Of a stretch of DNA of 55,857 nucleotides, positions 1 to 55,857 are shown piece after piece. The notes beneath the pieces are model-generated. The model was not told the origin of the DNA, ran no database searches, and saw only the letters and a program-made list of their open reading frames with translations. Each line of letters starts with the position of its first letter. The stretch's first letter is position 1. This DNA comes from a virus: positions 1 to 55,857 of the IMG/VR virus record IMGVR_UViG_3300029309_000050; one strand, given 5' to 3'. Both the position numbers and the translations under genes were made by a program.

Positions 1-440
1 TTTGAACCTGAATCAGCAGCTATAGTTAAACTTGAGCTTATTGAAGCTGTACTTGCTGCTGTTATTTGACCTTGTGCATTTACTGTTATAACTGGTATTG
101 CTGTTGAAGATCCATAAGAATTCGCAGTTACACCTGTATTAGTAATTGATATATCATCTGCATTTGCTGTAATACCGGTGCCACCAACAACATTTAAAGT
201 TACTGAGCCATTTGATCCGCCGCCTGTTAAACCTGCACCTGCTAAAACATCGGTAATATCTCCAGACATGTTTACAAAAGCAGAACCATTATAAAAATAA
301 ATTGATTTATCCCCTGTGCTAGAGTCATAATATATTTGACCCTCTACAGGAGAACTAGGCGCTGATCCTAAATTTTGAATTACAGCATTTTGCAATTCAT
401 TTTTATTTAGATTAATATCTGTTAAGTATGTGAGTGCCAT
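1..440 (-). CDS. Tail fibre, N-terminal part (continues at right edge)
   Basis: Virion appendage protein; the ATG is the complement of 438-440 and the frame is open to base 1. The N-terminus ([17 protein letters not shown]) is followed by a segment with [23 protein letters not shown], a common phage fibre attachment module, then Gly/Thr/Ala-rich repeats ending in LTIAADSGS. If the molecule is circular, the codon spanning base 2, base 1 and base 55857 reads AAC. The frame then continues into the fibre at 54669-55857, giving 542 residues with an S74 chaperone domain. The start codon lies 5 bp downstream of the stop of the gene at 446-1144. The frame match alone has a one-in-three chance of being accidental. 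Confidence 0.8.
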
Positions 441-445
441 ATTTT

Positions 446-1144
446 TTAATTTACGTGTACTTTACCTATAAAAGAAGAGGTAAATGTTATTTTGAATGAG
501 TTTTTATCTATATGTTGTATATCTCCAAAAACATGAGATCCTGCTGAGTCTACTATTGTTACTGATGGAAATTTTCCTAAATTATGTGAAATTGTTTCTG
601 CAGTGTTAGCAGAAAAATTAATATTATTAGAAACAAAATTTTTATCTGTTTGACCTTTTGGTGAATAAGCTATTGCATAATGTTTATCTATTATTACGCT
701 GCCATTGCCTTCTATAAAAGTAACATTAAATGTTGAATGAGTTGCTCCTTCTCCACCGCCTGTAATACTATTAACACTATATAAACCAAAATTATTTTGA
801 TTATCGGTTTGTGTAATTAGTATTCTTAAATCTAAAAAATAATTTAAATAAGTTTCAATATTTTGATCATTAGTATTAATATGCGAAAACACAAAATTTG
901 TTATTGCTGAAAAAGCACTAACACCACCACCAGACTTATTAAATTCACCATTATCAGGCGTTGATCCTCCTTTAAATTTATATACTACTTGACCATTTAC
1001 ATTTATTAAACTAGAAGTATTTAAAAATCCAGCAATATCTTCTAGCTTAAAATTTTTAGTAGTACTACCACCTGAATCTGTACCAATAACTTTATCATTT
1101 TTAGATACGGTAGTGTCTAAATTGTAACTACTAATTTTTGCCAT
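446..1144 (-). CDS. Tail fibre/appendage protein
   Basis: 232 residues. The C-terminal ~60 residues ([24 protein letters not shown] ... ITFTSSF.GKV) form a small beta domain repeatedly found at the ends of phage appendage proteins. The N-terminus ([23 protein letters not shown]) resembles other phage fibre N-termini. It lies directly upstream of the S74 fibre in the same leftward operon, so a role in host attachment is likely. No enzymatic motif seen. Called from family resemblance; exact role unknown. Confidence 0.65.
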
Positions 1145-1150
1145 TTAGTT

Positions 1151-1612
1151 TTATTTTTTAAATATGCTTGTAACCTTTTCTCCACTACGCCCACCGAAAT
1201 AGGCCAGAACAACGGCCATCATGACCTTTTCAAAAGTGTCATTCCATGTTTCACCTATGTGAAAGGGTATTGAATCTACACTATCAAGTAATCCTGCTAG
1301 TGAAAATATAACAATACACCACACTAAAACTAATGGGCGTACATTTTTTGAAAGCCATGAATCAGATGCAGAATCCGCCTGCCACCTTGAAGTGATAGAT
1401 TCCATTTCTTTATTCTGTTGCTCGTATATTAATTGTTGTAATTTTATTTTATCGTCGTTACTAACATCTGATTTTCCGATTGCTGCTATAGCTTCTGCGG
1501 GTGACGTTACTCCCTTAAGTACGTTTCCTAATGCTGGGTTTACTATTGAAGCTGCACCAAATAAAAGTTTACCTACGGTGCTTTCTGCAAATGGTTTTTT
1601 ATTTTTACTCAT
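1151..1612 (-). CDS. Holin-like protein (3TM, GTA-type)
   Basis: 153 residues. After an amphipathic N-terminal half (Ala/Gly-rich, then KLQQLIYEQQNKEM), the motif SRWQADSASDSWLSKNVRPLVLVW leads into a hydrophobic segment (~93-110) and a second one (~128-142). The sequence W-x-A-D-(S)xSD-x-WLSKNVRPL is typical of the phage/GTA 3TM holin family, which forms inner-membrane pores that release or activate endolysin. The start overlaps the stop of the 61-residue membrane protein upstream by one base. Family placement is from memory, not a search. Confidence 0.65.
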   Translation of the reverse strand: MSKNKKPFAESTVGKLLFGAASIVNPALGNVLKGVTSPAEAIAAIGKSDVSNDDKIKLQQLIYEQQNKEMESITSRWQADSASDSWLSKNVRPLVLVWCIVIFSLAGLLDSVDSIPFHIGETWNDTFEKVMMAVVLAYFGGRSGEKVTSIFKK

Positions 1613-1797
1613 TAAGATATTAAATTTTTAATTTCTGTTTTTGTGTAAGGAGACTCTTGATGTAGCCAATCATCAAATAGTTGATTTGCTTTATTATGTA
1701 TTTCTTCTGATCTTTGTTCTATACCTTGTGTTCTGCCAATTTCGTAAGAAACTAAAACAACAACAATAAGTACAAAACTTATTATAATTTTATTCAT
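1612..1797 (-). CDS. Small N-terminally anchored membrane protein, possible spanin/lysis accessory
   Basis: 61 residues: one hydrophobic segment at about 4-18 (IIISFVLIVVVLVSY), then a charged tail (GRTQGIEQRSEEIHNKANQ ...). It sits immediately upstream of, and overlaps, the holin-like gene. That position and topology fit a lysis accessory protein such as an inner-membrane spanin, but the protein is short and no spanin signature is visible. Function is inferred from context only. Confidence 0.45.
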   Translation of the reverse strand: MNKIIISFVLIVVVLVSYEIGRTQGIEQRSEEIHNKANQLFDDWLHQESPYTKTEIKNLIS

Positions 1798-1821
1798 ATT
1801 TAATTTTATTTATATTTAATT

Positions 1822-2718
1822 TTATCTAGGTATTACAGGTTGTTCCCTGTTATATTGGTCTTTATATAAAAACTGATAAGCCCTTCTGTATGGTCGTACA
1901 AATTCATCAATATTTGATATTGTGTTTTTTGCTCTTTCTAGCATTGCTTTACCAGTAGCATCTGAATCGCCGCTAATTGTAGTTTGAAAAGTACCGTCTT
2001 TTGTTTTAAATCTACCTAATGGAGAATCTCCCAGTGGTCTTGTTATTATATCTCTAACGCCTCTATATTGTCCTTGACCTGTAAATGTTTTATCTCCAAA
2101 TCTTTCTTCGTCTGTTCTATCAATTCTATATAAAATTTGATCAATATTTTCATTACTCATATCGCTACCTTTAAGAAATATTCCCTGACTTGCTAGAAAA
2201 CCTAAATCTCCTTCTGGCTCTTCACCCTCGGTTAAGCCTGTTTTACCAAATTTATTTTTTATTTCTACATTTACAAAATTAGTAAAATCTTGTTCGTCCA
2301 TATTCATAAATCCTCCTTTATCCCTAACGAATGCGGCCCCTGGATTAAATGGACCCACTTTTTCCATTTGCATAACTCTTGCTATTTGCTCAGAATTTTT
2401 ACTAATTTTCGGATATTCTTTTGAAAATTTTTTGCCGGTACTAGCTTCATAATTTTGTATTAAAACAGCCGGAGGTACTTTAGATAAACTTTCTAAATTC
2501 ATTCCAGCTAATTCATAGTTTGAAGAATATGCAGGATCTTCTATTCCAATGTTTTTAATACCAACTTTTGGCGGCTCTTCTGTTCCGGAAAGACTTAATG
2601 CGTTTGCCACTTGTTTTGCATTCATCGCTTTTACAGGTGGATCTTCTTTTTTCGGGTCGTTTATATTAGGGTTTACTTTTGCTAGTAATGCTCCTGAATT
2701 TTTACCAAATACACTCAT
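1822..2718 (-). CDS. Hypothetical virion-arm protein
   Basis: 298 residues, soluble, with a Pro/Lys-rich N-terminus (NPNINDPKKEDPPVK) and no signal peptide or membrane segment. I do not recognise a domain. It lies between the small GLGD/CGC protein and the lysis genes in the leftward structural operon, so it is probably a virion or assembly protein. Its start overlaps the preceding stop as TAATG. Confidence 0.6.
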   Translation of the reverse strand: MSVFGKNSGALLAKVNPNINDPKKEDPPVKAMNAKQVANALSLSGTEEPPKVGIKNIGIEDPAYSSNYELAGMNLESLSKVPPAVLIQNYEASTGKKFSKEYPKISKNSEQIARVMQMEKVGPFNPGAAFVRDKGGFMNMDEQDFTNFVNVEIKNKFGKTGLTEGEEPEGDLGFLASQGIFLKGSDMSNENIDQILYRIDRTDEERFGDKTFTGQGQYRGVRDIITRPLGDSPLGRFKTKDGTFQTTISGDSDATGKAMLERAKNTISNIDEFVRPYRRAYQFLYKDQYNREQPVIPR

Positions 2719-2891
2719 TATTTTTTTAATTTAAATTCTTTATTATAAGGTACTAAATTATTTAAAGCTTGTCTTCTAGCTTCACACCCGCAAGGTATAT
2801 TTAAACCTTTAGATACTTTGTTTACCATTGTTTTTATACCGGTTGCTGTAGTAAATTTATGTATACTATCTCCTAGTCCTCTTGATTTCAT
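2718..2891 (-). CDS. Small conserved-looking protein with Cys-Gly-Cys motif
   Basis: 57 residues: MKSRGLGDSIHKFTTATG then IKTMVNKVSKGLNIPCGCEARRQ and a Lys-rich end. The pattern GLGD-x(n)-TGIK-x(n)-CGC-x-x-R recurs in small proteins next to structural genes of marine phages, as I recall. The stop overlaps the next start (TAATG) and its start is 1 bp from the preceding stop. The spaced cysteines suggest a metal or disulfide role, but function is unknown. Confidence 0.6.
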   Translation of the reverse strand: MKSRGLGDSIHKFTTATGIKTMVNKVSKGLNIPCGCEARRQALNNLVPYNKEFKLKK

Positions 2892-2892
2892 A

Positions 2893-3180
2893 TTAACAAT
2901 TCCATTTTCTTCTGGCAGCTTTACCTCTTTCGCTTGTCCAGCTACGAGATCTAGCGCAAAATGCTTTTCTCCTTTTATATGCTTTACTACCTTTCTTTAA
3001 TTTAGAAGGTGGTGTCGTTACCGCTGTTTTTAGTTTACTTCCAGGGTTATCTCTTCTATATTTAGCAACGCCTTTAGCAGTCATACCGCCGCCGGCTTTT
3101 TTACCTCTGCCTTTACCTTTTTTTATCTTAGCATAATATCCTAGAGATTTTTTTCTTGAAGGAGCATTTTTTCTTGCCAT
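2893..3180 (-). CDS. Lys/Arg-rich small protein (SFCAR-type)
   Basis: 95 residues, strongly basic: MARKNAPSRKKSLGYYAKIKKG ... PSKLKKGSKAYKRRKAFCARSR ... ARRKWNC. The K-x-FCAR motif near the C-terminus is a recognisable mark of a family of small basic phage proteins. First of four consecutive basic miniproteins (2893-3503), spaced 2-4 bp. Likely nucleic-acid-binding or virion-packaged; unproven. Confidence 0.65.
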   Translation of the reverse strand: MARKNAPSRKKSLGYYAKIKKGKGRGKKAGGGMTAKGVAKYRRDNPGSKLKTAVTTPPSKLKKGSKAYKRRKAFCARSRSWTSERGKAARRKWNC

Positions 3181-3182
3181 GA

Positions 3183-3305
3183 TTATTTTTTCTTTTTCGT
3201 GCCTTTTTTTCTTCTTAATTTTTTAAAATCGGCACCCGTAATTTTATTAAACGGCTTAGCCATTCTAGCTATAATTAATTGCTTTGCTGTGAGTTTTTTT
3301 GCCAT
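3183..3305 (-). CDS. Lys-rich miniprotein
   Basis: 40 residues: MAKKLTAKQLIIARMAKPF then NKITGADFKKLRRKKG and a Lys tail. The phrase IARxAxPFxKITGADFK looks conserved in marine phage genomes from memory. It lies 4 bp from the 27-residue gene upstream and 2 bp from the 95-residue gene downstream, so it is translated in the same leftward cluster. Function unknown; charge suggests nucleic-acid or capsid interior association. Confidence 0.6.
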   Translation of the reverse strand: MAKKLTAKQLIIARMAKPFNKITGADFKKLRRKKGTKKKK

Positions 3306-3309
3306 TTTA

Positions 3310-3393
3310 CTATTTTCTGCTTTTTTTAGCTTTTTTAACTTTTTTCTTTTTCATGACTTTTTTAGTCATTGGTGATTTTTTTCCGTAGGGCAT
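3310..3393 (-). CDS. Very small Lys-rich protein
   Basis: 27 residues (MPYGKKSPMTKKVMKKKK then VKKAKKSRK), half of them lysine. The tight position between two similar basic miniproteins (2 and 4 bp gaps) and an MPY start shared with the next gene support translation. It could be a degenerate paralogue of its neighbours. Function unknown. Confidence 0.5.
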   Translation of the reverse strand: MPYGKKSPMTKKVMKKKKVKKAKKSRK

Positions 3394-3395
3394 AA

Positions 3396-3503
3396 CTATT
3401 TTCTTTTTTTACGTTTAACTTTTCTTTTTCTTTTTGCTTTTTGTTTTTGTTCATTTCTTGAAGCCCAAACTGCTTTGCGTTGGGCCGCACTTATATAAGG
3501 CAT
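3396..3503 (-). CDS. Basic miniprotein with SAAQRKAVWAS motif
   Basis: 35 residues: MPYISAAQRKAVWASRNEQ followed by an almost pure Lys/Arg tail. The S-A-A-Q-R-K-A-V-W-A-S motif is common in tiny marine phage proteins. It resembles the (A/S)xxQRxAVWAxK phrase of small head-region proteins. Part of the 2893-3503 basic cluster; likely binds DNA or RNA, not demonstrated. Confidence 0.6.
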   Translation of the reverse strand: MPYISAAQRKAVWASRNEQKQKAKRKRKVKRKKRK

Positions 3504-3505
3504 AA

Positions 3506-3841
3506 TTATTTATTTTGTAATCTGTTTAATCTTTTTTGCATTCTAACAGATTTTGACATATTCCCGCCTCTAAGGCCAATAAAATTTTGTTTATTAGAAT
3601 CTTTAGCTTGTTGAAGTTTCATTTGTGTTTTAGCAATTCTTCGCGCTTTACGTGGAGATGCGCTTTTGCTTTCTAAATCTACTTGTTTAAATTGAGTTGG
3701 TCCAAATGAAGCTGGTTGGAAATAAGTATTAGGGCTAAAAGAATTTGTTAACCCCATTCTTTGAGAATCCATTGCATTAAAAGGGCCGGGAGTATCAATT
3801 TCTTTGCTGCCCACGCCGCCCATGTTGTAGTGATTTGGCAT
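3506..3841 (-). CDS. Hypothetical basic protein
   Basis: 111 residues, basic C-terminal half (ASPRKARRIAKTQMKLQQAK ... MSKSVRMQKRLNRLQNK), N-terminus rich in Asn/Pro/Gly. No recognised domain. It heads the basic-miniprotein cluster on its upstream side, 2 bp from the 35-residue gene. Probably a virion-associated or assembly protein from position. Confidence 0.55.
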   Translation of the reverse strand: MPNHYNMGGVGSKEIDTPGPFNAMDSQRMGLTNSFSPNTYFQPASFGPTQFKQVDLESKSASPRKARRIAKTQMKLQQAKDSNKQNFIGLRGGNMSKSVRMQKRLNRLQNK

Positions 3842-3852
3842 AATTTTAATTT

Positions 3853-4293
3853 TTATCTGTGTTTATCTTTAATCATATCATCTATAGCTTTATTATAAAC
3901 TTTATCAGTATATGATTTATTATTATAAAATATACTACGCTCGCTAGTAGGTAAATCCTCTTCAGCAAGCATTATTCTATATATACGAGATATAAGTTGA
4001 CTACATTTGAATGATGTTTTGTATATACTATATTTTATAGTTGTTCTATTTCTGTGGCGCCATACTTCAATCCAACCTTGTCTTCTTAATCTTTCCCACC
4101 GGTTTTTATCCCAGCTATAAGTATAAGTGCCTTCAATAAATTCATTACGTGTAAATCTATTTTTACAATCTAAATATATTAAAAGTTCAAGATCTGAATC
4201 ACTTAGGCTATAAGTTTTACAGGCCCATTTACGAATGAGCCTATAGTATTTTAATAAATTTAATTCTTTTATGTCGGTAGCAGTTAGTCTCAT
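3853..4293 (-). CDS. Winged-helix-like protein
   Basis: 146 residues. The stretch RFTRNEFIEGTY ... WERLRRQGWIEVWRHRNRTTIKYSIYKTSFKC looks like a recognition helix plus a beta wing, preceded by LSDSDLELLIYLDC. The overall pattern fits a MarR-like winged-helix fold, so DNA binding is plausible. It overlaps the groES stop by 4 bp (ATGA), placing it in the chaperonin operon. Regulatory role is inference. Confidence 0.5.
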   Translation of the reverse strand: MRLTATDIKELNLLKYYRLIRKWACKTYSLSDSDLELLIYLDCKNRFTRNEFIEGTYTYSWDKNRWERLRRQGWIEVWRHRNRTTIKYSIYKTSFKCSQLISRIYRIMLAEEDLPTSERSIFYNNKSYTDKVYNKAIDDMIKDKHR

Positions 4294-4547
4294 TCAACCA
4301 ATACTATATCGCCTAATTTTAAAACATAGTATAAATGTTCATTTAATTCTATACCATGCCCTGCATGCTTGTCATAATGAATTATATCATTTTTTTTAAG
4401 CATATCTGCCATAGGCCCGGATGATACTACTTTACCTTTTAAATACCTTACGTCTTTATTTTGATCTTCCGTAAGTTCTAACCCACCTATCTTTTTAGGT
4501 GGCTCTTTTATTTTTTCAACAATTACGTAATAACTAAGCGCTTCCAT
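4290..4547 (-). CDS. groES: GroES-type co-chaperonin
   Basis: 85 residues, slightly shorter than bacterial GroES (~97). N-terminal VIVEKI is the usual first strand. The segment KGKVVSSGP, the acidic/hydrophobic loop and the end YDKHAGHGIELNEHLYYVLKLGDIVLVE match the co-chaperonin barrel. The mobile loop region (EPPKKIGGLELTEDQ) is present. It caps the GroEL ring. The gene overlaps groEL by 14 bp in an unusual groEL-groES order, so the pair is translationally coupled. A second, larger GroES-like protein lies at 53233-53817. Confidence 0.85.
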   Translation of the reverse strand: MEALSYYVIVEKIKEPPKKIGGLELTEDQNKDVRYLKGKVVSSGPMADMLKKNDIIHYDKHAGHGIELNEHLYYVLKLGDIVLVE

Positions 4548-6099
4548 TTATCACTCTTACATTATTAATTACACAATCGGCTGAAAATATGGTATTCACA
4601 ACGCTAACTGCATTTTTTAATGCTGTTTTAGTTACAAGAACTGGATCTATGATTCCAGCTTCAACCATATTTATTTCTTTATTATTTACAACATCTATTC
4701 CAACGCCTGGTTTACCAGACTCATAATGTTCTAATGCTGCATTATCGAGTATTGCTGCATAAGGGGAGCATATAGCTTTTAACAATATTTCTTCACCTTC
4801 GTTTTCAGGAGCAATAAAATGTGCTGCATCTAATAATGCAACACCCCCGCCTGGAACAATCCCTTCTTGCAGTGCGGCTTTAGTTGCATATATAGCGTCT
4901 TCAACTCTGTCTTTCTTTTCTTTCATTTCAACTTTTGAGTCCGCTCCAACTTTTATCATCGCTACTTTACCGTTTAGCATAGCTAACCGTTCTTGCAGCT
5001 TCTTCTTAAAGTATGGATTTTTTTCTTCAGCAACTTTATTTTCAACTATATTTATACGTTCTTGTAATATTGTATTTTGACTAGTTATTTGTAAAACAGT
5101 GTTAGTATCATCGGTAATAGATTTTTTACATTCACCTAAAACATTTGGTTCAATTAAATCTAAATCATCGCCAAGTTCTTCATTTATAACTATAGCACCT
5201 GTTAATATAGCTAAGTCCTCAATTGTTTCTTGTTTAGTTGGGCCAAAGCCAGGTAAATCTATAATATTTACTTTTATATTACCTTTAACTTTATTTGCTA
5301 ATAAAGCTGCTTTTGGCTGCTGTTCTACATTTGCAACAATTAATAAACTTCTTTTTTGTTTTATAACAAACTCTAATACTTTTTGTATTTTACGAATATT
5401 AGATATAGGTGATGAAACTATTAATACATAAGGATTATGCAATTCAGCTTTACCTTTATCTTTATCAGTTGCAAGATAGGGTGATGTTAAGCCACAGCTT
5501 ATTCTTGTTCCTTCAACAAATACTACATGTGTTTCGTGTGTATCTGATTCTTCCATAAGAACAACACCGTCTTTACCAACTTTTGAATATGCTTCTGCTA
5601 TTATAGCACCTAGCTCTTTATCGTTATTACAGCTAATAGTACTTACATTATGTAACATTTTTTTAGTTACTTTTATAGCTTTATTATCTAAATACTTAAT
5701 TACTTTATTAGTAGCAGTAGTTATGCCTTCTTTAATAGGTCTTACGCTCTGAGCATATTTTTTTTCGTTTGCTAAATGTAATAGTGATTGAGCAAGCACA
5801 GTAGCTGTAGTAGTACCGTCGCCTGCTTCTTTCACTGTATTTCTAGCTGCTTCTTTTATTAAAGTTGCACCTATATTTTCAACCGGATCATATAAGACTA
5901 CGGATTCAGCTACCGTTACACCGTCTTTTGTAATCACCGGTTTACCTAATGCATCTTCATATATGACACATTTACCTGAAGCACCTAGGGTTGACTTCAC
6001 TGCGTTAGCAAGTTTATCAACCCCGTGCATTATCTTTTCTTTAGCTTCTGCCCCGAAAGACAGATTCTTAACTATCTCACTCGGATTATTATATTCCAT
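4534..6099 (-). CDS. groEL: Chaperonin GroEL
   Basis: 521 residues, near full length for the 60-kDa chaperonin. Nucleotide-binding motifs are visible: KDGVTVAESV (the family's ATP-site Asp, ~residue 60), EAGDGTTTATVLAQ (~92-105), VEDAIYATKAALQEGIVPGGGVAL (~400-425) and the end NAVSVVNTIFSADCVI. The C-terminus lacks the Gly-Gly-Met tail of bacterial GroEL. Phage chaperonins usually help fold the capsid or other virion proteins. Here it lies in the late arm with its own GroES downstream, which fits that role. Confidence 0.93.
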   Translation of the reverse strand: MEYNNPSEIVKNLSFGAEAKEKIMHGVDKLANAVKSTLGASGKCVIYEDALGKPVITKDGVTVAESVVLYDPVENIGATLIKEAARNTVKEAGDGTTTATVLAQSLLHLANEKKYAQSVRPIKEGITTATNKVIKYLDNKAIKVTKKMLHNVSTISCNNDKELGAIIAEAYSKVGKDGVVLMEESDTHETHVVFVEGTRISCGLTSPYLATDKDKGKAELHNPYVLIVSSPISNIRKIQKVLEFVIKQKRSLLIVANVEQQPKAALLANKVKGNIKVNIIDLPGFGPTKQETIEDLAILTGAIVINEELGDDLDLIEPNVLGECKKSITDDTNTVLQITSQNTILQERINIVENKVAEEKNPYFKKKLQERLAMLNGKVAMIKVGADSKVEMKEKKDRVEDAIYATKAALQEGIVPGGGVALLDAAHFIAPENEGEEILLKAICSPYAAILDNAALEHYESGKPGVGIDVVNNKEINMVEAGIIDPVLVTKTALKNAVSVVNTIFSADCVINNVRVINGSA

Positions 6100-6121
6100 T
6101 TAATTAAATTTATTAAAGTGG

Positions 6122-6430
6122 TTACTTAAATGTTTTTACAACTTTAGGCCCTTTGGAGAACTCTAATCTTTTATTGTAATGTTCGATACTTGCATCGATT
6201 GCATTTTCTGCGGATTCAATGGTTTCTCTTCTGGTTATATCTGTCCATTCGCCACTTGGCTCGCCATCAGCATTTAAGCTTTGGCATTCAGTTTGGTAAT
6301 AGCCATTTGGTAGTTGTACAATTCTCCAGTTTTTTTTGTCTGCGAAAAATTCCCAAGTTTTTTTGGTTTCTTCGGATATTCCTTGGTTACTATTATTCGC
6401 CCAGGAATAGGTTTTGTAATAAAATGTCAT
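6122..6430 (-). CDS. Hypothetical protein with Trp/Tyr-rich N-terminus
   Basis: 102 residues: MTFYYKTYSWANNSNQGI, then a globular part (WRIVQLPNGYYQTECQ ... GEWTDITRRETIESAENAIDASIEHYNKR). The layout resembles small marine phage proteins that lie beside tail genes. No catalytic motif. It sits 22 bp upstream of groEL in the same operon. Function unknown. Confidence 0.55.
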   Translation of the reverse strand: MTFYYKTYSWANNSNQGISEETKKTWEFFADKKNWRIVQLPNGYYQTECQSLNADGEPSGEWTDITRRETIESAENAIDASIEHYNKRLEFSKGPKVVKTFK

Positions 6431-6481
6431 GGTTTTGGTTTTATTATATTTATATAATTACATGATTGTAAATTATTTTAA

Positions 6482-6781
6482 TTAACTACAGTTGTCTACA
6501 GAAACAACTACCCCCGCGTTACCAAATATTGTAAATCTTGTATTATTATCTAATCTATATACTCCACTTGATAAAACATTATTCCCAGCAGAATCTGTAT
6601 ATACTTTATCATTAGCAACTGGTCTAGCCCCGGAGCCATCATGATGATATGTTTGATTTAATGTTTGGCTACATGACTCTAGACCCGTCTCTGCTTGCGC
6701 TGATGTAAAACTAGTTAATGTTGAACAATCCTGGTCGTAACCGTAAAAATCAGACATTCTATAAGGTGTTGCTACTGGCAT
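6482..6781 (-). CDS. Small cysteine-bearing tail/adhesin-like protein
   Basis: 99 residues, no signal peptide. Spaced Cys residues and the pattern C-x-QTLNQTYxHDGSG ... P..ND.VYTD ... LSSG.YRLD ... GVVVSVDNCS. The same pattern of Cys, Asn-Gln-Thr, Asp-Gly, Val-Tyr/His-Thr, Tyr-Arg and Gly-Val-Val-Ser-Val recurs in the last ~85 residues of the 1069-residue tail protein at 39282-42491. This suggests a shared receptor-binding-type beta domain. The gene follows the 158-residue tail gene by 3 bp. Role inferred. Confidence 0.55.
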   Translation of the reverse strand: MPVATPYRMSDFYGYDQDCSTLTSFTSAQAETGLESCSQTLNQTYHHDGSGARPVANDKVYTDSAGNNVLSSGVYRLDNNTRFTIFGNAGVVVSVDNCS

Positions 6782-6784
6782 AAT

Positions 6785-7261
6785 TTATATATTTACAATT
6801 TGTCCTCGATCTGTTATTTGGCCTTGACTATTAACTTCTATTAATTGAACTTTTTGGCCCGCGCCTGCTATTGTATTAGTATTAGAATTTCCGTCCTGTC
6901 TTCCGAATACTATTCCAGGTATTGGAGTTGTTAATGATGAATTACTAAATAAAACATCACCCACTGCTAAATTAGCCGCAGCTCCTATATTAGCGTTATA
7001 AAAAGCTGTACCAGAAAAGCTACCCATTTCGTCTACAAAGTTTGGAAGTTGTGCAGAAGTCCTATTTGCTGGATTTGGTAAACAACCAGTATTAACAGCA
7101 GGATAGTTATCTCCAGAAGTTACAGCGCCTCCCGTATTTCCACCATTTACTAAATTATACATAGATATAGGGCCAGACACATTGCCACTACCGTAGGTAC
7201 TGTTTAATCTTTCTTGTGCAATATCTTGCATAGATAATGATCCTGAATTTGGTACTGCCAT
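6785..7261 (-). CDS. Tail/fibre-type structural protein
   Basis: 158 residues. The N-terminus MAVPNSGSLSMQDIAQERL is the familiar opening of many phage fibre-like proteins (MAVPxSGxLSMxxIAxE). A Gly/Asn-rich linker (NGGNTGGAVTSGDN) and a beta-rich C-terminal domain ending GQITDRGQIVNI follow. It lies between a 2OG-oxygenase-like gene and the small cysteine tail protein, with 2-3 bp gaps. Likely part of the tail tip or a virion decoration. Confidence 0.6.
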   Translation of the reverse strand: MAVPNSGSLSMQDIAQERLNSTYGSGNVSGPISMYNLVNGGNTGGAVTSGDNYPAVNTGCLPNPANRTSAQLPNFVDEMGSFSGTAFYNANIGAAANLAVGDVLFSNSSLTTPIPGIVFGRQDGNSNTNTIAGAGQKVQLIEVNSQGQITDRGQIVNI

Positions 7262-7263
7262 AA

Positions 7264-7755
7264 TTATTTAATAAATGCTATTGCTGTATATCTATTTTTA
7301 TTACTAGTGTTTTCTATAGCGTGAAATATTGGTGGTTTTGTTCGCAATATATGAAAAACACCTTTATTTTTTTTATTTGGGCCTTTGCAAAGAAATTTTT
7401 TTTCTACATCATAAAACATAGTTGAATCTATATTATTAGTTAGATTAAACATAAGAAAAGCTTTATGGTGAGGAGCATCTTCGTGCGGAAATAATTTAAA
7501 ACCTGGTATATCCTTGAATATTTTAATATCTATTTCTTTATGTTCGGGTACTTTTTCTTTTATAAAATTAATATTTAAAGAATTTTTTATTTTTTTTAAC
7601 AATAAAATATTTTTATTTTCAAATCTTGTAGATAAACCCCCAAATAAACTGCCGTCTTGTAATTTATAATCTAAATTTTCTGCATCTATACCTAAATCTA
7701 GCATTTCTATTTCCCATGCTAACACATCTGGATGCAATTTATTTTTTACAATCAT
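7264..7755 (-). CDS. 2-oxoglutarate/Fe(II) oxygenase-like protein
   Basis: 163 residues. Iron-site pattern is visible: H91-x-D93 in LFPHEDAPHHKAF, the distal H145 in PPIFHAIENT, and R155 in NRYTAIAF for the 2-oxoglutarate carboxylate. The core strands LMFNLTN ... TMFYD also fit. Such proteins hydroxylate protein side chains or small molecules; phages often carry them beside tail genes. Substrate unknown. It is second in the leftward operon, 2 bp from the basic protein at 7758-7988. Confidence 0.7.
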   Translation of the reverse strand: MIVKNKLHPDVLAWEIEMLDLGIDAENLDYKLQDGSLFGGLSTRFENKNILLLKKIKNSLNINFIKEKVPEHKEIDIKIFKDIPGFKLFPHEDAPHHKAFLMFNLTNNIDSTMFYDVEKKFLCKGPNKKNKGVFHILRTKPPIFHAIENTSNKNRYTAIAFIK

Positions 7756-7757
7756 TA

Positions 7758-7988
7758 TTATTCTTTCTTAGTTCCTTTTCCTCTGTTACCTCTGTTCTTT
7801 TTTACGCTTGTAAACCTACCTGTTTTGTGATCATAGTCTTTTCCTCTCAAATTTACACCTTTTTTCTTAGCCGCACGTCTTTTTCTTTGATTTTCCGCTT
7901 TTTTTCTTCTACGATTAGCAGTCATTGCATACTTTTTGTCTCGCTTTAGCTTAGCGGCTTTTGCTTTTTTACTTAGTTTTTGTGCCAT
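7758..7988 (-). CDS. Basic small protein, first gene of the leftward arm
   Basis: 76 residues, very rich in Lys/Arg (NRRRKKAENQRKRRAAKKKG). It ends in a more ordered part, NLRGKDYDHKTGRFTSVKKNRGNRGKGTKK, a phrase found in several large-phage small proteins. No membrane segment. The gene is the first after the divergent control region. Likely nucleic-acid binding; function unproven. Confidence 0.65.
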   Translation of the reverse strand: MAQKLSKKAKAAKLKRDKKYAMTANRRRKKAENQRKRRAAKKKGVNLRGKDYDHKTGRFTSVKKNRGNRGKGTKKE

Positions 7989-8010
7989 ATAAATATTATC
8001 ACTTAAAAAA

Positions 8011-8018
8011 CAAAATTA
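8011..8018 (-). promoter_or_regulatory. Candidate -7 box of leftward arm
   Basis: On the minus strand these bases read TAATTTTG, an exact match to the TAnnTTTG -7 element known for Bacteroidota primary sigma factor. It lies ~22 bp upstream of the ATG at 7988, leaving a short A/T-rich leader. No clear TTG -33 element is seen at the usual distance, so confidence is limited. Confidence 0.4.
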
Positions 8019-8155
8019 TTAATAGCATGACACTAGCCTGTTACTAATTATATTAATATACCTTATGTCACATAAAAATGTTGTAAGAAATATAGAGGTT
8101 ATGGGTTGTCCATTAATATACGTGTTTAGCTTGTATAACAAAAACGCTTATTTTT

Positions 8156-8280
8156 ACCCCACCGGGGCCTTTTTTAGCCGGTTTGCCGCAAAGTTTTTGG
8201 CTTTTGCCGGCGGCCTGGCCTGATTATCCGCCGTCTGGCTGCCCGTGCTCGGCTATCCGTACCAGCCAATTACGTATAGC
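8156..8280. other. GC-rich island with inverted repeats
   Basis: By hand count, 70 of 120 bases at 8161-8280 are G/C (58%); the flanking line 8041-8100 has 12 of 60 (20%). It contains CCCC-ACC-GGGG followed by CC and six T (8157-8175, terminator-like on the plus strand), GGC-TTTT-GCC (8199-8208), and a perfect 6-bp stem CGGCGG/CCGCCG (8208-8213 with 8228-8233). No convincing coding sequence. Candidate packaging site, origin component or recent insertion. Confidence 0.6.
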
Positions 8281-8289
8281 AAAACGGAC

Positions 8290-8317
8290 TTAACACGTGG
8301 TACTTTGGATAATATAA
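8290..8317 (+). promoter_or_regulatory. Early-arm promoter-like motif, copy 1
   Basis: TTAACACG, nine bases, GGATAATATAA. First of nine copies of TNAAYACG-N9-GGATAATATAA on the plus strand. The GG lies 25 bp upstream of the ATG at 8332, which supports that start over the longer upstream extension of the frame. Confidence 0.7.
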
Positions 8318-8331
8318 GTGAATATAAAATT

Positions 8332-8478
8332 ATGAATATAAATTTAAATAGGTTGAGAGAAGAAATGAGAGTCGATATGATTCAGTCCAACCCTGAGTTA
8401 TCTCATGAAGAAATTGTCGAAGTATTAGACGAAGTGTTTAATGTTGGGAAAGATTACATTGATAATCTTACGAAGTAA
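8332..8478 (+). CDS. Small hypothetical early protein
   Basis: 48 residues: MNINLNRLREEMRVDMIQSN then PELSHEEIVEVLDEVFNVGKDYIDNLTK, predicted mostly helical and acidic. The frame is open further upstream into the GC-rich island. The ATG at 8332 is chosen because promoter-like copy 1 lies 25 bp before it and the upstream sequence is noncoding in composition. The stop codon forms the start of motif copy 2. Function unknown. Confidence 0.6.
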   Translation: MNINLNRLREEMRVDMIQSNPELSHEEIVEVLDEVFNVGKDYIDNLTK

Positions 8479-8501
8479 ATACGTTCTCTAATGGATAATA
8501 A
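8476..8501 (+). promoter_or_regulatory. Early-arm promoter-like motif, copy 2
   Basis: TAAATACG, nine bases, GGATAATAAAG (last bases diverge). The TAA is the stop codon of the preceding gene. The GG lies 34 bp upstream of the ATG at 8527. Confidence 0.65.
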
Positions 8502-8526
8502 AGTAAATAAATATAATTTAATAATA

Positions 8527-8838
8527 ATGAAAAATACTCAATTAAATAAAGCAATAGCTAAATTAAGTAAGAAAGAATTAAAAGAAATCTTTCCACCAAT
8601 AACTAGAAAGAACTTTGTAGTAAGAAAGTCTTGGCTAGGTAGAAATCAAATCATAACATTTGTAAATAATAAAAATCAAAAAGTTACTTACAACCATGAT
8701 GAAGTATTAAAAATCATGTTACCTAAACTAAGCATTATGCCATGCTGGCTTAAGAGAGGCTACTGGTCTCAATCGACTGACATGCCATCTAATACTAGAG
8801 AATGTATAATCGAAAGAGTAGACCTTCAAACTAAATGA
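8527..8838 (+). CDS. Hypothetical early protein
   Basis: 103 residues from ATG 8527 (MKNTQLNKAIAKLSKKELKE ...). An in-frame ATG at 8491 overlaps the promoter-like motif and would add 12 residues, so the inner start is preferred. Basic, with KSWLGRNQIITFVNNKNQKVTYNHDEVLKIML and a Trp/Cys-bearing end (PCWLKRGYWSQSTDM). No family recognised. It overlaps the next start by ATGA. Confidence 0.55.
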   Translation: MKNTQLNKAIAKLSKKELKEIFPPITRKNFVVRKSWLGRNQIITFVNNKNQKVTYNHDEVLKIMLPKLSIMPCWLKRGYWSQSTDMPSNTRECIIERVDLQTK

Positions 8839-8978
8839 GAAGGTTTACTCACTACGTCTTGCTCTCATGCGCATTTACCCTGGGAGCAATGGCGTTCACT
8901 GGAATAGGATATATGATATTCTTACTAGTGACTGGACAAATAGCAGATGTTCATATTGCTTGCGCAATCTGCGATTAA
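8835..8978 (+). CDS. Small membrane protein
   Basis: 47 residues: MRRFTHYVLLSCAFTLGAMA then FTGIGYMIFLLVTGQIADV and a Cys-bearing end (HIACAICD). Two hydrophobic stretches, or one long one, indicate an inner-membrane protein. The start overlaps the previous stop (ATGA), typical of this genome. A different frame (8867-9055, 62 codons) overlaps it and was judged less likely. Function unknown. Confidence 0.5.
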   Translation: MRRFTHYVLLSCAFTLGAMAFTGIGYMIFLLVTGQIADVHIACAICD

Positions 8979-9062
8979 TCTTAACTAAGAACGAGTTTGA
9001 AGCTATAGCCTGCAAAGACAGGGTTCATCTGAAAAGATATATAAGCGAGGTATAAAGTGACG

Positions 9063-9077
9063 TTAAGAGCTGAGACC
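9063..9077 (+). repeat. 15-base repeat TTAAGAGCTGAGACC, copy 1
   Basis: Exact copy also at 11916-11930. Both begin a structured noncoding stretch just after a coding block. Possibly a shared 5' element of two noncoding RNAs. Confidence 0.6.
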
Positions 9078-9098
9078 CAAAGGCAAGATATGCGGAAA

Positions 9099-9169
9099 GC
9101 ATCACTCGGCACCGGAGGGTTTCGGTGTATAGCAAATGTATAGCATTGCGTATAGCATTCGGTGGATGC
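9099..9169 (+). repeat. Nested stem containing three TATAGCA iterons
   Basis: Outer stem GCATCAC (9099-9105) with GTGGATGC (9162-9169, one bulged G). Inner hairpin GCACCG/CGGTGT (9109-9114 with 9123-9128, loop GAGGGTTT). TGTATAGCA occurs at 9126-9134 and 9137-9145, and CGTATAGCA at 9149-9157, spaced 11 and 12 bp (about one helical turn). Further copies lie at 9197-9205, 9206-9214 (TGTACAGCA) and 8273-8281. Confidence 0.6.
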
Positions 9170-9240
9170 GGTATAAAGAGAATACGGAGTTTTTAATGTA
9201 TAGCATGTACAGCAAAAATCGCGCCGGAATTCTCACCGTA

Positions 9241-9282
9241 TGACGTATTGTCATATAAAGTTATTAACGTGACGTATTGTCA
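9241..9282. repeat. Two palindromic operator-like repeats
   Basis: TGACGTATTGTCA occurs exactly at 9241-9253 and 9270-9282, 29 bp start to start. Each has TGAC/GTCA inverted arms around a 5-bp centre, as expected for sites of a dimeric DNA-binding protein. The binder is unknown; the phage's HTH protein (14719-15366) is one candidate. Confidence 0.6.
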
Positions 9283-9288
9283 GTAGGT

Positions 9289-9345
9289 AAATAGTGTGAC
9301 AAAAGCTACCTATTATTCTATATTATGTAGTAAATGTCACTATTT
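9289..9345. repeat. Cruciform-capable inverted repeat
   Basis: AAATA-GT-GTGACA (9289-9301) pairs with TGTCAC-TATTT (9335-9345), leaving a 2-base bulge. An inner CTAC/GTAG (9306-9309 with 9327-9330) is separated by 4-base sides. The loop is A/T-only. Could be an origin hairpin, an RNA structure or a regulator site. Confidence 0.55.
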
Positions 9346-9428
9346 TTAACTATACTTACTACGAGACTTAGTATAATACTATATTTCCTTTTTATACTAT
9401 TAAACAAAGTAACTACTTTTATACATAC

Positions 9429-9456
9429 TGAATACGTAAAGTAAAGGATAATATAA
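9429..9456 (+). promoter_or_regulatory. Early-arm promoter-like motif, copy 3
   Basis: TGAATACG, nine bases, GGATAATATAA, 23 bp before the ATG at 9469. This copy is fully intergenic, showing that the motif is not merely coding sequence. Confidence 0.7.
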
Positions 9457-9468
9457 TAAATTAGAAAT

Positions 9469-9759
9469 ATGAATATAAAACACTTAATAAATAAGGAAAT
9501 TGAAAACCATACTGACTTAGAGTATTGGGGAACAGAGGAAAATATAAATAATGAAAATATTATATTTGACTATGTATTAGATAATAATATAGTAAATCAA
9601 GATTGGTTTGACACTAAATTAAAATATACTAGTCCAGAGTTATTAGAGGAATTATTAAAAGTTGTAAAGTTTTTTGAAGCTCACCAACTAAGTAATGAAG
9701 AAATGAAAGATAAAGAATATATGGAAAGTTTACTTGAAAATTATAATGAAAATAAATAA
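9469..9759 (+). CDS. Hypothetical acidic early protein
   Basis: 96 residues, helical and acidic (NKEIENHTDLEYWGTEENINNENIIF ... EELLKVVKFFEAHQLSNEEMKDKEYMESLLENYNENK). No recognised domain. Preceded by promoter-like copy 3 and followed 9 bp later by another small gene, so it starts a two-gene unit. Confidence 0.6.
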   Translation: MNIKHLINKEIENHTDLEYWGTEENINNENIIFDYVLDNNIVNQDWFDTKLKYTSPELLEELLKVVKFFEAHQLSNEEMKDKEYMESLLENYNENK

Positions 9760-9768
9760 ATTCGAATA

Positions 9769-10035
9769 ATGGAAAAAAAATATATAAAATTAAGTATAGA
9801 TGGGTGGTATACCCAGGACGAAGAGTATGCAAAGAAATTTAATAACTCTTTAGTAAACAACGAAAGTATATACCATGAGATTGCAAAAAACTATATAATC
9901 TCAATGAATATAAAATACGGTGGTTTAGCTATGGTATCATTAGATGATTTCCTATGCGAATATGGCGATGATTTAAAATATGAGGATTTAAAGCTCGGTG
10001 AATCAATATTAAGATTATTTGATTTACGAACTTAA
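9769..10035 (+). CDS. Hypothetical early protein
   Basis: 88 residues (MEKKYIKLSIDGWYTQDEEYAKKF ...), acidic, mixed alpha/beta, no membrane segment. Its stop codon is part of promoter-like copy 4. No family recognised; small early genes of this kind often encode host-takeover proteins, which is only a suggestion. Confidence 0.55.
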   Translation: MEKKYIKLSIDGWYTQDEEYAKKFNNSLVNNESIYHEIAKNYIISMNIKYGGLAMVSLDDFLCEYGDDLKYEDLKLGESILRLFDLRT

Positions 10036-10059
10036 TACGAAATCTAAAGGATAATATAA
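10032..10059 (+). promoter_or_regulatory. Early-arm promoter-like motif, copy 4
   Basis: TTAATACG, nine bases, GGATAATATAA. The TAA is the stop codon of the preceding gene; GG is 31 bp before the ATG at 10080. Confidence 0.7.
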
Positions 10060-10079
10060 GTGAATTTAAAAATTAAAAT

Positions 10080-10262
10080 ATGAATTTATCTTACCACATA
10101 TACTACAATAAAGAATTTAAAATCTATGACTTAGTAATTAAAAAAGACAACAAGCCTTTTTCTAACTACCATATTCATAACAAAAAAGATTTGATTAAAT
10201 TAATTAACAATAAAAACTATGACTACGAGTCAGATAAATATAGTGCTTATGAAATTAAATAA
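10080..10262 (+). CDS. Small hypothetical early protein
   Basis: 60 residues, Tyr/Lys/Asn-rich (MNLSYHIYYNKEFKIYDLVIKK ... DLIKLINNKNYDYESDKYSAYEIK). The start follows motif copy 4 and an A/T-rich leader. The layout, a short beta part then a helix with KKDLIKLI, resembles small DNA-mimic or regulatory proteins, but no family is recognised. Confidence 0.5.
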   Translation: MNLSYHIYYNKEFKIYDLVIKKDNKPFSNYHIHNKKDLIKLINNKNYDYESDKYSAYEIK

Positions 10263-10272
10263 AGTAAATAAC

Positions 10273-10458
10273 ATGAAAGAGCTTTTAGAGTATGTAGCTA
10301 ACAAACAGAAAAAACAAACTCACGACCACTACGAAATAGTGAAAGTATATGGTCCTTGCAAAGGCATGGGTAATAGAAGATATAAAGTACCACAAAAAAG
10401 TACTTTTAGAAAAGGTAAAAGCTATGCTTATAATAAGAAATGGACGTACACGAACTAA
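10273..10458 (+). CDS. Small basic hypothetical protein
   Basis: 61 residues from ATG 10273 (MKELLEYVANKQKKQTHDHYE ...), rich in Lys/Tyr/Gly (GPCKGMGNRRYKVPQKSTFRKGK). The frame extends upstream into the preceding gene, so the first ATG after that gene's stop was chosen. The stop codon starts motif copy 5. Function unknown. Confidence 0.5.
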   Translation: MKELLEYVANKQKKQTHDHYEIVKVYGPCKGMGNRRYKVPQKSTFRKGKSYAYNKKWTYTN

Positions 10459-10483
10459 ATACGACTAGTATTGGATAATATAA
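10456..10483 (+). promoter_or_regulatory. Early-arm promoter-like motif, copy 5
   Basis: TAAATACG, nine bases, GGATAATATAA. TAA is the stop codon of the preceding gene; GG is 30 bp before the ATG at 10503. Confidence 0.7.
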
Positions 10484-10502
10484 TAAATTAAATTAAATAA
10501 TA

Positions 10503-10745
10503 ATGAGTAGATTAAAAACACTTTATGATAGACTTAATACTAATTTAAAGTCTGAATTGCAAGCTAGCGCTAGAAAATATGACACAGCTAAGAGATTAAA
10601 GTATAAACTCATGAGTAGTACATTATGGTATGATTTATCAGTTGATGATATTAGCCAGTTAATGAGTTATTCAGGACTATATACAAATGAAGTAACTGCT
10701 AGTGATGTACTATATGGCACTAGATTTATTAAACAAGATAAATAA
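10503..10745 (+). CDS. Hypothetical early protein
   Basis: 80 residues (MSRLKTLYDRLNTNLKSELQ ...), basic helical N-terminal half and LSVDDISQLMSYSGLYTNEV near the C-terminus. It ends at the inverted repeat that precedes the first tRNA-like RNA. No recognised family. Confidence 0.55.
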   Translation: MSRLKTLYDRLNTNLKSELQASARKYDTAKRLKYKLMSSTLWYDLSVDDISQLMSYSGLYTNEVTASDVLYGTRFIKQDK

Positions 10746-10786
10746 GAGGAGCGCACTAAATTGGTAAGCCGGAATCCCAGTCCTCT
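10745..10786 (+). repeat. Inverted repeat upstream of tRNA-like RNA A
   Basis: AGAGGA (10746-10751 region) pairs perfectly with TCCTCT (10781-10786), enclosing ~30 bases that contain TTGGTAAGCC. It directly abuts the tRNA-like RNA at 10787. A parallel arrangement (8-bp repeat, then tRNA-like RNA) occurs at 11956-12080. Confidence 0.5.
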
Positions 10787-10890
10787 TGCGTGTTATGGTA
10801 AATATCAAAAGCGTACACAAGGAATAAATGAGTGTATGTGCATTAAAAGTTCTGATGTAGGATAATGAGGTTCGAATCCTCAGCACGCGC
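10787..10890 (+). tRNA. tRNA-like RNA A (non-canonical, 104 nt)
   Basis: A perfect T arm, TGAGG-TTCGAAT-CCTCA (10866-10882), is followed by GCACGCG, which pairs with TGCGTGT at 10787-10793 (7 bp, two G-U). TA then TGGT-AAAT-ATCA gives a D-arm-like stem. Instead of a normal 17-base anticodon arm there is an 8-bp stem GCGTACAC/GTGTATGT with a 13-base loop, so no anticodon can be assigned. No encoded CCA. It could be a tRNA with an insertion, a decayed tRNA or a tRNA mimic. Confidence 0.5.
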
Positions 10891-10904
10891 TAAAAATTAA
10901 GAAT

Positions 10905-11132
10905 ATGAAGAAATTTAAAGATACTAAATTTAAAGAACTAGAAGCTAAAGGTTTAATCAGTGAAAAGCTTAAACAAATTGATACCTTTGAAGCTAAGTAT
11001 TCACCGTGCACCGAATCAAAAGCAATGAGAAAATGGTGTACTGATTATGAATATCGTAAAAGAGAATGGCAATTTAGAAATAGCGTTGCCGAATATGCAA
11101 AGTATAACGCACATAAAGCATTTATGAAATGA
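10905..11132 (+). CDS. Hypothetical early protein
   Basis: 75 residues, basic/helical (MKKFKDTKFKELEAKGLISEKLK ... SKAMRKWCTDYEYRKREWQFRNSVAEYAKYNAHKAF). It starts 15 bp after tRNA-like RNA A and overlaps the next gene by ATGA. Function unknown. Confidence 0.55.
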   Translation: MKKFKDTKFKELEAKGLISEKLKQIDTFEAKYSPCTESKAMRKWCTDYEYRKREWQFRNSVAEYAKYNAHKAFMK

Positions 11133-11308
11133 ATAATTTAACAGATTATATGGCAGTCGGATTAGCCGAAGGCTTTGAAAAAGGTACTGAAGACCAAGTA
11201 ATTGAAGCTTGGCAGTACCTACACGACACAGGTTTAGCTTACAAACTACAAGGTTGGTTTGGTAGGACAGCTCAACGATTAATAGAACAAGGAATTATAA
11301 ATGAATAA
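11129..11308 (+). CDS. Small conserved-looking phage protein
   Basis: 59 residues: MNNLTDYMAVGLAEGFEKGT, then EAWQYLHDTGLAYKLQGWFGRTAQRLIEQGIINE. The C-terminal phrase (LxxTGxAxxLQGxxGRTAxxLIExG) is widespread in small proteins of marine and cyanophages; function there is unknown. Overlaps of ATGA with the previous gene and TAATG with the next support translation. Confidence 0.7.
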   Translation: MNNLTDYMAVGLAEGFEKGTEDQVIEAWQYLHDTGLAYKLQGWFGRTAQRLIEQGIINE

Positions 11309-11505
11309 TGAGAAAATTTGATAGATATAAAGAAAACTTAAGGCAAGTAGGTAATGAGATATATTCTTATTCTACAAACGTCGCAACAATTGAATACCCA
11401 AATTTAATACAACACGGTTGGTGGAGTGTTACAACTCAGAAACATATCAACTATGTTGCAAAAGAATTAGGTTTAACAATTAAAAAACCATATTTAGATG
11501 AGTAA
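11308..11505 (+). CDS. Small conserved-looking phage protein
   Basis: 65 residues. The core SYSTNVATIEYPNLIQHGWWSVTTQKHINYVAKELGLT is a pattern I recognise from small unannotated phage and host proteins (THVATI....L..HGWWSVTTxKHINYVAxELG). A compact fold of unknown function. It overlaps both neighbours (TAATG before, 8 bp after). Confidence 0.65.
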   Translation: MRKFDRYKENLRQVGNEIYSYSTNVATIEYPNLIQHGWWSVTTQKHINYVAKELGLTIKKPYLDE

Positions 11506-11692
11506 AATGAAAGAACTAGAACACATTGCGGATTGCGTAGTAGATGTATTAGAAGAACATTTAGAACATAATATCGCTTGGGCGGTAGATGACACAATTG
11601 TAGATGGATTAGAGCACGACGAATTTGCCGATGCTATACATTATATCCGCAAAGCTGTAGTGCACAAACTAAATACGAAATACAATGGATAA
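11498..11692 (+). CDS. Small acidic hypothetical protein
   Basis: 64 residues (MSKMKELEHIADCVVDVLEEHLEHNIAWAVDDTIVDGLEHDEFADAIHYIRKAV ...), acidic and helical; resembles short phage proteins with an AWAVDD..V.GL phrase. A second in-frame ATG at 11507 lies after the previous stop and is an alternative start. The C-terminal codons (KLNTKYNG) overlap promoter-like copy 6, whose GGATAA contains the stop codon. Confidence 0.6.
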   Translation: MSKMKELEHIADCVVDVLEEHLEHNIAWAVDDTIVDGLEHDEFADAIHYIRKAVVHKLNTKYNG

Positions 11693-11697
11693 TATAA
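11670..11697 (+). promoter_or_regulatory. Early-arm promoter-like motif, copy 6
   Basis: TAAATACG, nine bases, GGATAATATAA. Here the whole left half lies within the 3' end of the preceding gene and is out of frame as a stop, yet the spacing is unchanged. GG is 15 bp before the ATG at 11702. Confidence 0.65.
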
Positions 11698-11701
11698 TTG
11701 T

Positions 11702-11890
11702 ATGAAATGTAAATGTCAAAATATAATTCCGCCAGGTCGAGTAGCACTAGGTTACAATATATGTGTCAAGTGTAGTACCACACAACAATACAGCTATGTA
11801 CCTATAATAGCTAACAAGCAAGTACTCGAAGTACAAATTGTGTCACCCGAAGTAAGTGCTAGCGTGCACAAGGCTTGGCGAAGAAAATAA
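11702..11890 (+). CDS. Small zinc-ribbon-like protein
   Basis: 62 residues: MKCKCQNIIPPGRVALGYNICVKCS has C3, C5, C21 and C24, a possible zinc site. The tail YSYVPIIANKQVLEVQIV ... HKAWRRK is typical of small phage proteins of this type. Likely binds nucleic acid or protein; function unknown. It ends at the start of a ~310-bp noncoding stretch. Confidence 0.6.
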   Translation: MKCKCQNIIPPGRVALGYNICVKCSTTQQYSYVPIIANKQVLEVQIVSPEVSASVHKAWRRK

Positions 11891-11915
11891 AGGTGAAAAA
11901 GAAATAGGAGGCAAT

Positions 11916-11930
11916 TTAAGAGCTGAGACC
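11916..11930 (+). repeat. 15-base repeat TTAAGAGCTGAGACC, copy 2
   Basis: Exact copy of 9063-9077. Its GACC end pairs with GGTC in the downstream hairpin here, so sequence conservation may reflect RNA structure or a protein site. Confidence 0.6.
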
Positions 11931-11955
11931 ATTTGTCACACTAACTTTTTCATAC

Positions 11956-12080
11956 AGGTGAGGTTTAAGGTTGGAAGACTAAAACGTCGTACCCACAAAT
12001 GCGTGGTCGTTGGCGTTGAAGTAAGAAAGACAGTATAAACAGAGAAATCGTACGCCATTCCAGTGCTGTCCGCCTCACCT
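11956..12080 (+). ncRNA. Structured RNA domain upstream of tRNA-like RNA B
   Basis: Closed by a perfect 8-bp stem AGGTGAGG/CCTCACCT. Inside, CCAC-AAATGC-GTGG and the surrounding AACGTC/GGCGTT form a stacked hairpin near 11985-12020. It ends 7 bp before tRNA-like RNA B. Candidate noncoding RNA or regulatory leader; no known RNA family recognised. Confidence 0.4.
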
Positions 12081-12087
12081 TTTATAT

Positions 12088-12192
12088 AGACATGATATGG
12101 TATTAAAGAGATAACACTAATGTATGCTGGAACAGTTAAGACACACGCTATCGTATAAGAACTCTTACGCAGGTTCGACTCCTGCCATGTCT
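12088..12192 (+). tRNA. tRNA-like RNA B (non-canonical, 105 nt)
   Basis: Perfect 7-bp acceptor stem AGACATG (12088-12094)/CATGTCT (12186-12192) and perfect T arm GCAGG-TTCGACT-CCTGC (12169-12185). TAAG-AACT-CTTA just before the T arm resembles a long variable arm as in Leu/Ser/Tyr tRNAs. The middle (ACACTAATG ... GCTATCG) is ~40 bases with no normal 5-bp stem and 7-base loop, so the anticodon is not assignable. No encoded CCA. Same size and layout as RNA A. Confidence 0.5.
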
Positions 12193-12206
12193 TCTAAATT
12201 AAAATT

Positions 12207-12425
12207 ATGAAATACTTATTTATACTAGATTTTACAGACGGTAAAGTTTACAGATACAATATGAAAGACATGTGCCAGCTGTTAAACCTGACTGATTCTC
12301 ATCGTGTATGGTCTTTTCCAGATGACTTTGAAGATTTTATAGTTACTGAAGGTTTTTCACTCAGTAACGTAGAATGGATGGCAACTAACAGCGGTAAACT
12401 CTATACATATATGGACACAGACTAA
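12207..12425 (+). CDS. Small hypothetical protein
   Basis: 72 residues: MKYLFILDFTDGKVYRYNMKDMCQLLN, then RVWSFPDDFEDFIVTEGFSLSNVEWMATNSG. The pattern YxFIxDxxxGKVYRY ... EDFIxxxGFSLxNVEWM looks like a conserved marine phage protein. Mixed alpha/beta, no catalytic motif. It starts 14 bp after tRNA-like RNA B; the stop is part of motif copy 7. Confidence 0.6.
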   Translation: MKYLFILDFTDGKVYRYNMKDMCQLLNLTDSHRVWSFPDDFEDFIVTEGFSLSNVEWMATNSGKLYTYMDTD

Positions 12426-12450
12426 ACACGAAGTAATCTGGATAATATAA
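12423..12450 (+). promoter_or_regulatory. Early-arm promoter-like motif, copy 7
   Basis: TAAACACG, nine bases, GGATAATATAA. TAA is the preceding stop codon. GG is 15 bp before an ATG at 12455 that opens a 7-codon micro-ORF (MKKKCNK) ending as ATGA on the start of the next gene at 12475. This is a possible leader peptide. Confidence 0.65.
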
Positions 12451-12474
12451 TTGTATGAAAAAAAAATGTAACAA

Positions 12475-12693
12475 ATGATATATAATAGTAATTTAAAAAA
12501 TAAAGCCTACGATAAAATTTACTCTAAAATACAAACAGTAAATAATGAAATTAAAGCTGATGAGTACGATATTAAAAACGGTTTAGTGACTAAATTTGTA
12601 CCTAAAGAGCTGCATATCAGTGCTTTAAACTTTAAGAAAAAAGAAAAAAAAATATATAAATACATACTTAAATTAATTAAAAATTATGGATAA
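12475..12693 (+). CDS. Small basic hypothetical protein
   Basis: 72 residues (MIYNSNLKNKAYDKIYSKIQTV ... FKKKEKKIYKYILKLIKNYG), very Lys/Tyr/Ile-rich and helical. It is preceded by a 7-codon micro-ORF whose stop overlaps this start, and overlaps the next gene by 8 bp. No family recognised. Confidence 0.5.
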   Translation: MIYNSNLKNKAYDKIYSKIQTVNNEIKADEYDIKNGLVTKFVPKELHISALNFKKKEKKIYKYILKLIKNYG

Positions 12694-13147
12694 ATTTAAC
12701 TACGATGATGTCGTTCAAGCTTTAGAGGCCGACGGCATAATGCAAGAACCTGATGCGCCTTGGCTTCTTGAATATATACTTCAAGAGCATGGAGGCGAAT
12801 TAGATACCACTAGTGATTGGGCTAGAGGTTACGAAAGACTGCTAGTATACTCTGAGTCTACTGCAGATAGCTATGATGTATATGTGTGTACAGACAACCA
12901 TAATGGACCATCAGATTTTAGTAACGACGTATACTACTATGAAGACCATGAAGCTTGGTCTGAAAGAGTTCTTGACACCTTATTTCAAGGTTGCAATGTG
13001 TGGGTTGACAGTCACATTTGGGACGATATGGAATATGATTTCAATATCGTATTAGAGGAAGCTTGGATTGACATATACGAAGGCTTGCATGCGGACAAAG
13101 TATGCGAAATGGAATCCGACGGCGGAGAATATATTGAAGAAGAATAA
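12686..13147 (+). CDS. Acidic hypothetical protein
   Basis: 153 residues, strongly acidic (EADGIMQEPDAPWLLEYILQE ... DNHNGPSDFSNDVYYYEDHEAW ... ESDGGEYIEEE) with many aromatic residues. Such composition is seen in DNA-mimic anti-defence proteins, but also in ordinary phage proteins; no family recognised. It overlaps the gene upstream and is followed 1 bp later by the next start. Confidence 0.55.
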   Translation: MDKFNYDDVVQALEADGIMQEPDAPWLLEYILQEHGGELDTTSDWARGYERLLVYSESTADSYDVYVCTDNHNGPSDFSNDVYYYEDHEAWSERVLDTLFQGCNVWVDSHIWDDMEYDFNIVLEEAWIDIYEGLHADKVCEMESDGGEYIEEE

Positions 13148-13148
13148 T

Positions 13149-13628
13149 ATGGCAACTAGAAATTTAACAATGGTAGTCGATAGATATCACTACGAAGACT
13201 TTACAGAAAGAATGATGGACATTACTCCACATTCTATGCAAGAATACAGCAGGGTTAATATGTACTTACACCATGATGGTTATCCAGAGTGGCAAGGCGT
13301 ACAATTAGCAAACTGGGTGCTTGCAAATAATAGACAAGATGGGGCAGCAATGGCGGCAAAGCTAGTGCACGATATGTATTATAGTAGTTGCTATTTATAT
13401 AATAGCCCTGACCAGATAGACCATCAATATACTTATATAGTATTTACAGATGATACTGACCCATTAATATATTGTTACGACCAATATACAGATAAAGAAG
13501 TATTTTGTTTAGAACCTAAAGATGTTATTAAAGAATATTTTGATAATATGGAATACACTAATTTTGCAGGTGGTGAAATTAGAAATGCACAGGAAAAACA
13601 AGAGTTTGATACTATAAGAACAAGCTAA
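13149..13628 (+). CDS. Hypothetical protein
   Basis: 159 residues from ATG 13149 (MATRNLTMVVDRYHYEDFTERMM ...). The frame is open 27 codons further upstream but that part overlaps the previous gene, and the ATG 1 bp after that gene's stop fits the genome's pattern. HH/DY-rich (YLHHDGYPEWQGVQLANWVL ... YNSPDQIDHQYTYIVF). The phrase MYxHxDGYPExxGxxLxxWL resembles small phage proteins that sense or mimic host components. Function unknown. Confidence 0.55.
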   Translation: MATRNLTMVVDRYHYEDFTERMMDITPHSMQEYSRVNMYLHHDGYPEWQGVQLANWVLANNRQDGAAMAAKLVHDMYYSSCYLYNSPDQIDHQYTYIVFTDDTDPLIYCYDQYTDKEVFCLEPKDVIKEYFDNMEYTNFAGGEIRNAQEKQEFDTIRTS

Positions 13629-13653
13629 ATACGTAAAAACATGGATAATATAA
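13626..13653 (+). promoter_or_regulatory. Early-arm promoter-like motif, copy 8
   Basis: TAAATACG, nine bases, GGATAATATAA. TAA is the stop of the preceding gene; GG is 13 bp before the ATG at 13656. Confidence 0.7.
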
Positions 13654-13655
13654 AC

Positions 13656-13943
13656 ATGAATGAAGAGCAATACAAAGCTTTATATAATAAAATTAAAATA
13701 GATTTATATAATGAATTTATTAATCCTGAAACAGCTACTTATGGACTTGATGTCATACGACAACAGGAAGTTAAGGATAATAAACCTGATATTGCATATT
13801 TTAATGTCCCCCTTGAACAGCAAATTATATGGGACGAAATAAAACAGCTTGAAGTAGTAATGAAAAAATACGAGGATGACGAAGAATACGAAAAAGCTGG
13901 ATTCATAAAAAAAAGAATTGAAAATCTTAAAAAACAATTATGA
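13656..13943 (+). CDS. Hypothetical protein with UVR-like C-terminus
   Basis: 95 residues from ATG 13656; an in-frame ATG at 13641 lies inside the promoter-like motif and is disfavoured. The C-terminal ~35 residues (VVMKKYEDDEEYEKAGFIKKRIENLKKQL) match the UVR helical hairpin that mediates UvrB-UvrC contacts, here as a protein-protein interaction module. Middle part unrecognised. It overlaps the next gene by 4 bp. Confidence 0.55.
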   Translation: MNEEQYKALYNKIKIDLYNEFINPETATYGLDVIRQQEVKDNKPDIAYFNVPLEQQIIWDEIKQLEVVMKKYEDDEEYEKAGFIKKRIENLKKQL

Positions 13944-14455
13944 ATATATTTTATTTACACGAAGACCCACGCTTGGCGGCTAGTTATGTATACGATAAGC
14001 ATAAAGTAAAAATGATTTTAGAATCAGCTCAAATGCTTTGCACTGCACATAGATATTATGGGAATGAAAATGTCCCCTATAAGACTGCACATTTAAACCA
14101 TCCGTCAAGTATTTGGGTTAGAGAAAATACACATCATTACTATTGGTTATACGAGCACATGCTAGCTTTAGGTAATGAATATACTAAACGATATGGCAAA
14201 AGGCATTTAACAATTACTAAATGTGCTGAGCCATTAATGAGGCACCCTGAGGGTATGCCAACTATAGAATATAAACAACCGCCTCAATGTATGCCAGACG
14301 AGTTCAAACGGTCTAATGCTATACATGGTTATTGGCGATATTATATTATTGATAAACGTAAAATTTGTAATAAAAATGAAATACCATATACTTTTAAAAC
14401 AGTTCCGACAGATGTTATGGATATGTACTATAGTGGTGTTTGTAGCATTAACTAG
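13940..14455 (+). CDS. Pyrimidine-dimer glycosylase-like protein
   Basis: 171 residues. N-terminus MNIFYLHEDPRLAASYVYDKHKVKMILESAQML, then AHLNHPSSIWVRENTHHYYWLYEHMLALGNEYTKRYGK. The pattern of HPxxxWxR and YxWLYxH, with a helical Glu/Lys-rich start, is shared with phage proteins annotated as pyrimidine dimer DNA glycosylase-type (Pyr_excise-like). That family repairs UV lesions by base excision in T4, but these marine versions have not been shown to. Assignment from memory of family patterns. Confidence 0.55.
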   Translation: MNIFYLHEDPRLAASYVYDKHKVKMILESAQMLCTAHRYYGNENVPYKTAHLNHPSSIWVRENTHHYYWLYEHMLALGNEYTKRYGKRHLTITKCAEPLMRHPEGMPTIEYKQPPQCMPDEFKRSNAIHGYWRYYIIDKRKICNKNEIPYTFKTVPTDVMDMYYSGVCSIN

Positions 14456-14591
14456 CTCCATAGCTACTATGATATGGTGCATTGGGCTACCAGCAGACGA
14501 ACATATACAGATAACAAACCGATACCTTAACTGGCCGGAAAAAGAGTGCTATTCAGCAACAGATTTAGAAATGATAATAGAAGGACCATAA
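14412..14591 (+). CDS. Small N-anchored membrane protein
   Basis: 59 residues from ATG 14412: MLWICTIVVFVALTSSIATM is a clear membrane anchor, followed by a short soluble part (IGLPADEHIQITNRYLNWPE ... DLEMIIEGP). It overlaps the previous gene by 44 bp and the next by TAATG. Upstream extension to 14316 lies fully inside the previous gene and was not used. Function unknown. Confidence 0.5.
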   Translation: MLWICTIVVFVALTSSIATMIWCIGLPADEHIQITNRYLNWPEKECYSATDLEMIIEGP

Positions 14592-14701
14592 TGAGTAAAC
14601 AAAAAAAACATATTCAACATCAAATAAAGGTAAACCTTTTTGGTTTGAAAGATAAAATAAAACAGCTCAGAAAGCGAAGAGCGACAAGAGCTAATAAATA
14701 A
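14591..14701 (+). CDS. Tiny basic protein
   Basis: 36 residues: MSKQKKHIQHQIKVNLFGLK then DKIKQLRKRRATRANK. The start overlaps the previous stop (TAATG). Basic, helical; may bind nucleic acid. Function unknown. Confidence 0.45.
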   Translation: MSKQKKHIQHQIKVNLFGLKDKIKQLRKRRATRANK

Positions 14702-14718
14702 TATTTAGTAATAAGCTA

Positions 14719-15366
14719 ATGTCACAGGAAAGAAATATGAAGTGGCTTAATAATAATAGGGTTATATATAGAAGAAATCCCATTACGGATGTGCCAACCG
14801 AAAGTACTGATCTATATGATTATTACGCAGAAGGTACGTTTGAATGTTATAGTTTATTTAGAAGTAAAGCAAAAATAACAACATACAAATCTTTAAAATG
14901 GCACTTGCTAGTTATACATTATTTAAATTATGATGGCAATCCGCATCCGTATCAGTGGTTTAGCAAAGTAGCTAGGTTTATTGCTGATAAAGAAAATGGA
15001 TTTGTAACATTTTATATTAAATGGAAAATACTAGAACAAATGATATTAGATGTGATACTACAAGGAGATACGCCACCTCGTAATAGAATACGTAAGGTTA
15101 TATTTAAAGAAAAAGCAAGATTATTAACTTTAAGCGAAAAGCTAAGTATAGTTGGTAAATTAATAGGAAAAAGTAAAAGAGTAACTCAAGAAGATATTTA
15201 TGAGTGTATGATTGATTTAAATAGTAATAATAAAAAAATTACTATATCTAAGTTAGCAGACATGTTGAAATGCACAACAAGAACTATACATAGAAATATG
15301 GGAAACCAATTAAAAGCAGAAAAAGAATATTTAAATAAGGAATATGAAAAAATACAATATAGCTAA
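14719..15366 (+). CDS. Helix-turn-helix DNA-binding protein
   Basis: 215 residues. The C-terminal region, about residues 172-196 (KKITISKLADMLKCTTRTIHRNM), is a clear helix-turn-helix: an I-S-K-L-A-x-x-L turn then CTTRTIHRN as recognition helix. The N-terminal half (YRRNPITDVPTESTDLYDYY ... WHLLVIHYLNYDGNPHP) is unrecognised. It overlaps the sigma-like gene by 23 bp, so the two are translationally coupled. This suggests a joint role in switching gene expression. Replication-initiator function is an alternative. Confidence 0.65.
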   Translation: MSQERNMKWLNNNRVIYRRNPITDVPTESTDLYDYYAEGTFECYSLFRSKAKITTYKSLKWHLLVIHYLNYDGNPHPYQWFSKVARFIADKENGFVTFYIKWKILEQMILDVILQGDTPPRNRIRKVIFKEKARLLTLSEKLSIVGKLIGKSKRVTQEDIYECMIDLNSNNKKITISKLADMLKCTTRTIHRNMGNQLKAEKEYLNKEYEKIQYS

Positions 15367-16108
15367 TTATATTAGATATAAGAAAGAAATTGAGGAAGTT
15401 TTAAAAAGAACTAGAAAACCTGAAAACGGTGATTACACTATATTAACAGATGAAGAAATAAAAATTAATTTTCTTCCTTTAGTAATAACTTTAGCACATA
15501 GGCAATCAACATCAGACCAAGCATCCGGTGTATTAAGTATACTAGACTTGTTTCAAGAAGGTAATGCTGGATTATGTGCTGCAGTTAATAAATTAGATAG
15601 AGCTGTTTTAAGCGAGTCTGAGGACCAAGAAAAAACTTTAAAATCATTTCTATCAAAAAGAATTAAAGGCGCGATACGAAGAGCTGTAGATATTAATAGA
15701 GCTGACGTACGCATACCTGAACATAAATTAAATGAGATTAGGCGCAATCCAAAAGATGAAAAAATGGTAGCAATGTTTTTTAATAGCGTTTTTGCTAGCA
15801 TTGATGATAATCCTAATCAAGATGAAAATATGGCTTATCAAGTTGTAGATAAGTCAGAACCATATAATATTGCTTTATTAAATGCTTATTTATTACAATT
15901 AATGAAAAAACATTTAACAATGCAACAATATGAAGTCCTTAGGTTAAGCTTTGGGCTAGACTGTGATAAGCACTCTGCTAATGATATAGCGGAAAAATTA
16001 AATATAAATGTTAATACTGCTCATGTACGTATCTCACAAATAAAAAGAGATGCCATACAGGTATTAATAGATAATGTAGATAGTTCGCAAGTGCTTGATT
16101 ACCTGTAA
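15344..16108 (+). CDS. Sigma-70 family-like sigma factor
   Basis: 254 residues. Region 2-like: FLPLVITLAHRQ ... LSILDLFQEGNAGLCAAVNKLD (~43-85), matching the core-binding helix consensus (DLxQEGxxGLxxAVxKFD). Then FLSKRIKGAIRRAVDINR (~102-118). Region 4-like: LTMQQYEVLRLSFGLDCDK with an HTH, SANDIAEKLNINVNTAHVRISQIKRDAI (~211-238). It would bind host RNA polymerase core and redirect it to phage promoters; the nine TNAAYACG-N9-GGATAAT motifs are candidate targets. A hairpin follows the stop. Confidence 0.8.
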   Translation: MKKYNIANYIRYKKEIEEVLKRTRKPENGDYTILTDEEIKINFLPLVITLAHRQSTSDQASGVLSILDLFQEGNAGLCAAVNKLDRAVLSESEDQEKTLKSFLSKRIKGAIRRAVDINRADVRIPEHKLNEIRRNPKDEKMVAMFFNSVFASIDDNPNQDENMAYQVVDKSEPYNIALLNAYLLQLMKKHLTMQQYEVLRLSFGLDCDKHSANDIAEKLNINVNTAHVRISQIKRDAIQVLIDNVDSSQVLDYL

Positions 16109-16111
16109 GTT

Positions 16112-16128
16112 ACGGTATAAAATACCGT
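16112..16128 (+). terminator. Hairpin after the sigma-factor gene
   Basis: ACGGTAT-AAA-ATACCGT, a perfect 7-bp stem with a 3-base loop, followed by TTTAAGTTTAATT. It lies 3 bp after the sigma-factor stop and 34 bp before the ERF gene. Terminator-like, though the T tract is interrupted; it could instead be a palindromic operator. Confidence 0.5.
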
Positions 16129-16162
16129 TTAAGTTTAATTAAAATTATGTAATTATATTATT

Positions 16163-16705
16163 ATGACCATAAACCAAAAGTTAGCAACCATTCAAACAAA
16201 ATTTAAATCGAAGAAGAGTAGATTTAATTCATTCGGCAAATATTACTTTCGCAGTGCCGAAGACATTCTCGAAGCAATTAAACCTTATCTATTAGAGATT
16301 GGAGTTGCAGTAACAATTAATGAAAAATTAATTGCCACTGATCCTATGCCTATAATTAAAACAACTGCAAAGTTGATTGATGAAAAAGGCATGGAAGTAT
16401 CTGCTGTTGCAATAGTAGGTGTAGACCTAAATCAAAAAGGTATGCAAACACCGCAGCAGTTTGGTAGTGCGTCGAGTTATGCAAAAAAATATGCGTTAGG
16501 AAATCTATTATTAATAGATGATACACAAGATAGCGACGCTACAAATAATCATGGCAAAGCGCCTGTAAGTAAAGTTATGACAAAACAAAAACTTGCTGAC
16601 GTACAAAAAGCAATTGATTATATAAAAGCAGGTGGAAAAATAGAAGCTATCAAAGCTAAATATGATTTAACTTCTGCACAAGAAAATAAATTATTACAAG
16701 CTTAA
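16163..16705 (+). CDS. erf: ERF-family single-strand annealing protein
   Basis: 180 residues. The N-terminal KLATIQTKFKSKKSRFNSFGKYYFRSAEDILEAIKPYL and the core GSASSYAKKYALGNLLLIDDTQDSDA match the ERF recombinase consensus (Y-R-x-A-x-D-I ... GSAxTYxxRYALxxLLxIxxxxDxD). It anneals complementary single strands in recombination-dependent replication. The next gene is a RecB-type nuclease, giving an exonuclease/annealing pair as in Red- or RecET-like systems. The C-terminal part (KQKLADVQKAIDYIKAGGKIEAI) is a short helical domain. Confidence 0.85.
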   Translation: MTINQKLATIQTKFKSKKSRFNSFGKYYFRSAEDILEAIKPYLLEIGVAVTINEKLIATDPMPIIKTTAKLIDEKGMEVSAVAIVGVDLNQKGMQTPQQFGSASSYAKKYALGNLLLIDDTQDSDATNNHGKAPVSKVMTKQKLADVQKAIDYIKAGGKIEAIKAKYDLTSAQENKLLQA

Positions 16706-16726
16706 TACGAATCAATTCGGATAATG
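16702..16726 (+). promoter_or_regulatory. Early-arm promoter-like motif, copy 9
   Basis: TTAATACG, nine bases, GGATAATG. TAA is the ERF stop codon, and the ATG of the nuclease gene lies only 5 bp after GG, so the right half runs into the start codon. If GG is +1, the mRNA would be almost leaderless. If GATAAT is a -10 box, the start would fall inside the gene. Confidence 0.6.
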
Positions 16727-17455
16727 AAAAAAGAAAAGGTTATTGAAAAGCTTAGAAACGATGAAGACTATTACGGAGATTTTGGTAAACAATATTTAAG
16801 TAATAGCGACATTAAAACTTTGCTTACTAACCCTTTAGCGCTTGGAGAACAATCTAAGCCTAGCCCAGCGTTTCTTGTTGGCGGATATTTTCACACCGCT
16901 ATACTTGAACCGGATAAGTTGAAGAAATACCGAGTAATACCTTCGTCAACTAGAAACACTAAGGCTTATAAAGAAATGTCTGGCGGCGAGCTATGTTTAT
17001 TACAGCATGAAGTTGACCAGATTGAATTGATGACTAATAAATTATTAAAGAACAATATATGTCGCGAGCTAATTCGTGGTATTGATGTTGAGTATGAAAA
17101 GCCGGGTATTGCAGAGCTTGAAGGAACAATGTGGAAAGGTAAAGCTGATATAGTAAATCACGATGATAAATTTGTGATTGACTTGAAGACTACTTCAGAT
17201 ATTAATTCTTTCAAGCGGTCTGCATACCGTTGGAATTACGATTCACAAGCATATATTTATAGTAAATTATTTGGTTATGAATTTATATTTATTGCTATTG
17301 ATAAAAATACACATCAAATAGCAGTTATAGATTGTTCATCTGATTTTTATGAATCAGGCAAAGACAAAGTAAAGAGAGCGGTAGAAGCTTACGATTTATT
17401 CTACAAAACAGAAGGCTTTGAACCTTCACAATATTTTATTAATTTAACACTTTAA
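16724..17455 (+). CDS. PD-(D/E)XK exonuclease (RecE/RecB-like)
   Basis: 243 residues. Motifs in order: GGYFHTAILEP with H57, WKGKADIV with D142, VIDLKTT with D153-x-K155, then YDSQAYIYSKLFG with Q175 and Y179. These form the lambda-exonuclease/RecB-type nuclease core used to resect double-strand ends. It directly follows ERF, supporting an exonuclease plus annealase module for recombination. The length is short for RecE but normal for phage putative exodeoxyribonuclease VIII-like proteins. Confidence 0.85.
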   Translation: MKKEKVIEKLRNDEDYYGDFGKQYLSNSDIKTLLTNPLALGEQSKPSPAFLVGGYFHTAILEPDKLKKYRVIPSSTRNTKAYKEMSGGELCLLQHEVDQIELMTNKLLKNNICRELIRGIDVEYEKPGIAELEGTMWKGKADIVNHDDKFVIDLKTTSDINSFKRSAYRWNYDSQAYIYSKLFGYEFIFIAIDKNTHQIAVIDCSSDFYESGKDKVKRAVEAYDLFYKTEGFEPSQYFINLTL

Positions 17456-17465
17456 TTTAATTCAA

Positions 17466-17633
17466 ATGGCTAGAACTAAAAAAAGAACCTGTACAGTAAC
17501 AGGAATGACTACAAGTACTAACAATTTTTATGGAAATCAAAATCACGTAAAAGCTGTTGATAACTTGAGAAGAGTAACTGGTGCAACAAAAGACCAGTTA
17601 TCTAGAATGTTTAATCAATTACAAACATATTAA
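17466..17633 (+). CDS. Small basic hypothetical protein
   Basis: 55 residues: MARTKKRTCTVTGMTTSTNN then FYGNQNHVKAVDNLRRVTGATKDQLSRMFNQLQTY. A short Cys-bearing basic N-terminus and a helical C-terminus. It sits between the nuclease and the SSB-like gene, with 1 bp to the latter. This supports it as a real gene and argues against an upstream extension of the SSB frame. Function unknown; replication-related by position. Confidence 0.6.
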   Translation: MARTKKRTCTVTGMTTSTNNFYGNQNHVKAVDNLRRVTGATKDQLSRMFNQLQTY

Positions 17634-17634
17634 T

Positions 17635-17940
17635 ATGGCAAGTATTATAGCAACAAGTATTGACCTTACAAAAATACCGAAAGATAAAATTATTGACGGT
17701 GCAAAAGGAAAGTACTTACCTATTACTATTACTATCAATGATGAAGTTGATCAGTTTGGAAATCAAGGTCCTGTTATAGTTAGACAAACTAAAGAGGAAA
17801 GGGATGCTAAAACTGAAAAAGTTTATCTTGGTAATGTAAAAGTAGTATGGACGAATGGTGATAATGTAAATGTAGCACCTAGAGATGAAGCTACAGCTGC
17901 ACCAGTACAAGCACAACCAGCTGATGATTTACCATTTTAA
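17635..17940 (+). CDS. SSB-like protein with acidic tail
   Basis: 101 residues from ATG 17635. The N-terminal part (MASIIATSIDLTKIPKDKIID ... YLPITITIND ... RQTKEERDAKTEKVYLGNVKVVWTNG) is a small beta-rich domain consistent with an OB fold. A disordered Ala/Pro stretch then leads to a C-terminal PADDLPF, the acidic-tip motif that SSBs use to recruit partners. It lies just before the primase-helicase. The OB fold is inferred from composition and context. Confidence 0.75.
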   Translation: MASIIATSIDLTKIPKDKIIDGAKGKYLPITITINDEVDQFGNQGPVIVRQTKEERDAKTEKVYLGNVKVVWTNGDNVNVAPRDEATAAPVQAQPADDLPF

Positions 17941-17951
17941 ATAAATAATAA

Positions 17952-19688
17952 ATGCAAACTGAGATTAACGGATTTTTAATTGATAATTTTAATCAATACG
18001 ATCTAGAAGTTGGGAAAACACAGGGCATATGTCCTTTGTGTTCTCACACAAGAAAACCCGAAAATAAAAAAGCAAAATGTTCTTCTTATGATTGGGAAAG
18101 AGGTCTCGGTACATGCCACAATTGTAATACATCATTTCAACTACATACATATAAGCGTAAAGGTGGTGAAGATAAAATCTACACAAAACCTGAACAACCA
18201 GAATGGGATTCAGAAAGACCTGGTATGAATTTTGGTTTAGATGATAAAGTAGTTGACTGGTTTAAATCAAGAGGAATATCACGAGGAACTTTGATTGACT
18301 TAGGTGTTGGTCAAGGTTCCGAGTATATGCCTCAAACCGGCAAAGCCGAGAACACAATAAAGTTCAATTATTTTGTAGGAGGTGAATTAATTAATATTAA
18401 ATACCGAGACGGAAGAAAGAACTTTAAATTATTTAAAGGGGCTGAAAAAGTTTTTTACAATATTGATAGTATTGTAGGATATGATTCTTGTGTTATCACA
18501 GAGGGTGAGATGGACACATTAGCGTTGCATGAAGCTGGAATAACTAATGTAGTATCTGTGCCAAACGGGGCTACATTAAATCATAATAATTTAGATTATT
18601 TAGATAACTGTATAGATTATTTTGAAGATAAAGAAAAAATAATATTAGCAGTTGATCAAGATGAAGCGGGTATAGCATTACAAAATGAATTAGTTAGAAG
18701 ATTAGGGGCAGAAGTATGTTACTTAACTAATTTTGTAGATTGCAAAGACGCTAATGATTATTTACTTAAATATGGCAAAGAAGAGTTAATTAAAGCAATA
18801 AATGAGTGTAGACCTGTGCCTCTTGAAAATGTTACAACATTTAAAGATATAGAACATGAAGTTACAGACTTTGTACAAAATGGTTTCAAAAAAGGTTATC
18901 AAATTGGTTTGGATAATTTTGATAGTATTTTTAGTACATATACTGGTCAATTTATTACAGTTACTGGTATTCCTTCGTCTGGTAAATCAGATTTTGTAGA
19001 CCAAATGTGTGTAGGTTATAATCAAAATTATGGCTGGAAAACAGCTTTTGCATCACCAGAAAATGCTCCAACATATTTACATGCCCATAAGCTAATGCGT
19101 AAAGTATGGCAAGATATGCCGAGAAAATCTGATATTGGTTCAGATAAATGGAAACAAGTTGCGGAACATGTTAACGATAACTTTTTCTTTATTGATATGG
19201 AACGTTATACTCTTGAAACAGTATTACGAAAAGGAGCTGAGCTTGTTAAACGTAAAGGTATTAAATGTTTAGTTATAGACCCTTTTAATAAAATAAGAGA
19301 CGTAGATGCACATTCAGATGATGTTAATAGATATACTATGGATTATCTTACAAAGATTGAAAGCTTTGCTAAGAAATATGATGTATTGGTATTTATAGTA
19401 GCGCATCCAACTAAAATGTATAAAGATAGTAATGGTAAAATTGAAGAGCCAACTATGTACAATATCAAAGGTGGTGGCGAATGGTATGATGCAAGTTATC
19501 ATGGTTTATTAGTTCATAGAGATTATCAAGAAAAAACTTGTAAGGTAAAAGTTTTAAAAGTTAAGTTTCAAAATTTAGGAGAGAATGGCGCTGAAGCACA
19601 CTTTACTTGGGAGCCAAGGTCTGGATGTTTTGTTCCACATTATTTAGAAGCTATAGGTGAAGATGAGCCTATGCCTTGGGAAACATAA
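17952..19688 (+). CDS. Primase-helicase (T7 gp4-like)
   Basis: 578 residues. N-terminal zinc-binding region with C27, C30, C55 and C58 (ICPLCS ... GTCHNCN). TOPRIM with TEGEMD (E184) and AVDQDEAG (D235, D237). C-terminal RecA-type helicase with Walker A TGIPSSGKS (~338-346) and Walker B CLVIDPFNKI (D443). It makes primers and unwinds DNA at the fork, the core of the replisome. It overlaps the next gene by TAATG. No DNA polymerase was found nearby, so it probably works with the host polymerase. Confidence 0.92.
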   Translation: MQTEINGFLIDNFNQYDLEVGKTQGICPLCSHTRKPENKKAKCSSYDWERGLGTCHNCNTSFQLHTYKRKGGEDKIYTKPEQPEWDSERPGMNFGLDDKVVDWFKSRGISRGTLIDLGVGQGSEYMPQTGKAENTIKFNYFVGGELINIKYRDGRKNFKLFKGAEKVFYNIDSIVGYDSCVITEGEMDTLALHEAGITNVVSVPNGATLNHNNLDYLDNCIDYFEDKEKIILAVDQDEAGIALQNELVRRLGAEVCYLTNFVDCKDANDYLLKYGKEELIKAINECRPVPLENVTTFKDIEHEVTDFVQNGFKKGYQIGLDNFDSIFSTYTGQFITVTGIPSSGKSDFVDQMCVGYNQNYGWKTAFASPENAPTYLHAHKLMRKVWQDMPRKSDIGSDKWKQVAEHVNDNFFFIDMERYTLETVLRKGAELVKRKGIKCLVIDPFNKIRDVDAHSDDVNRYTMDYLTKIESFAKKYDVLVFIVAHPTKMYKDSNGKIEEPTMYNIKGGGEWYDASYHGLLVHRDYQEKTCKVKVLKVKFQNLGENGAEAHFTWEPRSGCFVPHYLEAIGEDEPMPWET

Positions 19689-19954
19689 TGTTTAGAAGAA
19701 AAGGAAAACCAATGCCATCATACTTTGCTTCAAATGAAGAAATGGAAGCGTGTTTATTTTGTAGAAGAAACAATATAAGAATATCTCCTATAGGTATAAA
19801 AAATGATTTAGACCACTGGAGAATAACAATTAATATTGGTCCATATAAAAAAGGTGAAAAGCCACATATATCGCCTAAAATATATGATAGAAAAAATATA
19901 TGGCCAGAATATTATAAAATGTGTAAATATTATTATGACAAATATAGAAAGTGA
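19688..19954 (+). CDS. Small hypothetical protein
   Basis: 88 residues from ATG 19688 (MFRRKGKPMPSYFASNEEMEACLFCRRNNIRI ...), basic, with a CLFCRR pair and a Tyr/Lys-rich end (YYKMCKYYYDKYRK). The start overlaps the helicase stop (TAATG). The 3' end overlaps thyA by 20 bp. Function unknown, likely DNA metabolism from position. Confidence 0.55.
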   Translation: MFRRKGKPMPSYFASNEEMEACLFCRRNNIRISPIGIKNDLDHWRITINIGPYKKGEKPHISPKIYDRKNIWPEYYKMCKYYYDKYRK

Positions 19955-20783
19955 ATATAGAGCTTTATTAGCAAACTTATTAAATGCTCCTAAGAAAGAA
20001 GATAGAACAGGCGTTGGTACTACATCTTTATTTGGCAGGCAGATAGAGCATGATATGTCATTAGGCTTCCCGTTATTAGTTGGAAAGAAAATGTATTTTA
20101 ATCATGCTGTAACTGAATTGTTATGGATATTAAATGGTAGAACAGACTTAGGTTATTTACATCAGAATGGTGTTCATTATTGGGATGATGATTATGAAAG
20201 ATCTGGTAGACAAGACGGAAAGCTGGGCCCTGTATATGGCGCACAATGGCGTGACTTTAATGGTTATGACCAGCTTATGAATTTAATTTACGGCATGGTT
20301 ATTGATCCTTATTCAAGGAGACATATTATAAATGCTTGGAGACCAGATAAGCTAAAAAACATGGTATTACCCCCATGTCATTATGCAATGCAAATAAATA
20401 TAAATAGCAATGACACAATGGATTTAATGTGGATTCAACGTTCAGCTGATGTATTTTTAGGTTTACCTTATGATATTGCAATGTACGGTATATTACTAGA
20501 ATTGCTTTGTGTTAATACACAATATAAACCTGGCAAACTAATAGGTCAGCTTGGTGATTGTCATTTATATAATAATCATCGTGATGCTGCAACAGAATAT
20601 ATATATAGAGAGGAAGCTTGGGATATTGAATTACCAAAATTAAAAATACATGGTAATGGTATTATATTTAAAGGAGGCCATAGAAGTAATCCTGGATTAG
20701 AAATACCTAAGAAAAAACAATTTGAATTAATTAATTATACCCCTTTATCTGCTATCAAAGCAAAATTAAACGTTGGAAAATAA
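19935..20783 (+). CDS. thyA: Thymidylate synthase
   Basis: 282 residues from ATG 19935. The dUMP-phosphate Arg region DRTGVGTTSLFG (R24), folate/dUMP site WILNGRTDLGYLHQNG, catalytic Cys in VLPPCHYAMQ (C148), RSADVFLGLPYDIA and the end DCHLYNNH ... all match ThyA. It methylates dUMP to dTMP for phage DNA synthesis. An upstream extension lies inside the previous gene and was not used. It overlaps the MazG fusion by TAATG. Together with NrdAB it forms a dNTP-supply set. Confidence 0.95.
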   Translation: MTNIESEYRALLANLLNAPKKEDRTGVGTTSLFGRQIEHDMSLGFPLLVGKKMYFNHAVTELLWILNGRTDLGYLHQNGVHYWDDDYERSGRQDGKLGPVYGAQWRDFNGYDQLMNLIYGMVIDPYSRRHIINAWRPDKLKNMVLPPCHYAMQININSNDTMDLMWIQRSADVFLGLPYDIAMYGILLELLCVNTQYKPGKLIGQLGDCHLYNNHRDAATEYIYREEAWDIELPKLKIHGNGIIFKGGHRSNPGLEIPKKKQFELINYTPLSAIKAKLNVGK

Positions 20784-21592
20784 TGTATTATTTATATCAC
20801 ATTCCTGGTAAAAAAATTGGCGTAACACGTAATCTTAATAAAAGAGTTACGCAAGAGCAGGGCTATAAGCCTGACGAATACGAAGTTTTAGATTCTTCTA
20901 AAGATATTGATTATATATCAGAAAAAGAACTAGAACTTCAAAAGTATTTCGGATATAGAGTAGACCGTAAACCATATAAAAATTTATATAAAATGAAAAT
21001 AAACGTAACCGAACAAACTACAACATTTCCTTGCCCATTAAATAAATTAAAAGGGCAGTTAATGGATAATTCAGAATTAACTTGGGAAACATCTTTTGGT
21101 AAAGTATTATTAGATACAAAGTTAATTCATTGGATTGTAAATAATGCTCATGAATCAATGTATAATACAAATAGATGTTATGTATACAATAAAGCTTTAT
21201 GGGAAGCATTCACAAAAATAAATAGCTTAGAAAGCCTTATTTCTAAATTCAAACCTGGTACAACTGAAAAAATTAATCATCAGCTATCAGACTTAAAATT
21301 AAATCATTTTGATTTAATTAGAGATTGGGCTGCTGAAAGAGGTATATATGAAAAAGGTAATGCTCATACACAATATGTTAAGCTTCAGGAAGAAGCTGGC
21401 GAATTAGCAAAAGCTTTACTTAATAAAGATAAACCTGAAATTAAAGATGCTATTGGTGATACAGTTGTTGTGTTAACAAACCTAGCGTATCTTGAAGGAT
21501 TTACCATAGAAGAATGTATTGAATCAGCTTATGCTGAAATATCAAATAGAAAAGGTAAAATAGTTAATGGAACATTTATAAAAGATGAATAG
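20783..21592 (+). CDS. GIY-YIG-like / MazG-like two-domain protein
   Basis: 269 residues. N-terminus (~1-68), YYLYHIPGKKIGVTRNLNKRV ... YISEKELELQKYFGY, has the GIY-YIG layout (Tyr pair, IGVTxNLxxR, then Glu). The C-terminus (~172-265) is MazG-type: LQEEAGELAKAL (EExxE) and EIKDAIGDTVVVL (ExxD). MazG enzymes cleave NTPs or (p)ppGpp-like nucleotides. The middle region (~70-165) with Asn/His-rich helices is unassigned. It overlaps thyA and the next gene. The fusion's purpose is unknown; both catalytic sets look incomplete to the eye. Confidence 0.7.
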   Translation: MYYLYHIPGKKIGVTRNLNKRVTQEQGYKPDEYEVLDSSKDIDYISEKELELQKYFGYRVDRKPYKNLYKMKINVTEQTTTFPCPLNKLKGQLMDNSELTWETSFGKVLLDTKLIHWIVNNAHESMYNTNRCYVYNKALWEAFTKINSLESLISKFKPGTTEKINHQLSDLKLNHFDLIRDWAAERGIYEKGNAHTQYVKLQEEAGELAKALLNKDKPEIKDAIGDTVVVLTNLAYLEGFTIEECIESAYAEISNRKGKIVNGTFIKDE

Positions 21593-21848
21593 AGATAAAA
21601 TAATCGAGCGAGTAATTAATAAGATTAAAAGCCGCTCAGACGTAGGTTACGCAAAATACAAAGTTACTTTGCATGACGATGACCAACCATTAGACGTTTG
21701 GTTAACACATATTCAAGAAGAATTAATGGATGCTGTAAATTATATTGAAAAAGCTAAAGCTGTTTTAACAGATGAAGTTGAAGAGATTGCTTTAAAAAGA
21801 TTTTCAAGCGCCGACGATATTGAAGTTCATGAAGAAGAGATACTATAG
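21585..21848 (+). CDS. MazG-like nucleotide pyrophosphohydrolase
   Basis: 87 residues. The core DVGYAKYKVTLHDDDQPLDVWLTHIQEELMDAVNYIEKAKAVL fits the short all-alpha MazG-like phage family (W-L-x-H-x-QEELMDAxNYIEK), with paired Glu/Asp metal ligands. It would hydrolyse (d)NTPs. It is the second MazG-like gene in a row and overlaps the fusion by 8 bp and the resolvase by 20 bp. Confidence 0.7.
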   Translation: MNRDKIIERVINKIKSRSDVGYAKYKVTLHDDDQPLDVWLTHIQEELMDAVNYIEKAKAVLTDEVEEIALKRFSSADDIEVHEEEIL

Positions 21849-22281
21849 AAAAAAAAGAGGTCCTGTAGTTTCTAAGAAAGTGATACATGATGGTATTACT
21901 TTTCAATCTAATTTAGAAAAATATATGTATTGCGCATTAAAAAAAGCAAACATAAAAGCAAGTTATGAAGGTGAAACATTTGTATTATTAAATGGTTTTC
22001 ATTTTGATAATGAATGCTGGGAAAGACAATCAAATAGTAAAGGAGTATTTAAAAATAGAGGTGAGAAAAGAATCTTACCTATAAAATATACGCCAGATTT
22101 TATTGGTAAAAATTTTATTATTGAAACTAAAGGTAGACCCAATGAATCATTTCCAATGAGATGGAAATTATTTAAGAAACTTGTTATGCAACAGTTTCCT
22201 AATTATACTTTATTTAAACCGCAAAATCAAAAAGAATGCGACAAGGTAATAGAAATACTAAAGAGTCAGCAAAACATTTAG
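21829..22281 (+). CDS. T7 endonuclease I-like resolvase
   Basis: 150 residues from ATG 21829; a TTG nine bases upstream is possible but weaker. PD-(D/E)XK core: TFQSNLEKYMYCALKKANI (E30), IKYTPDFIGKNFIIETKGR (D90, E99, K101). The small size and basic N-terminus (MKKRYYRKKRG) match T7 gp3-type Holliday-junction/branch endonucleases. It would resolve branches generated by ERF/RecE-like recombination. It overlaps the next small gene by 46 bp. Confidence 0.8.
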   Translation: MKKRYYRKKRGPVVSKKVIHDGITFQSNLEKYMYCALKKANIKASYEGETFVLLNGFHFDNECWERQSNSKGVFKNRGEKRILPIKYTPDFIGKNFIIETKGRPNESFPMRWKLFKKLVMQQFPNYTLFKPQNQKECDKVIEILKSQQNI

Positions 22282-22409
22282 CTAGACGAAAATATAAAGA
22301 ACGTAAAATCGATTCTTTTATAAAATGGTCGCTATCAAAACGTGGTTATTTAAAGTGGAAAGACTTAGAATTTATACATAACGAATACGGAATAAAATGC
22401 TATGGCTAA
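22236..22409 (+). CDS. Small basic hypothetical protein
   Basis: 57 residues: MRQGNRNTKESAKHLARRKY, then KERKIDSFIKWSLSKRGYLKWKDLEFIHNEYGIKC. It overlaps the resolvase end by 46 bp and the next gene by 8 bp. Basic and helical with a C-terminal mixed part. Its frame follows codon use like its neighbours. Function unknown. Confidence 0.5.
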   Translation: MRQGNRNTKESAKHLARRKYKERKIDSFIKWSLSKRGYLKWKDLEFIHNEYGIKCYG

Positions 22410-22539
22410 AAGAATAAATATATTTCAATATAGAAAAAAAACAAAAAAGAGAAGGCCGGGCGTTCACGCTAAGTCAAAATCAAGTAATCTAAAATCAAGT
22501 AAAAATTATGTCAAAAAATACAAAGGGCAGGGAAGATAA
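22402..22539 (+). CDS. Tiny basic conserved-looking protein
   Basis: 45 residues: MAKRINIFQYRKKTKKRRPG, then VHAKSKSSNLKSSKNYVKKYKGQGR. The RPGVHAKxKxSxxKxSKNYxKxYxGQGR phrase is common to tiny proteins near ribonucleotide reductase or structural genes in marine phages. Overlaps of 8 bp upstream and 32 bp downstream support translation. Likely nucleic-acid-associated by charge; function unknown. Confidence 0.65.
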   Translation: MAKRINIFQYRKKTKKRRPGVHAKSKSSNLKSSKNYVKKYKGQGR

Positions 22540-22666
22540 TTGGACAATGGCTCTAGGGCTATATCCTGGATTATTGTTCGGTGTAAGAACTTATGAAGGG
22601 CCAGTATGGTCACAAGTAGTTTTTTATATACCATTTATTGACCTGGCTATAGAATGGAAAAATTAA
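22508..22666 (+). CDS. Small membrane-associated protein
   Basis: 52 residues: MSKNTKGREDNWTMALGLYPG, then LLFGVRTYEGPVWSQVVFYIPFIDLAIEWKN. The phrase GLYPGLLFGxRTYE recurs in small marine phage proteins from memory. The C-terminal hydrophobic part may be peripheral or membrane-spanning. It ends 1 bp before nrdB. Function unknown. Confidence 0.6.
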   Translation: MSKNTKGREDNWTMALGLYPGLLFGVRTYEGPVWSQVVFYIPFIDLAIEWKN

Positions 22667-22667
22667 T

Positions 22668-23657
22668 ATGAAAGCACCTATATTTACAGAAAGAATACCT
22701 TATAAACCTTTTGAATACCCAGAATATTATACAGAAGGCTGGTTAAAACAAGCTCAAGCATTTTGGTTACATACTGAAATACCAATGAGCGGTGATGTAA
22801 AAGACTGGAACGAAAAATTAACACCAGAAGAAAAAAACTTAGTAGGTAATATATTATTAGGTTTTGCACAAACAGAATGTGCAGTGTCTGATTATTGGAC
22901 ACAAAAAGTCGTATCATGGTTTCCTAAACACGAGATACAGCAAATGGCTATGATGTTCGGCTCACAAGAAACAATACATGCTGTAGCTTATAGCTATTTA
23001 AATGAAACACTTGGACTTGAAAACTACGAAGCTTTTTTACATGAGCCAGCTACGGCTGCTCGTTTTGACAATCTCGTTGCATATGATGGCAACGATCCCG
23101 TCGGTATCGGAAAGTCATTGGCTGTTTTTTCTGCTTTCGCAGAAGGAGTATCTTTATATAGTGCTTTTGCAGTTCTTTATTCTTTTCAGCTTCGCAATTT
23201 ACTTAAGGGTATTGGCCAACAAATGAAATGGTCTGTAAGAGATGAATCATTACATAGTAAAATGGGTTGTCAATTATTTAGACAAATGTGTTCACAAATA
23301 CCGGGATTAAAACAAGAATGTGAACCACATATATTTAAAGCTGCATTAGAAATGCACAATGCTGAAATGACTTACATTAGTAAAATATTTGAAGCAGGCG
23401 ATATAGAAAATTTAACAAAATATGACCTTACACACTTCATTAAGAAAAGACTTGGTGATAAACTTGCAGAACTGGGTTACACAAGTAAAAAGTATAAACA
23501 ATGGGACTTCACGTTTTATGACCCCAAATGTATTGAAAATATGTCTTGGTTTGATCATCTTACCGGTGGTCATACCCATACTGATTTCTTTGCTATTAGG
23601 CCGACTGATTATTCAAAAGCTAACGAAGGAGAAGATTTTGAAGACATATGGGAATAA
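22668..23657 (+). CDS. nrdB: Ribonucleotide reductase small subunit
   Basis: 329 residues. Di-iron ligands are visible: E70 (FAQTE), E101 and H104 (SQETIHAVAYSY), E159 (FAEG), E193 and H196 (RDESLHSK). A Tyr four residues after H104 (Y108) is at the usual position of the radical Tyr. It provides the radical for class I ribonucleotide reduction with NrdA. The gene overlaps a small membrane protein by 10 bp, with nrdA next. Confidence 0.93.
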   Translation: MKAPIFTERIPYKPFEYPEYYTEGWLKQAQAFWLHTEIPMSGDVKDWNEKLTPEEKNLVGNILLGFAQTECAVSDYWTQKVVSWFPKHEIQQMAMMFGSQETIHAVAYSYLNETLGLENYEAFLHEPATAARFDNLVAYDGNDPVGIGKSLAVFSAFAEGVSLYSAFAVLYSFQLRNLLKGIGQQMKWSVRDESLHSKMGCQLFRQMCSQIPGLKQECEPHIFKAALEMHNAEMTYISKIFEAGDIENLTKYDLTHFIKKRLGDKLAELGYTSKKYKQWDFTFYDPKCIENMSWFDHLTGGHTHTDFFAIRPTDYSKANEGEDFEDIWE

Positions 23658-23905
23658 AAAGAAGAATACTAGAGTTACTAGTAAGAACTAGAAAGTTAAC
23701 GCCAGGCGAAAAGCTAGCTAGTAGAATAGGTTATTTTGGTGCAGGATGTCTATTATCGGCTCACTGGACATTAGAACCTAAACTATATATAGCAGGTTTT
23801 ATTTGTATATTAGTACAGGTAGCATCAAGAAAACAATGGAATTTAGTTGTTTTAAATATTAACGGGCTGGTTGCGTGGACAAGACATTTAATAAATAGTT
23901 TATAA
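23648..23905 (+). CDS. Small two-TM membrane protein between nrdB and nrdA
   Basis: 85 residues: a basic start (MGIKRRILELLVRTRKLTPG), then two hydrophobic segments (IGYFGAGCLLSAHW and LYIAGFICILVQVA). Embedded between nrdB (10-bp overlap) and nrdA (1-bp overlap). Function unknown; may be an inner-membrane protein unrelated to the reductase. Confidence 0.6.
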   Translation: MGIKRRILELLVRTRKLTPGEKLASRIGYFGAGCLLSAHWTLEPKLYIAGFICILVQVASRKQWNLVVLNINGLVAWTRHLINSL

Positions 23906-25602
23906 TGTGGAATAAAAATTGGAAAAAAGGAATTGATTACCCTGAATGGGGAGATACAGATGTTTATAAAAAAACAATATCTGGTGGCTATTTATTTAAC
24001 GGTGAATCACCTAGAGATGCTTATATGCGTGTTGCAACTAAAGTCGCTAAAAGATTGTATAAGCCAGAAATGACTGAAACGTTTTTTGAATATATCTGGA
24101 ACGGTTGGTTATGTTTAGCTTCACCTGTGTTATCTAATACTGGTTTAGATAGAGGCTTGCCTATTAGTTGTTTTGGTATTGACGTTGCTGATAGCATACA
24201 AGATATTGGACAAAAAAATTTAGAAATGATGCTACTCGCAAAACACGGCGGCGGAGTTGGCATTGGTATAAATATGATTAGACCCGCCGGAGCAAATATT
24301 ACAGGAAATGGAACATCAGACGGAGTTGTACCCTTCTGCAAGATTTATGATTCAACAATTCTTGCAACAAACCAAGGATCAGTTAGAAGAGGAGCTGCAA
24401 GTGTCAATATCAACATTGAACACGACGATTTTGAAGAGTGGCTTGAAATACGAGAACCTAAAGGAGACGTTAACAGACAATCGCTTAACTTACATCAGTG
24501 CGCAGTTGTTGGTGACAAGTTTATGCGAAAACTTGAACAAGGAGATGAAGAAGCAAGGCGTAAATGGAGTAAACTGCTTAGAAAAAGAAAAGCAACTGGA
24601 GAGCCGTATATCTTGTTTAAAGGAAATACTAACAAAGCAAATCCAAAAGCATACAAAGACAACGCACTAAAAGTGCATATGACTAATATATGTAGCGAGA
24701 TAGTATTGCACACAGATGAATCTCATAGTTTTGTTTGCTGCTTATCAAGTTTAAATATAGCTAAATATGATGAATGGAAAAATACGAACATTATACATGA
24801 CAGTATATGGTTTCTTGATGGCGTTTTGGAAGAGTTTATACAACGCGCTAAATATAGAAAAGGTTTCGAAAATGCAGTTAGATCTGCAGAAAAAGGTCGT
24901 GCCTTGGGCTTGGGTGTTCTTGGCTGGCACACTTATCTACAGGAAAAAAATATACCATTTGAAGGTTTACTTGCTCAATTTGAAACAAGAAAAATATTTT
25001 CACAAATTAAAATCGAAAGTGAAAGGGCTAGTAGAGCATTGGCAGAAATATACGGAGAACCTCTTTGGTGTCGTGGAACTGGTCTTCGTAATACTCACTT
25101 ACGCGCTGTTGCTCCTACTGTTAGCAATAGCAAGCTTAGCGGGAATGTGTCGCCGGGTATTGAGCCGTGGGCGGCAAATGTTTTCACGGAACAGTCTGCT
25201 AAAGGTACTTTCATACGTAAAAATCCGACACTAGTTAAAGTATTAAGAAAACATAAACTCAACAACAAAGACACATGGGATCAAATATTAAAAGACGGAG
25301 GTTCCGTACAAAATTTAGAAGGATTAGACGAAAATACAAAAGAAGTATTCAAAACTTTTAAAGAAATAAATCAGCTAGAATTAGTTAAACAAGCAGGATT
25401 AAGACAACAATATGTTGACCAATCTGTTAGTTTAAATCTAGCGTTTCCAAATACAGCATCTCCTAAATGGCTAAATAAGGTACATATAGAAGCCTGGAAA
25501 AATGGTATTAAAACTTTGTATTATATGCGTACGGAATCTGTACTAAGGGGAGATATTGCTGATAAAGCAATGAGTGAAGATTGTATTGCCTGTGATGGTT
25601 AA
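23905..25602 (+). CDS. nrdA: Ribonucleotide reductase large subunit
   Basis: 565 residues, shorter than host NrdA (~760): there is no ATP-cone domain, so the activity site is probably lost. Substrate Cys in LPISCFGIDVADS, finger loop motif TNICSEIVLHT (active-site N, C, E), second Cys in SFVCCLSSLN, Tyr pair in LYYMRT, and C-terminal CIACDG as the regenerating CxxC. It reduces NDPs to dNDPs. Last gene of the rightward arm; its stop overlaps the convergent M15 gene by 4 bp. Confidence 0.94.
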   Translation: MWNKNWKKGIDYPEWGDTDVYKKTISGGYLFNGESPRDAYMRVATKVAKRLYKPEMTETFFEYIWNGWLCLASPVLSNTGLDRGLPISCFGIDVADSIQDIGQKNLEMMLLAKHGGGVGIGINMIRPAGANITGNGTSDGVVPFCKIYDSTILATNQGSVRRGAASVNINIEHDDFEEWLEIREPKGDVNRQSLNLHQCAVVGDKFMRKLEQGDEEARRKWSKLLRKRKATGEPYILFKGNTNKANPKAYKDNALKVHMTNICSEIVLHTDESHSFVCCLSSLNIAKYDEWKNTNIIHDSIWFLDGVLEEFIQRAKYRKGFENAVRSAEKGRALGLGVLGWHTYLQEKNIPFEGLLAQFETRKIFSQIKIESERASRALAEIYGEPLWCRGTGLRNTHLRAVAPTVSNSKLSGNVSPGIEPWAANVFTEQSAKGTFIRKNPTLVKVLRKHKLNNKDTWDQILKDGGSVQNLEGLDENTKEVFKTFKEINQLELVKQAGLRQQYVDQSVSLNLAFPNTASPKWLNKVHIEAWKNGIKTLYYMRTESVLRGDIADKAMSEDCIACDG

Positions 25603-26063
25603 ATAACTTTATATTTAGTTTTATTATTAGAATCTCTATACGCTTTTAAGCATCTATTACGATTGTCATCTTCATTTACATAAGACACGTGAACCCAGTC
25701 AGGATTTTCATCCGTACCAAATTCCCATATCATTTGATCATAATCCAAATTATTTCTAATAAAGTTAAACATTTCAGCATTAGTAGCGTATGCGTAAGTG
25801 TCATCAATATCAATTGCCTGCCCTTTACAATGCTGTGATTTTGTTGACCCGCCAATTGCTTTATTAAGTTCAGGCGAACGATAGAATGAATTAATCTTTA
25901 TAGGGCCATTTACGTGCTTTCTAAGAGGCTCAAATATTTTTTCAGCAATCAACTCCATATTAGATAATTCGTCGCCTGTGGGCGTGTTATCTATTCCTAA
26001 TCTTTTTGCTGTAATGCTATACACTCCTTCTTTATAGCTTACGTTTTCACTTATTTTTTTCAT
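25599..26063 (-). CDS. M15-type peptidase (endolysin)
   Basis: 154 residues. Zinc ligands: H78 in STKSQHCKGQAIDID (H-x6-D85), then WVHVS (H125). The substrate/fold motif PIKINSFYRSPELN also matches the D-Ala-D-Ala carboxypeptidase/L-Ala-D-Glu endopeptidase family M15. It would cleave peptidoglycan cross-links for lysis. No signal peptide, so release needs the holin (1151-1612). Preceded by a Cys-rich 11-codon micro-ORF ending as ATGA on this start. Confidence 0.82.
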   Translation of the reverse strand: MKKISENVSYKEGVYSITAKRLGIDNTPTGDELSNMELIAEKIFEPLRKHVNGPIKINSFYRSPELNKAIGGSTKSQHCKGQAIDIDDTYAYATNAEMFNFIRNNLDYDQMIWEFGTDENPDWVHVSYVNEDDNRNRCLKAYRDSNNKTKYKVI

Positions 26064-26095
26064 TTACAAATACAAATTGGACAATACGGACACAT
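26060..26095 (-). CDS. Cys-rich micro-ORF
   Basis: 11 residues, MCPYCPICICK: four cysteines, including CPYC, the dithiol motif of glutaredoxins. It lies between the thioredoxin-fold gene (ends 26100) and the M15 gene, whose start it overlaps as ATGA. This is how genuine genes are joined in this genome. May be a leader peptide or chance; no independent support. Confidence 0.3.
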   Translation of the reverse strand: MCPYCPICICK

Positions 26096-26099
26096 AATT

Positions 26100-26510
26100 T
26101 TAAAATTTACTTGCTGTGTTAACTTCATTTATTGCTTCTTGAATTTCTTCTATTGTTACGGGTAATTCTAAATCTAATCCCGCTTTCCATGAATTTTCTT
26201 TAAATCCATCTTTAAATAATATTATTGTTGGCGCCATACGAACTTTATATTTTTTTTTAGCACTTGGTGCTTTTGCTAAATCAACTCTATAATATAAAGC
26301 GTTTTCTATTTTATTCCAGTCATTTAAACAATTCGCTTCATTAAATTTAGCCCAAAATTCTATAACTACGGGTAAATTATTATCATCACCAAAAGCTTTT
26401 TTTTCATTTATTTTATCTTCAAAATTATTATCGTCAATCCAATATTCATTTGGCACATCAGATTGAGTAAAAGATAAAAAAGGTATTAAAATTAAAATTA
26501 AATATTTCAT
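26100..26510 (-). CDS. Exported thioredoxin-fold protein without CxxC
   Basis: 136 residues. Signal peptide MKYLILILIPFLSFTQS. Thioredoxin fold: strand VVIEFWA, then residues 53-61 WAKFNEANC where the usual WCxxC is reduced to a single Cys (C61), and RMAPTIILFKDG with the cis-Pro (P94). With only one resolving Cys it cannot be a normal disulfide reductase; it may act as a chaperone or mixed-disulfide binder. It would work in the periplasm. Neighbours are a coiled-coil membrane protein and the M15 enzyme. Confidence 0.65.
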   Translation of the reverse strand: MKYLILILIPFLSFTQSDVPNEYWIDDNNFEDKINEKKAFGDDNNLPVVIEFWAKFNEANCLNDWNKIENALYYRVDLAKAPSAKKKYKVRMAPTIILFKDGFKENSWKAGLDLELPVTIEEIQEAINEVNTASKF

Positions 26511-26512
26511 TA

Positions 26513-26794
26513 TTAATCTTTTTGTAATTCGTATAGTCTTTCGTCTATTTTTTCTAAACTTTCTTTAATTTCTTCAACATCTTCTTGAGTGTCCATAATA
26601 GTTTGACGTATTAATTCATCTTTTAAATCATACTCTATTCTATCAATCACAGGGGCAGGTAATTCTTTTGCTTCAGCTATATCAGCTTGTAAAGCAAACC
26701 ACATACCAACTAAGGCGGCTATACCAGCACCTATTGTACCTAATGTTTTTAAATCGAGTGTTACTTTAGTTTCTTCTGATAGTTCTTTTGCCAT
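26513..26794 (-). CDS. Membrane-anchored coiled-coil protein
   Basis: 93 residues: one hydrophobic segment (~16-34, LGTIGAGIAALVGMWFALQ), then PAPVIDRIEYDLKDELIRQTIMDTQEDVEEIKESLEKIDERLYELQ, a charged coiled coil. The phrase VGMWFxLQAxIxEAKELPxPVIDRxEYDLKD is a pattern I recall from marine phages. Possible holin/lysis or envelope protein; function unproven. Gaps of 2 bp to both neighbours. Confidence 0.6.
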   Translation of the reverse strand: MAKELSEETKVTLDLKTLGTIGAGIAALVGMWFALQADIAEAKELPAPVIDRIEYDLKDELIRQTIMDTQEDVEEIKESLEKIDERLYELQKD

Positions 26795-26796
26795 GA

Positions 26797-27975
26797 TTAT
26801 CTAAATGTAAAATTTATTCCAAGGTTTGAGTTAAACATTTCTGAATCCCAAAATTTAGTATATTCACCTTCAACAAATAAACCAATTGCTTTACTTATTT
26901 TAACACCAAATACCAAACCAGCTTGGTAATCAGACCATTGTTCACCTTCTAGTAAATCGTTATGTCCACCTTTACCCCAACTATTTCTATGTAGATAACT
27001 AAAATCTTCGTTACCTTGTACGTATTTATGATAAGGTAATATCCAGCTGCCGTATGTGTGAAGCCAGAAATTATTTTTATAATGATAAAAATCAAATCCA
27101 ACAATAGGTGCAACTTCAGCAAAAGCATCCAGCTCAGCCCAAGCTTCTTTATTATATCTATTTAATAATCCAGGCATTATAAGGTCTCTGAACTGTCTAT
27201 CAGTCCAAGCTACTATATTACCCTCTGGATCAGTCCAATACCAATCAAAAATACTACCGCCATTTTCATCTGAACCTTGATACCACCAATCGTCATAACC
27301 GTATTCAAACCCTAATGTGTACCACGGATTTAACGCATCGCCATTTTCATCTTCCATGTTTAGCCATATTTCTACAGGATTATAACCGTAAGGGCGTTGA
27401 TGTGTTCTATATATTGCGCCAGCAGATATACTAAACTTTTTTCCGATAGGTAATCTAGCTCTTATTTCACCAGACATATATTCAAAATCTATTTTGCCGG
27501 TTTCTCTAGCTTCAAATTTAGCTATATGATAATTACCAGTATGTCTAACAAATAATCTTTTATTATCAAATTCATTACCATTATGTCTTTCCTTTTCCCA
27601 GTGTAACAAATATTCTAAACCTTTTACAGCTGATGTAGGTGCTGATAAACCAACTTGTTTTTCTACTTTATTATCTCCTGTCCAAAAATTACCAGGTTTT
27701 ACCTCATAATCAAAACGAGCTAATTTACGAATACCAAATCCATATCTATAATTAAATGGATGATATTGAGCTCTATCCTCAACTTGAGGTATACCGTAAA
27801 AATCTTCGGGATCTGTACGTATAAAATAATTTGGCTGCACAGCTTGTGCATTTTCTATATTACCAGCAGCATAAAATGTACCGTACTTTAAGAAATCGTT
27901 ATATACTTCTTTAAAAAATTGACCGTTAATATTAAAGGATATTAATAGTATTAATATGGTTAAAATATTTTTCAT
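26797..27975 (-). CDS. Outer-membrane beta-barrel-like protein
   Basis: 392 residues. Signal peptide MKNILTILILLISFNINGQ, then aromatic-rich alternating strands (FNYRYGFGIRKL, YGYDDWWYQG, SWILPYHKY) ending in NLGINFTFR, with a C-terminal aromatic as in outer-membrane barrels. The signal peptide style fits Bacteroidota. It may remodel the host surface, block superinfection or aid lysis. Its late-arm position next to M15 suggests late expression. No homologue named with certainty. Confidence 0.7.
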   Translation of the reverse strand: MKNILTILILLISFNINGQFFKEVYNDFLKYGTFYAAGNIENAQAVQPNYFIRTDPEDFYGIPQVEDRAQYHPFNYRYGFGIRKLARFDYEVKPGNFWTGDNKVEKQVGLSAPTSAVKGLEYLLHWEKERHNGNEFDNKRLFVRHTGNYHIAKFEARETGKIDFEYMSGEIRARLPIGKKFSISAGAIYRTHQRPYGYNPVEIWLNMEDENGDALNPWYTLGFEYGYDDWWYQGSDENGGSIFDWYWTDPEGNIVAWTDRQFRDLIMPGLLNRYNKEAWAELDAFAEVAPIVGFDFYHYKNNFWLHTYGSWILPYHKYVQGNEDFSYLHRNSWGKGGHNDLLEGEQWSDYQAGLVFGVKISKAIGLFVEGEYTKFWDSEMFNSNLGINFTFR

Positions 27976-28005
27976 GTGTGACTTTAGTTTATTATTTATT
28001 ATTAC

Positions 28006-28284
28006 TTATTTTCTTCTTCTTTTAACGTTTTTTACTCTTCTTGGTTTACCAGCTGGTTGCCCTAATCTTTTTTTCTCAGCTATTTTAGCTCTTTTTTCAG
28101 ATGATGACATTTCAGATGCTGTTTTTGGTGTTTTACTTGATACTCGTTTACTTGGTCTACAATACGGTGTACCTCTTTTTTCGCCTTTACGTCTACCACA
28201 AGGTTTACCGGTTCTTACGTCAACCCATTTTTCTTTAAACCAACGTTTAAGCGCTAATCCTTTTTTAGTTTTTCTTACCGCCAT
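28006..28284 (-). CDS. Conserved basic small protein
   Basis: 92 residues: MAVRKTKKGLALKRWFKEKWVDVRTGKPCG, GTPYCRPSKRVSSKTPKTASEMS, then a Lys/Arg tail. The phrase KKGLALKRWFKEKWVDVRTGKPCGR ... PYCRPSKRVSSKTPKT recurs in a family of small proteins found in large phages and giant viruses. Two Cys may bind metal. Overlaps the next gene by 20 bp. Function unknown. Confidence 0.7.
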   Translation of the reverse strand: MAVRKTKKGLALKRWFKEKWVDVRTGKPCGRRKGEKRGTPYCRPSKRVSSKTPKTASEMSSSEKRAKIAEKKRLGQPAGKPRRVKNVKRRRK

Positions 28285-28552
28285 GTTTTCTTTTTAATGC
28301 AGCTTTACATCTTTTAGCAATAGCTGCTTGTTTAGGTTTTTTACCAAATCTTGATCTTTGTTCCATTACAGTTAATATCTGTATTTTACGCGCATAAGGT
28401 TTACTTATACCCTTAACTTTAGCACAAGTAGCTCTAGCATCTGCTACAGTCGCATATTTTATGCTAACTGTGTCTTTTGGATTTTCATCCGTGTATAAAC
28501 GCCTGCCAGAGCCTTTTGGTTTTTTGCCTGTGCCTTTTATTGGATCAGCCAT
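28265..28552 (-). CDS. Conserved basic small protein
   Basis: 95 residues: GTGKKPKGSGRRLYTDENPKDTVSIKYATVADARATCAKVKG ... KIQILTVMEQR. The motif PKGSGRRLYTDENPxDTVxIKxxTxxDARxTxxKV is shared with small proteins of large marine phages and viruses. Basic, two Cys. It lies in a cluster of four such genes upstream of the barrel gene. Function unknown. Confidence 0.65.
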   Translation of the reverse strand: MADPIKGTGKKPKGSGRRLYTDENPKDTVSIKYATVADARATCAKVKGISKPYARKIQILTVMEQRSRFGKKPKQAAIAKRCKAALKRKHGGKKN

Positions 28553-28555
28553 TAT

Positions 28556-28714
28556 TTATTTTTTCATTGGACTATGACCACATCCCATTTTTTTAAACAT
28601 TAAATGTTGTTCATATGTTTTTGCCATATTAGTTTCTTTTGCCTTTCCAGTTTTAACAACTTTTTTTGGACAATACATTTTATGTGGTTTAAAATTTGCT
28701 TTATCTTTTTTCAT
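28556..28714 (-). CDS. Small Lys-rich Cys protein
   Basis: 52 residues: MKKDKANFKPHKMYCPKKVV, then TGKAKETNMAKTYEQHLMFKKMGCGHSPMKK. The Cys and His pattern (C-P-K ... C-G-H) suggests a small zinc site. It overlaps the start of the previous gene as ATGA. It is part of the second basic-miniprotein cluster (28006-28851). Function unknown. Confidence 0.6.
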   Translation of the reverse strand: MKKDKANFKPHKMYCPKKVVKTGKAKETNMAKTYEQHLMFKKMGCGHSPMKK

Positions 28715-28851
28715 TTTTTTGATTTTTTAGATGATTTACCATAATTTGCGGCACCCACTTTTCTACATTTTGCGATAGCACCGCTAGCGTATGCAGAAGG
28801 AAATACTTTATACCTTGCCTTTACTTTGTAATAACATGCGTCTTTTGCCAT
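28711..28851 (-). CDS. Conserved small basic protein (CRKVGAANYG)
   Basis: 46 residues: MAKDACYYKVKARYKVFPSA, then YASGAIAKCRKVGAANYGKSSKKSKK. The phrase ACYxKVKARYxVxPSAYASGAxxKCRKVGAANxG is a well-recognised short virus/phage family. Two Cys. First of the cluster after the 2131-residue gene, 3 bp after its stop. Function unknown; abundance in structural regions suggests packaging or DNA association. Confidence 0.75.
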   Translation of the reverse strand: MAKDACYYKVKARYKVFPSAYASGAIAKCRKVGAANYGKSSKKSKK

Positions 28852-28854
28852 AAT

Positions 28855-31800
28855 TTACCAACTTTTTTTACCCCAGGTATTTTTACCCCATGGATTTTTT
28901 CTTTTTTCTTTTTTATTTAAATCTACGTCAAGCTGCCATGCCGGCCAGCCTAACGCAATCATAATTTTTTTCCAAAACTCAACATCTGCTCTTGACATAT
29001 ACATAACATCGTCCATAGTTTGTACCGCTCTATCAAAAGGTATATTTGTTCCAGCAGCGGCTAATTTTGCAATAGCCATATTAGCGGGATTTTCAAATGA
29101 TAATCCTTCGCTTTTAATTTTTTTCATTTCATAACTAAATGTATATCCCGCTTCTCTTAGCTTTTTGTATTTTGAACTAACAGGCGGAGATACATCAAAT
29201 ATATTATCCGCAACTTCAAAATATTTAGGATTAGATAATTCACTTTTTCTTATTACATCTCTAATCATATTTTTACCTACCGCGGCAAAATTACCCATAA
29301 ACCCAGATCCTCTTAATATAGAATCCGCCATTTGATTTGCTATATCTGCATATTTTTGTCTTTCTCTTTCAGTATCTACATCATCATCAAATCCCATAGC
29401 GATTAGAGCTTGCTGCATTGCATTAAAGAAAAAGTTTTGTACAAATCCATAATAAGCTATTTTAGACATATTGGTTTTCCAATCCCCTCTGCCATTTGCT
29501 AAATCTTGTATAGCTCTTTTCATTAATCTATTGTATTGCATAGGCGTATTAGCAAATGCTAAAAGTATTCTTCCCCCTATGCTTGCTTGTTGTGCAGATA
29601 TTCTATCAGGTCTACTAGACTGTTGAGCTTCTTCAGTTAGTTCTCTAAAATCAGTAAAAGCTTTTTCTTGAGCTTCTTGTTCAGATAAACCTTGTTTTTC
29701 ATAAGTTTTTATTCTATTTCTATACATTGTTGCACCACCTGAAGCAATAGCAAAACTATCCGCAATTCTTGTTAATATAAACCCTTTGTCTAATAAATAA
29801 GATATAGCACCTTGTACACCACCTTTATTAGCCATCTCCGCTATTTCATTTTCATTAATATTAATTCTATTACCTCCTCTTCTATTTTGAAGATAACTAG
29901 AATTAAATATTGTTACGAAATCTTTCCAATATTGTGGCTGATTTGCAAATGCAGCACCTGCTCTTAATATATTATTATCACTCCAATTTATATAGTTTAC
30001 ATTAGATATTAATTGTAATACCGACGAGCGTCTATTAAGGAACATTATATTACCAACTGCAGAATTCAACCATATTAAATAATTATCAATACTTTTATTT
30101 CCTGTTGTTAATCTATTGTTGCCAGTTTTCATTCTTTTTAAAATATTTTGCAAAGCATCAACATAATTAGCTCCAAAAGCAGCCTCTAATTTATTATAAT
30201 TTTCTTGAGTAAATATAGCGTTTATATTTTCTTGCCATTTTTTTAAATGATATTCTCTTACGTTAGTCTGTATATTTGTTTGTAAATCTAAAGTTATATT
30301 ACCAACATCCCATGCTGCAGAAGGTTTTACATAACCTGCAGGACCATTTATTACTAATAATTGTCTTGCAAAGTCTCGTAATTCTTTGTTATCAAAAACA
30401 TATTTGTTAAGCATTTTATTGTCAGATTTAGTAAGGCCGGGTATGTCCATTCCTTGTTTATTCCAAATATAAACTCTTATTGCATCTTCAAAAGTAAAAA
30501 CTCCATCAGGTGTTTTATTACGTAATTGTTTAGGAACGTTACTAATTTTTTTCTTAAGCTCTTTCCATCTACTCATTAACGCAGCTCTTTCGTTATCTAT
30601 ATTTTCATTAGCTATGCCAAACGGCCTAAATAGATTATTTTTCATCCAAGCAAAAGCTTTATTTCCTTGCTCACCTTTGGGCAGTACTTGATACATTAAA
30701 CCTTGAAAATCTTCTGCGCCGTAAGGTATAAACATATTCATTATACCTGTTTTAGCTCTTTTTCCTCTTTTTCTACCTATAACTGGACTTATAACGGCGG
30801 CCGCATCAATACCTGTTGATTGTTCTATAATATTATTAAATTCAATGTCTAATTTTTGTGATTCTTTACTAAAATCAAGCATTCCTGTAGCTTTTTCAAA
30901 ATCCGGTCTTGAAAATAATATAGAGGCATCTAAATCTTTTCCTTTATTAACTAAAAAGTTACTTCCTCTTAATACTAAAGTTACTTTGCCATCGGCTCTT
31001 GTTCCGCTTGATCTTAAAGATATATATACGCCGGCTTTAGCATTAAATACAGGGACATTTAATTTTGATTGACCTTGGCCCATATAATATAAACCTTTAT
31101 TACCTATATATATATATTCTATACCTTTATCGCGATAAAATTTAGTTATTTTGCTAGCGTCCTCAAATACTATTCTTTGATTTCTTTTTCTACCGCTAAA
31201 TTCTTTTTTAAGTATATTCCAGGTATCTAAATCATATTCAGTTTGAGGAAATTTAAAAGGTATTTCTTCACCTTGTATTTCTTCAGCTCTTTCATGCATT
31301 TTAATATATATATCTAAATTTGCTGCAACATCTGGCAACATACTAAACAACTGCTTGTTTGTTACCGTAAAATTTCCAAGCTCATCTACTTTTATACTTC
31401 CACTTCCAGCTTGATCTGATCCGTTTAATTTAACTTCTACTGGAATACTAATTTTACCTTGATTTTTAGTTTCAATTATTAATCTAATATCTGTTCCTGT
31501 TGGTCCCATTTTACCGTCGCCTCTAGCTGTTAAAATATCAGATGCTTTATCGTTTATTACTTTTACTTGAAAAGCTTCAAAAGTTACTCCTTTAAATGCT
31601 TTTGGTACATTTAAACCTAATCTTTTAGCTTCATTAACTATTTGTTTATATACATTAGGAAATTTTTCTTGAATAGTATTATCTAATATAGCTCTTCTAA
31701 TTTCATATAATAGCTGCGCGTTATTAGCTTCTTTACTAAATTGAAAATCTACACCTCTATCAATTTTTGATGCTACCTGAGATAAATAATTGTCAGCTAT

Positions 31801-34800
31801 ATCTATTTCTTGCATACTAGCAACTACTTTAACTTTTTCAAGTATTGCAGGATTTCTTAATACATCTAATGTAGCATCAAATGCTATTTCTTGCGCTAAA
31901 CTTTCTGATAAAGCTGTTTTTCTAGCTCCTCTTGTAGAAGCTTTAACTTCAGGCCCAATAAAATAATCAATAAATTCTTGTTTAGTTATTTTCTTTTTCT
32001 TAAATATTTTATTTCCTTGCTGAGTTCTTTCTCTTAACTGTTTACCATTTTCATCAACAACTGGCTCTGCAAACGGAGCAAATCTTCTATTTATAGTTGA
32101 TTGAGGTAAAATATCATATATTAATTTAAAATTATTATCAAGAAAATTTCTATAACTTTGATCTGTTCCTAAAACACTATTAATAGTTGGTTTTAAAAAT
32201 GTTTTATAGTTACTAATTAATTTTTTCTTAAACTGATTTGAAGCAATATCCGGTAGTCTTGTCCCAAAAGTTTTTATTACGGCATCTCTAACCTTATCAA
32301 TAACATCTTGTGTTAAATTTAAAGATAATCTTAAGCTTGGTCTTTGTTCTTGCTCTTGTACTTCACTTGTTGTTATTGCTCCTGATATATTTTTTTGTTC
32401 AGTAATGTCTACTGCAAAATTCGTATCTAAATTTCTATTAGCTATTTCAATTACCCTAGAAGGTAAAAACTTATTTATATAAGCGGCTAATGGCACGCCG
32501 GAACCGGGGTTATAAGATCGTATTAAATCGATAACACCTCTTCTACCTGTTAATATATCATCAACAAGTATATCTTTCATAGTAGCAAAACCAGGAACGT
32601 CTCTGAAGCGTTGAGCATGTTTATTAGCCATGCCCTCATATTCATTTATTATATCTAAAGCTCCATCAAACCCTTTAGTTTCATATATATTTTGTATTTT
32701 ATTAGATATTTCGGATTTTTGTATATTATCACCAATTGCTTTAGCTTCTTTTACCGCTTTTAAATCTAAAGCCCCTAATACATCTTTATTTAGTTTACCG
32801 TCTTTAATGCTTTTATCATATGCTTTTAAAAAATTATAAACACCCCTACCGCTTCTAAAATCAATATTTTTAAATCCTTTACCTTTATATAAACTAGTTA
32901 AAAATTCTTTTATTGATTCTCCAAAATTTAAATCAAAAGTAAGCCCGCTCCCGGGTTTTGCAAGACCTTCTGAAAACACAGTTATATATTCTTGATAATA
33001 TTCTGAAGTACCTTTAACTTTGTTTTGTCTTTCCATTTCATTATCAGTCCATCTTCTTTGCCTGCGCGTTAATGTATTTCTAAAATCTTCAACAATTGTT
33101 TGTTGAGCCTGTGTATTACCTATCATTGCATTTAATATTGGATGCAATATTTCGTGAGAACCTACACCAACAGCGCCTAATTTTAAAGCAACATCTTCAT
33201 TAATAACTATTTGGCCTTTTCCAATAAATACACCATTAACACCGCTAGAATCTTTTATTGTTTGACCGCTTAAATCTTTTACTATTTTATTAAATTCATT
33301 AGTATTTTTTGCTCTTTTAATTTTTTTAAAACCTAATTGTTTAGCGGCAACTTCAGCAAATGTTATATTTTCACCATAATTTTTTGTAAGAGCTGTATTA
33401 AATATATTATTATTTTCCTCAACTAATTCGTTAATTTCTTTTTGAATAACCTTATCTAAACCAGCTATAGTTGTAATATCTTTTGTTTTATTTTCTTTTA
33501 TAAGTGCATTTATAGCATCAACATTTTGTGAATATTTTTGTAAATCAACTCCAGTAATATTTTCTAATATTAACCTATTTGCTATTTGTATTTCATTTAG
33601 TTTTTTAAGAACAATTGTATTTCTTCCTTTTAATGCACTAATTACATTCGGATTTCCAGCTGGGCCAATTTGTTTTCCATCTTTATCTTTACCCTTAAGT
33701 TGTTTAATTTTTTCTAATCTATCATTGTATTCTTTAAGTAAAGCATTTCTTTTTTCTCTAACAGTTGCTGGCATCATTAATTCTTGAGCCCTTGTATACA
33801 AAGTTTGATTAGATTGTAAAGTTTTACCAACTGTTGTTACACCCCCACCCGTAAATGTTCCTATAATACCTTCATCAATAATACTATAAATATCTTTTAA
33901 TATAGAGCCTTTAACTATATTTCCATTTTCATCTATTTCACCAAATATACTTCCTTTATTAAACGTTAGCTTGCCATTTTCAAATTTACTATCAAATGTC
34001 ATTCTATCATTTATTCTTGTTAAAATAGCTTGTCCTATTTCAGTAGCGCCTTCTTTTAATCCAACACCTATAACATCAATTACTTTATCACGAAGTCCTT
34101 TTTGCATTTCATTAACAGCTTTTTCTGCTGCTTTTTTTCCGCTGCCACCTAAAACATTTGCGCTTCTTAAAAATCTTCTTGTAAGATAAGCATCTGCAAC
34201 TTCAATTGCGCCCGTACCAGCAGCATTAATGCCTAATCTAAATAAACTTTTATCAGGATCTTTTTCAAATTCTTGTATAAATTTGTCAGCACCTAACCCT
34301 ATACCCATTGCTGCAGCAGTATATGGGTTCATTGAAGCTAAAGTATAAGGTAAACTACCTATTCCATCTGCAAATATTCTTCCACCAATCGTTGCCCAAT
34401 CAGCATCCATTCCTTTAGCTATTTCTTCAGTAATTGTAGTGTTATGTTGTTTAATATGCCCTTTTAAATATTCTTGAGCTTTATCAATATTTTCTCTGCT
34501 TGTTAATCCTGAAAAAGCACCTAAAGGACCTAAACCAGTTGACTCATAAAGTTTGTCTTGAGCTTTTATTGCTTGTTTTGCAATAATTCCAATCATTCTT
34601 TTTTCATTTGCAGATAACTTAGATTTACCCGCTTTATACTGTGTATACCATGAAAGACCATATATAGCGCCCATTTCTTTTAAATCGTTCATGTTATCAA
34701 AAACCATTTCAAGAGATGTATCTGCAAATTTAGGTAAAGCTTCAACTGCATTATTAAAAAATCCTCTTGGATCTTCTATTAGTCCTCTAGTAGCAGCATA

Positions 34801-35250
34801 CCCTATACCAATATTTTCTTCAGATAAAGTTGGTTCATCAGGTTGCGTAATTGCATCAAAAGCCCCTACAAAACCTCGACCTACTTCTTTTGCTGCTGGT
34901 TTACCTACATTTTCAAAAGCTATATTTGTAATAGCCTGCACTGGGCCACCAACAGGGTTACCTATTCCTCTTAATCCAGGTATAATATAATTCTGTCCTA
35001 CAGGAGAGTTAATTATTTCTTTTAATACACCCGAAAAACCACCGTCCGATTGTGATTCCGTATTTTCTTTCGTCGGCCCACTCTCTAGGCCTTGCTGAAA
35101 AAAATTAGCAGTATATTCGTCATTATATTCTATTTCTTTAAGTCCCTTAGACTGCATTTGTGCTAGATAAGCATCAAACTCCATCTCATATGCTTGTGCC
35201 GCTTGCTGTAACTCAGCTAGCGAATATAATTTTCCATTGTATTCGTACAT
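28855..35250 (-). CDS. Giant polyvalent internal virion protein
   Basis: 2131 residues, the largest gene. It begins with a peptide-like N-terminus (MYEYNGKLYSLAELQQAAQAY) and has a zincin-type HEILH motif at 699-703 (GVGSHEILHPILNAM). A PD-(D/E)XK-like region follows at ~1225-1275 (GTDIRLIIE ... IPVEVKLNG), then a conserved-looking C-terminal half (1500-2000). Long helical and Gly/Ala segments suggest it is injected with the DNA, as for large polyvalent virion proteins. Catalytic activity is inferred from motifs only. No single-subunit RNA polymerase motif was found in it. Confidence 0.75.
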   Translation of the reverse strand: MYEYNGKLYSLAELQQAAQAYEMEFDAYLAQMQSKGLKEIEYNDEYTANFFQQGLESGPTKENTESQSDGGFSGVLKEIINSPVGQNYIIPGLRGIGNPVGGPVQAITNIAFENVGKPAAKEVGRGFVGAFDAITQPDEPTLSEENIGIGYAATRGLIEDPRGFFNNAVEALPKFADTSLEMVFDNMNDLKEMGAIYGLSWYTQYKAGKSKLSANEKRMIGIIAKQAIKAQDKLYESTGLGPLGAFSGLTSRENIDKAQEYLKGHIKQHNTTITEEIAKGMDADWATIGGRIFADGIGSLPYTLASMNPYTAAAMGIGLGADKFIQEFEKDPDKSLFRLGINAAGTGAIEVADAYLTRRFLRSANVLGGSGKKAAEKAVNEMQKGLRDKVIDVIGVGLKEGATEIGQAILTRINDRMTFDSKFENGKLTFNKGSIFGEIDENGNIVKGSILKDIYSIIDEGIIGTFTGGGVTTVGKTLQSNQTLYTRAQELMMPATVREKRNALLKEYNDRLEKIKQLKGKDKDGKQIGPAGNPNVISALKGRNTIVLKKLNEIQIANRLILENITGVDLQKYSQNVDAINALIKENKTKDITTIAGLDKVIQKEINELVEENNNIFNTALTKNYGENITFAEVAAKQLGFKKIKRAKNTNEFNKIVKDLSGQTIKDSSGVNGVFIGKGQIVINEDVALKLGAVGVGSHEILHPILNAMIGNTQAQQTIVEDFRNTLTRRQRRWTDNEMERQNKVKGTSEYYQEYITVFSEGLAKPGSGLTFDLNFGESIKEFLTSLYKGKGFKNIDFRSGRGVYNFLKAYDKSIKDGKLNKDVLGALDLKAVKEAKAIGDNIQKSEISNKIQNIYETKGFDGALDIINEYEGMANKHAQRFRDVPGFATMKDILVDDILTGRRGVIDLIRSYNPGSGVPLAAYINKFLPSRVIEIANRNLDTNFAVDITEQKNISGAITTSEVQEQEQRPSLRLSLNLTQDVIDKVRDAVIKTFGTRLPDIASNQFKKKLISNYKTFLKPTINSVLGTDQSYRNFLDNNFKLIYDILPQSTINRRFAPFAEPVVDENGKQLRERTQQGNKIFKKKKITKQEFIDYFIGPEVKASTRGARKTALSESLAQEIAFDATLDVLRNPAILEKVKVVASMQEIDIADNYLSQVASKIDRGVDFQFSKEANNAQLLYEIRRAILDNTIQEKFPNVYKQIVNEAKRLGLNVPKAFKGVTFEAFQVKVINDKASDILTARGDGKMGPTGTDIRLIIETKNQGKISIPVEVKLNGSDQAGSGSIKVDELGNFTVTNKQLFSMLPDVAANLDIYIKMHERAEEIQGEEIPFKFPQTEYDLDTWNILKKEFSGRKRNQRIVFEDASKITKFYRDKGIEYIYIGNKGLYYMGQGQSKLNVPVFNAKAGVYISLRSSGTRADGKVTLVLRGSNFLVNKGKDLDASILFSRPDFEKATGMLDFSKESQKLDIEFNNIIEQSTGIDAAAVISPVIGRKRGKRAKTGIMNMFIPYGAEDFQGLMYQVLPKGEQGNKAFAWMKNNLFRPFGIANENIDNERAALMSRWKELKKKISNVPKQLRNKTPDGVFTFEDAIRVYIWNKQGMDIPGLTKSDNKMLNKYVFDNKELRDFARQLLVINGPAGYVKPSAAWDVGNITLDLQTNIQTNVREYHLKKWQENINAIFTQENYNKLEAAFGANYVDALQNILKRMKTGNNRLTTGNKSIDNYLIWLNSAVGNIMFLNRRSSVLQLISNVNYINWSDNNILRAGAAFANQPQYWKDFVTIFNSSYLQNRRGGNRININENEIAEMANKGGVQGAISYLLDKGFILTRIADSFAIASGGATMYRNRIKTYEKQGLSEQEAQEKAFTDFRELTEEAQQSSRPDRISAQQASIGGRILLAFANTPMQYNRLMKRAIQDLANGRGDWKTNMSKIAYYGFVQNFFFNAMQQALIAMGFDDDVDTERERQKYADIANQMADSILRGSGFMGNFAAVGKNMIRDVIRKSELSNPKYFEVADNIFDVSPPVSSKYKKLREAGYTFSYEMKKIKSEGLSFENPANMAIAKLAAAGTNIPFDRAVQTMDDVMYMSRADVEFWKKIMIALGWPAWQLDVDLNKKEKRKNPWGKNTWGKKSW

Positions 35251-35279
35251 AGTTTAATTTTTTCAATTAACATTTATTT

Positions 35280-36719
35280 TTATCTATTTGGATTTAAATC
35301 CGGATCTACCGCTATTATAGGCTGCCTTCCCGCCTTCATACCACTTACGTTTCTTAATGTTGCTAAACCAAAATTAACATCATATCCAGCAAGTATTAAC
35401 GGCATACTTTCAGTAAGCGACGCAACTGTTTTGTCATCTGAATTAACTTTAAATCCAGTTGCATTAATTCCATCAGGTATAACAGGTGTTAAAATTATTC
35501 CAGCTCCAGAAGCCGCATTTATTGCTTTTTGATATTGTGCTGGAGTCATATAAACTTGCTCCTTTTTCTTTGTTATATTATTAGGATTATTAAAAAATTT
35601 AGCAAGCTCAGTAATTTTAGCTTTATATTTTTCAGCATTTAAAAGAGCATATTTTCTATTTTCTTCACTAACTAATGTTCTTTCTTCAGTAGAGGTTTTT
35701 CTTTTATTTATTTTACTACCTATAGCTATACCAGCAAACTCATCTGTTATTTCATTAACTAACGTAGATTTTAATTCTTGTATTTGTTCTTCGCTACCTG
35801 TCCAACTGCCAAGTTCTTTTTTGATATTATCTTCGTAATATATTCTTTTTTGTTTTGCATCTAAAGTTGATAAAATAGCATCGCCTTTTGTATTTAAAAG
35901 AAACTGATTGATTTCATTTTTTTTGTTTATATCAATAAACTCTTGTTCTTTGTTGTCTTCAACATCGTTAAAAACAGTAAAACCTTGAGTTACAATATCT
36001 TTTTTTAAATCATTTTTTAATTTATTTAAATTAGGATTAGCCGCATTAATATAAGCTAATTCTGGCGTATATAATTTAGTATTTTGTAATAACTGCGTTA
36101 AGGGGGTATCTACAACTGCATATTCTTTTATTTCTTCACCAGTACCCATAGCGGATTGATACATGGGTAACTCAACATCAAACCCGTCTTCATAGTTTCC
36201 TTTTATTTTAAATTTACCATCTACTAAAGCTTGTAACTTAATATTAGCATCAAAAGCATCTGGATTATTCCTTAATTGTAAATCATCAATATCTTGACCA
36301 TTATTTACTTTACTTAAATCAGTAACTAAACCGCTTAATTGTTTTAATTGAGATAATAATCCTTGAGAAGCGCTTACTCTTTTTGTATAATCATCTAAAC
36401 TTATTTGTTTTAACGCAAATAATCTTTCTGTTTCTCCTCTAAATTGTTTTTGTTGAATTAAAAATGCTTTATTTTCTTCAGTAGCTGATTTTAAATAAGC
36501 ATCAGTTGCAGCTTGAAATTGAATTTGAGCTTTTGCAGAAGCTAAGTTAGCTGCATCTTCTTTTTTTCGTTTTTCCTGTGTTTGCCTAACAATTTCTTTT
36601 ACACCCGTTGTTATTCCTTGAGCTATACCTGCTCCAAATCCACCTGTAAATCTTATAGGTGTTGGGTTAGAATATTGTCCGTAATTATATTTTCCGTATG
36701 ATACTACTGGTAAACTCAT
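35280..36719 (-). CDS. Probable internal virion protein
   Basis: 479 residues. The N-terminus is Gly/Tyr/Pro-rich (SYGKYNYGQYSNPTPIRFTGGFGAGIAQG), followed by long amphipathic helices (QTQEKRKKEDAANLASAKAQ ... TSEERTLVSEENRKY). This is typical of internal core or ejection proteins that line up before a giant internal protein. The start overlaps the S74-bearing gene by 4 bp. No enzyme motif. Confidence 0.6.
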   Translation of the reverse strand: MSLPVVSYGKYNYGQYSNPTPIRFTGGFGAGIAQGITTGVKEIVRQTQEKRKKEDAANLASAKAQIQFQAATDAYLKSATEENKAFLIQQKQFRGETERLFALKQISLDDYTKRVSASQGLLSQLKQLSGLVTDLSKVNNGQDIDDLQLRNNPDAFDANIKLQALVDGKFKIKGNYEDGFDVELPMYQSAMGTGEEIKEYAVVDTPLTQLLQNTKLYTPELAYINAANPNLNKLKNDLKKDIVTQGFTVFNDVEDNKEQEFIDINKKNEINQFLLNTKGDAILSTLDAKQKRIYYEDNIKKELGSWTGSEEQIQELKSTLVNEITDEFAGIAIGSKINKRKTSTEERTLVSEENRKYALLNAEKYKAKITELAKFFNNPNNITKKKEQVYMTPAQYQKAINAASGAGIILTPVIPDGINATGFKVNSDDKTVASLTESMPLILAGYDVNFGLATLRNVSGMKAGRQPIIAVDPDLNPNR

Positions 36720-37558
36720 AATTTTATTTGTTTAAATTCAACATCCAATTTTGAATAATCTACTCTATCAAAACCATCAACATGTTTTATTACAGCGTAC
36801 TGTGGTATTTCATCCGACATAACACCTTGATAAACACCTTTACCAAATATTTTATTAATATATTCAAAGCTATATATTTTTAATCCGCTAGGAGATAATT
36901 TTAAAAATTTAATATTTTGTTTTAATCTTCTGTCTGAACCGGCACCACCGCCTCCACCAGCACCACCAAATGTTACAGCGCTTGCTAATCCACCTAATAC
37001 AGCGCCTGTACTCGCACCCATTTGTGTTAATGCATTCATTCTTTGTTGACCATATTGTTGGACCATTCCAGCTTGTCTTGAAATATCTGCAATATCTCTG
37101 CTTTCCTGTGCTTGAAATTGAAATGTTCTACCTAATATGTCTGCTTGTTGCATTCTTTGAGCTTCAGCCATTCTTCTTTGTTGAGCTGTTTGTTCGCCTT
37201 GTGCCCTTAATCTTGCGTTTTGAGCTTCTTGTTGTTCAATTGTTGCTGCAATGCCTTGCTGACTTCTTAATGCTGCTTGAGCTAATGCTGTTGCGCCTGC
37301 TGAGCCTGCACCCGTAGCCCTTAAAGTATCTAATGTACTGGCTAAAGCTATATCAGCTTCTTCTGCCTGCATTTCAGCAGCACCTGTAGCAACTTGTAAA
37401 TTAGCAAAAGGATTGCTAATCATATTGCTTAAATCCGTTACATTTGAATAAGGATTTATTATTTCTTGCCTATTAGCAATAGATCTATTTAAATCTTGCT
37501 GGGCACTTTTCTGAGCTTTTCTTGCTTTACCCGCAGCTATTGCACTAAATACTGCCAT
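36716..37558 (-). CDS. Ala/Gln-rich coiled-coil protein with S74-like C-terminus
   Basis: 280 residues. Long Ala/Gln-rich coiled coil (~10-195), a Gly linker (FGGAGGGGGAG), then SDRRLKQNIKFLKLSPSGLKIYSFEYI ... GVYQGVMSDEIPQYAV ... DGFDRVDYSKLD. The ending matches the peptidase S74 intramolecular chaperone domain, in which a Ser at the SD cleavage site releases the domain. In this genome it lies in the internal virion cluster rather than on a fibre. It may assist trimer assembly. Confidence 0.75.
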   Translation of the reverse strand: MAVFSAIAAGKARKAQKSAQQDLNRSIANRQEIINPYSNVTDLSNMISNPFANLQVATGAAEMQAEEADIALASTLDTLRATGAGSAGATALAQAALRSQQGIAATIEQQEAQNARLRAQGEQTAQQRRMAEAQRMQQADILGRTFQFQAQESRDIADISRQAGMVQQYGQQRMNALTQMGASTGAVLGGLASAVTFGGAGGGGGAGSDRRLKQNIKFLKLSPSGLKIYSFEYINKIFGKGVYQGVMSDEIPQYAVIKHVDGFDRVDYSKLDVEFKQIKL

Positions 37559-37559
37559 A

Positions 37560-37958
37560 TTATAAATTTTTAATTATTTCGTGTGAAGGAATTTTATCTA
37601 TTTCCCATTCTAATTCTTTATGTACATTTAATAAATTTTTATGACGTACAAAAGAAAACACATGTTTTATTCCTTGTCCTTTTAAAACGTTCTCTGTGGC
37701 TTGAATTAACAGCGTTATCGCGTCTTTTCTGTCACTTTCTCTGTATTCTGGGTTAGATATAACCCAATCAAATAAAGCGGCCTTAGAATTGGTCATATAA
37801 ATATAACCTGCAACTATACCAATACCATTTTTTTCTACTATAAGGCCTGTATCTGGTAATAGTGTTAAAGGCGGAGCTTGCCAACCCGGCCACCAATCCC
37901 ACCATTTAACTAATGTTTTGTAATCTGACTTATTAAGTCTGCGTATATTTAATTCCAT
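37560..37958 (-). CDS. GNAT-like acetyltransferase
   Basis: 132 residues, a small GNAT fold. N-terminal MELNIRRLNKSDYKTLVKWW, the IVEKNGIGIVAGYIYM strand pair, a YRESDRKDAITLLIQATENVL helix with the acetyl-CoA-binding turn, and HVFSFVRHKNLLNVHKELEWE. Substrate unknown; phage GNATs can modify host or virion proteins. It lies between two structural genes with 1-bp gaps, so it may modify virion components. Confidence 0.65.
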   Translation of the reverse strand: MELNIRRLNKSDYKTLVKWWDWWPGWQAPPLTLLPDTGLIVEKNGIGIVAGYIYMTNSKAALFDWVISNPEYRESDRKDAITLLIQATENVLKGQGIKHVFSFVRHKNLLNVHKELEWEIDKIPSHEIIKNL

Positions 37959-39251
37959 TTAACTTGATTGTACTATATTATGTGAAACCACAAATAATTC
38001 AACTTCATTTTCTGTTGTTGAGTTTTGCATTTTTACAGTTGTAAAAAATCCTTTTATACCTGAAGGATTTAATGATAAACCAGCATCACCTGTTATTTGT
38101 CCTTTTACGGCTGTTATTGTGCCATTATTCATTAAATGAGCATAATATTTATTTTCTTTTTTAACAAATCTAGGCAATATATCACCAGATAATGCAGTTG
38201 ATGAGCCATCTTGTGACGTTTCATTATTACCATAAATTTTAAAAGCTTTCATGCCTAAGTCTGTTTCAGATGATTGCATTCTCCAATTGGCGTCACCTTC
38301 ATAGTTTATTGTATTAAAGTTTTTAACCATCGATGGATCTGTATTAGAAACAAATGTTATAGTTGATGGAAAATTAAATCCATAAAAGCTATTATAAGCA
38401 TTACTTCCTTCGTTTGAATAATGCTTCCATATATTATCGCTATTAATTGTAAAGAAATCTTTATTTAAACTAAAACCAAAGTCAGGTCTATAGTTATAAA
38501 AACTTGTCCAACCTTTAGTTGATTCATCATATGCTAATGTATCAAATCCAGATTTTGATGAACTATTTGTAACATCAATTTCGGTTCCTTGTAAAGATAT
38601 AACATATGTATCAGAAGCATCATCATATGCGCCAACAATTTTATCCGCTAATTTTAAAGTATCTTTAAAATAATCTCGCATACCCGCGTTTGATATTTCA
38701 GTTAAGCCATCTCTTGATAATCTTAATACAGCGCCTCTATTTTTATCTGCGAAGTATTTTCTATTGCCTTTAAATGAAAAACTTTCAGCATTTTGTGTTC
38801 CGTATTTACCTAAATAAGGCACTATCTGCCCTATAACCTCCGCCCCCGACGCTGTTAATCTACCGCCTTCAGCCGTAAATAAAGCATCTTTATCTATTAA
38901 AGCATAACTAACTTTATCTTGTTGTAATATATTTAAATTAGTATCTTCAGCAAAAAGTTTTTCTATAGCTCCATCAGCTGGATTTACAGCTCTTGTTATT
39001 TTTTCACCTGCACTAAAAACATTAGTTCTATTTATTTCTGTTCTTGAATTATATATACCAGAATATATTAAAGCATTTGATCTTCTATTTTCTGCATAGT
39101 TTTCATTTACTAAATGTGCTTTAGGCCCAATACTAACAAAATCTTCATTAAACCCTCCTTTAATTCTAGACTCTTCTATATGTATATTATTAACAGATTC
39201 TGAGCGTAAAATAAAGGTGTTAAAAAATTGAACTTCAACTGTATGTGGCAT
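37959..39251 (-). CDS. Structural protein (tail/stabilization region)
   Basis: 430 residues, beta-rich. N-terminus MPHTVEVQFFNTFILRSESVNNIHIEESRIKGGFN. Sequences such as ADKNRGAVLRLSRDGLTEISNAGMRDYFKD ... VGAYDDASDTYVISL resemble the C-terminal parts of podovirus tail or 'stabilization' proteins, where a beta-propeller-like domain occurs. It follows the 1069-residue protein by 30 bp. It may be a separated second part of that protein. Exact role unknown. Confidence 0.6.
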   Translation of the reverse strand: MPHTVEVQFFNTFILRSESVNNIHIEESRIKGGFNEDFVSIGPKAHLVNENYAENRRSNALIYSGIYNSRTEINRTNVFSAGEKITRAVNPADGAIEKLFAEDTNLNILQQDKVSYALIDKDALFTAEGGRLTASGAEVIGQIVPYLGKYGTQNAESFSFKGNRKYFADKNRGAVLRLSRDGLTEISNAGMRDYFKDTLKLADKIVGAYDDASDTYVISLQGTEIDVTNSSSKSGFDTLAYDESTKGWTSFYNYRPDFGFSLNKDFFTINSDNIWKHYSNEGSNAYNSFYGFNFPSTITFVSNTDPSMVKNFNTINYEGDANWRMQSSETDLGMKAFKIYGNNETSQDGSSTALSGDILPRFVKKENKYYAHLMNNGTITAVKGQITGDAGLSLNPSGIKGFFTTVKMQNSTTENEVELFVVSHNIVQSS

Positions 39252-39281
39252 ACTATTATTATTACATAAATTATTAATTTT

Positions 39282-42200
39282 TTACTCTGGACATAATTGG
39301 CCAACTACTGATACAACACCTGAACTATTTATAGTGACTATATAACCACCAGTTCCAACAGAAGGGCCAACTCTATAATGAGCTCCTTGCCCGTTAAATG
39401 GACTATTTAAAAATATAGTTGTATGAACAACATCCCCATCGTCAGGTGTGCTAGTTCCGTTTGTATCATTAAAAAATACAGTTTGATTTGCGCTATCATT
39501 ACAAGCGTCGGCAAACGAAGTACTTCCTGGTGATCTAAAAAACGCAGTAGATACAGCTGAGCTAACATTAATAGTTAAAGCCGCGTCATTTGTTAATCCG
39601 CCAACATCTGTTGCTCTTAATGTTAAAACATATGCACCAGTTGGTAATGTGCTAGGAATTGTTGTTATTACTCCCGTTGTAGAATTTATAGAAAAATTAT
39701 TTGATGCGCTTCCGCTTAAAGTTTCACTTACTTTTGAAAAAGTTAAATTGTTAGTTTGAGCACTTGTTTTAGCTGTACCATTTACGGCAGTCACTGTTCT
39801 TACTTGAGTATTAGCAGGGACTCTATTTAAACTCATCGGCGTGGAACCAATTGATATGGCAGGCGCTACGTTAGCAACAGACATAGAAATATTTTTTTCT
39901 GTAAATTTAGTAGCGTCGCTATTATCTACAACTTTTATTCTAATTGTATAATTATCAGTATTAGAATTAGTAAATTCGAATAACTCATTAGTCTTTAAGC
40001 TTGTTCCTGTAATTGTAAAAGCACCGGATCTATCTGTATTGTTTGCGTCAACAATAGATATTATAGAAAATGTACCAGTTACATTTTGACCTTGAGTATC
40101 TGTTGCGGATAATGTAGCTATTGTTGTACCTGAGGTAACTGATTCATTAAAAGAATTACTAGTAACAGCTATACTCTGAGGAACAGCTTCTAGTGATAAT
40201 GATACTGCCTCTGCTAAATAATCTAATCGACCTGCTGTTGATGTTTCAAAATAAATATCTAAAACAGATATAAAAGGATTAGTTTCAAATACAACTAAGT
40301 TATCTCTTACGGTTCCTACACCAGCATAATTAACGCCTAGCCCATCTTCAAGCTCACCTAATAAAGGATTCTTTTTAGCTAAATAAAATTCATTATTTAT
40401 TGTGCTATTAGTATTTTGTTCAAACCCTTGATCACTCAAAGTACCTATAGAAATAACGTCTTTAAATTCAGTTCCGCTTTGTTGCGTTTGTGTTCCGGCT
40501 GTATCGATTATTTTAGGCAATAATTTTGCTTGAGAGCCCTGTGTTCCGTCTTCTTCATTTAAATCTGTAACATCTCTAGGAACTTTATTAACATTGTCCC
40601 CATGTAACACTATCCAAGACCTTGTTTCATTCGAAGGCGTGCCGTCAACAATTGTTGGTGCATATACATTATAATATTGTAATTGTGTTTGTTTAACAAC
40701 AAACTTATAAGAATACCAACCTAACGGATTAGTATTTTCATTATAAAAATCTTCATCGTCTAATAATTGATTAAAATCAACTTTTATAACGCTGTGTTTC
40801 CAAGAATCTTGTCCATTAGTAACAGTTCCTGTTTTAGGCTCTACAAACGTTGTTGATTTATCTGGTAAAAATACACTTGATTGTCTTCCATATCTATCAG
40901 AAAAAACAATACCTAAAGAATATTCTCTATTAGATTTTACAGAAGATAATAAATATTGATCATTATAACTACGATGCTGAGGTTGAAAATGAGAACTTTG
41001 ATCTCCACTTTTAACTTCAAAAGCGCTAGATTTTAATACGTTATTTAATCCTCTATTTTGTAAAAAATTACCATATATAATTCTATTTCCTGAAACTTCT
41101 TGAGTTTTTGCTTTTATAGGTATAATATCTGAAACTCTTATTAGTTCAGATTCAGGTAATGTTTGTACAGGTTTTGTTGATTCATAAATAAACTCATAAA
41201 CATAAGATAACTTAGCTGAATTAGTTGTTAGTTTTTCAGCTCTATATGTTATTTCACTATCTTGAGGGAAATCAATAGTATCTACAACTTTTATAGCAGG
41301 GCTATTTGATTCAGAATATAATATTTGTATTTTTTTAATTTTTAATGGATTACCATATGATGCTATATTATTAAAAAAGTATAATCTAGTATTGTTAACT
41401 ATAGATGGACTTATAGCTGTTGTTGTTGTTAATGTTGTGCTTTTATTTCCGCCATTAACTACATAAGTATCACCTCTTTCTGTAACTAGTGTATCTGTAT
41501 CTGCTATAGTGCCATTAACTTCATCTATAGTTTGACTGGTTCCAGATAGTATGCCATTGGCGTTACAAGAAGCGTGATTTGATTTTTCAACATTACAAGG
41601 TAAAGTTATTTTTAAATGTACTTTGTTCGCAAGATTTTGCATAACATTTACAGTTGTTTGCTTTACAATATTATCTTCATCTGCAGAAGTTAATAAACCA
41701 GCTTCATCATTGCCAATACCAAAAGCACCTAATTGCATGCTTTTGCCAAAACCCGGATGAAAACACGTTTGAGTAAATGGAGATATTAATGAATATTCAT
41801 TATTTTCATATTGAAACCTATATGCAAATTTTACAAATTTATCTTCTATATGTTCGCTTTTTATATTTGTATCAACAGCTAAAGCAACTGTTGGTGCGTC
41901 GTATGGTGCAAATTGAGCAACGCTAATTTTATCTTCTAAATATTTATCATTATCATAATATTCATTTCCTGTACTATCTGGTTTTAAATTAGCTAAAGCT
42001 GTTTTTATATTTATTCTTCTTGGTTGATTATAATTGTCTGTCCAAAATAATAAATCATCAATTATATTAACATGTAATATCGGATGAATTTTTGAAAAGT
42101 TTAATCTAAAACTATTGACTAACAACACTGGTTGATTGCTGCTGCCAACTTTATAATAATATATTCTACACAACTTATTACTAGCCGCTACTGTAAAGTT

Positions 42201-42491
42201 TTTTGTTTCATCTGAGGTAGTTCCAGTAAAATTAGTTACAAACCAAAATATCTCACCAGTAATACTATGAGCATAGTACCCTATAGTATCAACATCTGCG
42301 CCTAAGCTTAAAACACCGCTTGAGTATAAATAATCGTTTCCTTTTATACTTTGAACGGTGCCTACATTAGAACTATCAGATTTTGCTACAGTAATATTAA
42401 ATGCTTCTCTATATTGTCCATTAGGTAATATTCTATCATCAAGGTCTCTATTCATTTTACCTTGAAGAAAATTATTCTTTATTTCTGGCAT
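39282..42491 (-). CDS. Large tail/stabilization-type protein
   Basis: 1069 residues. N-terminus MPEIKNNFLQGKMNRDLDDRILPNGQYREAFNI is typical of large podovirus/crAss-like tail stabilization proteins (K-M-N-x-D-x-D-x-R-x-x-P-N-G-x-Y-R-x-A). The central body is beta-rich. The region ~770-985 carries two cadherin/Ig-like repeats (SATDTQG ... RIKVVDNSD and TTGVITT ... LRATDVGG), and a C-terminal Cys domain resembles the small tail protein at 6482-6781. Likely a tail tube/hub and adhesion protein. Confidence 0.75.
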   Translation of the reverse strand: MPEIKNNFLQGKMNRDLDDRILPNGQYREAFNITVAKSDSSNVGTVQSIKGNDYLYSSGVLSLGADVDTIGYYAHSITGEIFWFVTNFTGTTSDETKNFTVAASNKLCRIYYYKVGSSNQPVLLVNSFRLNFSKIHPILHVNIIDDLLFWTDNYNQPRRINIKTALANLKPDSTGNEYYDNDKYLEDKISVAQFAPYDAPTVALAVDTNIKSEHIEDKFVKFAYRFQYENNEYSLISPFTQTCFHPGFGKSMQLGAFGIGNDEAGLLTSADEDNIVKQTTVNVMQNLANKVHLKITLPCNVEKSNHASCNANGILSGTSQTIDEVNGTIADTDTLVTERGDTYVVNGGNKSTTLTTTTAISPSIVNNTRLYFFNNIASYGNPLKIKKIQILYSESNSPAIKVVDTIDFPQDSEITYRAEKLTTNSAKLSYVYEFIYESTKPVQTLPESELIRVSDIIPIKAKTQEVSGNRIIYGNFLQNRGLNNVLKSSAFEVKSGDQSSHFQPQHRSYNDQYLLSSVKSNREYSLGIVFSDRYGRQSSVFLPDKSTTFVEPKTGTVTNGQDSWKHSVIKVDFNQLLDDEDFYNENTNPLGWYSYKFVVKQTQLQYYNVYAPTIVDGTPSNETRSWIVLHGDNVNKVPRDVTDLNEEDGTQGSQAKLLPKIIDTAGTQTQQSGTEFKDVISIGTLSDQGFEQNTNSTINNEFYLAKKNPLLGELEDGLGVNYAGVGTVRDNLVVFETNPFISVLDIYFETSTAGRLDYLAEAVSLSLEAVPQSIAVTSNSFNESVTSGTTIATLSATDTQGQNVTGTFSIISIVDANNTDRSGAFTITGTSLKTNELFEFTNSNTDNYTIRIKVVDNSDATKFTEKNISMSVANVAPAISIGSTPMSLNRVPANTQVRTVTAVNGTAKTSAQTNNLTFSKVSETLSGSASNNFSINSTTGVITTIPSTLPTGAYVLTLRATDVGGLTNDAALTINVSSAVSTAFFRSPGSTSFADACNDSANQTVFFNDTNGTSTPDDGDVVHTTIFLNSPFNGQGAHYRVGPSVGTGGYIVTINSSGVVSVVGQLCPE

Positions 42492-42511
42492 ATTAATATT
42501 ATATATATGTT

Positions 42512-42961
42512 TTATTTTTTAAAAGTAAAATATCCTGAAGAAGATTTTTTAAGATTAGGATTATTCCTCATTTGTTTTTCTACATTTTTAAAAAACGATT
42601 CTGGCATTTTAGTTACTTTTTCTCTAGTAGTTTTTCTGCTAGATTTAACTTGTTGAGTAAAACTTTTTGGATTTTGCATTAATTTTTTTACTTGTTGACT
42701 AATCCCGCTAAATATATTTCTACCCACAAAACCTGATCTTGATAAATATTGTCCCGGAGTTCTAGAAAAAGCTTTTACTATATTAGATACTCTACCGAAA
42801 CCAGGAGCAGTACCTCCTTTAAATTTAGGCATATTAGAAGTATTGATTCTAGCATAACCTTCTTGTACAGTTTTTCTATTACCAGATTGTCCGCTGTAAT
42901 TTAAGGGCTTTTTTGTATTGTACATTTTTTCTGCACTTGTTTTTTTAGGAAATATTGGCAT
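42512..42961 (-). CDS. Hypothetical basic protein
   Basis: 149 residues, basic and Ser/Lys/Asn-rich (MPIFPKKTSAEKMYNTKKPLN ... QQVKKLMQNPKSFTQQVKSSRK). It lies between the connector-type 366-residue gene and the large tail gene, each with ~18-20-bp gaps. No family recognised; likely virion assembly by position. Confidence 0.55.
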   Translation of the reverse strand: MPIFPKKTSAEKMYNTKKPLNYSGQSGNRKTVQEGYARINTSNMPKFKGGTAPGFGRVSNIVKAFSRTPGQYLSRSGFVGRNIFSGISQQVKKLMQNPKSFTQQVKSSRKTTREKVTKMPESFFKNVEKQMRNNPNLKKSSSGYFTFKK

Positions 42962-42978
42962 AACTTTATTTTTTATGG

Positions 42979-44079
42979 TTATTTAATTATTTTAGATTTA
43001 CCTCTCATAACTTGAGTAAGTTCACCTATTTTTAAACTAGATAATCTTATTTTAGCATTTCTAGTTGCTGCTCTTCTTTCCTTTCTAAATCTGTTTATAA
43101 TATATTCGGGGAAAGCTTGCATTGTGCTTGCTATAGCATATGTTATATATTTATACATAGCGTCTTCAGCAAACTTATGTATTTTCATTTCGTCATCGGT
43201 ACCTAAACCGTCAGATACATATTTTAATGTAATATTTTTATTTACTAATTCACTACTAAAACCTATTTTTCCGTTTGCTTCGTCAATTATAAAAACACCA
43301 TTTTGTTGTGATAGCTCAGGTTCTAATCCGTATCTTTTTCCAAACTCTGTAATTCTTTCAGCTAAATAAGACCCACTAAAATTAACTTGTTCGTCATTAT
43401 ATGTTCCTGTTATATTACCGTGCTCAAAGTTTTTAAAATTTGTATCTGTTACAGGAGTACCTGTTAATAAACTACCGTCATTATCAAAAAGATAGTTATA
43501 ATCATCGTCTTGTAATATAGATTGAGATGGCTTAGATGTATATCTTGCTGGATAAATAATATGTTCAACACCGGCTTCATCTATAAATGATATTCTAACA
43601 TAATGAACATAATCATGGGGCATAGGTACTGATAAACTAGTTCCAACTTGCAGCTCTTGTATTTTTTCAACTCTAGATATATCATAAGCAAATTCTTGTA
43701 TACCTCTTTTTGCATGAAATAAAACATCTGTTCTTTTGCATGTAGGTATTAATTTACCATCTCCAACAAATGCGAACATATAATTATTAATAATATCCTG
43801 CAAAGATACATATCTATAATCACCGTGCTTTTGTTTTAATAATATAACTAAAACTATATCACCAGCCGTTCTTCCTGAACCAAATGTTATTTGACCATTA
43901 CCGGAGTTATATGTATATAGATCGTCATCAACTTCAGAGCCGTTTATACGAATAAGAAATTCTGATTCTGCTGTTGGTAAACTAGCAAACGTTAATGTAA
44001 AAACCGTTTGGTTAGATGTAGCGGTAAACTGTTGACTATTATTATAGTACTGACGATTTGTTTGTGTTATTAACCCCAT
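42979..44079 (-). CDS. Tail/connector (ring) structural protein
   Basis: 366 residues. N-terminal beta domain SQQFTATSNQTVFTLTFASLPTAESEFLIRINGSEVDDDLYTYNSGNGQITFGSG. Then VGDGKLIPTCKRTDVLFHAKRGIQEFAYDISR, a phrase seen in podovirus/crAss-like ring proteins, and a helical C-terminus. It is 6 bp from the ring protein at 44085. Likely part of the portal-tail collar. Confidence 0.65.
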   Translation of the reverse strand: MGLITQTNRQYYNNSQQFTATSNQTVFTLTFASLPTAESEFLIRINGSEVDDDLYTYNSGNGQITFGSGRTAGDIVLVILLKQKHGDYRYVSLQDIINNYMFAFVGDGKLIPTCKRTDVLFHAKRGIQEFAYDISRVEKIQELQVGTSLSVPMPHDYVHYVRISFIDEAGVEHIIYPARYTSKPSQSILQDDDYNYLFDNDGSLLTGTPVTDTNFKNFEHGNITGTYNDEQVNFSGSYLAERITEFGKRYGLEPELSQQNGVFIIDEANGKIGFSSELVNKNITLKYVSDGLGTDDEMKIHKFAEDAMYKYITYAIASTMQAFPEYIINRFRKERRAATRNAKIRLSSLKIGELTQVMRGKSKIIK

Positions 44080-44084
44080 TTATT

Positions 44085-44783
44085 TTAACTTTGTAATTGT
44101 ATTTGTTTATTTTCTTCAGCTGAAGCCGCTTGTATGACAGCGGTGTCTTCAATTACTAATCCAGCATATTTTAGTATTCCTATAACAAGTTGCACTCTAT
44201 CTGATTCATGCAAAGTAAAAGGAACATCAGCACTATCATTAAATGTTAATGCGCCGGTTACATTATTTACAGTATGAGCCCAAACTGGATCATCAGGTAC
44301 TTTTATATATTCAATAGATATACTTCCTGTTAAAGAAGGATTAGTTATAATCTCTGTGTCTGTTTGATAATATATAGGAAATGATGTTGTTGGTTTTGCT
44401 AAAGGTGAAGATAATAAGTATGATAAACTTTTTTTATCAACTTTTTCTAATTGAATAGTTTTATTAGTTATACTAATATTTATTGTTTTGTATAAATCAG
44501 TGGGTACGGCAACTTTACCATTAGATAAAGTTAAATCATTAGCTTTATAAAATGGATCAATTTTTTGTTCAATTTTTTCAGGTATATCACCATAATCGTT
44601 TACAGCAAACCCTCTTATATGTTTTACAACAGCTTTGTTATAATCATGAAAATTTTGATCTAGTATATCAAGCTGCACTTGTGCACCTATTTTATTAAAT
44701 TCATCTGGCGTAATAAAACCCCTAGATTCTTTATTTAATATTGATAATACTGTTTTATATACTTTATCAACTGATATTGCCAT
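44085..44783 (-). CDS. Head-tail ring protein
   Basis: 232 residues. MAISVDKVYKTVLSILNKESRGFITPDEFNKIGAQVQLDILDQNFHDYN is a conserved start of collar/ring proteins in Bacteroidota podoviruses (VYxTVLxxxNKExRGxITPxEFNxxAxxAQLDI). A beta-rich middle and helix LHESDRVQLVIGILKYAG follow. It presumably bridges portal and tail tube. A hairpin lies in the 56 bp upstream. Confidence 0.7.
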   Translation of the reverse strand: MAISVDKVYKTVLSILNKESRGFITPDEFNKIGAQVQLDILDQNFHDYNKAVVKHIRGFAVNDYGDIPEKIEQKIDPFYKANDLTLSNGKVAVPTDLYKTINISITNKTIQLEKVDKKSLSYLLSSPLAKPTTSFPIYYQTDTEIITNPSLTGSISIEYIKVPDDPVWAHTVNNVTGALTFNDSADVPFTLHESDRVQLVIGILKYAGLVIEDTAVIQAASAEENKQIQLQS

Positions 44784-44803
44784 AATGTTTTTTTATATAA
44801 TGA

Positions 44804-44826
44804 TTAAGCCGCATATAGCGGCCTAA
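44804..44826 (-). other. Intergenic hairpin between 250-aa and ring genes
   Basis: GCCGC-ATATA-GCGGC (44808-44822), extended by TTA/TAA across one mismatch. On the minus strand no T-run follows directly, so it may be an RNA-processing or stability hairpin rather than a terminator. Confidence 0.45.
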
Positions 44827-44839
44827 CCACTATAATAGA

Positions 44840-45592
44840 CTATTTAAGTTTTTTTTCTATTGTTTGATAAACTTCAACACCCTCATCTGTTTTAAACCAT
44901 GCAGCCAATGCTGAATATGGATTTTCATCAAACGGAACTGTTATAAGTTTTCTGCCAGTAGATGCCCACTCAAATGTTCTTTGGTCGCTTGAAAGAGTAA
45001 TTATATTATTTTCTACAGCTTTTATACCCATATTTCTAATATTGATATTTTCATCATTAGCTAATTCTAAGAATAGTTTTGGGTTGTTTCTAGCAAATAT
45101 TAATAAATCTCTTTTAAGTTCCTTAGAAGTCATTTTAGATACCTCATTTCCAATTTCTGACCTTAATATAGCTTCAGCTTGGCCAATTTCAATTGTTTGA
45201 GCAGTATTCATTGCTTTTAATTCCATTTGAAGTACATCTAAATCATCTTCAGCAATTTGAACAGCATTATATTCTGCAAATTTGCTTCCGTTTAAAGGAT
45301 GTAAATCTAAAAACTTTTGTAATGTTTGTTTTTCTTTTGGTACGAATAATTTTCCATCTCTAAACGATACATGCTCCAATCTTTCAACGCCTTTCATTTC
45401 ATCTGCAAATATTGTTTTTTGGTTTGAGCAATATTTTATTTCTCTTTCGTAACCTTTTTCTTCGTCAAACCATAATATACCTTTGCTTTTTAATATATAA
45501 ACAATAGGTGTTTCATTTATGGTTAATTCATATAACTTGTCTTTATAAACAGGCTTTACGACTGTTTGTTTTTTTTGTTTTGTTTTTTCCAT
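44840..45592 (-). CDS. Hypothetical capsid-region protein
   Basis: 250 residues, mostly helical, acidic C-terminus (NPYSALAAWFKTDEGVEVYQTIEKKLK). The central part QIAEDDLDVLQMELKAMNTAQTIEIGQAEAILRS and KRDLLIFARNNPKLFLELANDENINIRNMGIKAVENN (a HEAT-like pair of helices) stand out. It follows the capsid gene and its terminator-like hairpin. Possibly a head-vertex or head-completion protein; unproven. Confidence 0.55.
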   Translation of the reverse strand: MEKTKQKKQTVVKPVYKDKLYELTINETPIVYILKSKGILWFDEEKGYEREIKYCSNQKTIFADEMKGVERLEHVSFRDGKLFVPKEKQTLQKFLDLHPLNGSKFAEYNAVQIAEDDLDVLQMELKAMNTAQTIEIGQAEAILRSEIGNEVSKMTSKELKRDLLIFARNNPKLFLELANDENINIRNMGIKAVENNIITLSSDQRTFEWASTGRKLITVPFDENPYSALAAWFKTDEGVEVYQTIEKKLK

Positions 45593-45612
45593 GATATAAT
45601 ATAATAAAAGTT

Positions 45613-45650
45613 AAAAATAAAAGGCTGGGTGCCGGAGCACCCGTCCCTTT
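45613..45650 (-). terminator. Terminator-like hairpin after the capsid gene
   Basis: On the minus strand GGGTGC-TCCG-GCACCC (45642-45627) is a perfect 6-bp stem. It extends across small internal loops to AAAGG/CCTTT and is followed by CCTTTTATTTTTAA. It lies just after the stop of the capsid gene (45665) and before the 250-residue gene. Likely attenuates transcription so that capsid mRNA exceeds tail mRNA. Confidence 0.65.
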
Positions 45651-45664
45651 ATATAAAATAAGTA

Positions 45665-47068
45665 TTAAGAATCAAATCTGATAAAGTTGTTAGCAGCTTG
45701 AACTACTAAACATCTTTCTGATAGATAATGTACTTCCATCTTGTCAACACTGTTGCTAGTTGGTCCACCAACTGATCCAGTAATCCAAGTTTTTAGTTTT
45801 CTATCATCAGCTTCTGATGCTCTATATCTTACGTGCAAGAATGGTCTCTTGATGTTTTGACCAAGATTTTGATCATATACAGAAGACGTACCAGCTGGAA
45901 CTAGTACTCCTTCTAAACCACCAGTTAAACCTCTTGTTGACTTATCGTTTAGGTATTTCCAGTCAGTTTTATAGAAGTCATAAGAACCTCTTCTAAATCC
46001 TGTAAATCCTAAATTTAATGCCATGTCTTGAGAGTTATTAAATACGCCAAAAGATGTACCACCATCAAAGTTAGCGTTGATAGCTCCTAACATATCATCA
46101 ATTCCTAAATTAGCACCTCTATCTAAGAATAACATGTTTTCTTCAATAGATCCTTGCTTATCTAGTTCTTGTAATAATGTATCAAAACTTGCTAATACTG
46201 GGTCTGAAGCATCGTCAAAAATTCCAGTACCAACTATACCTCTAGAGCCAATTGCTGAAAGTAAACCTTCTGATCCAGCAGGAATATCAGCGTCGGCATT
46301 AGCGTGTGACTTTTCAGCCTCAACCATTACCATTTCTAAATAGTCTTCAAATCTTTTAGATGTATCTCCTTGAGATTTTAAATACCATAAGAATCCGCCT
46401 TGTCCGCTTTCACCAGAAACTTCAATCCAACCAATTTGCCCAGCATCTGATCCATTGATTTGAAAGTGATCTTTAATAATCAAAGGCTGATTACTTAAAG
46501 ACAAAAACTTCGGTTCAATAGATTCCTGCATTGTGTCAGTTCCTTTTCCAAATTCAGAACCATAAACAAAGAATTTAATTGTTGCGTTACCAGCTGAAAT
46601 ACCAGCAAGGTCATCCATATTCTCAGCCCCGTAAGGTTTAAGAACAGGATTAGCACCTACTGATTTAACAAAAGCCTTAAATACTACACCACTAACTTCA
46701 GCGACTACAGTATTACCAATTCTTAATGAATGAGCAACATCTGATCCGCTAACATCATCAATATTTTTAATTGCTGATAATGAACCAGTAGCTGTAGCAA
46801 CTGTAGCTTGATATGCAATGTGCAATCTACCTTGCTCAGACCAAATAACTTGATCAGAAGCCATAGGCATTTCCGCACCTAACATTTGAATGAATCCAGA
46901 AATTGATCTGTCTCCATATTTTTCTATCTCTTCAGAATATAATTCTGGTAGATATTGTTGAGCCCAGCCATTATTTCTTATATCTAAATAAGAACTAGCT
47001 AGAGTCATTTTTTGAGTGCTGGGAGTGACTAAACCGCCTGTCCCAACTGCAAAACTTGTACTTGCCAT
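45665..47068 (-). CDS. Major capsid protein
   Basis: 467 residues, no signal peptide. N-terminal MASTSFAVGTGGLVTPSTQKMTLASSYLDIRNNGWAQQYLPELYSEEIEKYGDRSISGF, extended central beta region and C-terminal SVDKMEVHYLSERCLVVQAANNFIRFDS. The length and layout (N-arm, E-loop-like part, strongly soluble) and the order TerL, portal, scaffold-like, this gene identify it as the HK97-fold capsid subunit. A strong hairpin follows. The fold itself is inferred from context. Confidence 0.8.
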   Translation of the reverse strand: MASTSFAVGTGGLVTPSTQKMTLASSYLDIRNNGWAQQYLPELYSEEIEKYGDRSISGFIQMLGAEMPMASDQVIWSEQGRLHIAYQATVATATGSLSAIKNIDDVSGSDVAHSLRIGNTVVAEVSGVVFKAFVKSVGANPVLKPYGAENMDDLAGISAGNATIKFFVYGSEFGKGTDTMQESIEPKFLSLSNQPLIIKDHFQINGSDAGQIGWIEVSGESGQGGFLWYLKSQGDTSKRFEDYLEMVMVEAEKSHANADADIPAGSEGLLSAIGSRGIVGTGIFDDASDPVLASFDTLLQELDKQGSIEENMLFLDRGANLGIDDMLGAINANFDGGTSFGVFNNSQDMALNLGFTGFRRGSYDFYKTDWKYLNDKSTRGLTGGLEGVLVPAGTSSVYDQNLGQNIKRPFLHVRYRASEADDRKLKTWITGSVGGPTSNSVDKMEVHYLSERCLVVQAANNFIRFDS

Positions 47069-47090
47069 TTTTTAATTAATTTTTTAGGTT

Positions 47091-48353
47091 TTAATAATTT
47101 TTAAGTTTGAATTTTAGCTTTGAATTATTATCACCTGATATAGCTCTTACTTTTATTCCTCCGGTTTCAACATAACCATCTGCAGTTTTTCTAGGTTCCA
47201 TATTAATGTTCTTAGCTTCTGCAGACATTTGCTTAATAGCATCTGCCTTACCTTGCTCATAAAAATGATTAGCTATAGCATCAGGATTTGAAGCAGCAAA
47301 TAAAGATTTATGAAATTCACTAGCGTTGGTAAGAAGATTATTCTTATCAACAAATTTATCGAAAACATTTCCTAAATTTTGTGATTCAACTTTTTTAGTA
47401 TCATTAACATTGAAACGGTATTTTTTCTTTCCAACTTTGAAGTTAAAACCTTTAAATTCTTCGTTAAAAATTTTACTCGATTCTTGTTTAAAATGATCTT
47501 GTTGCCTCGCTAATAAATCATTAGCTGATTTTTGCTCTTTATTATATCGGTTAAAAAATTCTATTGCTTTTTGTTGCTCAGGAGCTAACTTAGAACCCAA
47601 CTTGACTTCCTTGTAATATTGATCCTTAAGCCCATTTAAAAAGCCTTTAGCATTTGCAACCTCTTCTTTAAGAGCTAGTTTTTTTCTTCTCACATCTTTT
47701 TCATTATCTAATTCTTCATCTACTGAAAATTTATCTTCCATTAAAAATTGAATTTCATCATAACTAAGATGTGGTTTTGTTTGTTTATAATACTCTACTA
47801 ATAAAGTATTATCTTCTACATTTGAATAATCCGCATTTAATCTAGCATAATCTTCTATACTTCCACCTGTTTCATTCATAAACTTTACTAAGTCTTGAAT
47901 ATTTTCAGGCAAATCTACTGAGGGCTCAGATTCTTGTGTTTCTTCTTCCTGTAATATTTTTTCTTGTTTCGGTGTGGGGTTGGGAGTCTCAAAGAAGTCA
48001 TCCACTCTTCCCTCGTCAGTTGTATCTGTTTTAACTGTATCTGTTTCATCTTCTGCAACTTCTTCTACTATTGGTGTTTCTATTTTTTCTTCTTCGCGTA
48101 CTCCTTGCAGTTCCACTTCGGCTTTTTCCCCAGTTTCTTCATTCTCGCTGCTTCCGCGTAGCACGCCATCCTCTGTTTTTTGTTCTTGAACGGCATCTTC
48201 TTTTGGTTTTTCTTCGTTAATTTTTGTTAAATCTAATTTATACATTCCAGACTCTTTATCAAAATTTGTTGATTTTTTCTGGACTTCTTGTTCTTTTTCT
48301 TGTATAGACTTTTCATCTGAGTCTAGTACTTTAGCTTTAATTTCTTCTGCCAT
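47091..48353 (-). CDS. Scaffold-like protein
   Basis: 420 residues. Very acidic, Glu/Lys-rich disordered N-terminal half (~1-160, EEIKAKVLDSDEKSIQEKEQE ... EEKIETPIVEEVAEDETD), then helical segments (DVRRKKLALKEEVANAKGFLNG ... KEQKSANDLLARQQDHFKQ) and a short basic end (KLKFKLKNY). Position between portal and capsid, with such composition, is characteristic of an internal scaffold. No protease motif recognised. Confidence 0.65.
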   Translation of the reverse strand: MAEEIKAKVLDSDEKSIQEKEQEVQKKSTNFDKESGMYKLDLTKINEEKPKEDAVQEQKTEDGVLRGSSENEETGEKAEVELQGVREEEKIETPIVEEVAEDETDTVKTDTTDEGRVDDFFETPNPTPKQEKILQEEETQESEPSVDLPENIQDLVKFMNETGGSIEDYARLNADYSNVEDNTLLVEYYKQTKPHLSYDEIQFLMEDKFSVDEELDNEKDVRRKKLALKEEVANAKGFLNGLKDQYYKEVKLGSKLAPEQQKAIEFFNRYNKEQKSANDLLARQQDHFKQESSKIFNEEFKGFNFKVGKKKYRFNVNDTKKVESQNLGNVFDKFVDKNNLLTNASEFHKSLFAASNPDAIANHFYEQGKADAIKQMSAEAKNINMEPRKTADGYVETGGIKVRAISGDNNSKLKFKLKNY

Positions 48354-48381
48354 AATAAAATATTATATAATTGTTAAAATG

Positions 48382-50796
48382 TTATCTTGGTTCAAATTGT
48401 TCTAAACCAAATCCGCCTAGATTATCAAAACCTGCAGATTCAAAATCTTTTGGCGGTTTACCAGTTTTTCTCTGGTCAATTAACTCGCTTTGTTGAGTTG
48501 CTTGTATTTTTGTTCTTTCGTCTTTTCGGTCTTCTTTATATTTGTCTTTATTTTTAATTACGTCTGCTTCGCGTTCTTTAAGCGACATGTTTAATTGAAA
48601 TTCAAATTCCATTAATTCTTTTTTAATTGCTGCTTCTCTTTCAAGTTTTGCAATATCAAATTGGCTCTGTGCTTGAGCGATTCTAACTTTGCTTTCGGCT
48701 AAGCTTTGTTGTTTTTGCATATCCGCTGCTGCTGCTGCTTGAGCTGATTGCGCATTAGCTTGAGATTGCATTTGAATATTTTGTTGTGCTAAAGCTCTAT
48801 CTGCTTCCTGTTTTTTCTTTCTTCTTAACTTTAACAACTGATTTGCTAATTTTAAATTTCTAATTTCTCTAACATCTATAGCATCTTCAAGTTCAATTTG
48901 TTTTTGAGCTAAAGCAACTTGTATATTATTTTCTAATAATTGTTTTTCTTCTGTATCAGGCGCTAACTCTAAAAATATTCCAAAGTCATGCAAGTGTAAT
49001 TCTTTTATTTCTTCTAATGTTGCAACATCAAATTTACCTAATGATTGTATAAATGATTGATTAGTATTTCCATATTCTAATACATCAGAAATTCTTAAAG
49101 AAACCGATTCTGCTGTTTTTAATGTTACATATAATCCACCCTGTAGTATATGTCTTGTAGCTGTATTACTATTAGCCGCTGCTAATTTTTGTACACCAAC
49201 CAAAGCATTTTTATCAGGTAGTGCCCCATCTCGTGCTTCATTCAATCCTGTAACATCTCTTAACATTTGCAAGTAATAATTATAGGATTGTATTAAACTT
49301 GCAATTTTAGTATTACCACCGCCTGCTCTTAATTCTTGAATAGGTACTCTTCCCTGATTAAATTCACCGTCTTGATTCATTGATCTACCAATAACGGAAC
49401 CTGTTTGAAAATACATATTCAACGCTTCTTGTGGATTGTAATTTGTACCATTACCTAAATCCACTTCAGCAATGCCGTCCGCATCTAGGAACACGCCGTC
49501 TGGTACCATTCTTGAAAGAACCTGCTGTAATTTTAGATGCGTTATTTGAATCATATCTGCAAATGTGGTCATTCTGCCGACTAATGATTCAGGCTTACCT
49601 TTATATATTCTTGGTGCTACAATATTATAACTCATTTGTACCTTTGTAATATCGGACTTTGGTCTTGTCATGTTAGTTGCTTTATTCCATCTTAACATCA
49701 TATCATGACCAACTATCTTAGCGCCTTCGTATAAACATTCAATTGAACGATTTACTTTTTCAAATCTTGCTCTTGCGTCTTTTGGTGGATCAAAGAAATC
49801 TGTTTTTTCTATTGCTTTATCAGCACCTGTTGCTGTTTGTTTAATTTTATAAACTTGATTTTCAAAAGTTTTATATTCAAAATATAATATTTGAACGTAA
49901 TTTTTATCTTGATCTAAAGAATCACTGTATGCTTTTCTAGATATTCTATTACCACCTTTGTTTTGTATATCTTCAATATCTTGATTGCTTAATTGAGGAA
50001 ATTGTTTTTTAAGCTCCATAATTGAAACTTTTCTTATTTCTCCTACATAATATATATCATCAAAATAAGGTGATTCTGTATATGAATATACTAAATCAGC
50101 CGGGTCTACGTATTCTAATTTTATTCCCTCCGCTGTGTTAAAGCTATTTTTAATACAACCAATACCTAAAACACATATATCGTAATCTAATCTTTTCTTT
50201 AATAAATTATATTTATTTGATAAAAACACATTATCAATAGCTTGTTCTTGTGCAATTTCTATAGATTGTTTATAGTTTAATTGCATATGAAGATTTAATT
50301 CTTCAGGATTTTCAGGTATAGATGCAGGATCATTTGATAATGTTCTCACTCCTAAAGCTTCCTCCATTTCCATTGCAAATTGTTTTGCATACATATCATT
50401 TAGCATATCTTGAACAAACTGCGTTCTTTGTTTAGAAGCGGATTCATCAACTGAAAATGCTTTTAAATTATATGTTCTTTCTTGTATTCCATTTACAACT
50501 ATATCTACAAACTTAGGTATAATAGGAACTGGTTTCCAATCTAAATTTAAATATGACAAATCGCCATTAATAGATAATTCGTCTTTATATTTTTGTATAC
50601 TCTGTTCTCCTCTTGCATATAACCTTAGTCTATGAAACTGGTCTCTATTTGCAAAATAACGTGTACTACCTGAATCTTTTTTAAACCATTCTGATTCTAT
50701 AGCTTTTGCAACTTGCAAACCATATTTTAAATCAGCTTTCTCAGCGCTAGGAACTGCCTGGCTTGGAAAAGAACCTTTTGTTACTACTTTTGACAT
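48382..50796 (-). CDS. Portal protein
   Basis: 804 residues. Located directly after TerL (stop and start adjacent) and before the scaffold-like gene, which is the expected portal position. N-terminal helical part (KADLKYGLQVAKAIESEWF ... ANRDQFHRLRLYARGEQSIQKYKDEL), central clip/stem sequences with KFVDIVVNGIQERTYNLKAFSVDE, and a long Gln/Ala helical barrel region near the C-terminus (LAQQNIQMQSQANAQSAQAAAAAD). It forms the dodecameric DNA entry ring. Confidence 0.82.
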   Translation of the reverse strand: MSKVVTKGSFPSQAVPSAEKADLKYGLQVAKAIESEWFKKDSGSTRYFANRDQFHRLRLYARGEQSIQKYKDELSINGDLSYLNLDWKPVPIIPKFVDIVVNGIQERTYNLKAFSVDESASKQRTQFVQDMLNDMYAKQFAMEMEEALGVRTLSNDPASIPENPEELNLHMQLNYKQSIEIAQEQAIDNVFLSNKYNLLKKRLDYDICVLGIGCIKNSFNTAEGIKLEYVDPADLVYSYTESPYFDDIYYVGEIRKVSIMELKKQFPQLSNQDIEDIQNKGGNRISRKAYSDSLDQDKNYVQILYFEYKTFENQVYKIKQTATGADKAIEKTDFFDPPKDARARFEKVNRSIECLYEGAKIVGHDMMLRWNKATNMTRPKSDITKVQMSYNIVAPRIYKGKPESLVGRMTTFADMIQITHLKLQQVLSRMVPDGVFLDADGIAEVDLGNGTNYNPQEALNMYFQTGSVIGRSMNQDGEFNQGRVPIQELRAGGGNTKIASLIQSYNYYLQMLRDVTGLNEARDGALPDKNALVGVQKLAAANSNTATRHILQGGLYVTLKTAESVSLRISDVLEYGNTNQSFIQSLGKFDVATLEEIKELHLHDFGIFLELAPDTEEKQLLENNIQVALAQKQIELEDAIDVREIRNLKLANQLLKLRRKKKQEADRALAQQNIQMQSQANAQSAQAAAAADMQKQQSLAESKVRIAQAQSQFDIAKLEREAAIKKELMEFEFQLNMSLKEREADVIKNKDKYKEDRKDERTKIQATQQSELIDQRKTGKPPKDFESAGFDNLGGFGLEQFEPR

Positions 50797-53007
50797 CTAT
50801 TGTATTATTTTTGAAATATTTCCTTTGTTATTGTATTTAGCAAAACTAAAGTTAACTTTACTATTTAATTGTTTTATTTGTTTAGGTACGTATAAATTTT
50901 TATTACAAGCCATGATTGCTAACCCAGAGCTTATAGCCGCATCAAATTTTGTTCTTTTATTTATATCAAATTTTGACCAATCATTTAATGTCTCATTAAA
51001 ATACATATTTCCGTGAGAGCCGTCTATTTTAATTCCAACATGCTCGTTTATATAGCTTTCGATCGCTGAGGCATGAGCCTGCCTTATATCTTCACTTGAG
51101 TTTGGTATACCACCTATTTCTTTTTCAGCAACAGATAATTTATTCCAAACTTTATCAGGTCTATTCATTGAATAACCTCTATAGCCTCTTCTTTTTAAAT
51201 AATATAATAATCTTGGTTTATTATTTTCTGCTAATATCGGCATGCCATAAAACACTAAAGCCATTAAAACATCTTCAAAAAACATTTCAGCTGTTTGTGG
51301 TCTAGCTATATATTCAAGAAAAAATTGATTAGCAGGAATATTTTCCATACTAAATTTAGTTAAACCGTGTAAAGAGCCTTTAGAGCCTTTGCCGTCTGTT
51401 GTTCCTGATATATCATAGCTATCACAACCAAACGCGCCCATATGTTCATTACCAGGATATTTTATATTATTCTTTAATAATATATTGTTTTGATATTTTA
51501 AATCTGGTACCCAACTAACTTTAAATCTCCCATTTGGATTTGGTGTAAATTGTACTTTAGAATCTTTAATACCGTTTTTCCAAGAAAAAGTACCTTGCGT
51601 TAATAGCGCATTATATTTAGCTTCTTCATTAAAATCTATTTGCTCATAAATTTTTGCTAAATTAAAAATACTATTTTTTGTTTCATCCCTAAAGGCATGC
51701 TCTTCTGTTCTAGGGAATTGTCTATAAAATTCATTTAAAGCGTCTTGATCTCCTTTTAAGCCTTCAACTTCGTTTTCCCAATGTTCAATAACCCCGATGC
51801 CAATATATTGCCCGTAATTATCTTGAACTTCTTTTTCTGGTGTATTGAATACAGGTAATCCAAAAGAATCAATGAATCCCTCGAAGTTCCACTCCATAGG
51901 TATGAACAAACTATATAGTCCCGAGCGAGTCTGTCCATTGCGGTTTCTTTTTGTAACATCTGAGTCATTATATAATTTTTTAAAGTTCCCACCGCCTTTA
52001 TCTAATGAGTTGCTTGTTGAACCCATCATACACTTTCCTATAACTCGACTACCTAATCTAAGCGTTGTCTTAGTGACCCTCCAGTTGTTGAGGATGTTCT
52101 CGGGCCTCTCCCATTTGCCTGCTTCGTCGTGGACAAGGAGTGCAAGTTTTTCACCGTCATAGGAGTTGTCACCGGTGTTTTTCCAATCGATGGTGGTGTC
52201 CAATCCCTCGAGCTCCTCGGCCCTTTGCTTCGAGAGTAATTTCTTACGTGTAAATTTACTTGCGGGTACACGATATGCCAATTCGGTTTTGGGTCTATCC
52301 ATACCGTCTTGTATTGGTTTAAAAAAGAATGGGTAGTTAACTGATATGGGTACCACCTTATCAGTGAACATTTTTTTTGCGTCAGCTCCAGACTTGGATA
52401 AAATCCCGTACCTAGCATCACTTGATATGGTTGCCAAATTAACAACTTCTCCTGATGCCATAAATGAAAACCCAGATCTTCTGTTTTTAAGATAGCACAT
52501 TCCATAAGATCGCTCGTCCGCTTTACAGGCTTCCCAGAATAAAAAGAATAATCTGTTTGCTTCTCGAAACTCTGGCCTGCCAACATCAATCTTGGTCCAC
52601 TGCAAGTACATGTAATGAGTACCAGTAATATAAGTATTAACCCCTTTATTACTGAACCAATACCCTTGTTCCCTTTTAGTAAACTCTTCATCTATATAAT
52701 TATGCCACTTATTTTGAAATTCAACCGGTAAATCTTTCCAGTCAAATATTGTTTTAATCGCCTTTAATTCTTTAGGCAAAGGAAATACTTCCCATTTGTT
52801 ATTACCTTTAAAAACATTTTTAGGTTTTGGTAATGCTATCCGCAGATTTTGGATTTCATATATTTCACCAATTTCACCAGTTTTTGATATAACGATAATA
52901 TCGTGCTCTTTATTATATCCATATTTCCACTTTTTAGACTTGTTTAATCTTTTTATTGTGTTTATTTTAACAGGCTCTATAACCTTATATAAACTTTGTT
53001 GATACAT
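50797..53007 (-). CDS. Terminase large subunit
   Basis: 736 residues. A variant Walker A (LKNRRSGFS, ~173-181; the usual GKT/S is absent), Walker B KLALLVHDEAGKW with D294-E295, and the nuclease domain starting GAFGCDSYDISG (D529). Large terminases of this group in flavobacterial and crAss-like phages also have atypical A motifs, from memory. It packages DNA into proheads. A 90-residue gene just upstream may encode the small subunit. Confidence 0.85.
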   Translation of the reverse strand: MYQQSLYKVIEPVKINTIKRLNKSKKWKYGYNKEHDIIVISKTGEIGEIYEIQNLRIALPKPKNVFKGNNKWEVFPLPKELKAIKTIFDWKDLPVEFQNKWHNYIDEEFTKREQGYWFSNKGVNTYITGTHYMYLQWTKIDVGRPEFREANRLFFLFWEACKADERSYGMCYLKNRRSGFSFMASGEVVNLATISSDARYGILSKSGADAKKMFTDKVVPISVNYPFFFKPIQDGMDRPKTELAYRVPASKFTRKKLLSKQRAEELEGLDTTIDWKNTGDNSYDGEKLALLVHDEAGKWERPENILNNWRVTKTTLRLGSRVIGKCMMGSTSNSLDKGGGNFKKLYNDSDVTKRNRNGQTRSGLYSLFIPMEWNFEGFIDSFGLPVFNTPEKEVQDNYGQYIGIGVIEHWENEVEGLKGDQDALNEFYRQFPRTEEHAFRDETKNSIFNLAKIYEQIDFNEEAKYNALLTQGTFSWKNGIKDSKVQFTPNPNGRFKVSWVPDLKYQNNILLKNNIKYPGNEHMGAFGCDSYDISGTTDGKGSKGSLHGLTKFSMENIPANQFFLEYIARPQTAEMFFEDVLMALVFYGMPILAENNKPRLLYYLKRRGYRGYSMNRPDKVWNKLSVAEKEIGGIPNSSEDIRQAHASAIESYINEHVGIKIDGSHGNMYFNETLNDWSKFDINKRTKFDAAISSGLAIMACNKNLYVPKQIKQLNSKVNFSFAKYNNKGNISKIIQ

Positions 53008-53279
53008 TATTTTGATCTTTTTTCTGCAAAACCTTTAAATGTATCTTGCTTTTGTTCAATTGTTTTACCTTCTAATAATGCTTTTTCTTCTTCAATTCTG
53101 TTTAATATTTCAAATGCATCAAATATTGCAAGCTTTTTTGTTGCCGCCGCATTTTTTAATCTATCTGCAGAAATATCGTCTTCAGTTTCTACTATAGGTT
53201 CTTTAGCAACTTTAATAAGTTCTTTTACAGCTTTATGTCCAGCTTGGATTATATTCTGTTTCGTTTCCTTTACGTTCAT
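53007..53279 (-). CDS. Possible terminase small subunit
   Basis: 90 residues, helical and charged: KETKQNIIQAGHKAVKELIKVAKEPIVE ... DRLKNAAATKKLAIFDAFEILNRIEEEKALLEG. Immediately upstream of TerL with a 1-base overlap, the place where a DNA-recognising small subunit is expected. No helix-turn-helix is evident, so the assignment rests on position and shape. Its start overlaps the previous gene by 47 bp. Confidence 0.5.
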   Translation of the reverse strand: MNVKETKQNIIQAGHKAVKELIKVAKEPIVETEDDISADRLKNAAATKKLAIFDAFEILNRIEEEKALLEGKTIEQKQDTFKGFAEKRSK

Positions 53280-53817
53280 ATTTAATAGTTATAAATTTAG
53301 TTAATACTCTATATAATCTTTCGCCATCAATAATGAATTCGTATTCACCACTGGGCATAAATCCAACCAAATCATTAACTTTAATTTTGTTAAAATTTTT
53401 ATTTAAATATTTAACTATACCTCGTAAAGGTATTTCTTTTTCTATAATATTATTTGATTTAATTGGTTTTATAAAACAATAATCTTTTGGTGCATACCAT
53501 ATATTATTTCTTTTATATAAAAATATTTGATCTGCTGTTACAAAATATTTATTTTCTTTCCAGTAGCTTCGACTATTTTTTTCTATACCCTTAGCATCAT
53601 GAAATCTTCTAAAAACATTATGGTGTACAATTACTTCATCGCCAACTTTTATTTCAGTTTTTTCTGATTTAGGCAATGCTGTCACTATACCGACACGACT
53701 AACATATCGATGATCAGCTAATTCTGAATTAAGAATTAACTCTGTACCATCGATATATTTTTTATTGTCGTATCTTTCTTGTTTTGGTTTGATTATAAAA
53801 TTAAATATACTCTGCAT
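53233..53817 (-). CDS. Two-domain GroES-like protein
   Basis: 194 residues with two successive co-chaperonin-type barrels. First: RVGIVTALPKSEKTEIKVGDEVIVHHNVFRRFHDAKG ... FVTADQIFLYKR (~41-105). Second: YCFIKPIKSNNIIEKEIPLRGIVKYLNKNFNKIKVNDLVGFMPSGEYEFIIDGERLYRVLTKFI (~112-178). The K-V-G-D-E-V-I-V-H motif is typical. It may serve as an alternative cap for the phage or host chaperonin during capsid folding. It lies just before the terminase genes, far from groEL/groES. Confidence 0.65.
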   Translation of the reverse strand: MQSIFNFIIKPKQERYDNKKYIDGTELILNSELADHRYVSRVGIVTALPKSEKTEIKVGDEVIVHHNVFRRFHDAKGIEKNSRSYWKENKYFVTADQIFLYKRNNIWYAPKDYCFIKPIKSNNIIEKEIPLRGIVKYLNKNFNKIKVNDLVGFMPSGEYEFIIDGERLYRVLTKFITIKYERKGNETEYNPSWT

Positions 53818-54035
53818 TAATATTCTAAATTATACTCAACTGCAATAGCCATATTTTTATTAAAATCTTTCCAAGGTAAAACTTCTTTACCTTTTTTTAT
53901 AAAAATTGAAAATTTATCAGATTGTTCAACTATTTCAGAAATAGTATGGCCGCCATAAACTTCTTGGCCAACAGAATAATGCATTGCATCATTTTTATAA
54001 TCTTTACCTATGCTGATTTTTCTTACCAGTGACAT
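53817..54035 (-). CDS. Small hypothetical protein
   Basis: 72 residues (MSLVRKISIGKDYKNDAMHYSVGQEVYGGHTISEIVEQSDKFSIFIKKGKEVLPWKDFN ...), beta-rich. The pattern KDAMHYxVGQxVxGGHxIxxI is typical of small marine phage proteins near TerL. Its stop shares a base with the next start. Function unknown. Confidence 0.6.
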   Translation of the reverse strand: MSLVRKISIGKDYKNDAMHYSVGQEVYGGHTISEIVEQSDKFSIFIKKGKEVLPWKDFNKNMAIAVEYNLEY

Positions 54036-54040
54036 GATTG

Positions 54041-54292
54041 TTATTCTGTGGTTTTAGCAACTTCCTCTACGTCCTTAAAAGTACCGTCTTGTAAATTAAC
54101 AGTAACTTTACCATATTGCTTTTCTAAATTATTTTGTAATTTATTAAGATCGCTTTGAAAATTGTTAGAGGCATGCAGTAGTTGGTGTTTTTGCATTTCA
54201 ATATTACCTAGCTGAGCAGCTGCATTATTTATTTTAGCTACTAATTCTTGTAATTCTTTTAATTGTTCTTTGGTTATTTTATTTTCACTCAT
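54041..54292 (-). CDS. Coiled-coil small protein
   Basis: 83 residues, one long coiled coil (KITKEQLKELQELVAKINNAAAQLGNIEMQKHQLLHASNNFQSDLNKLQNNLEKQ) with a short beta tail (YGKVTVNLQDGTFKDVEE). The heptad pattern resembles prefoldin-like or bridging proteins, seen in small phage proteins before TerL. Function unknown. Confidence 0.65.
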   Translation of the reverse strand: MSENKITKEQLKELQELVAKINNAAAQLGNIEMQKHQLLHASNNFQSDLNKLQNNLEKQYGKVTVNLQDGTFKDVEEVAKTTE

Positions 54293-54364
54293 TGGTTTTA
54301 ATTTTTAAATATTTAATTATACTATATTTTATTAATTACTTGTTTTACAGGTTTTCTAAATTAA

Positions 54365-54685
54365 TTATTCACCCGCAAAAGGACTATGGTATGTTTTAGA
54401 AACAGGATTCTTTTTTAAATCTATATTTTTTTTAATAGTTGCTTTTAAAGCATCTACTTCTAAACCAGCTTCTAACCATCCAATTATATCTGATTCTTTT
54501 AAATCAGCATATTCTGTAAAATTATCTTTATCAAAATCTACAGAATGAGTTCCAATCATATTATCAGTATAATCACCTTCTGACCCATTTAAACCGTAAT
54601 GAACAGTATAAATAACATCAGATTTACCTTCGTGAGATATATGCGCATCTAATGCATATATATTCCATTTATAAGTTATTGCCAT
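54365..54685 (-). CDS. Small structural-like protein
   Basis: 106 residues. AITYKWNIYALDAHISHEGKSDVIYTVHYGLNGSEGDYTDNMIGTHSVDFDKDNF with a Trp-containing tail; resembles the small cyanophage/marine phage family with V-x-V-W-x-Y-x-A ... DVVxTVHWxL that lies by tail genes. It overlaps the S74 fibre gene by 17 bp. Probable minor virion or assembly protein. Confidence 0.6.
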   Translation of the reverse strand: MAITYKWNIYALDAHISHEGKSDVIYTVHYGLNGSEGDYTDNMIGTHSVDFDKDNFTEYADLKESDIIGWLEAGLEVDALKATIKKNIDLKKNPVSKTYHSPFAGE

Positions 54686-55857
54686 TTTTTATTTGTTTTT
54701 TAAGTTGTTCTATTTCTGTTTTTAATTCTTTAACTGCTTCAATTAAATATCCAGTAAGGTTACCGTAGGCAACACTTAATGTACCGTCATTATCAGTTAC
54801 TAATTCTGGTGCTATTTTTTGTATTTCTTGCGCTATAACACCACTACTATCTTTACCGGTATCTTTTCTAGTAAAGCTAACACCACGCATATTGTATACT
54901 TTAGAGCCGTCTAAAGTTTTGATATTTTCTTTTAATTTTATATCTGAAAAAGCTACAACATCACTTGACGCTAATACAGACCCTGTAACGTGAAGTTTTT
55001 GAGATGGCGATGTATTTCCAATACCTATATTTCCAGTGTTTGCAATAACTAAATTATTACTAACATTATTTGATCCAAAAGACATCTGACCGCTATCTCT
55101 ATTATATATAAAAGCATTTGTTCCTGATTTATTAATTAATAAAGCATCACCAGTTCCTGTACCGTTATCAGCATCTGAAAGATATATTTGTCCTGAGCTG
55201 CCGGCTTGACCTACAACATGAAGATTACCGCCTGGCGAAGTTGTTCCAATGCCTACTCGACCTGAACTATCAATAGTAAATCTATCATTTGTGCCTAATT
55301 GACTGTTATCTGATATTTTAAATTTATCGCTATCAGAAGCATCTATACCCATACAAAAAGTGTTACCACCATTCGTAACAAAACTCATACTTGCATCTCT
55401 TGTTGTTGAGCCTGTTTCTATTTTAAAAGTCGGAAAATCAGTATCTGCTGAACTTTTAATATGTAAAATATTTGTATCTACTAAACTTGTTCTACCAATA
55501 GCTACTCCGCCGCCAGATGTTATACGCATTCTTTCTGTATCTTCAGTAAATAATTGTATAGTTTTACCTGAATCTTCAGCGTTAAATTTTAAATCACCAT
55601 CAGTTTTTATTTCAGCAGTTCCACTGCCAACATTTCTAAGTAATATTGTTTTTGATTGGTTTGCTGCACTATCTAATCTTAATGTATTTCCTGTTCCAAA
55701 AATTTCTAATTTAGCACCAGGCGAGGTAGTTCCGATTCCTACGTTTCCTGACGAATCCAGTCGCATTCTTTCTGTACCACTTGTATAACTTCTTATTTGG
55801 CTAATACTTCCACTTCCCGCCCTAAGTTGTAATAAACCACCATTACCTGATTCATTG
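54669..55857 (-). CDS. Tail fibre, C-terminal part with S74 chaperone
   Basis: Open to the right edge; 396 codons before the stop. Repeats of SSGNVGIGTTSPGAKL and variants form the fibre shaft. The C-terminal SDIKLKENIKTLDGSKVYNMRGVSFTRKD ... IAQEIQKIAPELV ... YLIEAVKELKTEIEQLKKQ is the S74 intramolecular chaperone. Cleavage occurs before the Ser of SDIK, and a trailing coiled coil trimerises the domain. The frame continues upstream of the Met at 55766 to the edge. Joining with 1-440 gives a full fibre of 542 residues. Confidence 0.85.
   Translation of the reverse strand, partial: NESGNGGLLQLRAGSGSISQIRSYTSGTERMRLDSSGNVGIGTTSPGAKLEIFGTGNTLRLDSAANQSKTILLRNVGSGTAEIKTDGDLKFNAEDSGKTIQLFTEDTERMRITSGGGVAIGRTSLVDTNILHIKSSADTDFPTFKIETGSTTRDASMSFVTNGGNTFCMGIDASDSDKFKISDNSQLGTNDRFTIDSSGRVGIGTTSPGGNLHVVGQAGSSGQIYLSDADNGTGTGDALLINKSGTNAFIYNRDSGQMSFGSNNVSNNLVIANTGNIGIGNTSPSQKLHVTGSVLASSDVVAFSDIKLKENIKTLDGSKVYNMRGVSFTRKDTGKDSSGVIAQEIQKIAPELVTDNDGTLSVAYGNLTGYLIEAVKELKTEIEQLKKQIKNGNNL

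Follow-up and report, generated by a model that had tools for sequence, protein, structure and literature searches.

Nine rigidly spaced elements in a phage genome are probably promoters read by a phage-encoded sigma factor

The window (the whole 55,857-nucleotide stretch of DNA analyzed here, positions 1 to 55,857 of IMG/VR record IMGVR_UViG_3300029309_000050) carries a short element repeated in front of its genes, which raises the question of whether the copies are promoters and what recognizes them. An earlier note placed the element, TNAAYACG-N9, on the plus strand at 8290, 8476, 9429, 10032, 10456, 11670, 12423, 13626, and 16702, and all nine positions were confirmed, as was the gap between ACG and GG of exactly 9 bases (9/9 copies). 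The whole-window search of both strands that it called for found ACG-N9-GGATAAT nine times on the plus strand and 0 times on the minus strand; dinucleotide shuffles (n = 100) gave a mean of 0.05 matches, and 9 was reached in none. Gap lengths of 6–12 yielded no further site in the window. We also scanned both strands with a matrix of 42 columns derived from all copies: the nine copies score 28–44 bits, and nothing else on either strand of the window reaches 8 bits. The nine copies are thus the full set in the window.

A sequence logo of 482 distinct copies from related viral contigs displays two conserved blocks, a free spacer, and a Y-R step at the expected start, with the consensus tTACaaaCTAAAYACGA-N7-tGGATAATATAA-n-T-R. 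The core as originally described stands, but its extent does not: the conserved part is longer both ways, with tTACaaaC before TAAAYACG and T-R after ATATAA-n. An invariant purine, with a pyrimidine before it, is found 13 nt past the first G and 7 nt past GATAAT, and the logo suggests that this purine is likely the +1. Taking it as +1 places GATAAT at -12 to -7, as a -10 hexamer, and the 17-nt block at -38 to -22. The start that had been expected at or just after GG consequently needs to be shifted, to a predicted +1 at the purine 13 nt past the first G. Reading the element as sigma-70 hexamers (TNAAYA-17-TATAAT) was tried and rejected, because conservation at columns 22–25 is far below that of GGATAATA and this reading would bring the start purine too near. 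The host sigmaA box TAnnTTTG with a TTG 17–22 nt upstream gave scattered matches only, none at the copies, and a generic promoter scan of the rightward arm found little excess (69 sites versus 55±7). The nine copies, from -38 to the predicted +1, are:

8282..8320, plus strand: promoter copy 1, predicted +1 8320; 28.6 bits
8468..8506, plus strand: promoter copy 2, GGATAATAAAG variant, predicted +1 8506; ATG 8527; 30.5 bits
9421..9459, plus strand: promoter copy 3, predicted +1 9459; ATG 9469; 29.9 bits
10024..10062, plus strand: promoter copy 4, predicted +1 10062; ATG 10080; 41.8 bits
10448..10486, plus strand: promoter copy 5, predicted +1 10486; ATG 10503; 38.9 bits
11662..11700, plus strand: promoter copy 6, the best copy, predicted +1 11700; ATG 11702, nearly leaderless; 44.4 bits
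12415..12453, plus strand: promoter copy 7, predicted +1 12453; 72-aa ORF from 12475; 41.0 bits
13618..13656, plus strand: promoter copy 8, predicted +1 13656 = A of ATG, leaderless; 34.2 bits
16694..16732, plus strand: promoter copy 9, GGATAATGAAA variant, between the erf and exonuclease genes; 33.7 bits

The copies occur only at gene starts of the rightward arm, the distribution that had been named in advance as support for promoters, and the opposite pattern, many copies within genes or in the leftward arm, was not seen: among 630 copies in related contigs, 2.7% lie inside an ORF of at least 60 aa, compared to 49% of random positions. In the same contigs an ATG ORF start lies downstream of 56% of copies (10% of random positions), and the preceding stop falls within the element in 31% (6% at random). 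In the window, the element's TAA is the stop codon of the preceding ORF in six copies (8476, 10032, 10456, 12423, 13626, and 16702), and copies 2 and 9 diverge only after GGATAAT, both as first reported. The reported GG-to-ATG range of 5–34 bp was reproduced (25, 34, 23, 31, 30, 15, 15, 13, and 5 bp for copies 1–9), except for the choice of ATG at copy 7, where the ATG 15 bp away leads into a frame of only 7 codons and the start of the 72-aa ORF is 35 bp away. At copy 8, ATG 13641 falls within the element, and translation probably starts instead at ATG 13656, which coincides with the predicted +1. The exonuclease ATG of copy 9 (16724) sits within the -10 box; a copy occurs at the same place in six related loci (L209, L211, L214, L218, L220, and L222). 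The window copies precede small, early-type genes and lie upstream of the sigma gene, copy 8 being the last one upstream of the following two genes:

14719..15366, plus strand: HTH protein, C-terminal HTH_11-like (Pfam HTH_11 in 20/26 members); overlaps the sigma gene start
15344..16108, plus strand: phage sigma-70-family factor, 254 aa, the proposed recognizer (phrog_351, E = 3e-16)

The sigma gene, in the same arm as the nine copies, had been overlooked in the earlier note. The window's own protein gives Pfam sigma matches below the curated cut-offs, so its identification draws on the family, in which Sigma70_r2 is found in 29/31 members and r4 in 27/31; the family profile matches sigma factors in the PDB (E = 4e-10, FliA among the matches), and the phage sigma matches the sigma70 fold with a probability of 1.00. 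Like phages of the 7-11 and phiEco32 kind, this phage thus has a gene for a sigma-70-family protein that includes regions 2 and 4. No close sigma homologue was found in 50,697 phage records, and a search of 84,980 genomes returned only five matches, all MAG contigs. The HTH gene adjoins the sigma gene in 71/72 loci; the two are inherited together, so their co-occurrence does not by itself distinguish the reader of the upstream block. The HTH protein, a conserved partner of sigma, possibly regulates the operon. A conserved inverted repeat, TGTGACAATAGG...GGCTAATGTCACA, is found in two places, across the start of the HTH gene (14681–14726) and between the arms (8028–8072).

The coupling between motif and sigma gene holds in both directions. 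When only the sigma protein was used to retrieve loci (n = 73), 195 matches had a gap of 9, compared with 1–9 for each other gap from 4 to 14 and 9 on the opposite strand; an unbiased dyad search of these loci ranked TACG-N9-GGAT top, and among the 50 loci whose upstream DNA spans 4 kb or more, 46 contain at least two copies. Conversely, of 45 long records retrieved with only the motif, 36 encode the sigma factor, and in the remaining nine the copies lie at most about 4.5 kb from the contig end in the reading direction, where sigma should lie. Three complete genomes of terminase relatives in which no sigma homologue was found (MW202828, elemoA, and Cellulophaga phi13:2) have no match of at least 8 bits. 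Most fragments found through the terminase do not include the early arm, so they provide no test of motif presence or absence. The exact element occurs in 0/295 Bacteroidota genomes; as for promoters of the 7-11 and phiEco32 kind, several consensus copies stand upstream of phage genes and none in genomes of the host group.

The element also varies with the lineage of the phage. Copies within one genome share lineage-specific core changes (within-locus similarity, z = -16.6 for the core and -2.5 for the spacer), and sigma and motif distances correlate (Mantel r = 0.37, p = 0.001), a correlation confounded by shared ancestry. Locus L320, whose sigma is 49% identical, contains six copies of GCAGAT-N4-AACG-N10-TATAATAA with the spacing exactly kept, and in L264, where the DNA upstream of sigma is long, the motif takes a variant form, TTAAATAAT-N10-GATAATA, in three copies. 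Residue-base covariation revealed no convincing region 2.4 residues tracking the base at -12, while the base at -13 varies within genomes and so cannot be tied to sigma. As judged from the sequences, the same putative switch and factor pair is present in dozens of uncultured relatives.

The principle of a phage sigma factor is already known from phiEco32 and 7-11; neither this sigma-promoter pair nor the element was found in the open-licence literature searched, which included work on flavobacterial phage promoters and sigma factors. SaPh711_gp47 of phage 7-11 is a sigma-70 homologue that steers host RNA polymerase to about eight late promoters with a two-block consensus, GTAAtg-16-aCTA, and a start 6–9 bp from the element (PMC8948821). 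The present system resembles it in its phage-encoded sigma-70 homologue, two-block consensus, and similar promoter number; the start predicted here from the logo would be the conserved Y-R 7 nt after GATAAT. The consensus, however, is unrelated, the host groups differ (Enterobacteria versus Bacteroidota), and 7-11 promoters serve late genes, whereas these stand in the small-gene and recombination arm. The gp36 sigma of phiEco32 reads middle and late promoters with a single block, tAATGTAtA, and no -35 block (PMC8948821); there too a phage sigma has promoters before phage genes, but the present element differs in its long, strongly conserved upstream block. Flavobacterial sigmaA promoters carry TAnnTTTG at -12 to -5, and the host group has leaderless and Shine-Dalgarno-free mRNAs, with 5.5% leaderless in F. 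psychrophilum (PMC9723704). Such mRNAs are also predicted for the phage and the core polymerase is likely the same, but the element has GATAATAT and no TAnnTTTG at -12 to -5. The words CTAAA and GATAA, and a small sigma with regions 2 and 4, recall sigma-28/sigma-D. Promoters of that class read CTAAA...CCGATAT, and those of sigma-28 (FliA) have TAAA about 15 bp upstream of GCCGATAA; in the logo, TAAA is 11 bp from the -10 octamer, so their gap is longer by about four bases, and here the conserved block runs into the spacer.

We consider it probable (about 0.8) that the nine elements are promoters for the host RNA polymerase core with the phage-encoded sigma, and the comparative evidence supports the early suggestion of a phage-specific early/middle promoter family, best read as delayed-early/middle. 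Sigma region 2 would bind the -10 box GATAAT (-12 to -7), and region 4 would bind the extended -35 block tTACaaaCTAAAYACGA (-38 to -22), possibly with a second protein. Transcription would begin at the invariant purine 7 nt past GATAAT; in about one copy in six this purine would be the A of the ATG, giving a leaderless mRNA, and the remaining copies would have a short leader without a Shine-Dalgarno sequence. We infer that host polymerase would produce the first HTH-sigma transcript and that sigma would then activate eight or nine rightward-arm promoters; since copy 8 precedes the sigma gene, sigma would feed back on its own synthesis. Among the observations that count against this reading, the exonuclease ATG at copy 9 lies upstream of the predicted start, and the conserved block, in reaching -22, exceeds the usual region 4 contacts.

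Promoters preceding a regulator are often host-read, and the position of the copies before small early-type genes and the sigma gene itself would suit recognition by the host primary sigma, sigmaA, with the phage sigma serving other, late promoters. We regard this as unlikely: TAnnTTTG occurs within 45 nt in only 12/630 copies, scattered, with 0 at -12 to -5; the exact element is missing from all 295 genomes of the class; relatives without sigma also lack the element; a constant host factor leaves its variation by phage lineage unexplained; and no recurrent motif was found before the window's leftward late genes for a phage sigma to serve. It is about equally improbable that another phage protein, such as the HTH protein, binds the upstream block as activator of a promoter used by host or phage sigma. 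This would account for a block extending past the usual -35 element and for an HTH protein linked as tightly as sigma, but the inverted repeat TGTGACAATAGG...GGCTAATGTCACA is the more natural HTH site, and the rigid spacing of both blocks suits a single recognizer.

Recognition by a phage RNA polymerase, either single-subunit (T7-like) or multi-subunit, is already close to refuted. The T7 promoter consensus shares a seven-base identity with the element, AAATACGA resembling its AATACGA; yet no T7-like polymerase (PF00940) was detected in 24 motif-bearing records or the window, where the phage T7 control gave 1e-110, a search with PF00623 as its only model detected no Rpb1-type subunit in 25 records (controls positive, 14/14), and neither Pfam nor the PDB gave a polymerase match for the 2,131-aa ORF. 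Just as far-fetched is a non-promoter role, whether as a signal for translation or RNA processing or as a repeat between genes for recombination or replication: the copies overlap stop codons and stand before ATGs, but at distances that vary too widely for a ribosome signal (index 21 to 88), the spacers differ freely, the consensus contains no hairpin, and the two-block spacing, -10 box, and Y-R start suit a promoter.

A more speculative extension of the phage-sigma reading, which we hold only tentatively, is that one sigma drives promoters of two designs: besides the nine bipartite ones of the rightward arm it would read one late promoter pointing leftward, and the choice of arm would fall to the HTH protein. 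The candidate late promoter (window about 8045–7988, minus strand) would have a GATWAT-like -10 box, a leaderless ATG, and, in place of the upstream block, an HTH-read inverted-repeat operator, AGTAACAGGCTAnTGTCAC, at -57 to -40. No enriched dyad, as a late-arm counterpart of the motif, was found in the window's leftward arm. The terminase loci contain strong dyads, TTGC-N8-GATC among them, that seem to reflect a single conserved gene start. If the extension is true, the two-gene HTH-sigma operon would be a complete early-to-late switch.

Marine viral metagenomes commonly contain this phage group, which is uncultured within the reach of our search. In its genomes of mostly unknown genes, the motif alone would predict transcription starts and operons, and it would serve as a marker of the group in metagenomes. 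The sigma-promoter pair with its natural variants would lend itself to the study of how promoter recognition evolves, and it could supply an orthogonal promoter and sigma set for Bacteroidota.

The earlier note had described nine promoter-like copies of one sequence at positions 8290, 8476, 9429, 10032, 10456, 11670, 12423, 13626 and 16702, and a pattern search of the window recovers ACG-N9-GGATAAT at all nine, every one on the + strand. In 100 dinucleotide-preserving shuffles of the window, the pattern occurred 0.05 times on average and never reached nine. The gap of 9 is invariant as claimed, and other gaps between 6 and 12 yield no extra site. A position matrix trained on all copies found, including those in related contigs, returns the same nine at 28–44 bits when both strands are scanned, with no further window site of at least 8 bits on either strand. 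Six of the nine copies start within the stop codon that ends the ORF before them, again in agreement with the note. The relevant features of this 55.9 kb IMG/VR record are as follows.

About 8.3–25.6 kb, rightward arm: small ORFs, HTH gene, sigma gene, Erf, exonuclease and primase-helicase, and further thymidylate synthase, MazG, Holliday junction resolvase and ribonucleotide reductase
Leftward arms: virion genes and GroEL
13618–13656, +: copy 8 of the element
14719–15366, +: HTH gene, overlapping the start of the sigma gene
15344–16108, +: sigma gene (254 aa)
16694–16732, +: copy 9 of the element

A motif scan of a viral collection yielded at least 119 stretches; independently, the sigma protein retrieved 73 loci. 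Alignment of 482 distinct copies defines two conserved blocks flanking a free spacer, in the order tTACaaaCTAAAYACGA, 7 free bases, tGGATAATATAA, T and a purine (A in 48%, G in 52%, C or T never). Taking this purine as +1 would put the upstream block, which is unusual, at −38 to −22 and GATAAT at −12 to −7. The predicted start purine is embedded in TATG or CATG in 107 of 630 copies and is therefore the A of ATG there; Shine-Dalgarno-like words are scarce (10/630).

The proposed association with gene starts extends to the relatives. Only 2.7% of the 630 copies fall inside an ORF of at least 60 aa, compared with 49% of random positions on the same contigs; an ATG ORF begins no more than 60 nt from the predicted start in 56% (random, 10%), and the preceding ORF's stop lies within the element in 31% (random, 6%). 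At copy 9, the exonuclease start codon (16724) sits within the −10 box, which places the predicted start 8 nt into the gene; close relatives keep a copy at the same site. A decayed leftward copy (8138–8096, −; TATACAAGCTAAACACG-N9-GGACAAC) retains an intact upstream block (18.6 bits) and has a broken −10 box.

The ORF at 15344–16108 matches the phage sigma family phrog_351 (3e-16). Pfam sigma region 2 is found in 29 of 31 homologues and region 4 in 27 of 31, and searching the PDB with the family profile retrieves bacterial sigma factors (4e-10). The fold predicted for the protein (mean pLDDT 75) is matched to sigma70 at a probability of 1.00; its TM-scores are low (≤0.3 for most matches), which we would attribute to how the two domains are placed relative to each other. 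The 73 sigma loci were retrieved by protein without use of the motif, yet they contain 195 forward matches at gap 9 versus 1–9 at each other gap, and an unbiased dyad search ranks TACG-N9-GGAT top. Fifty sigma loci include 4 kb or more of upstream sequence, and 46 of them have at least two copies. Conversely, 36 of 45 long motif-retrieved records carry the sigma gene; the remaining nine have their copies no more than about 4.5 kb from the contig end they read towards, where truncation would have removed the sigma gene. The terminase-related phage genomes MW202828, elemoA and phi13:2 have neither a detectable sigma homologue nor a motif match of at least 8 bits.

Genomes differ in motif version, each carrying its own across copies: among related loci, L214 has TTGATA in 6/7 copies, L265 has AGATAAT in 7/7, and L261 replaces ACAAA by TATAAA in most. 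Within a locus, copies are more alike than expected at core positions (z −16.6) and hardly so at spacer positions (z −2.5), which means that recent copying does not chiefly explain the likeness. Between loci, distances in motif and in sigma are correlated (Mantel r 0.37, p 0.001), to which shared ancestry may contribute. Among sigmas with sufficient flanking DNA, the most divergent (49% identical), on the Saprospiraceae MAG contig L320, accompanies six copies of GCAGAT-N4-AACG-N10-TATAATAA, identical in spacing base for base and different in sequence; L264 carries a third version. The exact element is present in 0 of 295 genomes from the class of that MAG.

The element is best read as a promoter of host core polymerase carrying the phage sigma. 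Recognition by the host primary sigma is unlikely on sequence grounds, because the copies lack the flavobacterial TAnnTTTG box at −12 to −5 (PMC9723704). T7-kind and multi-subunit phage polymerases were also sought, and none was found, while positive controls worked. Because both the HTH gene and the sigma gene are downstream of copy 8, the phage sigma may boost its own level. The initial sigma would have to be made from a different promoter; a candidate site for it is the DNA immediately preceding the HTH gene.

In relatives, this region reads TGTGACAATAGG, a TATAAT-like sequence and GGCTAATGTCACA, which together make an inverted repeat across the HTH start codon. Another conserved element, AGTAAnnGGCTAATGTCACA, overlaps that codon in most sigma loci (window 14681–14726, +) and forms, with the facing TGTGACAATAGG arm, the inverted repeat around the TATAAT-like core. 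It is likely an operator of the HTH protein. The same element recurs between the two arms (8028–8072). There, a candidate leftward late promoter (8045–7988, −; GTGATAATATTTATATG) has the −10 box to ATG distance of the leaderless rightward copies, and its upstream block is replaced by the operator, which spans −57 to −40. Between the inter-arm operator and copy 1 lies a G+C-rich stretch (8150–8280; CCCCACCGGGG, then a T run) in a phage otherwise of 32% G+C.

Short tmRNA-like RNAs (roughly 70–180 nt versus 374 model positions) occur in the window and in 13 of 33 other motif-bearing records, including:

Window 12088–12196, +: tmRNA-like RNA, full-span match to the tmRNA family model
Related contig L249, 5185–5267 and 5268–5366: two tmRNA-like RNAs in tandem

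They keep both model ends (acceptor stem, T-arm GGTTCGAYTCC, 5′ GUGAU...GGU) and lack most of the middle, including the tag-reading part. Full-span matches have E values of 6e-17 to 4e-6, all under the gathering score; one additional record matches the T-arm only, and ARAGORN makes no call at these sites. They could be phage-made, tag-less tmRNA mimics or decoys.

Among described systems, phages 7-11 and phiEco32 come closest, in which a phage sigma directs host core to several promoters of one consensus (PMC8948821); the principle is shared, whereas consensus, genome position and host group are not. Searches of open-licence papers for promoters or sigma factors of flavobacterial phages turned up no account of the element. 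By terminase, portal and several virion proteins, the relatives of the window phage are Flavobacteriia podoviruses (Flavobacterium phage elemo; Cellulophaga phi13:2, phi18:3 and phi38:1; Tenacibaculum Gundel), with the unassigned MW202828 the top terminase match (62%). The GroEL gene (4534–6099, −; 521 aa, phrog_5725 E 1e-135) is likewise carried by MW202828 and elemo relatives. The virion arm of the record is probably incomplete; it encodes a 2,131-aa protein (28855–35250, −) that matches neither Pfam nor PDB. A virion protein (37959–39251, −) contains the domain found at the C-terminus of the muzzle protein of crAss-like phages (PF25729, E 2e-12), which links these podoviruses structurally to Crassvirales.
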